Origin: Taiwanofungus camphoratus
Lineage: Eukaryota > Basidiomycota > Agaricomycetes > Polyporales > Taiwanofungaceae
DNA length: 64,000 nucleotides
Reading direction: 5' to 3'
NCBI GenBank assembly: GCA_003999685.1
Contig: CP021231.1
Coordinates: 558,001 to 622,000 of the forward strand
Part shown: positions 1-64,000 of the stretch, in pieces
Layout of the letters: every line of letters starts with the position of its first letter
How positions within the stretch are numbered: the first letter of the stretch is position 1
Notes under the pieces: generated by a model
The model's input: the letters and a program-made list of their open reading frames with translations, nothing else
Told to the model about the DNA's origin: nothing
Databases searched by the model: none
Made by a program: the position numbers and the translations under genes

Positions 1-2546
1 CACACTCAGTTAGTAGCTCTGTTGGACAATAGCTAATCCACGCACCTAAGCGCCATCCCCTCCCTCAGACTTGTCACCACAAAGGCATCGGCAACAGTGA
101 GCAGAGCGAGGTACTGGCTGAACGTGAGATCCTGCGTATGCAAGAACACGACGGGCTGGTACGTCAGCGTCGAGAAGCGCGAGTTGAGGTGCGACACTAC
201 GTCCGCGACGCCGCCCTGGATCTCGTTCTCCTCCGTCGTCTGAAGGGCCACTTGGATCAGGACAACCTGAGCGATGTGAAAAGACGAGATGAGGAACGGC
301 GTGCGGCAACCGAGGCGGTGGACACACCTTGCCCTGGAATTCGGGGTATTTATCGAGGAAGGCCTCGAATGCCTGGATCTTCTGTCGCACACCCTGATGG
401 TACGAAAGTAAGACGCGCTCAGTTAAAAAAAAGCGTGCTTCCAAAGCGGGCGGCGCACCTGAATGCCATCAAGTTTATCGCGTCCGACAATGAGCTTCAT
501 CCCTGCATACCGCTGTCTAAGCGAGTTGACCCACTCCGCGACCTCTGGATCACGTCTGCACCGGAATGATCAGCCCAACACAATCACGAAGCAGAAAGAC
601 ACGCTGCACCGACTTCTTCTCCGTCAGGCTGCCGACGTCGATGCCCATGGGGAACACGCCCACGTCCACGAAGCGGTCCTCCATCTGCACGCCCTTTGGC
701 AGCGCCTCCGCCGCCAAAATGCGGCTTACCGTCTGCCGAAAATGGCGCGCGTAGTTCGCCGTCTGGAACCCGATCAGGTCGGCGCCGAGCACCCCACGCA
801 GCAGGGCCTCGCGCACGCTCAGGCAGCGGAAGATCTCCGACGACGGGAACGCGACATGCATGAAGAACCCGATCGTCGCCCCCGGCAGCCGCGCCCGCAG
901 CATTGCCGGCAGCAGCATCAGGTGGTAGTCGTTCACCCACACCACGTCCCCGTCCGTGTACGCCGCCGAGATCGCGTCCGCGAACCGCTGGTTGACCGCG
1001 ACGTACTGCTTGAACGCCGCGCTCTCGTAGAACGACTTGGTCTTTGGCGCGTCCGGGATAGCGTAGTGCAGGCAAGGCCACAGCACCTGCGTGCGGGCTG
1101 TCGTCAGCGCTCTGTCCTCTTCTTCGGGACGCAGAGATGCTCACCTGGTGACAGAACTCGTCGTAGCAGCTCGCAAACTCCGCGTCGGGAATCCACACCG
1201 GCAGGCTGTCGCACTCGTCGCGCATCCGCCACTCCATGCTGCGCCTCAGGCCCTCGCGGAACCCGTCCGTGTTCGTCCCGAGCGTGCCCACCCACAGCTT
1301 CCGCCTCAGCCGCGCCCCCATGCTGTCCACCGCGTTCTTCAGCCCGCCGTTGCACTGTCGCCAACGTCAGCAGCCGCCACAGCACAGCACAGCACAGCAC
1401 CGGGACATGCGAAAAGGGACCTACGTGCGGGTTGCTCTCCACGTGGAACCGCTGGCTGCGAGGCCCCGGCTCGTGCCGCGACGACGAGATCGACCGCGAC
1501 GCCGCCCGGTGCCCGCCCCCACGGCTCTGCCGCCGCTGCACCCGCGGCTGCCCCGCGCTGCTGTTCTGATGCGTCGTCTGGTGCTGCTTCCGCACCCCGT
1601 TCTCGTTCGCCCCGTTCCCGTTCGCGCTCGTGAGCGCCCCGATGAGCGTTGGCGGCGCAGGTGTCCCCGTGTTCGACCCCGTGAGGCCCTGGAAGCTCGT
1701 GAACGGATTCCCGGACTCGGTCCGCGGTGTGATCATCGGTGTTGCCTGCCGCGACTGCTGACAGGTGTGGTTAGCGTAAGTGCAACTCGCGAGACCTGGT
1801 CATGACCCATAGGCAATGCATCTAGTTCAAACGAAAAGTCCCCAAATCTCACGCCAGGGGACTGGTGTCGTGACTAAACCTGTGTGACTAACTACAGCCA
1901 ACAAGAAAACGATAGACGCATTTCTGCGAAGTACCGGCACTGGTCAGCACACAGCTTCGTGAAAGCCCATGTGAAAAAAGGAGGCCAGCAGTGATGACCC
2001 CAGACCCCATAAAGTTCCGGCAGGCCACTGAAGATTGAAGCACCTGAATTCTCTGTACTTTCAGAGGATCATGCTGCTGGAGTTTTACAGCACTACAATG
2101 CATTGTGTACATTGGAGAGCAAAGCATGTACACAGAGAGTTCACACGCCTTGGTCATCAGTCCACCGCACATCACTAGAGTTCAGAAATCCAGGTAGCAC
2201 TTTGACAAGAGCGTGTGTGACAGGTGACAAAACTATGGGTCGAAATGGGAGTGCTCGTCCCGGAATGCGAACAGCGGCAGAGCATCTGTAGACAGAGCAG
2301 ACGGAGGAACTGAGAACCGAGACCGACCTTGTCCTTGAGATCCTCGACGATGCTTTTCAGCGGCGCTGTTGCCCTGTGTGGCATGGGCTGTCGGACAGAG
2401 GCCGCGGAGGCGATGAACGACGGCGGCGGCGGGGCGGTCAGCTGAGCGTTCTCATCGGGCGAGGGGGGAGTCGAGTCGCCGGGGACGACGGTGGAGGGGA
2501 GGAAGAGGGAGGCAATGATGATGCGGTGGTGTCGGAGGGAGCTCAT
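1..2546 (-). CDS. Trehalose synthase complex subunit, Tsl1/Tps3-like (GT20), 3' part off window
   Basis: This gene encodes a glycosyltransferase family 20 protein of the trehalose-6-phosphate synthase/phosphatase complex, a cytosolic stress-sugar pathway. Exons read as 2328-2546, 1425-1757, 1145-1354, about 600-1086, 459-about 570, 328-393 and 46-266; the rest lies beyond position 1. The N terminus contains IIIASLFLP, as in yeast Tsl1, followed by a Pro/Ser/Arg-rich low-complexity stretch. The GT20 core then shows WVGTLGTNTD, VWVNDYHLMLLPAML, GFFMHVAFPSSEIFRCL, GADLIGFQTANYARHF, LIQVALQTTEENE and FSQYLALLTVADAFVV. The long N-terminal extension argues for the large regulatory subunit type rather than the short catalytic Tps1. 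The C-terminal phosphatase-like half cannot be seen, so a Tps2-type phosphatase is not excluded. The first intron (about 570 bases) is unusually long for this locus. The boundary between the exons near 570-600 is uncertain; every other junction keeps frame. Confidence 0.88.
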
Positions 2547-4140
2547 CGTGGTCGTGGTCGGGGTCGAAGAGAGGGCTGGCAGCGCGGGGGACGAGTCGCA
2601 CGAGAGAGAAATAAGTACTTGGCGGGGAGAGATGCCAGAAACGTCGGGAGGCCAGCGTTTGTGCGGTGATCAGTCTTCATCGGTGACATCACATGCACGT
2701 GCTCCTCACCGTCTGTGTCCGCCATCATCGTCCGTGTGCCGTCGTCCGTGTCCTCAGCCATAGTGGTGGCAGAGACGAGGCGACGATTCGCTCGATATAC
2801 ACGATGGAGGATCCCGGGCTGTGTTGCTCTCTACGTACTCTATCATGTCATCCTCGCCTGCCGACCGTGTGCCGTTCAACGTTCGTCAGCCCACCTCTCG
2901 GAGGCATCAATCGCTGCCGGGATCCCCAACATGCTTGCTCATCGATGTATGCTGTCCTCCGATTGCAGCCCCCGTTCTCAAGTCCGCCGGTCTCATCGAC
3001 GCCTTCACCCCGCGCGCGTGTGCTCTCGAAATGCCGTTGGCTGCACGCCCTCACCATCCATCGATTCCAGCTTTCCCGTCGGATGGTTGCATAAGGTATG
3101 ACATGTAACATCTTTCAGCTTTCGTTCGTCAGCACCTTCAATGCCCGCGCGATCATCCGATCAGGCTGTTTCGCGGCCACGTGAGGAGCTGGCGTGAACC
3201 CTCCATTCGAGCCTCCCGCGGACGGTGCAGTTGTCCAATACCTCAGCATGCGCCCCTCAAGGTGTCCTGGCTTCGTACGCTCGTGTGCCTGCCGCCAGTG
3301 TTCGCGCGGCAGTGAAGGGTTTCCATCCCATCCCGAGATTAAAGGTGGGATGAATGGCAGTGACTGAAAAAAGGCACCAGTATGGGCAAGGCAGGGGCAG
3401 GTAGACAAAGAATGCCGGAGGGGATGTCAAAGGTACTCCAGCTCCGTGCAGAGTGCGAGCCTGCCCGCTGAAGCCTCATATCGTGACTGCTGCTCAATAC
3501 CCACGCACCGCGACTCACCCTAGAGCGGGGGGCACAACTAACTGCCCTACTACGTAATACTCTATCCGGACTTCATACTGATAGCTACGGAATTGTCACC
3601 ACCATGGCAGCATTCGCAACTGCTCTCTGTCAGCAATGCTCATTTCAACCCTCCGTGTGATAGTGCATCTCAAGTTCCGCTCCCTCCTGTGCAGTATTTG
3701 TCCGGTCAACAGGGGCGATGACCCGTTGCCACCAGTATGAGGGTGTGGGCCAGACGGAACATATTCGGCCAATCTCCCAGGATGGGCAAGTCACTCAGGC
3801 AGAGTTATCAGTAGCCTCAGTTCAACTACGGTTGCGCCTGCTATGATCTTGGGAAAGATAAGGCCACCCCAAAATCGCTGAGGGAGTAAGCCAATCAGGG
3901 CACTAGCAACACACATCCAATGCACCCGAGCGAGCGGGCCGTACCAAGACAGTGCTGTTGCAACGCTAACCCGCATCAGAGAGAACGCGCATTATCGCGC
4001 ATGGGTACAGCAACGGTCAACAGCACGCCGAACGGAAGGCGGCTTCCACAACGCCGGCGAACACGCGCTCAGACACGGCCCAACCACACCCCAACGCACG
4101 CGCCAAACCAACGCAGTCGCCCACCCACCCTCCTCACTCT
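2547..4140. other. Intergenic: upstream of trehalose subunit, downstream of DML1
   Basis: This 1.6-kb stretch is GC-rich. It holds several short open frames on both strands, the best on the minus strand at 3115-3408, but none shows a recognisable domain, codon pattern or splice-linked neighbour. It contains the promoter and 5' leader of the leftward trehalose-complex gene and the 3' flank of DML1. I see no supported gene. Confidence 0.55.
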
Positions 4141-6340
4141 TCACTCCTCGTCCTCGCCCAGCCCGTCGTCCCCACCGCCAGCGCCCCCACCTCCCTCAGT
4201 GCCCGCGTACGCGTCGCCGGCCGACCACAGGCGGTCCCGCAGCTCCCTCAGGTCGTCCATCTCGAGCCCCATCCGCGTGACGACGTCCGCGCGCCGCCGC
4301 CAGCAGCCGTCCACGAGGCCCCCGTACGCGGAGAAGAGGCGCGCCGTGTCCGGGGCGGAGTGGAGGGAGGACAGTGTCCGGACTGAAGGGAGCCCGGAGA
4401 CGCGTGAGGACCGAGGGGATGGCAGATGGGCTGGTGGGGAGGCGAAGAGGCGCGGGAAGGGGCTGGGGAGCGGGTAGGCGGGGGCGTGGACGCTAGAGGG
4501 CCTCAGCATGCTTCATGCGGCAGCAACAAAGCATTGACAGACCTGTAAGGCGCAGGCAGCCCCCTCGCCTCCGTCCACCTATCGAACGTCCTCCTGTCTG
4601 CAGACGAGAACCCCCTTGTGACCAGCACCCGCGAGTATTCCGCCGCTTTGTCCTGCTGCACACGGCCCGGTGTTATCAACAAACATGACAGTATGCGCAC
4701 ATGGGCCACTCACGTCTGCCTCGGGCGGCATAGCGGAGAAATCGTGCATCCGTGCGTCGAACTCGCGCGCGGACACGAGCGGCGATGGGAAGGGAAACAC
4801 GCCTGACAGATGCGCGAAGCGCGTCCGATCGCTGCAGCTGAGCCTGCCGCACATGCTGGAGAGATCGTCCGCGGACCCATTCAGCCTGACGAAGAACAAG
4901 ACCAGGTCTTGAGAGCAGTAAGCGCGAGACGGGCGCACGGGAGCTTACCTGAGAGGGAGGGTGGCGCTCTCGATGTGAGCGGACAGGATCGCCGAGGTGT
5001 GATAGGTGCTGTTGCACTGCTTCGCAAGCAGAGTCGTAAGACGGAGTCGAGAAAGGAGGGTGTATATATATAACACTTGCGTTCAGTGAGGTGCCTTCCA
5101 GCCATTCGCCGGTGGACCACGTCGCGGGAGCTTGTATCGGCACGCTCAGTGTCGACAACTCGTCCAGACTCTGCAGGCACAGCGCGTCGTTGATCGCCTT
5201 CCTTGTGCCCAGGTCCTGTATATCCAGTTGACCTAAGTACCGTGAGATCCACAACGAACTTAAAGCTCACATCATCTGGACCAGACGGTCCAGGAAAGGC
5301 GCGCGACAGTATCGAGAATGTCAGACATGGCAATTTGGGAAATTCGTCGCGGAAGGCCGTCAGAAATGAGTCCGTGAACCCGCCAAAGGTAGCCGTGTCA
5401 TTCATGACTTGGATGCCCTATGTGGTCCAGTCAAGGAGTCGGTCAACACCACTATCATAGCTCGTACCAGTCGACACAAGATGCTTACGCACCTGCAAAG
5501 TATCGCATTCTTCCACAAAGAGTCGGAAGGGCTCTTCCATGAGAGAAGCGTCCTGCATGGCTGCTGTTCAGACCGAGCCGTTCCGAGGATCGAGGTCGAC
5601 GCTCACCGCATTATGGCGCCCAAACGCTGCTTTGCTCGAGCCCCAGTCGCCCTCTGCACTCTCCCAGTCCGCAACGTCCGGCAGGCGCTGCAGCGTTCGA
5701 GGGTGGAAGAACACGCGGTTGTAATCTGACCAGTATCGCACGTCGGAGGGGGACGCCTCTGCTTCTCTGGGCTTGTCACCGAGAGCATTGGATTCTTTTG
5801 CGTCGTCCACCTCCGCGTCGAGACGGGCTTGATAATCACTTTGAGAGATGGGTTCTTGGCGATATTCGACCACGTCACCGTTCCTGAGATCACAGCTTAG
5901 AGCGACGAGACGAGTAGATCGGCTTGTATTTCACCTACCAGAGTTGTCCACCACCCGAGCTCTCGTCGTCGTCATTGTACAGGCCGTTCAGCCCCGAAAG
6001 GGATCCGAAGTTCGCTGTAACGCGACGTTACAAAGGTACTCGTGTGCGGTGGCGTTCCGTGACGCGAAAATCACCTTTCCGATCGAATAACAGCAGTCTT
6101 GGACAGTAAGTCGATTCACCCTCAGATCACGAAAGACGCATATTTCAACGGAACGCATGGATAAGATGACGGTCTCCGGCTACATACCTTTGATGTCGAT
6201 CCCTCCCGGAAGGAAATGTCATGGATCACCTCGGGTTCTTCGTCCTCCTCGTAAGTGAAGTAGCTCTCCTGCGTATTCCAGAAGTGTGTGCCGATGTAGT
6301 TGGACAGCGAGCCGGCCTGAATGTACAGAATCTCCTTCAT
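4141..6340 (-). CDS. DML1: DML1/misato-family tubulin-like protein
   Basis: Eleven exons join in frame to a 535-residue protein: 6188-6340, 6075-6120, 5939-6014, 5607-5883, 5552-5493, 5271-5417, 5081-5215, 4949-5016, 4714-4885, 4543-4655 and 4141-4501. The start shows the misato signature EILYIQAGSLSNYIGTHFWN, then SYFTYEEDEEP, CPRLLLFDRK, NFGSLSGLNGLY, RYWSDYNRVFFHPRT, MNDTATFGGFTDSFL and a GSADDLSSMCGRL block. DML1/misato proteins have a partial tubulin/FtsZ-like fold and are needed for mitochondrial partitioning and morphology; yeast Dml1 is about 475 residues, so this is a normal, slightly long member with an acidic Gly/Glu-rich tail. Intron 7 (5017-5080) uses a GC donor (GCAAGT) with a CAG acceptor; only this choice keeps frame. 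The start codon was chosen because the family signature begins directly at it. Confidence 0.95.
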
Positions 6341-7215
6341 GATCTGCCAGTGAATGATGTCTTCTGGCTATTGTTGCTGCGAAAGAAACTCAGATGATAT
6401 TGTGGACCATATATCGTAGAGGTGAAGGCCGTGGAACTCGGAGTGATCGCCGCTCGCGACCTTGGAAAGTTGGAATCACTGATCGCCTGCCATTTGGGTA
6501 AACCTATGTACAAGGCTAGACTATATACTATCGCTTCACGCGCAATGAAAAATGGTCAGTGAGTGCGAAAGCCTGTCCCAAGCACCACAAACATCATGAA
6601 ACCTCATAAAAATTGGTTGCGGTATAGATACAATAGTATTCTAAAGGCTCATCAAGTTTTGGTATGAAAATATACTAGCTAATTTACGAGATGTAAATGT
6701 GCCGTCGCGAGGCCCAGACATTGTCATTTCCCGACCATGACATGGTGTGACAAAATTTTGCACTGCACTTCCAAACTGCACTCTTCGTCCCTGGATTGTT
6801 CTCAGAAACACTACTCTACACAGCGAAAACTTCTGAGTAGACAGTCGTTTAGCTGAGAATCTTCCTCCGGCCCTAGAGAAACTCCTAGGTCAAAATGTTG
6901 ATCACAGTTATTTCGCGATCTGCCAGAACCCACTGCTTAGAGTTGCAATCGTTCCACGTTTGATATTCCCCTTTCAACTCTGGCATGAACCACAGTACGC
7001 GAATGGTACCGGCGAATGAGTATATTAAAACGCGCTAGGCCAAGGCCGGTATACTGATCTTATTATGGACAAGTCACTTTATATAAATACTCTCCAATGA
7101 TGCATAAATCATGGACGATAGCTCTCGAGAACATGGGACAATTATTGTGGATTTCGTAGATAGAAAGACAATTGAATCACACCGAAACTCAGAACTCCTG
7201 AAGCCATCTTTGAAG
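6341..7215. other. Intergenic: DML1 upstream region and F-box gene 3' flank
   Basis: This 0.9-kb stretch is moderately AT-rich with no convincing gene. It must contain the DML1 promoter next to 6340 and the F-box transcript's 3' untranslated part next to 7215. A short plus-strand open frame from 7111 runs antisense to the F-box gene and is treated as a shadow. Confidence 0.5.
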
Positions 7216-8826
7216 TCAGCATATCGCATCGCGAAACTCTGTGACATGGACTGTGTTGACCATGGACTTCAGGTGGACCAGGATTGGGCCCTTCATCAAG
7301 TCCTCCTCGGTATAGACTTTAAGATTGATGCTGTCCAGCGACTTTTCGTGGGATGCGCGCAGATCGAGAAATGCAAGCATAGCTTCGACCGTCTCTGGAT
7401 CGAAATCTACTCCATCTACGGAAAGCTCTTTCAGGCATGGACATATGAGAGGGTCCATTCCCCAAGTGGATGGACCGGAAAGAACTTGGAAGAGCGAATG
7501 AATGTGGCCACTACCACCCACCACTAAACGCTCCAGCGATGGCAATCGACTGAGCGCATCCCTCCAGTGACCGTCAGTCATATAGTTATGATAGCCAGAG
7601 ACAACCACCGTTGCTAACGGTGAGGCGGAGAAAGTTTCCGCGAAGTCGCTGAACGCGCTAGGCGCGACGATGCCTATGCCCTGCTGATGTCGATAGAATT
7701 CTACTAGCAATCGGGTATGGCCAACGACAGCGGCTTTGAGTTCGATGTGATCATATTCCATGATCAAGCTGAGCGCGTCTGCTTGTGAGAAGATCGGCAA
7801 GGAGCTCTTATCGCGCGGGAAGATGGAAGATAATGGCTCGGTGAACTCGCTCCCTGGATTTGCTCGGACAGGGCAGCTAAGGCTAATGGAAGTGCTGGAG
7901 GGGATAGTGATGTGAGCAAGGAGATGGGCCACATTGGATGAGGAATCGTGCAGCTCCAACCAACGCAGCCTCGGAAGCGATACAACACGTTGATCCATAG
8001 AGTACTTCGTTATTTCATCCAAGAGACCAGGTCCAGATTGCCCGGCTGTCAGGCATTCGAGACGAGGAGCACAACCTTCCAGCATGTCGAGGAAGGAAGA
8101 TAACGAAGGGACTCCCCCTTCCCGGAGACCATACATCTCCAAGCGCGCGACAGAGGAGAATAGCGAGGAATGCCAAGGGACAGCGACGTTGACCAAGAAA
8201 AGGCGTCGAAGACTCGGAAATTGGCAGGAATCAGGTGCAAATTGTGCCTTGAGAGGACTAGATGTCATTCCTAGCTTGAGGACTTCCAGCCGGGGCATCG
8301 GGAAGCCAAGCTGGGAGAGAAACTGTGTCATGGGAAGCTTGGCGGATTCTAAGACGTCCATGCGCCAAATGCGGTGGGCATGCTGGGATAGGATGCGTGC
8401 AACAGTAACAGGATCTTCTACCGGCTTACGGGTAAAGACGTCCACAAGTGCGTTCTTCGAACGCCGCAGGCAAGAACGCAGCAGTTCGAGGCCGTTCTCC
8501 GCGCCGATATTGATTGAGGTCCAGAACGCTTGCGTGGCGAGAGCTGCTGCACGCCAATGACGACATACATGAGTGAGCTGGATCCAACCCATGTAGGGCA
8601 CTTGGTCCTTTACATGGCTGAATATTTCGACCAGGAGCTCGTTGGGAAGACGACTGATGGGAAGTGTCGAATTGCGGAAGGTGTCCAGATTTCTTAGGTA
8701 TTGTCTGACCACCACTCCTGTGGCCACTGACCACTCATGCATCTCCTGCGTAGACAGTCCGGATAGGCATGCAATATCCTCCGATGTCAGCTGGTACAAT
8801 GGACCCTGAAATGCAGCATCCGCCAT
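7216..8826 (-). CDS. F-box protein
   Basis: This is a single-exon reading frame of 536 residues. The first ATG in frame is at 8826. The F-box lies at about residues 57-102, with the core ISRLPNELLVEIFSHV and downstream WIQLTHVCRHWRAAALATQAFW, the hallmark of agaricomycete F-box-like proteins. The remainder is Leu-rich with irregular repeats (for example LPRLRWLELHDSS, FPSLRRLFLVNVAVPW), suggesting a degenerate leucine-rich-repeat substrate-binding region. F-box proteins recruit targets to SCF ubiquitin ligases through Skp1. The target cannot be predicted. This family is hugely expanded and fast evolving in mushrooms. The lack of introns, unlike all its neighbours, is typical of that family. 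It is divergent from the DUF89 phosphatase gene with a 315-bp shared upstream region. Confidence 0.9.
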   Translation of the reverse strand: MADAAFQGPLYQLTSEDIACLSGLSTQEMHEWSVATGVVVRQYLRNLDTFRNSTLPISRLPNELLVEIFSHVKDQVPYMGWIQLTHVCRHWRAAALATQAFWTSINIGAENGLELLRSCLRRSKNALVDVFTRKPVEDPVTVARILSQHAHRIWRMDVLESAKLPMTQFLSQLGFPMPRLEVLKLGMTSSPLKAQFAPDSCQFPSLRRLFLVNVAVPWHSSLFSSVARLEMYGLREGGVPSLSSFLDMLEGCAPRLECLTAGQSGPGLLDEITKYSMDQRVVSLPRLRWLELHDSSSNVAHLLAHITIPSSTSISLSCPVRANPGSEFTEPLSSIFPRDKSSLPIFSQADALSLIMEYDHIELKAAVVGHTRLLVEFYRHQQGIGIVAPSAFSDFAETFSASPLATVVVSGYHNYMTDGHWRDALSRLPSLERLVVGGSGHIHSLFQVLSGPSTWGMDPLICPCLKELSVDGVDFDPETVEAMLAFLDLRASHEKSLDSINLKVYTEEDLMKGPILVHLKSMVNTVHVTEFRDAIC

Positions 8827-9141
8827 GCCTCCCACGCCAGCGATTCGTATGATTTTAACAAAGATTGTCGTTACTTCCAGCCAAAAGAAGATTGGTTAAG
8901 AAACTTGAGATAAAAGACGTGGATAAGAACAGGCTAATATAAGACATACCCCTCAGTACATAAGCTTAGCTTCTCTGCAAGACCCAGTTCGAGCCCTTGT
9001 GGGTGATTTCGCGGTGGTAGTAACGCACGTGGCTGTAGTGTTTGATCAAATTTATAGTCCAAGTAATCTGATCATGACAACATTCGATCATATACACGAC
9101 CTCAAGTGGCCGGTACAAATCTAAGCATTACTTATTTCGTC
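8827..9141. promoter_or_regulatory. Shared divergent upstream region, F-box (-) / DUF89 phosphatase (+)
   Basis: These 315 bases separate two divergent start codons and must hold both promoters. No strong TATA box stands out. Several AT-rich runs are present. I see no open frame of note. Confidence 0.5.
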
Positions 9142-11781
9142 ATGTATACAGCGCCATATCCACCCTACGACTTTACAGACAAGCACAGGTGCGCAAGACC
9201 AGGCGACTTTGAGGATGATTATATCTGACATGACTTCTAGCTTCGCGTAGGTATATTATCTACTCACCCATTACATGGAATTTCACCCTGACCAGTTACG
9301 AGACGGTGCTCAAGCGATGGCCCGTCATATTAACCAGTATAATCGATAACATTTATCGCTTCAATCATAATCTTAGCATCTCAATATCTGAGCCTGGCCA
9401 CGAGGATGTGACTGCTATAGAAGAGAGGATCGCAGAAGGTACAGGTATCATCGAGAAAATCAGCAAGATCAAGTACGAGATGGGGAGAGATCGTCCACTC
9501 GAGTAAGTCTAGCAGTCATGAACAATGCCATATAACGGATCAACCTGCTGACTGCAACGAATGTGTACAATTCGTGTTGTGAAGACCGATTCCCGTTGAT
9601 GGTGAGGCAATGACTGACATTTATAACTCTGAATTGGCTCGTCTCGTGGAGCAAGGCAAGGGAACTTGGTTCACTGCCCCGTGGCTCTATGCAGAGTATG
9701 GTCGCCCATCTCAAAACTTACGTCTGCTGAATTGTGATTTTTAGATGTTATTTGTGAGTAATGTGCTGAAAACCACATAAAGGATTGCCCAGAAGTGTGC
9801 ACATAGGTACCGGCTGCTTCGTTCTCTCTTCGTGCAGACAAAATACTGGCGTGCATATGACCCCTTCTTGGCTCAGAAGCAAGAGACATTCCGGAAGAGT
9901 TCTCAGGCAATTTTCCGTACGTACCCTATCCTAATACCTTCATTTTTATACCGAGTTTCCTTTTCCTACCTGTGTGTACAATGTATAGACGGCTGAGTCT
10001 GATCTGTGATTTCCAGAGCTGGCGACAACTATGCATGAATTGGAACGCGACAAGGGCTCCTTAGCCTCTGACCCTGCTGACTTGAGTGTGATATTCAAGG
10101 AAATGATACAGATGTGCCTTTGGTACGCGCCGGTCTTGGTGTTCAATACCATATTATTGACATTGATACTCCCTCTTCAAAATTGGATGACGGCTGGTGA
10201 TAGGGGAAACGCCACTGTATGATTCACCCTTTCATGCGCACTGCTCAGGGTAGTACTCGAATTGATGTCATGGACAGGATCTATCGATGCTCACGCATAT
10301 GACACACGACGACATCAAGCATCTTCAGTCTGTGGGACGCGATGCCCAAGCCGCTCGAAAGGAGTACATCCTGACCGATGACCAAGACAAGGTCTGGGGA
10401 CATCTCGCCACCCTCAAAGATGCACGTATCGATTTCGTCCTGGACAATGGTAAGCAAACCTCGGTTGACGTAGAAACAGGTGCTAAATGGTCTTGACCGC
10501 GTATTGTGAAGCTGGATTCGAGGTAAGTGTGATTTCCTCTGAAGCGACTATAAGAGGGGCCAACAGCCTGTATATAATACACGGCGTCCTCATATATTCT
10601 TCAGCTGTTCACGGACTTCGTCTTTGCCGACTTCTTGGTGACCTACACGCCCCACGTCTCCCAAGTAGTCTTCCAGTACGCTCCGCCTCCATATATAGCG
10701 GATCTCGCCGTGACTCATACCATCTGAACTTTCATGACCGCCAGCCCGAAGCTGATCCCTTGGTTCGTCTCCGACGTGACTCCTCCCGACTTCAAATCCG
10801 CCATCAACTCCCTTCTCTCACCCACTTTCTTCCCGGATGCGCAGCCAGACACGCAGACATCGTCGCTAAGCCACGATCCGAGTACGGTCCCCCCGCCATC
10901 CGACCTGCCTGATGCGCGGAAGCACCTGCGCGCGATGGTCGAGCGCTGGTCGTCGTACCTCGATTCCGGCGTGTTCTCCCTGTCGGTGCCGCTGGAGACC
11001 CCGTTAGGCGCGTCTGACGTGAAGGCGAGTCTTCCAGTCTCGGGTGGTTTTACACGGCAATGAGATTTGGCCATGCCCCGTTTCGTGCAGGCCAACTTCT
11101 GGACCTCCCCCTATCCGTACTGGAATATAGAAGAGCTGGGACCCGAGGTTTACAACGGGCTGAAGGACAGCGGTCTAGTCGTTTTAAAGGTGCGGGAACT
11201 ACGTTCTGCCTTGCTCGGCATGTCATTGAAGCAGTCCTTTGCGGCAGGGTGACCTGAAGTAAGTGCGGATACCAATGCATTCTCGTGTCTGTATTGATGA
11301 TGGTACACAACGATAGTTTCCGCAAGTACGTGATACTTCTCTTATACTCTAGCTTGCCGACTGACCACTTTTGCAGACTGACAGGCGACGTGAAGTGGCC
11401 AGCGTCCACGCCATTCGAGACCGCAATCGGTATGTCACAACCTTGCCTTAATGCAGCTTCTAAGCTTCTTACCCATCACCGTCTCAACGACTTCTCGAAT
11501 CTTGCCACTTCGTGTTCATTACCGTCTGATCGCAACTGACGACTTCTCTTGCACAGGGCCTCTCGCAGGCTCCTTCCCCATCCTCAGCCTGCGCACGAAC
11601 AAAGCGGACGTAGTCGTTGCCGTGGATAAGGACCTAGCGGACAGACTCGATAAGAGCGGGGAGAGGTGGCGATACAGCGGAAAGTACGTGCTTCTTGTGA
11701 TGCTCTGGTCTGAGAAGGTGATTTTGATGGACGTGGCGTGACAGATATGCGCTGGTGCTGTTCCTGCCAAAGGCTCAATAG
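9142..11781 (+). CDS. DUF89/ARMT1-type damage-control phosphatase, 17 exons
   Basis: Exons: 9142-9188, 9296-9502, 9585-9695, 9745-9753, 9807-9916, 10017-10122, 10204-10216, 10278-10449, 10512-10522, 10605-10675, 10745-11018, 11091-11189, 11248-11258, 11317-11325, 11377-11429, 11557-11683, 11745-11781. They join in frame to 488 residues. Exon 11 could instead end at 11024 with a GC donor. Family motifs are clear: KRWPVILTSIIDNIYR, TWFTAPWLYAECYLYRLLRS, MIQMCLWGNATDLSML, DFVLDNAGFELFTDFVFADF and SLRTNKADVVVAVD. The Asn/Asp residues of GNATDL and VLDN match the metal site of this family, and RTNK matches the RTxK motif of subfamily III (yeast YMR027W, human ARMT1). Such enzymes are metal-dependent phosphatases acting on sugar-phosphate-like damaged metabolites; the human one was also described as a carboxyl methyltransferase. 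Five exons are only 9-13 nt long, each restoring conserved residues, which makes the model unusual but strongly constrained. Confidence 0.93.
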
Positions 11782-12036
11782 AAGACAAAGACGTGTCGGT
11801 GGAAATTAGATGTTTTGCGACTAGAGAAGAGATAAATGAAGTCGCGTATCCTATGCATGCTGTGAATATATGACGTTCTTCCCAAGTGACATCCTACAAA
11901 ACATTGTCCAAGTTATGACTGGCAGGACATATCGCACGTCAAACTCAAGACCGTACAGTTGTGTACTTCTACACCGCAATGATTTCACAGAGTCCGCTCA
12001 TAGCCTATGCAGGCAGATGTATATGGTCAAACCTCT

Positions 12037-13852
12037 CTACTCTGCGACCTCAAATCCGGCGGAATGCAAAAGCGTCGCGAACTAAGGCAGTAAAATAGAC
12101 CATCAGCCAGGTCAAAGCAGGGCGTATCAACCTAGGAACATACCTGAACCTTCGCAATAGATTTCATCTGCTCGAAATCATACCCTGGGCGCTCGCTCAG
12201 GTCGCCTAACGGTGATGAAATTCACATGATGGGGTGATGATGAGAGAAGACTTGATGCTTACCGCTGTTGTGGTACATGGGGTCCGCAATGGGCCCGGCA
12301 CGCTCGAACACCTGGGATGCCGGGAACCCTTGCTCGTGGAAGCTCTGCGGAACGCATCAGTATCAAACATCTTGCCACTCCGCGGATATAGCTACCTGGT
12401 GGTCACTGCAGCAAGCCTAGGCATACGCAAGGGAGTCAGCATGCACACGGTACTCGTGAACGGCGGACACTTACAGGTGTGAAGCCGACTGTCAGCTCGG
12501 GGCTGTAGATCGCGGAGAGGTTCGCGACGAGCTGCGTGACTTCCGCCGTTCCAATGCTATCAGTGTGGTCGTTAGTGTGGGAGTGCAGAATAAAAGGGTG
12601 GCCGCGACAAACAGGTCGGGAAGACCGAGCTGTGGGGGCTCGCCCGCGGCGTGGTACGCGAGCATGTCCGCCTGGATCATGAGGGTCAGGTTGGCATCCT
12701 TCTCACGCATCTCACCTGCCGCCACGATCACAATCAGCCTCGCGACCACCGGGTTGACGCGAAAACGGCTCACGTGCGTAGTATTTCGAGCCGTACAGGC
12801 CCTGCTCCTCACCGGCGAAGGCGCACAGCTGGACGTTCTTCTTGAACGCGACACCCTTGCGAGCGATTGTGCGCGCAATTGAGAGCAACGCGGTTGTGCC
12901 GGAGCCGTCGTCGTCGCCTCCGGGTGCACGCGTGCTACCGAAGGAGCCGCGGCTGTCGTAGTGCGCGCTCAGGAGGATGGTCTCGGTCGTTTCCTCGGTG
13001 GCGTAATATGTGCTACAGAAAGCCAATCATTAGACCGCACTTCGCCACTGCTCGGGTGGAAGGCACTCACCAAACCACATTCGGCGCAAATCCGGTCAAG
13101 AACGGCTTCAGCTCGCACGATGCGCCGGTCTCCTCGAATCGCTCCTTGAGCCACGCGGCGGCCTGGCGCGCGCCCTGCGAGAAGGAGTGGCGCGAGACGA
13201 TGCCCGACGACGGGTCCTCGCCGGTGAGGTAGCGGATGTCTTTCACCATCTGCGGGACGGAGATGTTGTTGACTATCGATGCGATCACCGGGTCGAACTT
13301 GAGCGAGGCGAGAATGTCCTTTACGTGGTTGATTGCGTTGGAAGGGACCGGGATGAAGGGCACGGGCGCCAGTGGGAGCGGCGTTGACTTCCAGAAGCGG
13401 GGGAGGGCGGTGTCAAGCGTGTGGGCGACCTCTGGAGGAACAGATACGAGTGCGGAGGAAGGCGTGCGGGATAGGATCTGCATCGAGTTCCTGCGTGCTC
13501 CCATGATTGTCTGTTGTCCATCCAGGACAACAGTTGGGCTCTCCGCCTGTGAGAGTTCCGCAAGGAAGACATCTAGCTCGTCTACGAAAGTAGCGGGTAT
13601 GATTGACTCGTCAACAGCCTTGTGTTCCAGCCAGACAAGCTGCTGAACATCCTCAAGCGGGGCGAGCGATCCTTCATTCAAAAAGCCTGCGTCGGTCGAC
13701 GATTCCAGGCAGTCGGCGTCCGTCACAAAGACGCTCTGCCCTCCATATATCCCGTAGTAAGAGTTGGAAAGACAGGAGTCTACGGTGAGGACAGAAGGAT
13801 TATAAGGCGTTATGAGCAGGAGAGCAAGCGGAACGGCAGCGTTGACCAGCAT
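12037..13852 (-). CDS. Secreted M28 zinc aminopeptidase
   Basis: Eight exons (13071-13852, 12774-13012, 12613-12715, 12475-12556, 12396-12416, 12263-12344, 12144-12205, 12037-12081) give 471 residues. The first about 22 residues (MLVNAAVPLALLLI...) form a secretion signal. The catalytic domain has the M28 co-catalytic zinc ligands: His in LLSAHYDSRG, Asp in PGGDDDGSGT, the Glu pair in FAGEEQGLYGS, Asp in IQADMLAYH and His in SDHQSFHEQGFP. A pro-region of about 230 residues precedes it, as in fungal leucine aminopeptidases of this type. The protein would trim N-terminal residues from peptides outside the cell, for nitrogen acquisition. Exon 5 is only 21 nt and carries the CCSDHQ stretch. It is convergent with the DUF89 gene, leaving 255 bp between stops. 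The exact substrate preference cannot be read from sequence. Confidence 0.93.
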
Positions 13853-15840
13853 GTTGGGGTTGTGCGACAGGAACGCTGATGAACCCTGTGGGCCTGTGGG
13901 ACAACCGCTAAGCCTACGACGCCGTCCGCACCGGCTGATTGATTGATCGCCGAATACTTGTTCACATAAGGCAACTCTCTAATCGTATCTCGCAGGGACA
14001 ACCTTCCAAAGTTCTCATCATCGTATTCGAGCAGGTACTACCGTAGACGACCTGGAACTGAATAGCGACAGCATCGTGTGATGTCCTAATCCTGGGTCAT
14101 CACCCGATTGAGAATGCTCACAATGTCCGCCGTCAAGATGTCAAGGTATCCTAGTCACAAGAGTTATATGAAGGCATCAGAAGCTAACTTAATCGCATGG
14201 TCAGGAAACAGCGGTAAATGTATCATAGCTACACAAGAGAATCTTGCCAACGAACCTGGAAATCTATTGGAGTTATCCTTGGATTCTATTTTACGTGGCT
14301 TTGGAACTTTCCGCCTTCATTTGCACAATCCAAGGGTCGACCGTCGCTTTTTTGGCGGACAAAAACAGTCACAATTTAGCGGCGAGAAGACCTCAGCTGT
14401 ATCACGGTATCCTGACCACGAGAGTTATATGAAGAGACCAGTCTGTAATAGCACCCCGGTAGAGCTAGATACATCATAGCTACCCGAGAGGAACGAGAAC
14501 TTGTTCTGCCGCAACGTCATTGGATCAATCTGTTGTGGAAGTCAAAATAGAGACCAATGCTTTGGGTAATTTGGTTGTTGTGAGCTTGCATCGCACACGT
14601 AAGGTGTTAGAAGTTACTCCGGTTTCCACCAGCAGCAGCCCGAAGGGAAAGGAGGGTACTGCATGATCTGGAACGTGGACCGCATTTCTGGCGAGACTGC
14701 GGTTCTCCAAATGGTAGGTCTATAGTCATTCTTAGAGCTCCCACTTCTCCATCGAGAGCACAGGTTGAGGATTGCTAGTTTTGAGAGGAAGCAGACATCG
14801 TACGAGAGAAAACTAGAGTATCACTGCGATAGCCTGAGAACAGAAGCCCTTGGCCAAGGGTCCTAGCGTCTACCAACACTGAGACAGGATCGCAGGCTCC
14901 TGAACACGGGGGTCCGTGTGAATGGGTGGACACCAATTGCAGAATCTACTAGGGCATGAGTAGTTGCGTGCCGACGAAATGAAAAATCTTCGGTGTTGAA
15001 TAGGTGATGATGGCACCATTGATGATGAGATGGTAGCACACAATGTTCCGACTGCAGCTATGTAAGGTTAATGACAAGCCCAAGGATGATTAGCATGTCC
15101 ATCATGATAAATGGACACACAGGCAGTGCCAAAGAAAGTCCGGCGCCGGCAGGTCCATAAGGTCGACATCGACACCAGAGTCTATTCCATTCATATCCGG
15201 AATGACCGGTTATGTATCCATGGCAGATAATGAAAACATAGAGGAATATTCGAGAACGCATGAAAGTATAAGGTCGAATGGCATGATGAGCGTGAGTGTG
15301 TACGTGACTGCGTTGATAGTGACGGCGTCGCGCTCCCATATATGGATAATCCCGACTGGCCGCCTGTCACGAATCACAGGATAAGAAACGTAAAGTCACA
15401 GAATGTCACCGTGATAGACGCGATGAACGTGCCCAGGTCCCTGATGCAGCGGAGGATCCCACGAAGCCAACGGAGGTTAGCTCTGCACAATATAAGCCAT
15501 AAGCTCTGTCTTCCGTAGGCTATCCGCGTGCTCACGTTCCCCATCTCTCACTTCTAGTGGAACCGCCTTTGCTGGCATTCGGTTCGGTTCACCCGAGAGG
15601 GATTCTCCCATCAGCAGCGGCTAGCCTGTATTAGAGTAGCGCACTTACCCTCAATATATACCTTGTGGTAAGTTCCAGTCTGGCCTCCACGCTGACCGTC
15701 CCCCTCACCATCTTCAGCTGGATAGAGCCTTTGGGCGACCTTGCGGCGCACGCCTGTCGACTCTGTCTCCAGCCTGAGCTCGGTCACAAGTGGGCTTCCG
15801 GCACTCTTTCGCAATCTGCCGTGTCTATCCTGCCCCAGTC
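13853..15840. other. 2-kb intergenic region with a decayed internal duplication
   Basis: No gene was supported. The left end is the promoter of the leftward aminopeptidase and the right end the promoter/leader of the rightward membrane protein. Between about 14,140 and 14,510 two blocks resemble each other with an offset near 263 bases (GGTATCCT..CAC.AGAGTTATATGAAG, then ATCATAGCTAC.C.AGAG), suggesting an old local duplication or a decayed repeat. Confidence 0.45.
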
Positions 15841-17978
15841 ATGTCGACGCTCATGAGCAAGATAGCGATTCAAGTGAGATCGGTGGTACGTGAACATGTT
15901 CACACGGAGCCATCCTGCTCGCACTGATGACTTGACTGTGTTTAGTACACCAGGATCACGCTGACACGATTTACGACTGCATTCATTTGCCTCACATTCG
16001 TTCACTGTTTTGCGCAAGTGGCCATCCAAGGCTGTCTCTATGCCCTTGACGCAAACGCGTCCGGACTTGCCTCGGGGATCGTCAAAGCGGCCCAGATTCC
16101 TCCCGACGAGATACCCTGGTTCAGGGGGAACAATGAGAATTTCGATCTTCAACTCTGCGACCATATCCCCATTGACAACTCTGCTGCTCGATGCTATACC
16201 ATTTTTGAGAGCGCCACCTCGACAGGTCCAAATGCATCCGTGACGACAAGGTCTTGGGGGCCGACTCCTGTTAGAATCCTAGCTCCGGTCAACTCGTCAA
16301 TCGCTGGAAATGGTGTCAATCTTGTCTACAACCAGGGCGCCGACAGCGTCTTTCTCAGTCAGCAGTGTACTCAAGTTATGGTGTACCCCGATCAAATGTA
16401 TGAAGTCTGGATATATGGCAAATAAATGAACACGCTTAACTGACGATCGTGAATAGGCTGGACACTGAGAAGAGAGAAGACCTGGCACTCCTTGGAGCTC
16501 AGTTCTGGCTCTTCGCTATATCCTTCATAGCTGTGGGTGTGTTTCTATCGGTGCGATGTCATTGCTCTCAGAGCTCATCAGGTCTTTCTCGGGATTCCAG
16601 GTATTATATAACTCCATTCCTCAGATGTAAGCAGGGCCCCTAAGAATCCCTACCATTTCGTTGCTCACGGCTCGTCTGCGGCAGCTTGGCTGTAGTGTGC
16701 TCCCGTATTTTGGCAACTGCATGGTCTGCCTACTCAGTTTGGCAGACTAAGCATATGGAGGTGCGGTTCCAGCGCCTGCTGGTTGATCCTGGCACACCCT
16801 GCCATATCGATCTCTTCCCTTCGCACTTCAAGACGCGTCTCGCTCTCGCGGTTTGTTATCCTGTACTCAAATCTTGGAAGAACACTGTGTGACAAGTTTG
16901 GCAGATTCCAGATCTGGTGCTTAACATCACCGCGCTGTTGTACACTGCCCTCCTTGGTTGGCACCTGATCAAGGTATGTTACGAATCGACACTAGTATGG
17001 CGATCACATCTCATGGGCTTGTCTGTCAGGCCTTCAATGCGTTCACATTGCAACGGGTCTGCCCTCCTGTAGCGATCACCCGCATCTATAGAGTAAGACT
17101 CCGAATTTTCATTTGGCGATTGTCAATCACACATATACGTACCTAGTTGTTTTTGGCTATGTTTGTCTTCCTCCAGCTCTCCATCTTCTTTATGGTAACC
17201 GCGATGGGTCTTTGGGAGAGCCAGCTGATGAACACCGCAATCCGCCTGATATCTACACACACCGCAATCTATTCCGCATTGTTTATATTCACCATAGTGG
17301 TGAGTTCAATCGTTGACGCGTACCAATGATATGGTCTGACAGCCCTCCTTACTAGACTCTGGTCCCTTGGGTTGTCATGGTGTGCTCTATTTCTACACTA
17401 TATTACCATGAGCATCGCTGATCTCGCCCGCGCTTCTTACTTGACGTCTTTAGGGCTGGATAGCGGTGCGGCGCGAGATGAAGCGCACCATGATTTTGTT
17501 CCTCTTTACTGGTACTATCTACATTGTCTGCTGGTCAATCATGTTCTACTCCAAAGTGTATCGCTGGACTTTCTTTCAATGGCCCTTCTTTGGCTGTATG
17601 ACACTTGCCTCGTTCATTGTCCTCGTTGGCGCATGCGCCTTCGGCATCACCTGCCGGCTCAATTTCGAGAAGGGACTTGCCCACTATCGTGAGTACTCAT
17701 ACCCTCATTGCTTACCAACGTTATTCTCATCGTGTTGTGTACTATCTTTGTTACCCATGTCCACAGTGCACGTCGAGGCGGCTCTTGCGAAGTCCAACTT
17801 TGCACCCGAAGTCTTCAGGTACGACACAACTACCACAAAAAGTGCCGGCATCCTCTCGGGACGCTCGCCTACGACTGCGATGACCCTCAAACGCGACGAT
17901 AACTGGGATTTCGACGTAGAGCGCCCGCCCATAATCATAGTTGAGCTAGAGGATAGGAAATCTAGTTCCTCTTTGTGA
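15841..17978 (+). CDS. Uncharacterised basidiomycete membrane protein, about 8 spans
   Basis: Eleven exons (15841-15873, 15946-16397, 16457-16532, 16601-16626, 16685-16850, 16905-16973, 17030-17092, 17147-17299, 17356-17379, 17454-17688, 17767-17978) give 502 residues. The N-terminal hydrophobic span (FTTAFICLTFVHCFAQ) is followed by a roughly 130-residue loop with Cys and Asn-X-Ser/Thr sites, probably lumenal or extracellular. About seven further spans follow, for example WLFAISFIAVLYNSIPQI, DLVLNITALLYTALLGW, LFLAMFVFLQLSIFFMV, ILFLFTGTIYIVCW and FIVLVGACAFGI. The last about 80 residues form a soluble Ser/Thr-rich, charged cytosolic tail. I know this architecture only as hypothetical proteins of mushrooms. 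Function is unknown; a receptor or transporter role would be speculation. It is convergent with the amine oxidase gene, 220 bp apart. Confidence 0.82.
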
Positions 17979-18198
17979 AAGATGCCGGCATCATTTTCCA
18001 CCGTGTTGTACCCTTGTGACACTTAGCACAGTATCGGACTGATTGGTTTCTGTACCTGTCATTACATCAATGTTCCTACCATGGTGCATTCTCGAGCAGA
18101 GCTTTCTGGCCGACGCGCAGCTTCCCTCGGCATTCAAACCTGCATTGGTTAGGTCGCAGCCCGCCAGACAAAGCTATCCTCTGTATAAACATCGTCAG

Positions 18199-20237
18199 CT
18201 ACCTGTCTGACCAATCCCACTTCCCCTGGATCTGATATGGGAGGGCATTGGTGATTTCGGGAATGTGAGCGAGCCCAGCACACCCACCGCCCTGGATGCA
18301 CTTCGCCATGGCAGTCGCGACGTCCAACCCTTCGAAGTAAGCTCCATGCAAGAAGCCTACAATGATTTGTTTAATAATGGTATTAGTAGAACGGCCCGTA
18401 CTTGCAACTTAAACGAGTACTACGCCAAGGTCGGCACACTCACCAAAATACTTCTGGCTGGTGGCTTCACCAGCAAACCAGAGCCTTTCATCCACCGTCG
18501 CCCGAAGGTTTTCATGATGACCACTAAAGAATGACGCGGGCCAGTTTGAGTATGATCCGCGATAGAGCGGATCGCTGTGCCAGCGAGGGAACCAAAATGC
18601 AATGGGGTCGGGGACAGTCACGTTTGGTAACATGGCCCTGAAGACTTCCATGACCTCATTCTGGACTTGTGAATCTGGCAATGCCTCAATGCGCACTGAG
18701 AAATCGCCCTACGTAAATGTACGATCGGGTTGGCTTGGAGTAGTAAACGAAATGGCCGAGGGACTATTGTGAGACTTACTGTCACTGTGACAAACACAAT
18801 TCCCGATCCCGGGAAGAAGTTGACGATATCTAGACTCTGCCATACAGGGTATCTGCCCCGTGTTGTATCTGCATACAACGCCATCTTGGAGGTTATCCGC
18901 CAAGGTGAAGAGAAGCTCTTGATCAGTTTCGGGCAAGGGGGCATACTGACAAATGCAAAAATGGTGAAGTTGACTCACTTGTGTATCGAACCAGAAATTG
19001 TCCGGGAATTGTAGGAATATCTTCGTATACGTCGCCTTGGAAGAAAATATATCAGGCCTTATGCGCGCGGACAGGAAGAAGAGGGCACACCATAACCATA
19101 CTCTGAATTGCCTCTTGCTTCCATTCCGGTAATGCAGGCTCGAATACAACATCGTCGTTTTGCAGTACCCCCAAGCTGAACGTACACAAAACGTAATCTG
19201 CGCTCAAGATTGTTCCATATTGCAATGTCACATTGGCCCCAGAGGAAGAATAGGCAATTTCTGTGACGGTAGAGTTAAGCAGCACTTGATCCGGCTGGAG
19301 GAATTCTGCTGCCTCAGCTTGGATGAAGTACTTGAAGCCGCGTTGGTCGATCGACATCTTGTTCGTCTCTGAGAAGCCGCCAACGTCTGTGTCGTAAGTG
19401 AAATTATTCCCCTAGAATTATGAGCTTGTTCATGGATATCTCTTCATCTTATGAGCTCCGCTACATACCCAGGAGCTGGCTATCCATGACGATTCTTCAG
19501 GGGTCTGCGCGTATTCCCAGTCAAACTGGTAATACTCGCATGCCATATCGGCAGGTGTCTTCGGTTTGGCGCCGGTCAGAGAGTAGCCTGTCCGTGCGGT
19601 GGTGTCTACCAGTCTCATGTCTACACGGGCACCAGCGACTACAGTTAATGTCGTGTATTGATTCGTCGAGTTATTGAAGGTGTCGAGATAGTCCACAGGC
19701 CCGGATTCGTCGTACGTCGCTGGATGAGCCAGAGCATCCCGCTCTCAATTTGGATGTGATCGAAGCTGACACAGACACGTACTTACTGATGCTTCCGTAC
19801 CAGTTATTATACTGTGTCTTCAAGCCATGCTTCTTAACCAGGCCCCATATCGGATTCTCTGGTCCATCGTCAGTTTGCGTGCCTTGGACCCAGTTGGCTC
19901 CATCTTCGATGACGAACTGCTTGCCTGGGGTGCCGAATGTCTGTGATTTAAGGCGTCCGCCCAGTTCATCTGGATATTCCGCGTTATACCTTGAGCACCA
20001 TCACGCACACAAAACACGGGACAAACCTCGAGCTTCGATTATCGTGAAATTCGTGATTCCCTGTTCGTAAAGTGTGCGTGCCGCGATGACACCCGCGACG
20101 CCGCCCCCCAGGATCAGCACACTCGTGTGATCTGGCGTCGAGTCACGCGGCACTCTGTTCACAGACCGAGCATGTGCGAGGGGAAGACCGACAAATGCGG
20201 TCCCAAGGTAGAAGAGACGTAGGAAGGCGGATATCAT
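18199..20237 (-). CDS. Flavin-containing amine/polyamine oxidase, probably secreted
   Basis: Eight exons (20027-20237, 19787-19969, 19469-19719, 19091-19411, 18979-19035, 18780-18884, 18444-18708, 18199-18356) join to 516 residues. The protein starts with a signal-like segment (FLRLFYLGTAFVGLPLAHA). The FAD-binding Rossmann motif follows (VLILGGGVAGVIAARTLYEQ), then DELGGRLKSQ, EDGANWVQGT, RGFKYFIQAEA, RYPVWQSLDIVNFFPGSGI and the C-terminal flavin motif LWFAGEATSQKYFG-FLHGAYFEGLDVA. Such enzymes oxidise polyamines or other primary/secondary amines, producing an aldehyde and hydrogen peroxide. The length is normal for fungal homologues. The start at 20237 was chosen because it gives the signal peptide; an upstream ATG in frame would mask it. 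It is divergent from the amidohydrolase gene, which may hint at shared nitrogen catabolism. Confidence 0.92.
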
Positions 20238-21034
20238 CACGACCGGTCTCAGCAGCAACCGTGTACGATAAGCAAAGCTTGTTCCCAACGGCATTAGTTT
20301 GGATTCAGGCCGCACAATGGCCTGACTGACACTGGAAGCGCGAAAACTCACACATACGTCCAATAACATGTATATATACGCTCAGATGCCGACATCAGGT
20401 ACATATGCTTCGGATAGCATGACCCTGCGACTCGGAAGATATGCGATATTCAAGTGGTCCCAGGACTCCCATTTACGGATCCTTACTTGAGGTCGATTGA
20501 CATGGAAGACGGCGCCCAAACGAAGCAGCGCCAGTGGAGGTCCACATCGGCGACGACAGTCAAATAGAACGACGTCCAGCCATAGTGATTCTGAATATCA
20601 GTATCAGTATCAGTGTTCGACATTCAGCGCTCAGCTGTACTGACCCTCGAAAGACACTAGCAAATTTATGCTTGCAACTCTTTGATCACGGTGCCTGTTT
20701 TGACTTGTTCTCCCGACATTTAGACAAGTATGAGTACGTTCCTATCCTGGAGGCGTCAGGAAGTAACGAGGGCGTCAGATTTTATGTCAAGGAAGAACAG
20801 GTTTGGCTCCAATGCGCATATGTACTAGCCTGCGTTCGCCGGCGTGCCTACGGTACAAACTCAATCGATTCTGATACTCAGACTAGGCTCAGGCTTTGAC
20901 AACAGGGTACAGAATGGCTCTGTTACATCGGCCTTATATGTCGCACATTCTCGGTCTACAAACGTAGATTGAAGTTGCGATAACTTGGAAGCTTCTTATC
21001 TGGTTCGCTATCGTGCCGGAAATCCTGCGACGTG
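20238..21034. promoter_or_regulatory. Divergent promoter region, amine oxidase (-) / amidohydrolase (+)
   Basis: These 797 bases lie between two divergent start codons. A TATATATA box at 20371-20378 sits about 134 bp upstream of the amine oxidase ATG and is a good TATA candidate for that gene. A short direct repeat (ATCAGT three times) occurs near 20,598-20,615. No gene was supported here. Confidence 0.5.
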
Positions 21035-22516
21035 ATGGAACTGCAACGAGATTTGCTGGAGCTGTACAAGACCGTCTTCACCTGTCCAGCCATTGACAAT
21101 CATGCCCATGCCTTTCTCAAGGCCGAACATCGTGATGTTGTCCCGTTCGAGGGTCTCATTTCCGAGGCCAATGGATCTGCATTGACTGAAGATGCCGTTC
21201 ATACACTGGCATGTTATCGGGCCACTGCGCAGTTGAGCAAGCTGTTCAACCTAGGGGAAAGGGCCGAGTGGGAAGACGTCAAGCGAGCTAGGAAGGCCAT
21301 GGAGTATGAGGCGCTGTGTCGGATATGCATGGAACCGACGAACATCCAATGCATTCTCATCGATGACGGGCTGGGAGTTCGCGACCTTGTCTACGACTAC
21401 AAGTGGCATGACCGATTCACGACTAGTCCCACTAAAAGGATAGTACGAGTAGAGGTCCTCGCTGAGGTATAGTCTAGTGTGTGCATCTTCCACCATTTAG
21501 GTTGTGCTGATGGTTGTAACGAAGGATGTCCTCAAGGATATCATGATTGAACGCCTTCCAAAAGACGGTATTGATCCGCATATGATGACCCAGACATTTG
21601 TTCCCAAGCTCACGAGTGCCATCACTGCAAGCGCCGCCGACAGCGAGGTCGCGGGGTTCAAGTCCGTTGCTTGTTACAGGACTGGCCTGGACATAACCGT
21701 GAACCAAGAGTGGGTTGACCTCGAGCGGTGTTTCATTGCGATCGCTCTTCGGTACGAGTCGTTGAAGACGCTGCGGTTGGCGGACAAGGCCTTGAACGAC
21801 CTCGTCGTGTGTATCACTCTCCGTATCGCAGGGCAGTATGGGAAACCAGGTAATTGATTACCGTGCCAACCGAGCACATACATGACTGATATACTTGGTC
21901 ACTTCTATTAGTACAGTTCCATACTGGCCTGGGCGACAATGACATCTCCCTTTCCCGTTCTACACCTGCTCTCATGCAGCCTATCATCAAGGCCTATCCA
22001 TCTACGAAGATCATCCTGCTTCATTCTAGCTATCCCTTTACCCAAGAAGCTGGATACCTTACTGCAGTATACCTCAATGTGTATCTGGACTTTGGCGAGA
22101 TCTTTCCTTTCCTCAGCGCAGACGGGCAGAGAGATGTGGTCAAGCAGGTTTTGGAGCTGTGTCCGACGAACAAGATTATGTGGTCCAGTGCGTGGTTTGT
22201 GACCGTGCGTGTATTGCGGAAGGCTCACATTGGTCATGCGAACAGCTGATGGGCATTTCTGGCCTGAATCGTACTATCTTGGTACCATTCAGGCTAGAGA
22301 AGTCATGTATCAAGTGAGCACGTCTTCATTTTTGTACTATGAAACTTGCCTAGTGACACCTCACACTAGGTGCTTGAAGCTTCCTTACGGCGTGGAGAAC
22401 TAACCTTATCGCAAGCAACAGGGATTGTGAAACGCGCGTTCTTCGACAACGCGAATAGAATCTACAATCTGGGACTCGAACCGCGCAGTGTGCGAGTAGA
22501 TGTTGACATGTTTTGA
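21035..22516 (+). CDS. Amidohydrolase 2 family protein, FluG N-terminal-domain type
   Basis: Five exons (21035-21466, 21501-21849, 21912-22187, 22246-22313, 22370-22516) give 423 residues. The metal-dependent hydrolase signature is present: the HxH pair in DNHAHAF, His in QFHTGLGDND, His in IILLHSSYPF and Asp in WSSDGHFWPESYY. The block order and sequence (CPAIDNHAHAF, ITASAADSEVAGFKSVACYR, TGIVKRAFFDNANRIYNLG) match the N-terminal half of FluG-like proteins. In those proteins this amidohydrolase domain is fused to a glutamine-synthetase-like domain; here the reading frame ends after the amidohydrolase domain and no glutamine-synthetase part follows. Hydrolysis of a gamma-glutamyl or related amide/ring is plausible; the true substrate is unknown. 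Confidence 0.88.
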
Positions 22517-22534
22517 TAGACTATACTATACCCG

Positions 22535-24124
22535 TTAAACTTCTGTTGTATCCATTTCCTCTTCCTCCTCTTCCTCGATGATTTCCACCCCTTGCTCACG
22601 GGCAGCTTCAATAGCTTCTCTCTCTTTGTTTCGGGCAAATTGGATTAGAGACCTCAAGATATCGCGCTGACCTGAAATCTCACGTTCGACATTATGCAAT
22701 GCCTGATTCGGCCTGAGACGCTCACCTTCCAGATAGTGCTCCAACATCAGCGCAACCTGCGGTCGGACTCCGTTTGCGACCCCCTGACTTGTGGGAGCTG
22801 GTGGTAAACGGCCAAACAAATTCTGTGCCATCTGTGCGAGCATGTCGGCAGCGTAGAGTTCGTCCTCCACCGTTTGGTCTCCGGGATCCTCGCATACAGC
22901 AGCGAGCACTTCGTTCCATACGGGCTCGACGCCCCGTGCATCTCGCCCAACCTCCCACTTCTTCTGTGAGCCGTAGGCATCGGCCTGGCTGCCTGTGGCT
23001 GCAGGATTCCCTCCAATTTTCAGCACTATCGTGTCGTCTGGGTTCTCGAGCAGCGAGAACCCGTACCCGAGGATGAGCTCGGAGTTTGGCTTGGGGCCGT
23101 AATTGTTGAATAACTCTGAGCCGCGTTCTGTAGCATTATGAAACACGAGAGAAATCTTTCTTGTGAGCATGGAAGGTTAGCTGAGTGTTTGACAGGAAGA
23201 AAGTAAAATATCACCATCTCATGGCCTGACGGGGACGTTTTGGAGACAACCCATGAGACTGGTTGGGCTCGCGCATGATTGAAAGCATCAATCCCTGGAA
23301 GAAGGACAGGATGGGATGTTGGCGTCGACAGAAGGGACGGTTCAGTAGAAAGCACAGTTGAGGGAAAGGCTCGGGAGGACAGGTACGTGGAGGCCACTAG
23401 ATACCGTTGCCTGCGCTCTCAGCATCAGTTATTTAGACAGCTGATCGCATTCCGTTCATCAGCCTACTGACCAGCTGAACTCGTTCCCCCACGTCTGATT
23501 CACAGTGGCAACTATATCCTGGCAAAATCTCCACTCAGTCTGCCAATCGTGGAGCCGATCGCAGGTTGCACCGTACAAATTTGTTCCCTTGAAGACCTCC
23601 AGTTCAGCAGACGTGAAATGCAACGGTGTGAGAAGTTTCTCTGGAGCGGGTAAGGTGTCGAGATAGGGCCAATGGGCTAGCTTGTGTGGAGGGCTAGAGG
23701 AGATCATTGAATGAGTCATTTTGATGCTGAATAGGAAGAGGTCATACTTCGACTTGCCCAGAACCCAGTGCATACATATATAAGAGCAGATCAGCTGTCT
23801 TTCCGACCAGCCTTGCAACAAGGAAGAATGCTCGTTTTCAAAGAGAAATGATAAGGCTCTCAATGCCACCTTGGGCGTGATTGCCAAGGAGAAAGGGCAC
23901 GATACTGCAGTAGTATCAGACGGCAGATGTCCATGCGCTATGACAGAGAATCCTGACGGATCTGTAGGACAGCGGGTTCTCCGTCAGCTTCGTAATAGAT
24001 CCATCCGACAAAATCACGACTTACCTGCCCGAAAGTGTATCTCCGGATGTATGCTCGCGCCATTCTGTAGAAGCCAAGCTTTGAACAGCTGTACGTTTTC
24101 AGGCTCAGCATCCTCGATTTCCAT
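22535..24124 (-). CDS. SET-domain lysine methyltransferase, SETD6/RuBisCO-LSMT type
   Basis: Five exons (24025-24124, 23748-23961, 23472-23693, 23215-23410, 22535-23155) join to 450 residues. The split SET domain shows VSCPFSLAITP near the start, the cofactor/active-site motifs LLPGIDAFNHARAQPV and GSELFNNYGPKPNSELILGYGF, and a C-terminal helical region like the RuBisCO-LSMT substrate-binding domain. The tail is highly acidic (seven Glu in a row). This class methylates lysines on non-histone proteins such as ribosomal proteins. The specific target is unknown. The last intron uses an AAG acceptor, chosen because it alone keeps the ELFNNYG frame. The stop is only 18 bp from the end of the convergent amidohydrolase frame, so the two transcripts very probably overlap. 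Confidence 0.9.
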
Positions 24125-25443
24125 AATGTGAAGTGATCCACTCGGATAATCAAGCCTCAGGAAAGTCGAAGAACTGGTGTCCAAGTCAAGTTGTGCGCAT
24201 AGTCAAATACGAACGTACTAGTGAAGAACACTTACTCAACTTCCTGTACATTGAAATCAGGTGCGTGATTGGCTCCATTGACATCTTATCTTATCTTGCC
24301 GCTGATAGAAGTGCCACTCTTCTCTAGACACTCCGTGGCACTAACTGGAAAACTCAATTCGGCGCAGACTCAACTTGGGCACTGTGTCACCTCAATCTAT
24401 CCGTCGCTCGATCCACATTTTGCGTGGAATATCGCATTGCTTCTAAGCCTAGTAATTGTATTGTTATACTCGGCACGAAGTACACTCACGCGTTTTTGAA
24501 GGTCGTCATTATGAGGTGCACTAACGGTTTCCCTACCAGTGTGCAAACGATGCAAAGTAAAGGTGTGCAATTTGCGCATAAGACCGAGTACCCCAGATGC
24601 AAGAGTTGTGTCGAGGCAAGAAGTTTTGCGTGATGCATACCCCTCTCCATACCCACAGATTTTCGCCTCCTGACGTTGAAGAGAACAAAGCTATCCAGCT
24701 GAATGGTGCTACGGGTATGCCCGACATCCTATCGGAGCCATGAATATGGAAACTCGATCACGAATAAAGAGTCACTAACGGGCGAATACACAATAACAAG
24801 GTGGAGGTTTCATCTGGCAGTCCCCCCCCCCGCACCGTAAGGTGTCGATCGAAACAATACAAATTCAAATTGATCAATCTGTGTTGGAAAGCTGTTTTCT
24901 GCGTTGAGCAAGACAATGTTTGCATTTGCCCATAACTGACTAGCACGGTCTCGTATCGGCATCATTTGTAAAGCATCCCCATTACTCACCTAAATTCACA
25001 AAGGATGAAATCGAGGTGTCAGATCCAGGGCAGGAGACAACTTCGAGGAAAAAGATCACCATCGACATGATGCATCGGTAGCTATTTTAATTTGTCTGAA
25101 GTCCAGAGCACAGTGAAAATGGCTGCGTAATTGCAACTGTGTCTCATATGCTGATGTGTGAACAATGTCCTGTATCATGTTTGTTGTCATATCTTCGCGA
25201 GAGACAAAGTCAAAATCGAGATACCAAGTCATCCATGTGCGCTTTCAAACATGTGGTGCTCACTGGTATTGTCCACTGCCGCAGCATTGCAGGTGTTTCA
25301 TTTTTGAGCGGTAACATGGGACTCAGGCAGTGAAGTCCGGCGAGCATAAATACCCGCCCAAATGTCGAGGACGACAGCGACTTGAGTCACTACAAATCAA
25401 CTCAACCTACCTGCTCTCTTCTTGAGACATCCTTATAATCGCA
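24125..25443. other. Intergenic, 1.3 kb, no gene seen
   Basis: Small open frames only, none recognisable. A run of ten C bases lies near 24,828-24,837. The right end carries the promoter of the pheromone gene, with a TATA-like ATAAATA at 25346-25352 and pyrimidine-rich DNA just before the ATG. Confidence 0.5.
25346..25352 (+). promoter_or_regulatory. TATA-like box of the pheromone gene
   Basis: ATAAATA lies 92 bp upstream of the pheromone ATG, a normal distance for a short-leader fungal gene. Followed by a CT-rich stretch (CTGCTCTCTTCTTGAGAC) that resembles fungal transcription start regions. Confidence 0.45.
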
Positions 25444-25566
25444 ATGGACGCATTCTTCACCATCGCTACTCCCGTCCCCTCTGAGGGGGCCGAGGTTGCC
25501 CAAGTTCCCGTTAACTCCGACACTGGCGGCGGTAGCGGCCCTGGTGCCTCCTGCACCATCGCTTGA
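25444..25566 (+). CDS. Mating-type lipopeptide pheromone precursor (CaaX)
   Basis: This single-exon 40-residue frame begins MDAFFTIATPVPSEG and ends GPGASCTIA. The MDAFF/MDxF start, a small acidic middle and the last four residues Cys-Thr-Ile-Ala, a CaaX box, are the hallmarks of mushroom pheromone precursors. In that family the Cys is farnesylated and carboxymethylated after loss of the last three residues, and the N-terminal part is removed, leaving a peptide of about 9-14 residues that activates Ste3-type receptors. The mature peptide is probably Gly/Ser-rich (inside TGGGSGPGASC). No receptor gene is seen in the window, so this is either a stray (non-mating-type) pheromone gene or an edge of a mating locus. 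A TATA-like box lies 92 bp upstream, and AATAAA at 25805-25810 may mark the 3' end. Confidence 0.87.
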   Translation: MDAFFTIATPVPSEGAEVAQVPVNSDTGGGSGPGASCTIA

Positions 25567-26913
25567 GCGCCTCAACACATTCAGTATGTTCTGCTTGAGT
25601 CAGCCGCTTCTTGTCACGATACTGACCATTGTCGTGGATGCCGCATGACAGATAGCTGCGATCATCTCTCTGTTTTTCGTTTCTGTGATGTTCGCAAACT
25701 CGCTCCATCCTTGGCATACGTTATAAGTGTGAAAAATTAGCGGTAGGGAGAAGGGAATGAGAGGAGGATGAATTTGGTGTCATTTGACCATATATTATTG
25801 ATTAAATAAAGATAAATTGTATTGCGTCATGCATGACAAACACAGGTTTGACTATGCAGCGTACGAGGCCTAGATGAGAGATAAATATCAACATGAATAC
25901 CGTGATAACCAAATAACATAAAACCAACCTGTGAAACACTGAAGTTACCGCGAGTTGGGCTATTGACTGTCTTCAAGTTGTCGCCTCGGGAACGCATGCA
26001 AGGACTGGAATGCAGCCTTCATTCACGCTGCCGTATTCACATAACTGACCATGCACGAAGTTGGGAGCTTGACCGCCCTAGCTTCATGCTCTTTATTCTG
26101 CCTACTGGGGGGTTCGTGCATGTATGAGGTTTTTTTGCGATGACAGAAAACCTGTACTTTCTCCTCTAATAAGGTAGTATAGGGTCAGTATACACGTAGC
26201 GTCCAAAAATAATGGTCTTATTGGAAACCATCTAATCGCAAAGACTGGCACATGGTGGTTTCCCCGACCAAGCGGGAAGGTCGACGACTTTAAAGCGAAC
26301 TGAGGATCCGAACGCCAAGTAAAGGTCTGTCAGAATAAAACATGTCCCATTCTTGCATTCGACGGGCAACACTATTGGCCGTCAACAGTGTGAACCTGTA
26401 TGACAGTATGCCATGTGTACGTACAGTCTGACTGACCCCAGTTCGGTATCCCGAATGTGAACGATGAAAGATGCCGCTGGGAGCAGATGAATTCAGAATA
26501 AGGCAACAGCGGAAGTTATGGACCACAGAGAGCTCAACGAGAAATTCCTGCACAAATCAGGTCAAGTTCAACGTCACATTGACTGTCTGATGCAGATAAA
26601 AGGTCGCATGAAAGACCGAGCCGCCTGTCACCTCAAGCAATGCGTTATACAAATGTTCTACCCAGAAATTGCTCGAAGATGATGGATTCTTGTAATCGAA
26701 ACAGACGTGGTATTCACACGAATGTCTGCAGGTCGCTGTTGAGGTAAGTGAGCTTGAGATGATAGACTTTCGTGGAATAAACTGAGGCGGTAGTTACTAG
26801 TGAGTCCCCCCTGCTATTTCTAGTTTTAATTATTTGATATTCGATAGGACGACATTGGCCAGACTTACTACTAGAATATGTGTATGTAGTGCTTTCCATT
26901 ATATGATGATGAT
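25567..26913. other. Intergenic, 1.3 kb, no gene seen
   Basis: Contains the 3' flank of the pheromone gene (AATAAA at 25805-25810) and AT-rich DNA. Short minus-strand frames at 26290-26553 and 26714-26899 show no domain. I checked both strands for a second CaaX-ending short frame and for receptor-like hydrophobic exons and saw neither. Confidence 0.5.
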
Positions 26914-27133
26914 TCTCACCCTCTGTAAAAAAGGATAGTCAACCTAGTCACAAATCTAGTCCCCAAATTGTACCAATGGACTAGCTAGTCATTTTTCTCA
27001 ACCGCATCTGTCCAAATTTGGAGAAAACAGTGTACGACTAATGCGTGACTACGCTCCCTGATTTAGTCACGATAATAGTCACCTAGCGCAATTTGGGGAC
27101 TACGGTTGACTATCCTTTTTACAGAGTCTCACC
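26914..27133. mobile_element. 206-bp MITE with 7-bp target duplication
   Basis: The element proper is 26921-27126. Its ends are inverted: CTCTGTAAAAAAGGATAGTC on the left, and on the right the reverse complement of CTCTGTAAAAAGGATAGTCA. The match then continues, and a TAGTCCCCAAATT motif repeats inward on both sides. Identical TCTCACC heptamers flank it at 26914-26920 and 27127-27133. No coding capacity. Short size, imperfect subterminal inverted repeats and a 7-8 bp duplication fit a non-autonomous cut-and-paste DNA transposon; superfamily not assignable by eye. It ends about 120 bp before the DIM1 start codon. Confidence 0.88.
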
Positions 27134-27246
27134 CTTCTGTCTTCTAGCTCGATCACGTGTGCCTCAAGTACTCATTTCGGCGAAATTTGTTTCCCCGGTG
27201 TCCTCCACAACTTGGCTGCACTCAGACACTTTGATTAGCTTGCTCC

Positions 27247-28496
<1,250 letters not shown>

Positions 28497-28886
28497 TAGC
28501 TTTCTCTTGAGCTGTCCCAACTTCGTGCATATTTATGTCATTCATCCCTATTTATTTACTTTGTTGATTTTTGCAATGTGGTATGTTTTATAGGCTCTCC
28601 GTGTGCGTAAAAGTATCTTATTGCATCTAATACATTTTTGTATGGGCCTGATCGGCCTTAGATAGCTGCACATTCTACATTATTGGCGCTCCTTGATCCG
28701 AAGAGTCATATATTGCACCTGTACACCATATGAGGCAGTCCGCCGCGGGTATCGCTCAGCAAGCCGGAATCAAGGGGCTGGAGAAGCTAGTGAACAATCC
28801 TGAGTTTCTTGGGGTCAACGGCGATGATGGTTCTGCTGGACTCACGTATCAAATCTACCAGGAGCTGACTGATTCGCACCCGCGAC
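28497..28886. other. Convergent 3' flanks of DIM1 and the BolA gene
   Basis: 390 bases between two convergent stop codons. AT-rich near 28,540-28,640, where both transcripts probably end. A plus-strand frame from 28730 is antisense to the BolA 3' exon region and not supported. Confidence 0.5.
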
Positions 28887-29333
28887 CTATGCAGCAATGG
28901 CTTTCGCCTGCTGAACATCATACTGCTTTGGAGTGAGCGTCCTCTGCAAAGTAACGAATTGAGATCAATGCTGCAACAGTACTGGCACAAGCACGCCGTC
29001 TTACCTGAGAAAATGCATGCATCTGCGCAATCTCGTTCTTCAGCAATTCGTTTACTATGATTGGACGCTTAGTTAACGAGGTGTCTGGGGAAGAGATGGG
29101 AGGTTTCCAACTCACTGAAACGGTGTCTTGCCAATGTGTTCTTCCCCTCAAACGCCTATGCAGTTCCGAGGGTGAGAAGAATAGCAAGGCCTGCCGGGAA
29201 TTAAACTCACCTCGCTTACTACAAAAACGGCGTAGTTCTCGCCGCACCCGCTCGACTGATCAATAATGTCGAGATGTGTAATAGGGATGGCAGAACGAAT
29301 GGCATTCTCCAGGTCAGTGCGCGAGATGGGCAT
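28887..29333 (-). CDS. BolA-like protein, cytosolic/nuclear Bol2 type
   Basis: Four exons (29211-29333, 29116-29155, 29005-29054, 28887-28943) join to an 89-residue protein, the standard size. The BolA fold motifs are complete: ITHLDIIDQSSGCGENYAVF, VSEAFEGKNTLARHRFINEL, LKNEIAQMHAFSQRTLTPKQY. The conserved His of MHAFS and the Cys of SGCGENY are candidate ligands. Eukaryotic Bol2 partners with monothiol glutaredoxins to carry or sense [2Fe-2S] clusters in iron regulation. No mitochondrial presequence is seen, which favours the Bol2 rather than the Bol1/Bol3 type. The start was chosen at MPISRTDLENAIR because nothing upstream continues the frame with an ATG. Confidence 0.93.
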
Positions 29334-30198
29334 TGTCAAGAAATGTGCAGGACAGTAGGAGAGGCTTCACTCGGGCAGAGTAGTCATACCCGCTATCTGA
29401 TAAGATGATAAAATATATAGACTTTTCGAGAATTTCTCACGGTGGCCATAAATTCATCAGATTTGTCAGGTCCTTCGTTTCTCCTTCCTGTCACCTCGAG
29501 CGGTTACCAGTATGAGACGGAATCACAGCGGCCCTAGCACTGGTCATATGTCCGCGGAACATTCTCAGCGTGTCCTAAAGACGGAATGAAATGTCGGACA
29601 TCACGCGCACGGACCTACAGTGTTGTCCCACGGCTGCATTAACAAGAAGGCAACATTGAAGTCGACGAAGGTGCGAGAGTGGCGAATTCTGATATGTTCT
29701 AACTCTTCAGCACAAATCCTCAGCAGCATATTGGTCATTACTGAAATCCAGCAATGCACTGTCTGTTTCAATCTGTAATGTTCTCCTGCTCATTGGCAGT
29801 GTCGGGGTCCTGAGTTTGCAACACCTCAAGTCAGTATACACTCCGACATGGCCCGATCTTCTCCATGAGCTTGGGAGACAGTGAGGAACCTTGGTGTGCT
29901 GAATTGTGACAACTTATTCACACTCTCGACGCGAATTGCCCATGCTGATAAGGAACCTATGTTGAAAGCTTCCAGAACTTCACACTCTCCTAGAGAGTTC
30001 TGCCTATCAGTGTCGCAGTCATTAGCCTGCTTTTCTGCAAGCCTGTCGTCATGGTTCATGGGACTACGATTGATGCACTTATTTGCAACAGGAGGCAGTT
30101 GTAGTTCATCAAACACCAATGAGTCCAGTTCATTGACCTATCCTATGCCACATAATCGAGGGAATATCTGCAATGACAAGTACCCGAAAAGTTGCAGC
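29334..30198. other. Intergenic, 0.9 kb: BolA promoter and 3' flank of the BBC1-like gene
   Basis: No gene supported. Short frames at 29826-30119 (-) and 29881-30315 (+) overlap each other in opposite directions and have no recognisable motif. Confidence 0.5.
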
Positions 30199-31980
30199 TC
30201 ACAAGGTCATAGCATTCACACCATCTGGACATTGTGCCTCGAAAAAGCATCCAACATAGGCCAGCATCCCAACCGGCCTGTATATCCACATCTCGCCTTC
30301 TTCAAGCCGACTTAGCTCATGTGTAGTCCTGTGAGGTGCCTTACCTGTCCCTACGCTCTGGTGCATCACTTCTAGCGTTCCCAGTTCTGCGGGCTTTATG
30401 CTCTGTCCATCGGCTACCTGGACACTAGGTATCGCATCACTCACTATGACAGCAGTGTGATCCGGATCACCCAGGTGCGCCGTCGCGCCACCAGCGAGTC
30501 CGAGCTTGACACTGCGCCATTCGACAATATCGCCCCGCCGGACCCTGTCATCTCCGCCTCTCCACCGCCCCTGCTGCACTCGGCCCTTGTTGGATGCTTT
30601 CCCCTCGAAAATTAGGTGTCCATGCGTGCGCCAAGTGCTAGGCACTGGTTTCGGCACATAGTCAAACTGCTCGAAGTACTTGAGTGCCTCATTCGCCAGG
30701 TCCCAGCTCTCCCCTCGTGCACAGTACTCGCCGGTCCCGTCGAAGCTCTCCGCAAACGCCGCGACAGTTTCGCCGTACGTTTCGTGCGCGTCCACGAGGG
30801 CGGCGCGATCTATAGGCGCGGGCCGCGGCAGGTACTGTGCGATGCGCTTCACCAGGCGGTTGTCGTTAGGATCGTGTTGGTTGTGTTCGGGGAATTCGAC
30901 AGACCACCAGCACATGCTGAGGTCCTCGAAGAACTGGCTACCATAGACTGTCTTGGAGGCGCCATACGTCTGCATCCATCCAACGATTGGACACATGTTG
31001 GGCCCCGGGAACAGCGGTGGCTGCAGAGGATTGGGACCTGCGTACCATGCTGAATCCCAATGGGTAGAGGGTGCGAAGTAGTACGCCAGATCGGCTGCAA
31101 GTGATCCATGCTCGTTTGGTCTTGGATAAGACATAGTAAATATATCTATCACGGCCGTGTATCAGGACTTAAGAGACCACAATACACCATCGAGAAACAT
31201 ACCATTGTCAGGGCTAGTAGGCGGTGGTGCCGTATAACTGGGCCTAGACCACATGGGAATCTTGGGCTGCGCACAGTCAGACACCAGGTATTCGGGCGAT
31301 TGTAACAAACTCACTGGACCCTGAGGTGCAGGAGACGGTGCAGGTGAGAGAGAAGCTTCTTTAACGACCTTCACTGTGCCTTGACCACTCCTTGGCGGTA
31401 CAGGGACATTGAAATGCTTTGCGAAGAATTCATCTAGCCAGCTGAAGAGGACCAACTTGTCTTCCGATGGCAAGTTCCCCCAATCGATCCTGTCTATCTT
31501 GCCTTCCTCAGAGACACTCCGAATCGCCGGCGACTGGGCTGGGGTGCGTGGAGAAGTACTGTCTGGTCGTGTAACTCTTCTTATAATTGGAGGAGGCCTC
31601 GGGGAGGGTGATAAAATTGGAGCTGGAGAAATCGGCTGAAGCTCGCTTTCACTTCTTGCATGGCTTGCATCCGAGGAAGTCCTGGAAGGCGGTGGCGGTG
31701 GATTGTAACTACTCTTATTCCTTACATGGCCAGGCGGCGGTGGCGGCGGTCTCTTGTGGTTCACATCCCAATTAATGTTCTTGCTTGGTTGGCTTGAGTA
31801 GCGATCGCGGGTAGCGGTGATCTTGTTCGCGCCATAGTTCTTGGCTTTGCTAGCTCTGTCTTTGAGATCTGCAACTGCGTAGGTTGGATTGAGAAAGGTG
31901 TTACTATGAAGAGGTGACTCGCTGCTCCGAGAGCAACTAGTGTTAAGACAGGAGAATCGTACGCCTCGGGTCATTACCAT
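30199..31980 (-). CDS. Protein with BBC1/AIM3 cysteine-protease-like C-terminal fold
   Basis: Two exons (31203-31980, 30199-31145), with a phase-1 intron of 57 bp, give about 574 residues. The N-terminal third has a short charged segment (DLKDRASKAKNYGANKITAT), then Pro-rich poly-proline blocks (RPPPPPPG, NPPPPPSR) likely to bind SH3 domains, then KIDRIDWGNLPSEDKLVLFSWLDEFF. The C-terminal half contains AADLAYYFAPSTHWDSAWY, YCARGESWDLANEALKYF, HGHLIFEGK, RRGDIVEWR and PDHTAVIVSD. The Cys/His/Asp-like placement is as in the cysteine-proteinase-like fold reported at the C terminus of yeast Bbc1/Aim3, which act at actin patches. Unlike yeast Bbc1, I see no SH3 domain at the N terminus. The start is tentative; the segment before residue 38 does not resemble relatives, and a short upstream exon is possible. 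Confidence 0.8.
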
Positions 31981-32710
31981 GGTGTTGGAGTTTACTAACA
32001 CAGATGACCGTCATGATGACACGCCTCTACGCAGCTTGCACAAGGATACTTAGATAGAGCATCCTCGCAAGCTGTGGGAGGAGCACCAGATCTGAACAAT
32101 CTGAACGTGCATTTCCACTCGCACCCGAAATTTGACTCTAGCAATACCTAAGGAAACTGTAAACGCGCATATGGTAGAGACGATCCCGTGTATAATCCTT
32201 CTATCAACATTTAGATGAGACAATGCCTTTGGCAACCCGTCTGCTACATCTGGATTCATGTAGTATGCTCTGCAATAGTTAAGACTGACCTGAGAATGAA
32301 GGCATCGTCTCCAACGATTGAATATGGTACCAGTACGCTGTGACGCCGACTTCGGGTTGAATCCTGGGATATGCAGACTAGAATACTATGAACAATTCAT
32401 ATGGATGACGGCCTTTATTGAGTAGACATGCAGTGTTCGCACATATGGTCATGGTAAGGCCGAGGCCGTGAGCTCAATGGCAGACGAATCGGGACAAGGC
32501 AGTAAATCAGTAGCGCCCATCGTCGCTATCAAGAGTCTGTTCGTTATAATTGCCATGCTCCTGGACTAATGCTACATATGTGACTTGAGGGTTCGATACT
32601 AATAATATATCCTAGTTAACTTTATAGTAAGTACTGGTGTCCATTCGTTTCTTGTCGTACGTCAATTTCGTACTTGTTCGCTACGATTCCGTCCAGCCGC
32701 GGGAAGAGTT
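31981..32710. other. Intergenic, 0.7 kb, no gene seen
   Basis: Upstream region of the BBC1-like gene and 3' flank of the SMP-repeat gene. AT-rich around 32,590-32,640. A minus-strand frame at 32050-32259 has no recognisable content. Confidence 0.45.
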
Positions 32711-33957
32711 TCAGAGCCCGAACTCGCCCATCGGATTTCTATCTCCACCGTCATTCTCGTTCTTTTCCGCCAAGCTCTGCGCCACTGCTGCCAGGCTGCC
32801 GTTCTCCGGGCGATGTCTGGTCACCGTCTGCTCCTCAAACTCGATCGTAAACTCTTTCGTGACCTATTGTGCATGATCAGCTACAGTAGGACCGTTCATT
32901 CATCGAGAAGGTAGACATACTGCCTCGTCTCCGCGCTTTTCCATTATGCTCTGTGCTTGCTTTGAGCTAGACGACGGCCAGTACCTGAGATTTTCCTGCT
33001 CCTCAGACTGAAGCGCGTGCGCTTCAGCAGTTGTGATCGTGCGCAGGTTTAGTTTAGGTGAGATGGATGGTGACGATGACTTGCGCTTCGTCCTGCAGCG
33101 TATTTTCCATCAGTATCGAAGGCATTGAAAGAATAACGCTGCGCCCACTCAATCTTCTTCGCGTCCTCCACAGCTACCTTGGCCAGGGTAGCACCATCAA
33201 CGCCAGCTCTCGCATTCGGATGTTTTGAAGCGGCAGATTGAGCCTCTGCTGCGAGTGAGCCCGGAGGTGGTCGATACCCGAGGGCCTTGTGCTCCTCTGA
33301 CATCAACTTGCGAGCCTCGGCTGAAGAATGTTCGACGAGGTCAGCAATAGCTAATATTTAGAGGTATGGATGATAGTAAACCGACCTTCTCCAATGTAGT
33401 TCAGGTCGAGACCACGTTTCGCGTTGGGTACCTTCGAAGCGTCCTCAAGTGCAGACCTCTGCGCGTGATGGGCGGACCCGTTCGAATGGTGAGACGCGGC
33501 AGACTGAGCCTCGGCTGCTCTCAAATGAGCCAAGACGTCACGAATGAGCGTGCTTCGTGAATTTCCACTGCAACAAACCTTCTCCAATGCCAGCCAAGTC
33601 GACAACATTCGTAGCGGTTCTCTGTTCTTTAATCCTGGCAGCGTCTTCCTCCGCGACCTTCTTCAGCAGCTCCTCGTCCAGCCCTACGGCGCCTCGAGGG
33701 TGCTTTGCAGCTGCCGCTTGAGCTTCTGCGGCGAGAGATCCGGGCGGCGGGCGGTACCCTAGAGCTTTGTGCTCGACCGACATAAGCTTGCGTGCACCAG
33801 CTGCAACGCCCGCACAAGGATCGGTACAGGTGATCAGAAGACACGGGCACTAAGATTGCGGACCTTCACCAATGTTCTTGAGGTCGGTGCGGCCAACTTC
33901 AAAGCGGTGCACGTCCTGATGGGCGACAGTCAAGCTGGAAGTGGCGTTCGAGGACAT
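32711..33957 (-). CDS. SMP (seed-maturation-protein-like) repeat protein
   Basis: Six exons (33864-33957, 33579-33800, 33386-33514, 33081-33320, 32921-33021, 32711-32863) join to 312 residues. Internal repeats carry (S/A)EHKALGYRPPPGSLAAEAQ followed by AA.KHP, and LRAAEAQSAASHH or EAHALQSEEQ variants, the pattern of the SMP domain first defined in plant seed maturation (LEA-type) proteins and also present in fungi. The repeats are Ala/Glu/Lys-rich and hydrophilic, consistent with a disordered or amphipathic-helical stress protein. Exons 1, 2 and 3 all finish in D-L-x-x-I-G-E-G and in phase 1, so repeat borders coincide with introns. No signal peptide or membrane segment. A desiccation/stress role is inferred from the family only. 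The end of exon 4 is the least certain junction. Confidence 0.8.
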
Positions 33958-34312
33958 GTTGGCAGGAGAGCAGTACTACGATGCAGTGTGGTGGTCGAGT
34001 AATGGGGAGTACAACCGATTTGGAGGCGCTTTTATATTAGCGGAGCTTCTTGCAAAGACAGTGGAGAAATTACACGCGCTATATGTTTTTGACGTCATTA
34101 CAGACCTATAAGACCCATACGGGCGCAGCTTGCAGTACTTCTGTCTTACATAAAACTGTATTCTACACCCCAATTAGCCAAGAGTAGCAGCGCCGCTTAT
34201 AAACTTGCAGGGACAGGCGGAGGAGACACCAGCTGTAACCTAGATCGACTTGTTTCGGTCTGTGAGGAGACAGCCTCGACTCGGCCGGCTTGGAGTAGTC
34301 GACCCACCCAGA

Positions 34313-34324
34313 TTAGGGTTAGGG
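34313..34324 (+). repeat. Short interstitial TTAGGG pair
   Basis: Two perfect TTAGGG units followed by TTTC. This is the telomere unit of most fungi, but two copies can occur by chance. It marks the junction between genic DNA and the AT-rich stretch. Confidence 0.4.
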
Positions 34325-36045
34325 TTTCTCCGCGTAGAGTGTATTTGCAGCCAAGTTCAAATTGGGCCCCAATCGTTATTTGCCTATTTTTTTTCCCCTT
34401 TTTGAGTTCAAATTGGGTGTGAATACACTCTATTGCTCACAATTGAAAATGAAATTGCGACATTCACAAATAGTTGTTTCTTGAGCACCGGAAGTGTCCT
34501 TTGAATACCCCAATTTCGACGTAGAGCCAGAGTCAACCATCGGACACGACATTTAGTCCTTGTTGTGGTGGGGAACCGGATGTTAAGGTTAGATTGTATG
34601 GTTCTTCCAAGTCAACATTTGAAACCGCGGTTCAATGCCATACTAATGGGATGAATAGCACATTCATAAATGTTTCAATGAGTACGGCTCCCAGTCCAAG
34701 CACTTAGATAAGGTACTCACAGCATGCTCGTACTTTGGGCACGATGTCATTACATTTCGATGGTCTAAGAAACACCAATGGTACAATATTTGGTACCGCC
34801 CATACTGTATCATGCCGCTCATGCTGTACCAGCATGTAGCCATTCCACCAAGGACTGTGTTAGATGTCTTGAGATGTAGGAATAATAATAGTAGTATACC
34901 TGCGGCATGCATTTTGGATTGCCCATTGTGCCCAGCACTGGAAGTCTCCCTCTCCAAGGCAGCAATATTTTGTTAGGGTTGTGAGAAAGGGTTTTTTATT
35001 TTGATTCCTGCATGCAGTCTGAAGTGCCGATGGTATATGAGTCCTGTCAGTGCAGGGAGTTTATGTTGTTAGTCACCACATGGAAAGGCCCAGTAATTCT
35101 GTTGGTTTTGAGCATATCTTTGCACATTCTACTGGTAGTAAAGAATGTTTGCCCAAAGGTAGCAAGGGAATGTGAACCATGAACAGATGTTTTGACAGAA
35201 TTATTCAGGTCAGGTGCAGAGGAATAGGTGTGTGAACTTGTCTCTGACAGCTTCATGTCTGGCTGATTGTGATCTGTCATGCTTTGTAAAAAATGAAAGT
35301 CAGCCTTAGTCCCCTTTCTGGTACAGAAATTGCACAACTTGACTCTAGTACTAATAATTGATTATTAGTATTTGATAGATAATAGCAGAATAATTACTCA
35401 AAATTACAAAATGCATAAAAGAAACCACTTCAGATATTGAATTGTCTAACTCTATTGATATCTGAAACTACAAACCCCAAGCCAACATGATCAAACTAAC
35501 TACACTATTATAAACACCATAATGAGAAACACAGCACCAGCAGGATTCAAACCTACTAACTTTCAACACATTAGACAATTACACAATAATGCCAATCAAA
35601 TTTATTGCTTGTTAGATAAATATGAGTACAAACCACTAAAGGCTTCAAGCTTCCCAGACTATGCCAGTCTATCAACATATGGGAATTCTTGGACACACCC
35701 AAGCTGCACATGCTGGGATGGTAAGTTTGGTCACAACTTCTGTAACTCAAAAGCCTGTGAGCAATTTCTGGGCTTCTACAAGTTCAAATCAAATTGTGAG
35801 AAGCTGTTTGGCTTGGCCCAGCTTTCAATATCTTACATTCAAGTCACTATAGATTGGCTTAATGGTCAAATAGCAGACATCTTGATCTATGCAGATCAGA
35901 CACAAGTATGAATACAGGGTCAAATATTGTTTACACTTACAGATTATGATTTATATGTGGTCTATTACATGGCCAGAACTCTGCAGCATGGAAACGGGGC
36001 CTCAGAGCGAGGTCCCCGTAACGGCCCATAGCCGTCATGATTACT

Positions 36046-36073
36046 ACCCTTTTCGTCCTATGATTTTACGGTA
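36046..36073 (+). repeat. 28-bp repeat, left copy (ACCCTTTTCGTCC...)
   Basis: Starts ACCCTTTTCGTCCTATGA and continues to CGGTA. Recurs at 63263-63290 in the same orientation with one mismatch, on the far side of the LTR nest. Confidence 0.6.
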
Positions 36074-36383
36074 ATTTTGTAAATCCCTTATGTAGTGCTT
36101 GAAATTATGGTTGATGTAACATGTAAACAGGCTGGTTACTTCCCATATGCAGCCCCGTTTCGGGGCAGGCAGGCAGGCCCGAAACCAGCATCTGGTTGGC
36201 ATACCGTTATGGCACTGCAGTGTCCCGGAAATCGACCGAGGATCGAGGCAGCTACAACATTATTTACTACCAATATATCGGCACTGGTGCTCTTTCTCGT
36301 GACATTACAGGCTTTTTCCAGGGTCATTGCAGCATTGGAAGCACAACAGTAGCATCCAGTAGATGAAATTAACAACATATGAT

Positions 36384-36937
36384 TGATACAAGCTGGTATC
36401 AACGATCGGAAAGCCTCGAACGTGAGGACCTGGCTACTAGGGATAGTAGTGAGGCTTTATGGACACTGCGTATGTCCTCCTGGGCGAAGTCGATAGAGTC
36501 GAGCGAGTACTCAGGTACGAAGCGAGAGGTCGCAAGATACGAGTATAAGATTGCTAGTGGTAACTAGCTACTTGGTAACCAGATCGAACTTAAGGTCCGA
36601 CCTACAAAGTACACGGCCTTATATACGTATTCTACCCTGCGCACGGACCATGGCACGTGGTCTAAGAATCAGCATGAGTAAGCATAAGTAAGGCGATATG
36701 AGTCATCGGGCCATATTAGCAATCAGTAAGCGTAAGACAGAATGTGTAAGCGGGGCCCGATATGAGTCAATGTCCATGAGTAACCGGGGCCTGTCCGGGG
36801 CCCGTACCGTAAGCAGCGATGAATCAAGATGCTGCGCGAAGAAGCTGGGCCTACCTGAGGCCCGTCCTAGAAGCGAAAGGTCATGGGACCGATCTGAGGT
36901 CCGACCGATAAGATATGCGATGAAAGAAATTGTATCA
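36384..36937 (-). repeat. Element C LTR, left copy
   Basis: 554 bp, TGATACAA...TTGTATCA, preceded by ATGAT. Pairs with 61585-62138 in the same orientation. Confidence 0.9.
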
Positions 36938-37134
36938 TTACCCCCCTACTTATGATTGAACGCCTGGTCAATCAACTAAACTCCAATGGGGGAACATGTC
37001 GCATCCAGAATTGAACTTTTTTTTGACGAGCGACGACGGACTTGACGAACTTCTCAGGGCAAACTTGAAGACTTTCCTGGAAGTAGCGAGCGGGTGTTTC
37101 ACCGCGACCTATAAGGGATGACCCTTCCAACCGT

Positions 37135-37416
37135 TGATACGACCTAGGGGACCCTGGTACCTAGGGAGCGCTCCGCAACGTGGCTGTGGGGTAGTGTGAT
37201 AACTGTGAGGGTGTGAGGGTAGGAGCTACAACCTGTATGATACCGGGAAACCTGTATGTCTTGTTTTTGTAAGTAGGGGAGTAAGGGGTCAAGGGTCCTG
37301 CACAACAGGATCTTGTTCCTAAGTGCTATACTATCCCTAAGGCCTTGCGAGGCCCTCCGAAGTACGCAAAGTCCTTCGAGATTCTGCAAAGTCCTTCGAA
37401 GTTTTAGCTAAATCGC
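37135..37416 (-). repeat. Element B 3' LTR, distal fragment
   Basis: Begins TGATACGACC, the reverse complement of the LTR end. The rest of this LTR continues at 49427 after element A. It also forms an inverted repeat with the end of A's left LTR (about 38,750-39,023). Confidence 0.88.
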
Positions 37417-39023
37417 TGATGAGTCCCGTAGCCTCCTGGGCCCCGAATCGCGATTTTAGGAGCTTTCTAATCCCCCAACCGACCACTCTAAGACTCTCCT
37501 ACAGCCTACGACAGGAGGGATAGGTTCCTATAATATTCCTAACGCCCCCTCTTCTTCCTAAACCCTCCTAACACCCTACGAAGTCTTGCGAAGTCACACG
37601 AGGTGCTACGAGATTTCGAATGCTAGACGCGAAGTCCCTAACTCCTGCTAAGTCCACTATCGGACACTGCCGGCCCTCCCATACTGTTCCATTGGATCTA
37701 GGTCCTATCTACTACGTCACTCATCCCGGGCTTAGCTAAGAAGTCTTAGCTAAGTCTCTCCTAGCTCTTGTGATTGCAGCTACCTCCGATAGGCTCCGAA
37801 ACGGTCCGAAGTTCCGGAAGCTGGACGTAGGAAGCCTTGTGCACCCCCATGGGTCTCGATCCTATGCCATAAGGTCATCCTAGGGCGTACCCACATGACC
37901 CTCCACCCAGTTAGGACACCTCCTGCCCCGATTAGGCCAAGTCCCGCTGCTAAGAACTTCGTGCGCTCTTAGCCCGCTAAGATAGGTGATCACGGCGCAT
38001 GGCTGCTATCGGATAGTCATCCCGCCCTCGTGAATGAAGTTGGTCACCTTTCTACCGTTCGTAGTTCCCCTGTTTCAGTTCCTAATTAGTTCCTATCCTC
38101 CTCGTGTTCACTTCGGAGTCCAGGCGTTTTAGTACACATTTCGGACTCGTAAGGATCACTTCGCGCAAGATTAGTTCACCTCACGCTCTCCTATTTAGTC
38201 AGAGGTAGTTTACTATGTACAAGAGAGACCCCTCAGTGCACGCTTCTCTCTTTGGAATACCAGTTCCCCTGTAGCTCCGATCTCAGGAAAGCGCCGCGAG
38301 TACAACCTTAGGAACGGTCCTAAGGTCCCTAAGTCTCCACCCCAGCTTCATTTCAGTACCTTTAAACTACGTCTACGCTCGCGATATATCTACGAACCAC
38401 GTCTACGCTTCCCGAACTACGCACTACGATCTACGAAAGTCGCCGTGACTTCGCACCCTTCGGCACCTCTTATAGCACCTATCCGGTGGGCCTCCGCCTT
38501 AGTTATACCCTTAGGCTCACGTTGCATTATCCCTACGTCCTACGAATAGCCCTACGACTCGCCCATAGCCTTAGTTACAGGCTATAGTACATCTCCCTAC
38601 GCCCTCGAACTCTCCGACCTCTCCTACAGGTCTCCTACGCTAGCCAAACCTCGCCCACTTCGCTCTAACAAACTCCAAAACCTTACGCCCTTTAGCTAAC
38701 TCTAACCAGAAGGACTTCGCAGCATCTACGAAGTCAGCTCGCGCAATTTAGCTAAAACTTCGAAGGACTTCGCAAAACCTCGAAGAACTTCGCATACTTC
38801 GGAGGGCCTCGCAAGGCCTTAGGGATAGTATAGCACTTAGGAACAAGATCCTGTTGTGCAGGACCCTTGACCCCTTACTCCCCCACTTATAAAAACAAGA
38901 CATACAGGTTTCCCGGTATCATACAGGTTGTAGCTCCTACCCTCACACCTTCACAGTTATCACACTACCCCCAGCCACGTTGCGGAGCACTCCCTAGGTA
39001 CCAGGGTCCCCTAGGTCGTATCA
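37417..39023 (+). repeat. Element A left LTR
   Basis: 1,607 bp from TGATGAGTCCC to GTCGTATCA. A TATAAAAA box at 38888-38895 suggests transcription starts about 100 bp before the LTR end. The last 300 bp contain many short CTTCG/CGAAG motifs. Confidence 0.92.
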
Positions 39024-39027
39024 TTTC

Positions 39028-39044
39028 TGGAGCCCACCGCGAGG
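39028..39044 (+). other. Element A primer-binding site candidate
   Basis: TGGAGCCCACCGCGAGG follows the left LTR after four bases. It begins with TGG as expected for pairing to the CCA end of a tRNA. I could not name the tRNA. Element B has the same sequence next to its 5' LTR. Confidence 0.6.
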
Positions 39045-39177
39045 CGATCAGTTACTATCCGAGTTCTTTCAGGTCGGCTATCGTTACTATACTCAAGCAG
39101 GCCTTCCACGAAGCACCTCTTCGCGAACACCTACGACTATCCCCTCCGATATCATTTCTACACTCGAATCTTCCGAA

Positions 39178-41931
39178 TTGACCCCCGACTTTGAGGCTCT
39201 TTTCGAAGGGTCTCTAGACACGCTTACCACGTCCGAAGACTCACCAATTGAGGACTTCGAACCTCAGTCCACGTCCCCTGAGCTTCCTAACACCTCCGAA
39301 GGAAGCGGTCCTTCTTCAGCGTCTGACCCTATCTTAGTCCATTTACCGGCATCCCCTCAGCTATCCTCTACGCTCCCATCAGCTTCGCGTTCCCCTCCGA
39401 TTCCTTCTATTACACTTTCCGACGCTTCTACGACCCAATCTTCTTCGGCTAGCATCAACTCAGCTTCGAACCCATCTCTGACCGCACCCATTTTAGCTAA
39501 TCCCCTAAATCCTATTTCTGTGTCAACCATGAACGCACCTCCACTCATGCCGCCTCGAGGAGATCGTACATCCCCTACCTTCGATCCTGACCAGCCTAGG
39601 ACCATCCGAAGGTATTTCCAGGACTTAGAGTCACTTTTTGTCCGCTGCCAGATAGCGGATGAGGCGACGAAGAAACACTGGACTACTCGCTACCCTCCTA
39701 TCGATGTTTCGGACCTATGGGAGTCCCTCCCTGAGTGTTCCGATGTCACGAAGACCTATGAAGACTTCAAGAAGGAGATTAGAAGCCTCTACCCAGGCAC
39801 AGAGGACGATAGAATGTGGTCTATGTCTGACTTGGATCAGTTGATAGGAGAACGTGCTAGAATTGGAATCAACAATGCGGCAGACTTAGGAAGCTTCTAT
39901 CGTGAGTTTTATGCCATCACGAAGTACCTAATTTCGAAAAATAGGTTGTCTACTATCGAGCAAAGCCGTGCTTTCGCGAGGGCCTTCCAGCCTTCGCTAT
40001 GGGCTCGCGTGTCTACTAGGTTACAGCTAAAGTTCCCTGATCACTTACCCGATGATCCCTACACCTTGGACCAGCTACATAGCGCAGCGAAGTTCGTACT
40101 CCTTGGTACTTCTACGACTCTTACCTCTGCTACGACTGTAACTACTTCGCCCACTGCCGTGCCCGTGGGGGGCTCATCGCTAAAGATAGAGGATCTACAG
40201 ACGTTCGCGGAGATCCTCACGAAGTCCGTAACCAGTGCGCTAGCTCCTGTTCTTGCGAACCAGCGACCCTCTCGATTGGACAGCTCGCGCGGCGAGCACA
40301 CTCATGTAGAAGGCCAGTACTGTCACTATTGCGGGGACTTGGACTGCTGCACTAGGTGTTGCAAGCACATCGAGCAAGACATCAAGGATGGCAAGTGCAA
40401 GCGCAACCCAGATGGAAAGATAGTGCTGCCAAATGGAAATTTTGTACCCAGAACGATCCCAGGACGTACGATTCGCGATAGGCTTTACGAATATCATCGA
40501 CGAAATGGCACGAATTCCTCCCCACAGCTCCTATTCGAAATCGACAATCGCCTAAATGTGCCTGCATTCTCACTATCCGCCGAGGATCGTATAGCCGCTT
40601 TAGAACACGAGATTTACCAACTTCAGAGACGTCGCGAAGTCTTCGATGGTGTGGAAGTACCCCAGCGCAGAAGGCAGGGTGCTCCTAACGCGCAGTCTGA
40701 TCCTAGAAACCCACCCATAGCCAACGCACCTCCGATAGGACACGATCGGCATCCGGTAGTGGATCCCCCTGCTAACCAAGATGCCCCAGTGGCGGAGGCG
40801 CAGAACCAGACCCCTCCTACCATTCTAAGGCGATCCAATTATCCTTCTAATTCAGCGCCTTCGCCTCCGAAGCCTGCGAATGCGTCCGATCCGCCCATGA
40901 ACTCATCGGAGCATGCCTCGTCTACACCTAACGTACCAGCCCAACCAGCATCACAGGCAGCCATTCCACCGCCCGCTCCACCAGTACATCCTTTCGCTAA
41001 TGCTCGAGATGCTACTTACGCACCTCCGAATCTTCGAAATTTCGCAGCAGCTCCGAAGCCTACAGCAGATAAAGGCAAGGACGTGGCCTATAAGACGATC
41101 ACACCGGTTCATCAGGAGAAACTTACAGAGGAAATATTCGCGCGATCTATGAGAACACCCGTGGTTACACTAACGCCCGAGGAGCTACTATCTATATCCC
41201 CGGATGTTCGTGCGCGATATCGCGAAGCTATCACCCCTAAACGTGTGCCTATGGATCCTAAGGCTACTCATATGGCTCAAATTACGGAACTCTCAGACGA
41301 TCTCGCTTCTAAAACGACGCTAGCAACCTCCGAACTATCGTGCCACGGTGAACCCCTTGTCCCTGGTTCGACCATCATTCCAGACCCCTACGAAACGTAC
41401 TTACGACACGTACCCGGAAAGGAAGAACCCTCCGAAATCATAGTAGCCCGCGACTCGAATTCTATCCGTTCTATCGAAGCCCTAATCGACAACAAAGAGC
41501 GAATCGAATGCATCGTGGACCCTGGTTCACAAGTGGTTGCGATGTCAGAGCAAGTCTGTCATGCCTTAGGACTAATCTACGACCCTTCCGTGCAGCTAAA
41601 TATGCAGTCTGCTAATGGCAGTATTGACCGTTCTTTAGGACTGGTTCGAAATGTCTCGTTCCAAGTAGGCGACATCGTGTTGTACCTACAGATACACGTC
41701 ATACGCAATCCCTCCTACGATATCCTTCTAGGCCGACCCTTCGATGTGGTAACCGAGAGTGTGGTTAAGAACTTCGGAAACGAGGAGCAGACCATCACGA
41801 TCGTATGCCCGAACACGAGCGAAGTCGCGACCATCCCTACGATGCCTCGAGGACGTCAAAAGTTCTTACCAGCCCATCATCATAGTTGCCCCCACGCGAA
41901 CTCTTCGAATCATTTGCGATCGGGTTTTTAG
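39178..41931 (+). CDS. Element A gag-protease region
   Basis: An open region of about 917 codons. It holds a Ser/Pro-rich N-terminal part and a retrotransposon-gag-like helical segment (RTIRRYFQDLESLFVRCQ, YREFYAITKYLISKNRLS, ARAFQPSLWARV). A Cys/His cluster (CHYCGDLDCCTRCCKHI) of nucleocapsid or other zinc-binding type follows, then a second Pro-rich linker. An aspartic-protease-like segment closes it (ECIVDPGSQVVAMSEQVC, with YDILLGRPF). It overlaps the pol region by 46 bases in another frame, consistent with the frameshift expression common in Ty3-type families. Confidence 0.85.
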   Translation: MTPDFEALFEGSLDTLTTSEDSPIEDFEPQSTSPELPNTSEGSGPSSASDPILVHLPASPQLSSTLPSASRSPPIPSITLSDASTTQSSSASINSASNPSLTAPILANPLNPISVSTMNAPPLMPPRGDRTSPTFDPDQPRTIRRYFQDLESLFVRCQIADEATKKHWTTRYPPIDVSDLWESLPECSDVTKTYEDFKKEIRSLYPGTEDDRMWSMSDLDQLIGERARIGINNAADLGSFYREFYAITKYLISKNRLSTIEQSRAFARAFQPSLWARVSTRLQLKFPDHLPDDPYTLDQLHSAAKFVLLGTSTTLTSATTVTTSPTAVPVGGSSLKIEDLQTFAEILTKSVTSALAPVLANQRPSRLDSSRGEHTHVEGQYCHYCGDLDCCTRCCKHIEQDIKDGKCKRNPDGKIVLPNGNFVPRTIPGRTIRDRLYEYHRRNGTNSSPQLLFEIDNRLNVPAFSLSAEDRIAALEHEIYQLQRRREVFDGVEVPQRRRQGAPNAQSDPRNPPIANAPPIGHDRHPVVDPPANQDAPVAEAQNQTPPTILRRSNYPSNSAPSPPKPANASDPPMNSSEHASSTPNVPAQPASQAAIPPPAPPVHPFANARDATYAPPNLRNFAAAPKPTADKGKDVAYKTITPVHQEKLTEEIFARSMRTPVVTLTPEELLSISPDVRARYREAITPKRVPMDPKATHMAQITELSDDLASKTTLATSELSCHGEPLVPGSTIIPDPYETYLRHVPGKEEPSEIIVARDSNSIRSIEALIDNKERIECIVDPGSQVVAMSEQVCHALGLIYDPSVQLNMQSANGSIDRSLGLVRNVSFQVGDIVLYLQIHVIRNPSYDILLGRPFDVVTESVVKNFGNEEQTITIVCPNTSEVATIPTMPRGRQKFLPAHHHSCPHANSSNHLRSGF

Positions 41932-44900
41932 ATTTCGAGGATTTGAGAAATCAAGGAGAGGTCGCCCTGGTCGTTGAGTATGAATCCGATACCCCTAAAA
42001 TTGTGTCTTTCGCTGCTGTAAATGCAGCAGATAACAATTCTGTTCCTGCGCTCTATCTATCAGTCTCTAACTCTGTGTCTAGCTATCTGCAGTCTCTCTA
42101 TTTTAGCGAAACTTCGAAAGTCTCGGAAGGTCCGGCTGATCATACTAGGTGGCTATCTGGCTTTCTAGCAGCAGCAACACCGCACGAGGCTCCCTTCCTT
42201 TCACACGATAATCCGAATTCTCTCCCTATGCTTTCGCTTTCCGCCTCTAAAGACATATCCTCTATCCCCATTCCAGGTCCCAGGAACGCTACGAAGGTCA
42301 CGAAGTCAGCCCGAAGACCCTCCCTTGCTCCTAATCCGATGGTATCCCTTCCTAAGTTGTCAGATTCTTCCCCTATTCCTACATTTGCAGCATCGAAAAA
42401 GAAGTACAAGCCTGTAGCGCTGAAGACTCGCCCTATTCTGGGAGCTTTGGACGAACGATTCCGAATCATTCGCGAAATTAAAGGCGACCCTTTAGCGACG
42501 ATGCCTACCCTATCACCGACTCCACCACCTTTCGAACCTACTTCGCGATATACGCAAGAACGGCACGATCTCACGGACAAGCTACACAGTGGAGACTTCC
42601 TACAACCAGCAGAGAGGGACCTCCTACATCACTTTATGACCCTGCATGCTGATGCGTTCGCTTGGAATGATTCCGAAAGAGGGTGCTTCAAGCCGGAATA
42701 CTTCCCTCCTATCGACTTTCCGGTAGTACCGCACACGCCATGGGTACAAAAGAACATTCCTATCCCACCCGGAATCTACAACGAAGTGTGCGCAATAATC
42801 AAAAAGAAGATCGCAGCTAGGGTCTACGAACCTTCGAATTCTTCCTATCGTTCACGATGGTTTTGTGTGGTGAAGAAAGACGGAAAGTCCCTACGCCTTG
42901 TACATAGTCTGGAACCCCTAAACGCTGTCACGATTCAACACTCAGGTGTTCCCCCGACTCCCGAACACCTCGCAGAACAGTTCGGAGGACGACCTTGTGG
43001 TGCTATGTTGGATCTATATGTAGGCTACGATGAACGCTTGATAGCGGAGACTTCGCGCGATCTTACGACATTTCAAACACCTTTCGGAGCTATGAGATTG
43101 GTCACTCTACCTATGGGATGGACCAACTCGGTCCCTATCTTCCACGATGATGTTACGCACATCCTACAGCCCGAAATTCCTCACCTAACGGTTCCCTATA
43201 TCGACGATGTTCCGGTCAAAGGCCCTGAAAGTTCGTACGATCTCGTACCTATTTCGGAGAACCCAGGCATTCGAAAGTTTGTTTGGGAACATTTTACGAA
43301 CCTCAATAGGATAGTCACACGCATGCGCTACGCAGGAGGTACCTTTTCTGGAGTTAAAAGCATTCTAATTGCCCGCGAAATCACCGTTGTAGGGCATCGG
43401 TGTACTCCAGAAGGTCGCCTACCGGACGAGTCTCGTGTTGCAGCCATACGCAACTGGGGACCTTGTGCAACCCTATCTGACGTTCGAGCCTTTTTAGGAA
43501 CCATTGGAGTGGTCCGTATCTTCATCCGAAACTTCGCGCATCGTGCAGATGCCTTAGTACGCCTAACGCGAAAGGCGGTACCCTTCGAATTTGGTCCAGC
43601 GCAAATCGCAGCGCAGGAGGACCTTAAGGATGCTTTGCTGTCCTCTCCAGCTCTCCGATCCATTAACTATTCGTCAGGTGCGCCCGTCATCTTAGCGGTT
43701 GACACCTCCTATATTGCAGTTGGCTATCACCTTTGCCAATGCGATGAGGACAACCCTAAAGTCCGATTCTACAATCGTTTCGGATCCATCACCCTAAATG
43801 ATCGCGAGCGGAGGTTCTCGCAACCGAAGTTAGAGATCTACGGATTGTTTCGAGCACTTCGCGTACTACGAATCTACCTAATCGGAGTTAGGAACCTTAT
43901 AGTGGAAGTGGACGCACGCTATATCAAAGGGATGTTGCAAAATCCGGACATCGCACCCAGCGCGAGTATAAATCGCTGGATCGTATCGATTCTAACATTC
44001 CATTTCACCCTAGTACATGTACCAGGTACGATGCATGGACCAGATGGACTATCAAGACGAACCCCCCAGCCAGGAGATCAAGAAGAGAGCAGCGAAGAAG
44101 ACTTCGAAGACTGGATAGACAAAATGCACTCGTTTCTACATCACATCCAAGCCCCCCCTTCCCATCCTATACCATCGATTTCTACCCTATTCCCTTACGA
44201 ATTCGCCTCTAACATTCCTATCACAACCCCCACACCTCCGATAGCTCCAACCTTCGCCTCCGAGTTGGCTGAGGACAGCCAAGGTCTCAATAGGGAGGAG
44301 GAGAGCTACGATAGCGTCCCAAGATCCGAAATGGCCAAGGAAGCTGACGCAAGACTTGACTTAGTAGCAAAATTCCTACGAAGCCTCGCGAGACCTGCCA
44401 ACCTATCGGATTCAGAATACGAAGGTTTCGTAAAATACTGTCTTCTATTCTTCCTCGATGAGGACATACTATGGCGCAAAGATCCACAAGGAGCTCACAA
44501 ACTAGTTGTAAAGCAGGCAGATCGTCTACGAATCCTCCGAGAATGTCACGATGCAGTCGCGCATCGAGGAATACACGCTACGAAGGTGCTGATTTCGGAG
44601 CGGTTTTGGTGGCCCTACCATCATATCGACATTGCCTGGTATGTTCGAAGCTGCCACCTATGCCAGATTCGCCAAGTGCGGCAGATCCTAATCCCTCCTA
44701 CGGTCGCTACGCCCGCTCCGATCTTCGCAAAGGTTCATATAGATACCATGCATATGCCCCCTTCTAACGGATTTAGGTACTTGGTGCAAGGCCGGTGTTC
44801 TCTAACCCAGTACCCCGAATTTCGGATGCTTCGCAAGGAGACGGCTAAAGCTTTGGCAGAATGGCTCTTCGAAGACTTTGTTTGTAGGTGGGGTGCGCTA

Positions 44901-45740
44901 TCGGAGATAGTCACGGACAACGGCGCTCCCTTCGTAAAAGCCACGAACTACATAGCGAAGAAGTACCAGCTACGACACATCCGAATTAGCGGGTACAATT
45001 CGCGTGCCAACGGACTGGTGGAGAGGCCTCACTTCGATGTTAGGCAGGCTCTATTCAAGGCCGTGGATGGCGAAGAGTCTAAATGGTCTCAGGCAACGTA
45101 CTCAGTCTTCTGGTCCGAAAGGATCACGACTCGAAAGCGCATGGGATGTTCGCCCTATTTCGCAGTCACTGGCACCCACCCTGTTATCCCTTTGGACGTC
45201 GTAGAGGCCACCTATATCCTTCCTCCTCCGTCCTCCATGCTATCCACGACCGATCTTATCGCACGTCGAGCTATCGCATTGCAAAAGCGGGTGACTCAGG
45301 TAGCGGAACTACATTCGAAGGTCTACGAAGCGCGAAGACAAGCTGCTCTGCGATTCGAAGAAAAGCATAAGCACACCATCCACGATTTCAACTTCGAAAA
45401 GGGCGATTTAGTACTAATTCGCAACACACAGATAGAAAAGTCCCTAAATCGAAAGATGCGACCTCGCTACCTCGGCCCGGTACTCGTGGTATCTAGAAAC
45501 AAAGGTGGTGCTTATATCCTATGCGAATTGGATGGTTCGGTACTCGACAGGCCTACGGCAGCCTTCCGAGTCATCCCCTACTTAGCGCGAAAAGCCCTCG
45601 AACTTCCTACCGAACTCCTGGACGTGTCGACAGAGCGACTTCGCGAACTAGAGCTGACTACCACCCAAGGCGATGACGAAGAACTAGGATCGTATCCCTA
45701 CTCTCCTAAGTCCGGCTCTAGTCCATCCGAAACTCACTAA
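41886..45740 (+). CDS. Element A pol region: reverse transcriptase, RNase H, integrase
   Basis: About 1,284 codons. Reverse transcriptase motifs include RWFCVVKKDGKSLRLV, FQTPFGAMRLVTLPMGW and the catalytic YIDDV. RNase H follows with AVDTSYIAVGYHLCQ and LEIYGLFRALRV. Integrase shows the zinc-binding H-H-C-C part (AVAHRGIHATK, SCHLCQIR), the core Asp/Asp/Glu region (VTDNGAPFVKATNYI, SRANGLVERPHF) and a GPY-like C-terminal module (YLGPVLVVSRNKGGAYIL). The order RT-RNaseH-integrase defines Ty3/Gypsy. I see no chromodomain after the integrase. Confidence 0.9.
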   Translation: MPPRELFESFAIGFLDFEDLRNQGEVALVVEYESDTPKIVSFAAVNAADNNSVPALYLSVSNSVSSYLQSLYFSETSKVSEGPADHTRWLSGFLAAATPHEAPFLSHDNPNSLPMLSLSASKDISSIPIPGPRNATKVTKSARRPSLAPNPMVSLPKLSDSSPIPTFAASKKKYKPVALKTRPILGALDERFRIIREIKGDPLATMPTLSPTPPPFEPTSRYTQERHDLTDKLHSGDFLQPAERDLLHHFMTLHADAFAWNDSERGCFKPEYFPPIDFPVVPHTPWVQKNIPIPPGIYNEVCAIIKKKIAARVYEPSNSSYRSRWFCVVKKDGKSLRLVHSLEPLNAVTIQHSGVPPTPEHLAEQFGGRPCGAMLDLYVGYDERLIAETSRDLTTFQTPFGAMRLVTLPMGWTNSVPIFHDDVTHILQPEIPHLTVPYIDDVPVKGPESSYDLVPISENPGIRKFVWEHFTNLNRIVTRMRYAGGTFSGVKSILIAREITVVGHRCTPEGRLPDESRVAAIRNWGPCATLSDVRAFLGTIGVVRIFIRNFAHRADALVRLTRKAVPFEFGPAQIAAQEDLKDALLSSPALRSINYSSGAPVILAVDTSYIAVGYHLCQCDEDNPKVRFYNRFGSITLNDRERRFSQPKLEIYGLFRALRVLRIYLIGVRNLIVEVDARYIKGMLQNPDIAPSASINRWIVSILTFHFTLVHVPGTMHGPDGLSRRTPQPGDQEESSEEDFEDWIDKMHSFLHHIQAPPSHPIPSISTLFPYEFASNIPITTPTPPIAPTFASELAEDSQGLNREEESYDSVPRSEMAKEADARLDLVAKFLRSLARPANLSDSEYEGFVKYCLLFFLDEDILWRKDPQGAHKLVVKQADRLRILRECHDAVAHRGIHATKVLISERFWWPYHHIDIAWYVRSCHLCQIRQVRQILIPPTVATPAPIFAKVHIDTMHMPPSNGFRYLVQGRCSLTQYPEFRMLRKETAKALAEWLFEDFVCRWGALSEIVTDNGAPFVKATNYIAKKYQLRHIRISGYNSRANGLVERPHFDVRQALFKAVDGEESKWSQATYSVFWSERITTRKRMGCSPYFAVTGTHPVIPLDVVEATYILPPPSSMLSTTDLIARRAIALQKRVTQVAELHSKVYEARRQAALRFEEKHKHTIHDFNFEKGDLVLIRNTQIEKSLNRKMRPRYLGPVLVVSRNKGGAYILCELDGSVLDRPTAAFRVIPYLARKALELPTELLDVSTERLRELELTTTQGDDEELGSYPYSPKSGSSPSETH

Positions 45741-46273
45741 AGAATCAGAGGAGCAATCGACGATACCCCGACTTTAGCTAAGATTACGCTACGTCCATTT
45801 TACTTTTCGCTTACCCTTTGGTCATGTTTTTACTTTCCCCAACAAGCCCCCACTCAGTTTGACAGCTACGAAGTTCCGAATGTCTACGAATTTTTACTTA
45901 CAACATCTCCTACTTTTTACTATAGTGATTCAACTCACGAAGTCGCGATATCGTTCTAAAAAGCTCCTAAAACGCCGAGCGGAGCGAAGATTGCGCGAGG
46001 GGCCTTAAGCCCTTCAAGGCCATGATGATTTACTGAGCCTAAATGAGCGCATTTTATCCCCCTAAGTCTTCTAATTCTTTGCTGTGTTGTTTGGTTACTT
46101 CACACACTTAGGAACCTTTTCACAAGGACGACGTTTGCGTCCGCTTTATTCAGACTACTGTACACATATTGGAAAAGGTCCCTAGCAAAGGGACGCGCAA
46201 CGAGAGAGAATACAGCACGTTGGTGCGACAGATACGGAACGAGCGAGATGACGAACTACGAACCCCCCACCTT
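45741..46273. other. Non-coding spacer between convergent pol and accessory gene, element A
   Basis: About 530 bp, AT-richer than the coding parts, no open frame of note. Both the LTR-driven transcript and the antisense accessory transcript would meet here. The matching spacer in B is about 52447-52982. Confidence 0.6.
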
Positions 46274-47651
46274 CTAAACCTCGGCCTCAGCATCTTCCTC
46301 ATCCTGCTCGGACTCACCAGAGGGACCAGGATCGGTAGAGGAGGCGGCGACGCGACGGCGAGGAAGGGGGAGAGAGCTCAAGTCGAGCGGCGCAGGCGTA
46401 CGACCGGTTAGGGCGGTTTCGGCACGATAGAGCCCCGAGATGTAGTCTTCGAGACGCATCGCGCGACTCTCGGCCATCGCGCGGTCATACCAGAGGCCTT
46501 CGACAACGGCTTGATGCGCAGGGGTGAGGCCGTCCAAGTATTCAGCGCCGTTAAGGGCCAGCGAGGCCTCGAGCGACATCGTAGGCGCAGGGGTCGACTT
46601 CGCCTTCTTGGACTCGCGGGCGCGAGGCGGGGACACCTGAGGAGGTTGGCCCGCAGCTAGGGAACGTCTTAACATCAGCAATGTCGCGATAACGAGGGCA
46701 CGAGAAGCCCTACCACGCTTCGAAACGCGCACGCCGCGCTCCTTACCGTCTACGGAGAATCCGCCCCAATAACACCCCTGCGACTCTCGCAGGCACTTAC
46801 CACACTTCACGGCGCCCGCGGGGAGTTCGCACTCGAAGTCTGCGGTGTAGGTGCTGCAGCGATCGCACTAGGTAGCAATGATAAGCCGCGAACAGTCACG
46901 AAAAGGACGTGCACTCACCTTCGCATGAGTTCGCCTATGCTCCGCCGCCTTCGCCATGTTAGCCAGGGCTTCGGGCGTCGGAGGAGCCTTCGCCTTCGCA
47001 GCGTCCTTCCCCGGAGTAGGAGGGACCCCTACGAAGACACCCGAACTAGTGGACGAGGCGAGTTCACCAACTTGGCCGCTAGAAACGGAGGCCATGATCG
47101 AGCTGGCCTGGGAAGCCGCGCGAGTAGAAGCCGCTGCCTTGGCCCGAGCTGAGGGACGACGAGTACGCGAGGAGGTACGACTAGGAGCCGGCGAAGGAGC
47201 AGAAGACGAAGCCGCAAGTTGGGCAGCACGTTCAAGCGCAGCGCGCTCGACCGCCTCCACATGAAGTCGTTCGGTCGCACGGGCGAGTTCGCGCTGTGCG
47301 TCTCGCTCTTGAAGCATAGCAGCGAACTGAGGAAAGCCGGTGCGAGCCCACGAGATCCACGACGAGTCCGCGAGAGGGAGGATCACTGTCAAACCTTCGA
47401 CGATGGCGGCCTCTAAGGTAGGATCGGCGGGAGCGTTCGAAGCCTGGGACAGGACCCGCCAGTTACCCTATAACGCAGTGAAGACGATGTATCGAGCGAT
47501 CGAGGAGGGTACGTACCACACGACGTCCTAAGTTCCTCGCCCACCGCAGGTAATCTTCGGCCTCCGCTACGCCCTCCGGACGAGAATCGAGGAGCGCCAG
47601 GACATCGCTGTGAGCCAGGCCAACACCATCAGAGTCCATATCGTCGAACAT
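46274..47651 (-). CDS. Element A antisense accessory gene (cysteine-cluster protein)
   Basis: Three coding blocks on the strand opposite to gag-pol, about 47651-47500, 47480-46925 and 46873-46274, are separated by short gaps with GT/AG borders. The first begins MFDDMDSDGVGLAHSDVLAL. The second is Ala/Ser/Arg-rich with a probable coiled coil (MLQERDAQRELARATERL). The third starts with a Cys cluster (CDRCSTYTADFECEL, then VKCGKCLRESQGC) and ends in a very acidic tail (SEQDEEDAEAEV). The Cys spacing suggests zinc binding. The start codon lies 169 bp from the 3' LTR, so its promoter probably lies in or next to that LTR, pointing inward. Element B has the same gene. Function unknown; a regulator of the element or a captured host gene are both possible. 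Confidence 0.72.
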
Positions 47652-47810
47652 GATGGGGAAGGGAAAGGCAAAAGGGGAGAAAGGAGAAAAAGATAAGAGG
47701 CACCCACAATTAGCTTCTATCAGGATATCGCCCGCTTCGCAGATCGGACGCGATAGGCTACAAGTTCCCACGGTCGTGCACACTGACTGAGGGCAGTCAG
47801 GATTTCAATA

Positions 47811-47819
47811 GGGAGGAGG
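47811..47819 (+). other. Element A polypurine tract
   Basis: GGGAGGAGG directly before the right LTR, the usual plus-strand primer site. Its reverse complement stands at the same place in element B (50916-50924). Confidence 0.8.
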
Positions 47820-49426
47820 TGATGAGTCCCGTAGCCTCCTGGGCCCCGAATCGCGATTTTAGGAGCTTTCTAATCCCCCAACCGACCACTCTAAGACTCT
47901 CCTACAGCCTACGACAGGAGGGATAGGTTCCTATAATATTCCTAACGCCCCCTCTTCTTCCTAAACCCTCCTAACACCCTACGAAGTCTTGCGAAGTCAC
48001 ACGAGGTGCTACGAGATTTCGAATGCTAGACGCGAAGTCCCTAACTCCTGCTAAGTCCACTATCGGACACTGCCGGCCCTCCCATACTGTTCCATTGGAT
48101 CTAGGTCCTATCTACTACGTCACTCATCCCGGGCTTAGCTAAGAAGTCTTAGCTAAGTCTCTCCTAGCTCTTGTGATTGCAGCTACCTCCGATAGGCTCC
48201 GAAACGGTCCGAAGTTCCGGAAGCTGGACGTAGGAAGCCTTGTGCACCCCCATGGGTCTCGATCCTATGCCATAAGGTCATCCTAGGGCGTACCCACATG
48301 ACCCTCCACCCAGTTAGGACACCTCCTGCCCCGATTAGGCCAAGTCCCGCTGCTAAGAACTTCGTGCGCTCTTAGCCCGCTAAGATAGGTGATCACGGCG
48401 CATGGCTGCTATCGGATAGTCATCCCGCCCTCGTGAATGAAGTTGGTCACCTTTCTACCGTTCGTAGTTCCCCTGTTTCAGTTCCTAATTAGTTCCTATC
48501 CTCCTCGTGTTCACTTCGGAGTCCAGGCGTTTTAGTACACATTTCGGACTCGTAAGGATCACTTCGCGCAAGATTAGTTCACCTCACGCTCTCCTATTTA
48601 GTCAGAGGTAGTTTACTATGTACAAGAGAGACCCCTCAGTGCACGCTTCTCTCTTTGGAATACCAGTTCCCCTGTAGCTCCGATCTCAGGAAAGCGCCGC
48701 GAGTACAACCTTAGGAACGGTCCTAAGGTCCCTAAGTCTCCACCCCAGCTTCATTTCAGTACCTTTAAACTACGTCTACGCTCGCGATATATCTACGAAC
48801 CACGTCTACGCTTCCCGAACTACGCACTACGATCTACGAAAGTCGCCGTGACTTCGCACCCTTCGGCACCTCTTATAGCACCTATCCGGTGGGCCTCCGC
48901 CTTAGTTATACCCTTAGGCTCACGTTGCATTATCCCTACGTCCTACGAATAGCCCTACGACTCGCCCATAGCCTTAGTTACAGGCTATAGTACATCTCCC
49001 TACGCCCTCGAACTCTCCGACCTCTCCTACAGGTCTCCTACGCTAGCCAAACCTCGCCCACTTCGCTCTAACAAACTCCAAAACCTTACGCCCTTTAGCT
49101 AACTCTAACCAGAAGGACTTCGCAGCATCTACGAAGTCAGCTCGCGCAATTTAGCTAAAACTTCGAAGGACTTCGCAAAACCTCGAAGAACTTCGCATAC
49201 TTCGGAGGGCCTCGCAAGGCCTTAGGGATAGTATAGCACTTAGGAACAAGATCCTGTTGTGCAGGACCCTTGACCCCTTACTCCCCCACTTATAAAAACA
49301 AGACATACAGGTTTCCCGGTATCATACAGGTTGTAGCTCCTACCCTCACACCTTCACAGTTATCACACTACCCCCAGCCACGTTGCGGAGCACTCCCTAG
49401 GTACCAGGGTCCCCTAGGTCGTATCA
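47820..49426 (+). repeat. Element A right LTR
   Basis: 1,607 bp, same length as the left copy with no difference noticed by eye. Followed by the TCGC duplication and the rest of B's 3' LTR. Confidence 0.92.
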
Positions 49427-50915
49427 TCGCGCGAGCTGACTTCGTAGGCTGTATAGAGTTAGGGGGCAATAAGCCAATGGACTATAATTTCTACTAAACG
49501 GCAGAGGGTACGAGACTGCTGCGAAGTCCTTTTAGCTAGAGTTAGCTAAAGGGCGTAAGGTTTAGAGGTTTGTTAGAGCGAGGTGGGCGAGGTTTGGCTA
49601 GCGTAGGAGACTTGTAGGAGAGGTCGGATGGTTCGGAGAGCTAATACTTGGAATAGGAATGAGGGAACGAGGTTGCTGGAAGCTCTGAAGTGTCTGATGA
49701 CTTCGAGGTGTGGGTCGGAGAGTTCGAGGGTGTAGAGAGATGTACTATAGCCTGTAATGAAGGCTATGGGGGAGTCGTAGGGTTATTCGTAGGACGTAGG
49801 GATGACACAACGTGAGCCTAAGGGTATAACTAAGGCGGAGGCCCACCGGATAGGTGCTATAAGAGGTGCTGAAGGGTGCGAAGTCACGGCGACTTTCGTA
49901 GATCGTAGTGCGTAGTTCGGGAAGCGTAGACGTGGTTCATAGATATATCGCGAGCGTAGACGTAGTTCAAAGGTACTGAAACGAAGCTGGGGTGGAGACT
50001 TAGGGACCTTAGGACCGTTCCTAAGGTTGTACTCGCGGCGCTTTCCTGAGATCGGAGCTACAGGGGAACTGGTATTCCAAAGAGAGAAGCATGCACTGAG
50101 GGGTCTCTTTCGTACATAGTAAACTACCTCTGACTAAATAGGGGAGCGTGAGGTGAACTAATCTTGCACGAAGTGATCCTTACGAGTCCGAAATGTGTAC
50201 TAAAACGCATGGACTCCGAAGTGAACACGAGGGGGATAGGAACTAATTAGGAACTGAAACAGGGGAACTACGAACGGTAGAAAGGTGACCAACTTCATTC
50301 ACGAGGGCGAGATGACTATCCGAGAGCAGCCATGCGCCGTGATCACCTATCTTAGCGGGCTAAGACCGCACAAAGTTCTTAGCAGTGGGACTTGGCCTAA
50401 TCGGGGCAGGAGGTGTCCTAACTGGGTGGAGGGTCATATGGGTACGCCCTAGGATGACCTTATGGCATAGGATCGAGACCCATGGGGGTGCACAAGGCTT
50501 CCTAAGTCCAACTTCCGGAACTTCGGACCGTTTCAGAGCCTATCGGAGGTAGCTGCAATCACAAGAGCTAGAAGAGACTTAGCTAAGACTTCTTAGCTAA
50601 GCCCGGTATGAGTGACGTAGTAGATAGGACCTAGATCCAATGGAACAGTATGGGAGGGCCGGCAGTGTCCGATAGTGGACTTAGCAGGAGTTAGGGACTT
50701 CGCGTCTAGCATTCGAAATCTCGTAGCACCTCGTGTGACTTCGCCAGACTTTGTAGGGTGTTAGGAGGGTTTAGGAAGGAGAGGGGGCGTTAGGAATATT
50801 ATAGGAACCTATCCCTCCTGTCGTAGGCTGTAGAAGAGTCTTAGAGTGGTCGGTTGGGGGATTAGAAAGCTCCTAAATTCACGATTCGGGGCCCAGAAGG
50901 CTACGGGACTCATCA
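49427..50915 (-). repeat. Element B 3' LTR, proximal fragment
   Basis: Continues the LTR begun at 37135-37416. It carries extra segments relative to B's 5' LTR within about 49,440-49,740; otherwise the two are very similar. Ends at GGGACTCATCA, next to the reversed purine tract. Confidence 0.86.
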
Positions 50916-51083
50916 CCTCCTCCCTATTGAAATCCTGACTGCCCTCAGTCAGTGTGCGCGACCGTGGGAACTTGTAGCCTATCGCGTCCGATCTGCGAAG
51001 CGGGCGATATCCTGATAGAAGCTAATCGTGGGTGCCTCTTATCTTTTTCTCCTTTCCCCCCTTTTGCCTTTCCCTTCCCCATC

Positions 51084-52446
51084 ATGTTTGATGATATGGA
51101 CTCTGATGGTGTTAGCCTAGCTCACAGCGATGTCCTGGCGCTCCTCGATTCTCGTCCGGAGGGTGTAGCGGAGGCCGAAGATTACTTGCGGTGGGCGAGG
51201 AACTTAGGACGTCGTGTGGTACGTGTTCTCCTCGAGCGCTCGCTACATTGTCTTCACTGTGTTATAGGGTAACTGGCGGGTCCTGTCTCAGGCCTCAAAC
51301 GCTCCTGCCGATCCTATCTTAGAGGCCACCATCATCGAAGGTTTGACGGCGATCCTCCCTCTCGCGGACTCGTCGTGGATCTCGTGGGCCCGCACCGGCT
51401 TCCCTCAGTTCGCCGCTATGCTTCAAGAGCGAGACGCACAGCGCGAACTTGCCCGCGCAACCGAACGACTTCGCGTGGAGGCGGCCGAGCGCGCTGCCCA
51501 ACTTGCGGCTTCGTCTTCTGCTCCTTCGCCAGCCCCTAGTCGTACCTCATTGCGCACTCGTCGTCCCTCAGCTTGGGCCAAGGCAGCAGCTTCTACTCGC
51601 GCGGCTTCCCAGGCCAGCTCGATCATGGCCTCCGTTTCTAGCGGCCAAGTCGGCGAACTCGCCTCGTCCACGAGTTCGGATGTCTTCGTAGGGGTCCCTC
51701 CTACTCAGGGGAAGGACACTGCGAAGGCGAAGGCTCCTCCGACGCCCGAAGCCCTGGCTAACATGGTGAAGGTGGCAGAGCATCGGCGAACCCATGTGAA
51801 GGTGAGTGCACATCTTTTTCGTGACTGTTCGCGACTTATCATCGCTACCTAGTGCGATCGCTGCAGCACCTACACCACCGACTTCGAGTGCGAACTCCCT
51901 GTGGGTGCCGTGAAGTGCGGTAAGTGCCTGCGAGAGTCGCAGGGGTGTTATTGGGGCGGGTTCTCTGTAAACGGTAAGGAGCGCGGAGTGCGCGTTTCGA
52001 AGCACGGTAGGGCTTCTCGTGCCCTCGTTATCGCGTCATTGCTGATGTTAGGACGTCCCCTAGCTGCGGGCCAACCTCCTCAGGTGTCCCCGCCTCGCGC
52101 CCGCGAGTCCAAGAAGGCGAAGTCGACCCCTGCGCCTACGATGTCGCTCGAGGCCTCGCTGGCCCTTAACGGTGCCGAATACTTGGACGGCCTTACCCCT
52201 GCGCATCAAGCCGTTGTCGAAGGCCTCTGGTATGACCGTGCGATGGCCGAGAGTCGCGCGATGCGTCTCGAAGACTACATCTCGGGACTCTATCGTGCCG
52301 AAACCGCCCTAACCAGTCGTACGCCTGCGCCGCTCGACTTGAGCTCTCTCCCCCTTCCTTGCCGTCGCGTTGCCGCCTCCTCCACTGATCCTGGTCCCTC
52401 CGGTGAGTCCGAGCAGGATGAGGAAGATGCCGAGGCCGAGGTTTAG
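51084..52446 (+). CDS. Element B antisense accessory gene (cysteine-cluster protein)
   Basis: Same organisation as in element A: a first block from MFDDMDSDGVSLAHSDVLAL, a middle Ala/Ser/Arg-rich block, and a last block with CDRCSTYTTDFECEL, VKCGKCLRESQGC and the acidic end. Compared with A it shows scattered substitutions and a length difference in the ERL..VEA..ERAAQ stretch that is a multiple of three, which is what selection on a coding region would allow. It runs opposite to B's gag-pol, so both elements keep the gene and its antisense orientation. Confidence 0.72.
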
Positions 52447-52982
52447 AAGATGGGGGGGGGGTTCGTAGTTCGTCGTCTCGCCCGTTCCGTATCTGTCGCA
52501 CCAACGTGCTGTATTCTCTCTCGTTGTGCGTCCCTTTGCTAGGGACCTTTTCCAATATGTGTACAATAGTCTGAATATAGCGGACGCAAACGTCGTCCTT
52601 GTGAAAAAGTTTCTAAGTGCGTGAAGTAACCAAACAACACAGAGATGAATTAGAAGACTTAGGGGGATAAAATGCGCTCATTTAGGCTCAGTAAATCATC
52701 ATGGCCTTGAAGGGCTTAAGGCCCCTCGTGCAATCTTCGCTCCGCTTGGCATTTTAGGAGCCTTTAGAACGATATTGCGACTTCGTGAGTTGAATCACTA
52801 TAGTAAAAAGTCGGAGATGTTGTAAGTAAAAATTCGTAGACATTCGGGACTTCGTAGCTGTCAAAACTGAGTGGGGGCTTGTTGGGGAAAGTAAAACATG
52901 ACCAAAGGGTAAGCGAAAAGTAAAATGGACGTAGCGTAATCTTAGCTAAAGTCGGGGTATTGTCGATTGCTCCTCTGATTCT

Positions 52983-55900
52983 TTAGTGAGCTTCGGATGG
53001 ACTAGAGCCGGACTTAGGAGAGTAGGGATACGATCCTAGTTCTTCGTCATCGCCTTGGGTGGTAGTCAGCTCTAATTTGCGAAGTCGTTCCGTCGACACG
53101 TCCAAGAGTTCAGTAGGAAGTTCGAGAGCTTTTCGCGCTAAGTAGGGGATGATTCGGAAGGCTGCTGTAGGCCTGTCGAGTACCGAACCATCCAATTCGC
53201 ATAGGATATAAGCACCACCTTTGTTCCTAGATACCACGAGTACTGGGCCGAGGTAGCGAGGTCGCATCTTCCGATTTAGGGACTTTTCTATCTGTGTGTT
53301 GCGAATTAGTACTAAATCGCCCTTCTCGAAGTTGAAATCGTGGATGGAGTGCTTATGCTTTTCTTCGAATCGCAGAGCAGCTTGTCTTCGCACTTCGTAG
53401 ACCTTCGAATGTAGTTCCGCTACCTGAGTCACCCGCTTTTGCAATGCGATAGCTCGACGTGCGATAAGATCGGTCGTGGATAGCATAGAAGACGGAGGAG
53501 GAAGGATATAGGTGGCCTCTACGACGTCCAAAGGGATAACAGGGTGGGTGCCAGTGACCGCAAAATAGGGCGAACATCCCATGCGCTTTCGAGTTGTGAT
53601 CCTTTCGGACCAGAAGACTGAGTACGTTGCCTGAGACCATTTAGATTCTTCGCCATCCACGGCCTTGAATAGAGCCTGCCTAACATCGAAGTGAGGCCTC
53701 TCCACCAGTCCATTGGCACGCGAATTGTATCCGCTAATTCGGATGTGTCGTAGCTGGTACTTCTTCGCTATGTAGTTCGTGGCTTTTACGAAGGGAGCGC
53801 CGTTGTCCGTGACTATCTCCGATAGCGCGCCCCACCTACAAACAAAGTCTTCGAAGAGCCATTCTGCCAAAGCTTTAGCTGTCTCCTTGCGAAGCATCCA
53901 AAATTCGGGGTACTGGGTTAGAGAACACCGGCCTTGCACCAAGTACCTAAATCCGTTAGAAGGGGGCATATGCATGGTATCTATATGAACCTTTGCGAAA
54001 ATCGGAGCGGGCATAGCGACCGTAGGAGGGATTAGGATCTGCCGCACTTGGCGAATCTGGCATAGGTGGCAGCTTCGAACATACCAGGCAATGTCGATAT
54101 GATGGTAGGGCCACCAAAACCGCTCCGAAATCAGCACCTTCGTAGCGTGTATTCCTCGATGCGCGACTGTATCGTGACATTCTCAGAGGATTCGTAGACG
54201 ATCTGCCTGCTTTACAACTAGTTTGTGAGCTCCTTGTGGATCTTTGCGCCATAGTATGTCCTCATCAAGGAAGAATAGAAGACAGTATTTTACGAAACCT
54301 TCGTATTCTGAATCTGATAGGTTGGCAGGTCTCACGAGGCTTCGTAGGAATTTTGCTACTAAGTCAAGTCTTGCGTCAGCTTCCTTGGCCATTTCGGATC
54401 TTGGGACACTATCGTAGCTCTCCTCCTCCCTATTGAAACCTTGGCTGTCCTCAGCCAACTCGGAGGCGAAGGTTGGAGCTATCGGAGGTGTGGGGGTTGT
54501 GATAGGAATGTTAGAGGCGAATTCGTAAGGGAATAGGGTAGAAATTGATGGTATAGGATGGAAAGGGGGGGCTTGGATGTGATGTAGAAACGAGTGCATT
54601 TTGTCTATCCAGTCTTCGAAGTCTTCTTCGCTGCTCTCTTCTTGATCTCCTGGCTGGGGGGTTCGTCTTGATAGTCCGTCTGGTCCATGCATCGTACCTG
54701 GTACATGTACTAGGGTGAAATGGAATGTTAGAATCGATACGATCCAGCGATTTATACTCACGCTGGGTGCGATGTCCGGATTTTGCAACATCCCTTTGAT
54801 ATAGCGTGCGTCAACCTCTACTATAAGGTTCCTAACTCCGATTAGGTAGATTCGTAGTACGCGAAGTGCTCGAAACAATCCGTAGATCTCTAACTTCGGT
54901 TGCGAGAACCTCCACTCGCGATCATTTAGGGTGATGGATCCGAAACGATTGTAGAATCGAACTTTAGGGTTGTCCTCATCGCATTGGCAAAGGTGATAGC
55001 CAACTGCAATATAGGAGGTGTCAACCGCTAAGATCACGGGCGCACCTGACAAATAGTTAATGGATCGGAGAGCTGGAGAGGACAGCAAAGCATCCTTAAG
55101 GTCCTCTTGCGCTGCGATTTGCGCTGGACCAAATTCGAAGGGTACTGCCTTTCGTGTTAGGCGTACTAAGGCATCTGCACGATGTGCGAAGTTTCGGATG
55201 AAGATACGGATCACTCCAATGGTTCCTAAAAAGGCTCGAACGTCAGATAGGGTCGCACAAGGTCCCCAGTTGCGTATGGCTGCAACACGAGACTCGTCCG
55301 GTAGGCGACCTTCTGGAGTACACCGATGCCCTACAACGGTGATTTTGCGGGCAATTAGAATGCTTTTAACTCCAGAAAAGGTACCTCCTGCATAGCGCAT
55401 GTGTGTGACTATCCTATTGAGGTTCGTAAAATGTTCCCAAACAAACTTTCGAATGCCTGGGTTCTCCGAAATAGGTACGAGATCGTACGAACTTTCAGGG
55501 CCTTTGACCGGAACATTGTCGATATAGGGAACTGTTAGGTGAGGAATTTCGGGCTGTAGGATGTGCGTAACATCATCGTGGAAGATAGGGACCAAGTTGG
55601 TCCACCCCATAGGTAGAGTGACCAATCTCATAGCTCCGAAAGGTGTTTGAAATGTCGTAAGATCGCGCGAAGTCTCCGCTATTAAGCGTTCATCATAGCC
55701 TACATATAGATCCAACATAGCACCACAAGGTCGTCCTCCGAACTGTTCTGCGAGGTGTTCGGGAGTCGGGGGAACGCCTGAGTGTTGAATCGTGACAGCG
55801 TTTAGGGGTTCCAGGCTATGTACAAGGCGTAGGGACTTTCCGTCTTTCTTCACCACACAAAACCATCGTGAACGATAGGAAGAATTTGAAGGTTCGTAGA

Positions 55901-58900
55901 CCCCAGCTGCGATCTTCTTTTTGATGATTGCGCACACTTCGTTGTAGATTCCAGGTGGGATAGGAATGTTCTTTTGTACCCATGGCGTGTGCGGTACTAC
56001 TGGAAAGTCAATGGGAGGGAAGTACTCCGGCTTGAAGCACCCCCTTTCGGAGTCATTCCAAGCGAACGCATCAGCGTGTAGGGTCATAAAATGATGTAGT
56101 AGGTCCCTCTCTGCTGGTTGTAGGAAGTCTCCACTGTGTAGCTTGTCCGTGAGATCGTGCCGTTCTTGCGTATATCGCGAAGTAGGTTCGAAAGGTGGTG
56201 GAGTCGGTGATAGGGTAGGCATCGTCGCTAAAGGGTCGCCTTTAATTTCGCGAATGATTCGGAATCGTTCGTCCAATGCTCCCAGAATAGGGCGAGTCTT
56301 CAGCGCTACAGGCTTGTACTTCTTTTTCGATGCTGCAAATGTAGGAATAGGGGAAGAATCTGACAACTTAGGAAGGGATACCATCGGATTAGGAGCAAGG
56401 GAAGGTCTTCGGGCTGACTTCGTGACCTTCGTAGCGTTCCTGTGACCTGGAATGGGGATAGAGGATATGTCTTTAGAGGCGGAAAGCGAAAGCATAGGGA
56501 GAGAATTCGGATTATCGTGTGAAAGGGAGGGAGCCTCGTGCGGTGTTGCTGCTGCTAGAAAGCCAGATAGCCACCTAGTATGATCAGCAGGACCTTCCGA
56601 GACTTTCGAAGTTTTGCTAAAATAGAGAGACTGCAGATAGCTAGACACAGAGTTAGAGACTGATAGATAGAGCGCAGGAACAGAATTGTTATCTGCTGCA
56701 TTTACAGCAGCGAAAGACACGATTTTAGGGGTATCAGATTCGTACTCAACGACCAGGGCGACCTCTCCTTGATTTCTCAAATCCTCAAAATCTAAAAACC
56801 CGATCGCAAATGATTCGAAGAGTTCACGTGGGGGCAACTATGATGATGGGCTGGTAAGAACTTTTGACGTCCTCAAGGCATCGTAGGGATGGTCGCGACT
56901 TCGCTCGTGTTCGGGCATACGATCGTGATGGTCTGCTCCTCGTTTCCGAAGTTCTTAACCACACTCTCGGTTACCACATCAAAGGGACGGCCTAGAAGGA
57001 TATCGTAGGAGGGATTGCGTATGACGTGCATCTGTAGGTACAACACGATGTCGCCTACTTGGAACGAGACATTTTGAACCAGTCCTAAGGAACGGTCAAT
57101 ACTGCCATTAGCAGACTGCATATTTAGCTGCACGGAAGGGTCGTAGATTAGTCCTAAGGCATGACAGACTTGCTCTGACATCGCAACCACTTGTGACCCA
57201 GGGTCCACGATGCATTCGATTCGCTCTTTGTTGTCGATTAGGGCTTCGATAGAATGGATAGAGTTCGAGTCGCGGGCTACTATAATTTCGGAGGGTTCTT
57301 CCTTTCCGGGTACGTGTCGTAAGTACGTTTCGTAGGGGTCTGGAATGATGGTCGAACCAGGGACAAGGGGTTCACCGTGGCACGATAGTTCGGAGGTTGC
57401 TAGCGTCGTTTTAGAAGCGAGATCGTCTGAGAGTTCCGTAATTTGAGCCATATGAGTAGCCTTAGGATCCATAGGCACACGTTTAGGGGTGACAGCTTCG
57501 CGATATCGCGCACGAACATCCGGGGATATAGATAGTAGCTCCTCGGGCGTTAGTGTAACCACTGGTGTTCTCATAGATCGCGCGAATATTTCCTCTGTAA
57601 GTTTCTCCTGATGAACCGGTGTGATCGTCTTATAGGCCACGTCCTTGCCCTTGTCTGCTGTAGGCTTTGGAGCTGCTGCGAAATTTCGAAGATTCGGAGG
57701 TGCGTAAGTAGCATCTCGAGCACTAGCGAAAGGATGTACTGGTGGAGTGGGCGGTGGAACAGCTGCCTGTGATGCGGGTTGGGCTGGTACGTTAGGTGTA
57801 GACGAGGCATGCTCCGATGAGTTCGTGGGTGGGTCGGACGCATTCGCAGGCTTCGGAGGTGAAGGCGCTGAATTAGAAGGATAATTGGATCGCCTTAGAA
57901 TGGTAGAAGGGGTCTGGTTCTGCGCCTCCGCCACTGGGGCATCTTGGTTAGCAGGGGGATCCATTACTGGATGCTGAGCGCGTCCTATCGGAGGTGCATT
58001 GGCTAAAGGTGGGTTTCTAGGATCAGACTGCGCGTTAGGAGCACCCTGCCTTCTGCGCTGGGGTACTTCCACACCATCGAAGACTTCGCGACGTCTCCGA
58101 AGTTGGTAAATCTTGTGTTCTAAAGCGGCTATACGATCCTCGGCGGATAGTGAGAATGCAGGCACATTTAGGCGATTGTCGATTTCGAATAGGAGCTGTG
58201 GGGAGGAATTCGTGCCATTTCGTCGATGATATTCGTAAAGTCTATTGCGAATCGTACGTCCTGGGATCGTTCTGGGTACGAAATTTCCATTTGGCAGTAC
58301 TATCTTTCCATCTGGGTTGCGCTTGCACTTGCCATCCTTGATGTCTTGCTCAATGTGCTTGCAACACCTAGTGCAGCAGTCCAAGTTCCCGCAATAGTGA
58401 CAGTACTGGCCTTCTACATGAGTGTGCTCGCCACGCAAGCTGTCCAATCGAGGGGGTTGCTGGTTCGCAAGAACAGGAGCTAGCGCACTGGTTACGGACT
58501 TTGTGAGGATCTCTGCGAACGTTTGTAGATCCTCTATCTTTAGCGATGAGCCCCCCACGGGCACGGCAGTGGTCGAAGCAGTTACAGTCGTAGCAGAGGT
58601 AAGAGTCGTAGAAGTACCAAGGAGTACAAACTTCGCTGCGCTATGTAGCTGGTCCAAGGTGTAGGGATCATCGGGTAAGTGATCAGGGAACTTTAGCTGT
58701 AACCTAGTAGACACGCGAGCCCATAGCGAAGGCTGGAAGGCCCTCGCGAAAGCACGGCTTTGCTCGATAGTAGACAACCTATTCTTTGAAATTAGATACT
58801 TCGTGATGGCATAAAACTCACGATAAAAGCTTCCTAAGTCTGCCGCATTGTTGATTCCAATTCTAGCACGTTCTCCTATCAACTGATCCAAGTCGGACAT

Positions 58901-59725
58901 AGACCACATTCTATCGTCCTCTGTGCCTGGGTAGAGGCTTCTAATCTCCTTCTTGAAGTCTTCGTAGGTCTTCGTGACATCGGAACACTCAGGGAGGGAC
59001 TCCCATAGGTCCGAAACATCGATAGAAGGGTAGCGAGTAGTCCAGTGTTTCTTTGTTGCCTCATCCGCTATCTGGCAGCGGACAAAAAGTGACTCTAAGT
59101 CCTGGAAATACCTTCGGATGGTTCTAGGCTGGTCAGAATCGAAGGTGGGGGATGTACGATCTCCTTGAGGTGGCATGAGTGGAGGTGCGTTCATGGTTGA
59201 CACAGAAATAGGATATAGGGGATTAGCTAAAATGGGTGCGGTCAAAGATGGGTTCGATGCTGAGTTGATGCTAGCTGAAGAAGATTGGGTCGTAGAAGCG
59301 TCGGAAAGTGTAATAGAAGGAATCGGAGGGGAACGCGAAGCTGATGGGAGCGTAGAGGATAGCTGAGGGGATTCCGGTAAATGGACTAAGATAGGGTCAG
59401 ACGCTGAAGAAGGACCGCTTTCTTTGGAGGTGTTAGAAAGCTCAGAGGACGTGGACTGAGGTTCGAAGTCCTCAATTGGTGAGTCTTCGGACGTGGTAAG
59501 CGTGTCTAGAGACCCTTCGAAAAGAGCCTCGAAGTCGGGGGTCAATTCGGAAGATTCGAGTGTAGAAATGATATCGGAGGGGATAGTTGTAGATGTTCGC
59601 GAAGAGGTGCTTCGTGGAAGGCCTGCTTGAGTGTAGTAACGATAGCCGACCTGAAAGAACTCGGATAGTAACTGATCGCTGTTTCTTGGAGAGGACTGGT
59701 TAGACGTAGGATGATCTGAAGGCAA
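52983..59725 (-). mobile_element. Element B gag-pol region
   Basis: Carries the same gag, Cys/His cluster, protease, reverse transcriptase (YIDNV-type active-site block), RNase H and integrase segments as element A in the same order. Gag lies at about 56873-59725 and pol at about 52983-56837. It looks almost whole with perhaps one or two breaks. Confidence 0.88.
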
Positions 59726-59765
59726 TGAAATCTTGACTGCTCCCCCTCGCGGTGGGCTCCAGAAA

Positions 59766-61321
59766 TGATACGACCTAGGGGACCCTGGTACCTAGGGAGT
59801 GCTCCGCAACGTGGCTGGGGGTAGTGTGATAACTGTGAGGGTGTGAGGGTAGGAGCTACAACCTGTATGATACCGGGAAACCTGTATGTCTTGTTTTTGT
59901 AAGTAGGGGAGTAAGGGGTCAAGGGTCCTGCACAACAGGATCTTGTTCCTAAGTGCTATACTATCCCTAAGGCCTCGCGAGGCCCTCCGAAGTATGCGAA
60001 GTTCTTCGTAGATGCTGCGAAGTCCTTTTAGCTAGAGTTAGCTAAAGGGCGTAAGGTTTAGAGGTTTGTTAGAGCGAGGTGGGCGAGGTTTGGCTAGCGT
60101 AGGAGACCTGTAGGAGAGGTCGGAGAGTTCGAGGGCATAGGGAGATGTACTATAGCCTGTAACTAAGGCTATGGGAGAGTCGTAGGGCTATTCGTAGGAT
60201 GTAGGGATGACGCAACGTGAGCCTAAGGGTATAACTAAGGCGGAGGCCCACCGGATAGGTGCTATAAGAGGTGCTGAAGGGTGCGAAGTCACGGCGACTT
60301 TCGTAGATCGTAGTGCGTAGTTCGGGAAGCGTAGACGTGGTTCATAGATATATCGCGAGCGTAGACATAGTTCAAAGGTACTGAAACGAAGCTGGGGTGG
60401 AGACTTAGGGACCTTAGGACCGTTCCTAAGGTTGTACTCGCGGCGCTTTCCTGAGATCGGAGCTACAGGGGAACTGGTATTCCAAAGAGAGAAGCATGCA
60501 CTGAGGGGTCTCTTTCGTACATAGTAAACTACCTCTGACTAAATAGGGGAGCGTGAGGTGAACTAATCTTGCACGAAGTGATCCTTACGAGTCCGAAATG
60601 TGTACTAAAACGCATGGACTCCGAAGTGAACACGAGGGGGATAGGAACTAATTAGGAACTGAAACAGGGGAACTACGAACGGTAGAAAGGTGACCAACTT
60701 CATTCACGAGGGCGAGATGACTATCCGAGAGCAGCCATGCGCCGTGATCACCTATCTTAGCGGGCTAAGACCGCACAAAGTTCTTAGCAGTGGGACTTGG
60801 CCTAATCGGGGCAGGAGGTGTCCTAACTGGGTGGAGGGTCATATGGGTACGCCCTAGGATGACCTTATGGCATAGGATCGAGACCCATGGGGGTGCACAA
60901 GGCTTCCTAAGTCCAACTTCCGGAACTTCGGACCGTTTCAGAGCCTATCGGAGGTAGCTGCAATCACAAGAGCTAGAAGAGACTTAGCTAAGACTTCTTA
61001 GCTAAGCCCGGTATGAGTGACGTAGTAGATAGGACCTAGATCCAATGGAACAGTATGGGAGGGCCGGCAGTGTCCGATAGTGGACTTAGCAGGAGTTAGG
61101 GACTTCGCGTCTAGCATTTGAAACCTCGTAGCACCTCGTGTGACTTCGCAAGACTTTGTAGGGTGTTAGAAGGGTTTAGGAAGGAGAGGGGGCGTTAGGA
61201 ATATTATAGGAACCTATCCCTCCTGTCGTAGGCTGTAGGAGAGTCTTAGAGTGGTCGGTTTGGGGATTAAAAAGCTCCTAATAATCGCAATTTGGGGCCC
61301 AGGAGGCTACGGGACTCATCA
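59766..61321 (-). repeat. Element B 5' LTR
   Basis: 1,556 bp from TGATACGACC to GGGACTCATCA on the plus strand. The primer-binding-like CGGTGGGCTCCA lies four bases inside the element. Followed by ACGT and then C's own interior. Confidence 0.88.
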
Positions 61322-61584
61322 ACGTCTGAAATAGGAGGCTAATTTCTCCTGTGCTCGTTGAGCCGAAATTGTCCCTGCCCACACGAGTGGGGAGTTCGGG
61401 TAGATCGGATCGAGGTTCTGGTCAACGAAAGTCCAACGAAGACGATCGTACAGAAGCGGCGCGTCGTTTACTTGAGTCGGCAATCCACAAGCGGTGGGGT
61501 CGACTGTCTCGATGGTAGACGTGGTGTCTAACGGTTAGCCCTACTAGATAAGACTAGGGGCGACTTAGCGTAAGTTCAATCTTT

Positions 61585-62138
61585 TGATACAAGCTAGTAT
61601 CAACGACCGGAAAGCCTCGAACGTGAGGACCTGGCTACTAGAAACAGTAGTGAGGCTTTATGGACACTGCGTATGTCCTCCTGGGCGAAGTCGATAGAGT
61701 CGAGCGAGTACTCAGGTATGAAGCGAGAGATCGCAAGATACGAGTATAAGATTGCTAGTGGTGACTAGCTACTTGGTAACCAGATCGAACTTAAGGTCCG
61801 ACCTACAAAGTACAGGGCCTTATATACGTATGCTACCCTGCGCACGGACCATGGCACGTGGTCTAAGAATCAGCATGAGTAAGCGTAAGTAAGGCGATAT
61901 GAGTCATTGGACCGTATTAGCAATCAGTAAGCGTAAGACGGAATGTGTAATCGGGGCCCGATATGAGTCAATGTCCATGAGTAACTGGGGCCCGTCCGGG
62001 GCCTGTACCGTAAGCAGCGATGAATCAAGATGCTGCGCAAAGAAGCTGGGCCTACCCGAGGCCCGTCCTAGAAGCGAAAGGTCATGGGACCGATCCGAGG
62101 TCCGACCGATAAGATATGCGATGAAAGAAATTGTATCA
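61585..62138 (-). repeat. Element C LTR, right copy (5' LTR of C)
   Basis: 554 bp, followed by ATGAT. Contains the same TATATAAGG box on the minus strand as the left copy. Confidence 0.9.
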
Positions 62139-62143
62139 ATGAT

Positions 62144-63578
62144 GGCATGAAACAACAGACAGTAATTATTATACAGGAATGATGTTCAACATGCTGCCAC
62201 TGGCAGTGGATGAGCTCAGCCGTGAAGATTGGGATTGACCACCTGAAATGGTCTGAAATTGTGACCTGCCAACCCACTGTCAACGCCTGGCTCTCTGCAT
62301 CATTCAACGCAGAATAGTCTTTGGGATTGTTCTGGAAAATTTCAGTAAAGAACCTAAATAATGGTGTGTCAGTTGAATGCCATCGAAGCAGAGACTGGAC
62401 GTACATTTTGAGATAATCTTCCTCCCATGTTACTCCATGAGCGTGATCATCCTTGTGAACTGCGTTGAGTAGTAAGTAAGTCAAAACACTAGTACTGGAT
62501 GAAGCTTCAAAGGATGTTCAATAGAGATTAGAAGGAATGGATGGCACCAACCTGCCAGAGGTCAGAGCAAGAGATTATGCTTGGGATGTATGGACTGAAT
62601 TGCGACAGAATTCCAGACATCGCTGTTGCGCTGCTGTCACGGTGAACTTGAATCGAACAAGTGCTTGTATTTGTGCATGTTTGTTTTAGTGGCTGCTCAC
62701 CAGTAACGGAAAGACTGAAGTTCACGACAAGGCTTTTGATTTTATTACTACTGTACAAATTGGAAAATAAATTCATGCCATGGAGATCACATTTGTTTCT
62801 GCTCACTCTGACTTCCCCACTGGCAAATGGCCTGTACTATCAACAAATATAACAAAAGCCGTTACTGCCTACTTTATTATGAGATTATTACAATTTATGT
62901 TGTGCCACGGTGCGACGAATGGTGCTAGCTTTTCTGTTACAATGAGCTGCAGATCTCATGATGTAACCCCCGGGCTGAAGCGGGCAGCAGTGAGGGCTGA
63001 TTGAGGGCCATACAAGCACTGCTTCAGTATTGCACGCTCAGCATGTGATGAATGCCGTGGCTGCAGCAGCCATGCCAGGCTGAAGTATCTGGGCGCATTC
63101 GCCTTCTCACGGCCTGGAATCGACCCGTTCAACACCCCGAAACCACACTGGAGATACGGGGCCGTTCCGATGACTCTGACCTGGCCTGATACCAGAGCGT
63201 GTCCAAATTACAGACACGGGACTTATGTGGGCCCGATTCACGCCACCATTTTGACCGTTCCCACCCTTTTCGTCCTATGATTTTCCGGTACCAGCCCATT
63301 TTGGCCGTGTAGTAGTAGATTAGTGTGTAATGTCAACCTTGATTATTTAGGACTAAAATAGTGATAATTAGTGGTCCATTAGTAAATTTAGTAGCATTAG
63401 TGTGGTGTAAGAAAAAATTAGCGGAGGAAAAAAAGTGATAGTACAGTAACTGCTTATTTAGTACTAATTATAAAGAGCAGTTCTTCCTGATGATTCGAGG
63501 CAAAATCAGGAGAACGCATCAGTATCGGTAAGCGGATTAGTTGCTAGGTTTTGGTATCAAAATAACCCTTGCGTTGCA
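62144..63578. other. AT-rich flank with unrecognised minus-strand frames
   Basis: Minus-strand open segments at 62528-62806 (…FSPYIPSIISCSDLWQV) and about 62144-62484 (HGVTWEEDYLKMYVQSLLRW) look like possible neighbouring exons of an unknown gene or old repeat. I recognise no family. Element C sits at the left end of this stretch. From about 63,300 on, the DNA is AT-rich and apparently non-coding. Confidence 0.35.
63263..63290 (+). repeat. 28-bp repeat, right copy
   Basis: Matches 36046-36073 at 27 of 28 positions, same orientation. Family unknown. Confidence 0.6.
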
Positions 63579-64000
63579 GTGGGACGTACGGGTAGTGGGA
63601 AGGTAGCAGTATGATCTACCTTGGAACAATGACTGACACTGTCTTAGAGTTCGTTGACATTGTCTCTGTTACGGTGCATCATTACCAAAGGCAAGATTTA
63701 CTTTGATGGACTTCCTACCAACACAATCAATCTGGATGTGCTCCGGTCAAAAGTCACTATCATCCTTCAAGTGGTACGTAGATCGCGTTAGGCTCCGTGT
63801 ACGCAGATTCATACCTTGTATGCAAGCCTGAACTTCTAAGCGGGACTTTGCACGAGAACTTGGACCCGTTTCAACAGTATGATGATGCCATTCTGAATGA
63901 CGCCTTACGCGCCGCCGGACTCTTCTCTTTGCAGAGTGAGATGGATGAAAGCTGCATCACCTTGGATAGTCAAATATTGGGTGGAGGGGGAATTTGTCCG
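63579..64000 (+). pseudogene. ABCC-type ABC transporter nucleotide-binding fragment, runs off window
   Basis: Three exon-like pieces (63579-63602, 63648-63773, 63827-64000+) join in frame with GT/AG borders: VGRTGSGK, then SSLTLSLLRCII with IYFDGLPTNTINLDVLRSKV, then PELLSGTLHENLDPFQQYDD and ALRAAGLFSLQSE. This is the Walker A region and following part of the second nucleotide-binding domain of MRP-like (ABCC) exporters. Nothing upstream resembles the rest of a transporter, so the 5' part is missing. Near 63,985 the expected GGGGNLSVGQ signature reads one base out of frame (GGGGICP). Both points argue for a truncated, decaying copy rather than a working gene, but the sequence beyond 64,000 is needed. 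Confidence 0.7.

What the first reader, a model, noticed from the sequence alone, without database searches (positions are those of the whole stretch)
46274..47651. Conserved antisense accessory gene inside a fungal Ty3/Gypsy element
Element A carries, between pol and the 3' LTR, a multi-block gene on the opposite strand encoding a Cys-cluster protein with an acidic tail. The related element B keeps the same gene in the same antisense position. Ty3/Gypsy elements normally encode only gag-pol. Antisense extra genes are known in a few plant families, but I know of no described role for one like this in mushrooms. It could regulate the element, act as a captured transcription factor, or interfere with sense expression.
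Basis: partly seen in the sequence, partly recalled or inferred. Interest (0 to 1): 0.78.

Follow-up and report, generated by a model that had tools for sequence, protein, structure and literature searches.

The report
Antisense accessory gene in fungal retrotransposons
A jumping element in this fungus carries, on its opposite strand, a real intron-containing gene for a cysteine-cluster protein that evolution has kept intact about as strictly as the element's own enzymes, and a stand-alone cousin of that gene sits elsewhere in the same genome.

Summary
Confirmed and extended. Window 46274-47651 (minus) is a four-exon gene (introns of 49, 51, 57 nt; 406 aa) with a six-cysteine cluster CX2CX8CX8CX2CX6C and an acidic tail, between pol and 3' LTR of a Ty3/Gypsy-like element. 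Of 112 pol 3' ends kept from one genome search, 102 have such a gene antisense 0.4-1.3 kb downstream. Purifying selection is strong: omega 0.11-0.23 against nine of ten diverged copies, 0.41 in the tenth; variants shared between copies are purged much as in pol (implied omega 0.20 against 0.13), singletons are near neutral. A second, anciently split Gypsy family (protein 22.5% identical) keeps three intron positions and the cysteine pattern. An intact single-copy homologue (38% identical) lies at C3:1164016-1165346 beside an FG-repeat ORF; no LTR or gag-pol was found in the 5.6 kb read. Antisense genes of this layout are known (plant Grande, RIRE2, Retand; Boty brtn in Botrytis), so this is a new variant of a known kind. 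Most likely it encodes a nuclear regulator of the element; that role is inferred. Zn2Cys6 membership was tested and not met.

The parts
37417..49426 (+). Element A (Ty3/Gypsy-like), LTR to LTR
   Evidence: LTRs found by exact ends and compared; domains
37417..39023 (+). 5' LTR of A, 1607 bp, identical to the 3' LTR (0 mismatches)
39178..41931 (+). gag-protease ORF of A (917 aa; aspartyl protease domain near its end)
41886..45740 (+). pol ORF of A (1284 aa; RNase H then integrase zinc domain; overlaps the gag ORF in another frame)
46274..46656 (-). antisense gene exon 4: helical stretch and acidic tail
   Evidence: helix predicted
46657..46713 (-). intron 3 (57 nt, phase 1); GT..AG in 38 of 40 copies
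   Evidence: diverges faster than exons in the diverged set, branch-site-like GCTGATG or GCTAATG in most displayed copies; borders; intron at the same place in the second family
46714..46867 (-). exon 3: Cys cluster CX2CX8CX8CX2CX6C
46868..46918 (-). intron 2 (51 nt, GTGAGT..TAG); GT..AG in 39 of 40 copies
46919..47467 (-). exon 2: probably helical start, then low-complexity linker (by eye)
47468..47516 (-). intron 1 (49 nt, GTACGT..TAG); GT..AG in 39 of 40 copies
47517..47651 (-). exon 1 with start codon
47652..47819 (-). putative promoter and 5' leader: pyrimidine-rich tract before the ATG; less divergent than exons or introns in the diverged set
   Evidence: promoter role inferred
47783..47800 (.). 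perfect inverted repeat CTGACTG-N4-CAGTCAG, exact in 39 of 40 copies (L046 has unrelated sequence there)
   Evidence: role unknown
47807..47819 (+). purine-rich tract directly before the 3' LTR (polypurine tract by position)
   Evidence: sequence
47820..49426 (+). 3' LTR of A
51084..52446 (+). same gene in element B (reversed element), four exons

Best explanation
It is an accessory protein gene that belongs to a Gypsy lineage and is transcribed from its own promoter next to the 3' LTR, opposite to gag-pol. Its pre-mRNA is spliced; the sense genomic RNA is not spliced there, so the introns survive each round of retrotransposition. The protein (N-terminal part, long linker, six-Cys probable zinc cluster, basic patch, helix, acidic tail) is most likely a nuclear regulator of the element's own expression, working in outline like the retroviral antisense factor HBZ or the nuclear gene23 protein of maize Grande. 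SHOWN: gene structure, kept splice borders and cysteines across families, linkage to pol, purifying selection. INFERRED: own promoter, splicing in vivo, zinc binding, nuclear location, regulatory role.
For: Selection: NG86 omega of A against ten diverged copies is 0.11-0.23 in nine and 0.41 in the damaged L046. ML omega is 0.261 for the gene and 0.210 for a pol piece in recent copies, 0.348 for both in the wider set (run, read from logs). In 31 recent copies nonsynonymous/synonymous is 40/34 in singletons, 12/22 in variants of 2-3 copies, 6/28 in variants of 4 or more; neutral 2.0; Fisher p 0.0011 singleton versus shared. With CpG hypermutability allowed for, shared variants give omega 0.20 (p 3.5e-10), singletons 0.66 (p 0.089). 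Linkage: 102 of 112 pol ends. Borders: introns 1, 2 and 3 GT..AG in 39, 39 and 38 of 40 copies. Second family: introns at the same three positions, lengths of the last three exons kept in 10 of 10 aligned copies while introns 1-3 vary 49-57 nt, omega 0.19-0.27 at dS 0.55-1.2. Cysteines: six kept in 19 of the 20 rows covering the cluster. Basic patch and acidic tail also in L049 at 42% identity. 5' leader less divergent (0.081) than introns (0.17-0.22) in the diverged set.
Against: No RNA or protein evidence was available. The Cys cluster matches no Pfam model, no PDB sequence and not the Zn2Cys6 profile (hhalign probability 0.8%, E 0.071, 17 columns). Between Cys 2 and 3 family I has no Lys or Arg, family II mostly one or two Arg or His. 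The cluster's structure could not be predicted (mean pLDDT 42). The second family has only a very short acidic end, its exons 1-2 diverge more than its introns 2-3 (0.42 and 0.35 against 0.31 and 0.30), its extra intron has clean borders in only 4 of 10 aligned copies, and 5 of those 10 copies hold stops. The donor of intron 3 is AT in L050 and L051. In recent copies introns 2 and 3 diverge about as exon 2 does. The regulatory role rests on architecture and analogy.
Confidence: 0.5

Rival explanations
1. Anti-silencing factor: the protein counters the host's DNA methylation or heterochromatin on element copies, as proposed for TET/JBP genes carried by fungal DNA transposons.
For: Copies show a strong CpG transition excess (rate 0.269 against 0.059 for other transitions in the gene), so methylation-linked decay is likely; passages of PMC12730594 speculate that transposon TET counters such hypermutation and note that no retrotransposon was found with one.
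Against: No enzyme domain found in the protein; a cluster and a helix alone do not suggest an eraser.
Confidence: 0.2
2. Replication-cycle protein: it acts in nuclear import of the pre-integration complex, integration-site choice or particle function, not in transcription.
For: Selection close to pol's and tight linkage to pol; PMC7264820 discusses nuclear import and a role in retrotransposition for plant antisense ORFs.
Against: Separate antisense, intron-bearing gene, unlike structural genes; no similarity to such proteins found.
Confidence: 0.2
3. The antisense RNA, not the protein, matters (dsRNA or interference with sense transcription).
For: The gene overlaps the 3' part of the sense RNA; PMC7264820 discusses this possibility.
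Against: Constraint is codon-specific and follows the exons' reading frame.
Confidence: 0.05
4. Neutral passenger that hitch-hikes in a recently amplified element.
For: Many copies are young and 96-100% identical.
Against: N/S contrast between shared and singleton variants; omega about 0.1-0.3 at dS near 1 in two families; kept splice borders.
Confidence: 0.02

Closest known systems
Boty antisense gene brtn (Botrytis cinerea, Sclerotinia sclerotiorum)
   Same: Fungal LTR element with an antisense gene between pol and 3' LTR (text of PMC7264820; passages and reference entry of PMC8365987)
   Different: The original paper (Zhao 2011) was not read. Introns and selection as measured here were not mentioned in the passages seen.
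Maize Grande gene23, rice RIRE2, Silene Retand ORF4/TRP28 (plant antisense aORFs)
   Same: Position, orientation, presence in most copies, conservation similar to element proteins; Grande product nuclear, transcribed from its own promoter (parts 1-2 of PMC7264820; passages of PMC11963269)
   Different: No shared domain found: no Pfam hit, so no TRP28. For plants the review cites a lack of similar genes outside the elements; here one exists.
HTLV-1 HBZ
   Same: Antisense retroviral gene, nuclear protein (passage of PMC11963269); HTLV antisense promoter inside the 3' LTR (part 2 of PMC7264820)
   Different: HBZ's bZIP class is recalled, not from a call; no sequence relation is claimed; host and element group differ.
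Zn2Cys6 (Gal4-type) fungal transcription factors
   Same: Six cysteines with two CX2C pairs in the order CX2CXnCXnCX2CX6C, followed by basic, helical and acidic parts
   Different: X8 instead of X6 after the first pair, few or no basic residues there, no Pfam or profile match.

Membership tests
Ty3/Gypsy LTR retrotransposon (element A) | two LTRs, target-site duplication | tested here: met
   1607-bp LTRs identical, TG..CA ends, TCGC on both sides
Ty3/Gypsy LTR retrotransposon (element A) | protease, RT-RNase H, then integrase order | tested here: met
   aspartyl protease, RT_RNaseH, Integrase_H2C2 in that order; the RT core itself gave no Pfam hit at E 0.1
[quoted passage not shown]
   102 of 112 pol ends have it antisense downstream; the LTR side was located exactly in A and B only
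antisense accessory ORF between pol and 3' LTR (aORF-3R) | conservation like gag-pol | tested here: met
   (pol piece of 342 codons; gag not measured)
antisense accessory ORF between pol and 3' LTR (aORF-3R) | antisense transcript | not testable with these tools
Zn2Cys6 transcription factor | CX2CX6CX5-12CX2CX6-8C spacing (recalled) | tested here: not met
   X8 in place of X6, constant over families
Zn2Cys6 transcription factor | match to the family profile | tested here: not met
Zn2Cys6 transcription factor | fold with two zinc ions | tested here: inconclusive
   AlphaFold2 models of low confidence
Boty brtn | sequence homology to brtn | not tested
   brtn sequence was not at hand

The most novel reading that the evidence does not exclude
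The antisense gene is of cellular kin: a host gene, with introns and probably its promoter, entered an ancestral Gypsy element as genomic DNA in antisense orientation (or an element gene was domesticated), giving a lasting element regulator. The single-copy homologue at C3:1164016-1165346 is the surviving host side. It would be a known source or derivative for an antisense retrotransposon gene, whose origin the plant review calls unknown.
Probability: 0.5. Interest if true: 0.75.

Novelty: new variant of a known kind. Interest (0 to 1): 0.62.

Why it matters
Antisense accessory genes of LTR retrotransposons are known from plants and from Boty in ascomycetes, without a known function or origin (PMC7264820). 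Here one is multi-exon, demonstrably under selection at the level of transposing copies, shared by families that split long ago, and has an intact stand-alone relative in the host genome. That makes two open questions testable: what these genes do for the element, and whether they come from or return to the host. It also shows how an intron-bearing gene can persist in a retroelement: in antisense its introns are not spliced out of the genomic RNA.

Tried and rejected
Pfam, NCBIfam and PDB sequence searches found no relative. One viral contigs and one genome-contig scan, which reach close relatives only, found none. No fungal collection other than the own genome was at hand, so spread over other fungi is untested. 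Antisense gene in very different Gypsy families (pol 22-25% identical, L038 and L039): rejected for L039, where by eye an LTR breaks the cluster gene, so that element is nested; not claimed for L038. C8:1441391 (L041, E 0.018) was rejected as a chance hit in a glutathione-transferase-like protein (by eye). The tree does not decide whether the stand-alone gene is donor or domesticated copy. A first 425-aa model without intron 3 was replaced by 406 aa; still counted intron 3 as coding, so the omegas were recomputed. One search's line on stops counts gap codons as stops and is not used; stop counts are those.

Papers: PMC7264820 read in parts 1-2 of 3; PMC11963269, PMC8365987, PMC3248453 and PMC12730594 as passages; the rest from search listings. 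That I found no basidiomycete antisense Gypsy gene in print rests on searches of an open-licence library only.

Rows dropped: 12 short second pieces's 124 rows and 3 second pieces's 115 rows were left out; only 43 rows (last-exon rows and loners) were used; the 118 merged gene loci include the rejected C8:1441391 and fragments. L046 was left out of the trees and ML; copies over half gapped and duplicate sequences were dropped there (38, 30, 33 and 27 sequences used). L040 was left out because of a nested insert. The rows of alignments 53 and 74 came from a cysteine pattern plus L057, so their 'invariant' cysteines are partly by selection; the count is free of that.

Full report
WHAT IS THERE. 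Element A spans 37417-49426 with two 1607-bp LTRs that do not differ at any base and the 4 bases TCGC on both sides. The gag-protease ORF and pol ORF follow in sense; the domain order aspartyl protease, RNase H, integrase zinc domain fits Ty3/Gypsy, although the RT core gave no Pfam hit. Between pol (ends 45740) and the 3' LTR (starts 47820) lies a gene on the opposite strand, 47651 to 46274. It has four exons and three introns of 49, 51 and 57 nt, and encodes 406 aa. The cluster CDRC-X8-C-X8-CGKC-X6-C opens exon 3 directly after an intron; the protein ends in an acidic tail.

COPIES. The own genome (33.2 Mb, 15 contigs) has at least 40 full-length DNA matches at 96-100% (capped, so a lower bound). 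Protein hits merge into 118 loci, among them fragments and one hit that I reject. Of 112 pol 3' ends kept, 102 have the gene antisense within 3 kb downstream, at 423-1254 bp between the hits; 2 have one in sense. The 10 without include two very distant pols (24-25% identity) and damaged or truncated copies; 16 gene loci have no such pol.

SPLICE SITES AND INTEGRITY. Of 40 aligned copies, intron 1 is GT..AG in 39 (not L046), intron 2 in 39 (not L048), intron 3 in 38 (AT donor in L050 and L051), while intron 1 varies between 48 and 50 nt and intron 2 between 50 and 51. 28 of the 31 recent copies (A, B, L002-L030) have no stop and no frame-breaking change in the gene; L005, L010 and L018 have one stop each.

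SELECTION. Pairwise omega of A against B, L042, L050, L051, L043, L044, L045, L047 and L048 is 0.14, 0.23, 0.20, 0.20, 0.20, 0.19, 0.17, 0.11 and 0.20; for the badly damaged L046 it is 0.41. Codon-model omega is 0.261 (gene) and 0.210 (pol piece) for recent copies and 0.348 for both in the wider set (runs, values read). Mean divergence in the nine-copy set is 0.12-0.15 in exons, with an excess at third positions in each of the four exons, against 0.17-0.22 in introns. In recent copies intron 2 (0.030) and intron 3 (0.023) lie near exon 2 (0.026), though above exons 1, 3 and 4 (0.019, 0.010, 0.013); only intron 1 (0.058) stands out there.

TEST BY ALLELE FREQUENCY. Variants seen in a single copy mostly arose after insertion; variants shared by several copies passed through transposition (premise). 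Nonsynonymous/synonymous is 40/34 for singletons, 12/22 for variants in 2-3 copies and 6/28 for variants in 4 or more (neutral 2.0; Fisher p 0.0011 singleton versus shared); pol shows 22/27, 2/9 and 5/18. With CpG hypermutability modelled, the neutral ratio is 1.79; singletons imply omega 0.66 (p 0.089) and shared variants 0.20 (p 3.5e-10), against 0.42 (p 0.0037) and 0.13 in pol. Element lineages that damage this gene therefore leave few descendants, nearly as for pol. Such selection on element copies implies that the product mostly serves the element that encodes it (inference).

SECOND FAMILY. Relatives in L031-L037 and L040, with pol mostly 62-70% identical to A's, carry the gene antisense behind pol. 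In L053 it has five exons and 386 aa, with introns at the positions of A's introns 1, 2 and 3 plus one more. In 10 aligned copies the last three exons keep their lengths in 10 of 10; introns 1, 2 and 3 vary over 49-54, 49-53 and 50-57 nt, with GT..AG in 8, 10 and 10 of 10; the extra intron has clean borders in 4 of 10; 5 of 10 copies are free of stops. The third position is the most variable in all five exons. Against a simple picture, exons 1 and 2 (0.42, 0.35) diverge more than introns 2 and 3 (0.31, 0.30), while exons 3-5 diverge less (0.19-0.22); the 300 bp behind the gene diverge least (0.14). Omega at dS 0.55-1.2 is 0.19-0.27; between close pairs it is 0.26-0.55, as expected for decaying insertions. 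Protein identity to A is 22.5% over 346 positions. Among the 20 rows that cover the cluster (picked by similarity; a few loci are listed twice), 19 keep all six Cys; L057 lacks the first. L056 and L057 represent a third, degraded group.

STAND-ALONE HOMOLOGUE. C3:1164016-1165346 (L049) encodes 385 aa without stops. Exon 1 (135 nt) and exon 3 (154 nt) are as long as A's; introns of 51, 53 and 69 nt sit at the same places, the last with a GC donor. It is 38.4% identical to A over 375 positions. Codon positions differ by 0.42, 0.40 and 0.67; about 10 stops would be expected if the changed codons were random (P of none 3.6e-5, a rough figure). Beyond itself the next best match in the genome is 40% identical. 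No gag-pol similarity (best E 0.99) lies in the 3.2-kb L049, and no LTR-like direct repeats, and no DNA matches to the window or to six other loci, were found in the 5.6 kb of L049 plus L058. No pol hit or 62 lies near, within their capped lists. A 691-aa ORF rich in FG repeats (nucleoporin-like by eye; no Pfam hit) on the same strand ends about 0.5 kb upstream of the gene's ATG. The tree leaves its place among groups I and III open, so donor or domesticated copy cannot be told apart.

MECHANISM. Shown: a real gene, antisense, old, tied to pol, under selection on the protein. Inferred: it has its own promoter. The 168 bp between ATG and LTR diverge less (0.081) than introns or exons in the diverged set (not less than exons 3 and 4 in the recent set), carry a pyrimidine-rich tract before the ATG, and contain a perfect inverted repeat at 47783-47800 that is exact in 39 of 40 copies. 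Because the genomic RNA is the other strand, the introns are not removed during retrotransposition, which explains how a multi-intron gene persists. The layout of Cys cluster, basic patch (PRARESKKAK), helix and acidic tail suggests a nuclear regulator. I put this at 0.5, with an anti-silencing role (0.2) and a replication-cycle role (0.2) as main rivals.

KNOWN OR NEW. [quoted passage not shown] New here, as far as the open-licence library shows: such a gene in what is probably a basidiomycete, its several conserved introns, the frequency-based test of selection, and a stand-alone homologue. The host was not identified; the AIM3/BBC1 domain fits a fungus, and basidiomycete is my inference. 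Zn2Cys6 membership was tested and not met.

Noticed in passing
window 37135-37416 and 49427-50915: Element A is inserted inside the (reversed) 3' LTR of element B; B's other LTR lies at 59766-61321 and B's pol is split into two ORFs (52983-54137 and 54183-56837).
   Followed up: partly
window 36383-36682 and 61584-61883: Another LTR-like repeat family (97% identical pair) flanks the A/B nest; by eye, similar sequence breaks a Cys-cluster gene in L035/L036/L039 and sits in intron 2 of L040.
   Followed up: partly
L045 (C1:2702700-2705900): Against A, the antisense gene has dS 0.61-0.63 but the pol piece only 0.11: likely a mosaic made by recombination between element lineages.
   Followed up: no
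31 recent copies, gene and pol piece: Transitions at CpG are about 4.6 times as frequent per site as other transitions, which suggests cytosine methylation of the copies.
   Followed up: partly
G000 C10:627142-659924: Four gene copies follow each other at 10468-10469 bp, about one element less one LTR: looks like a head-to-tail tandem array.
   Followed up: no
window 41886-41931: The listed gag and pol ORFs overlap by 46 nt in different frames, as if pol were made by frameshifting; ORF starts are mechanical.
   Followed up: no
window 30202-31152 and 7219-8835: Probable host genes: AIM3/BBC1 C-terminal domain protein and an F-box protein.
   Followed up: no
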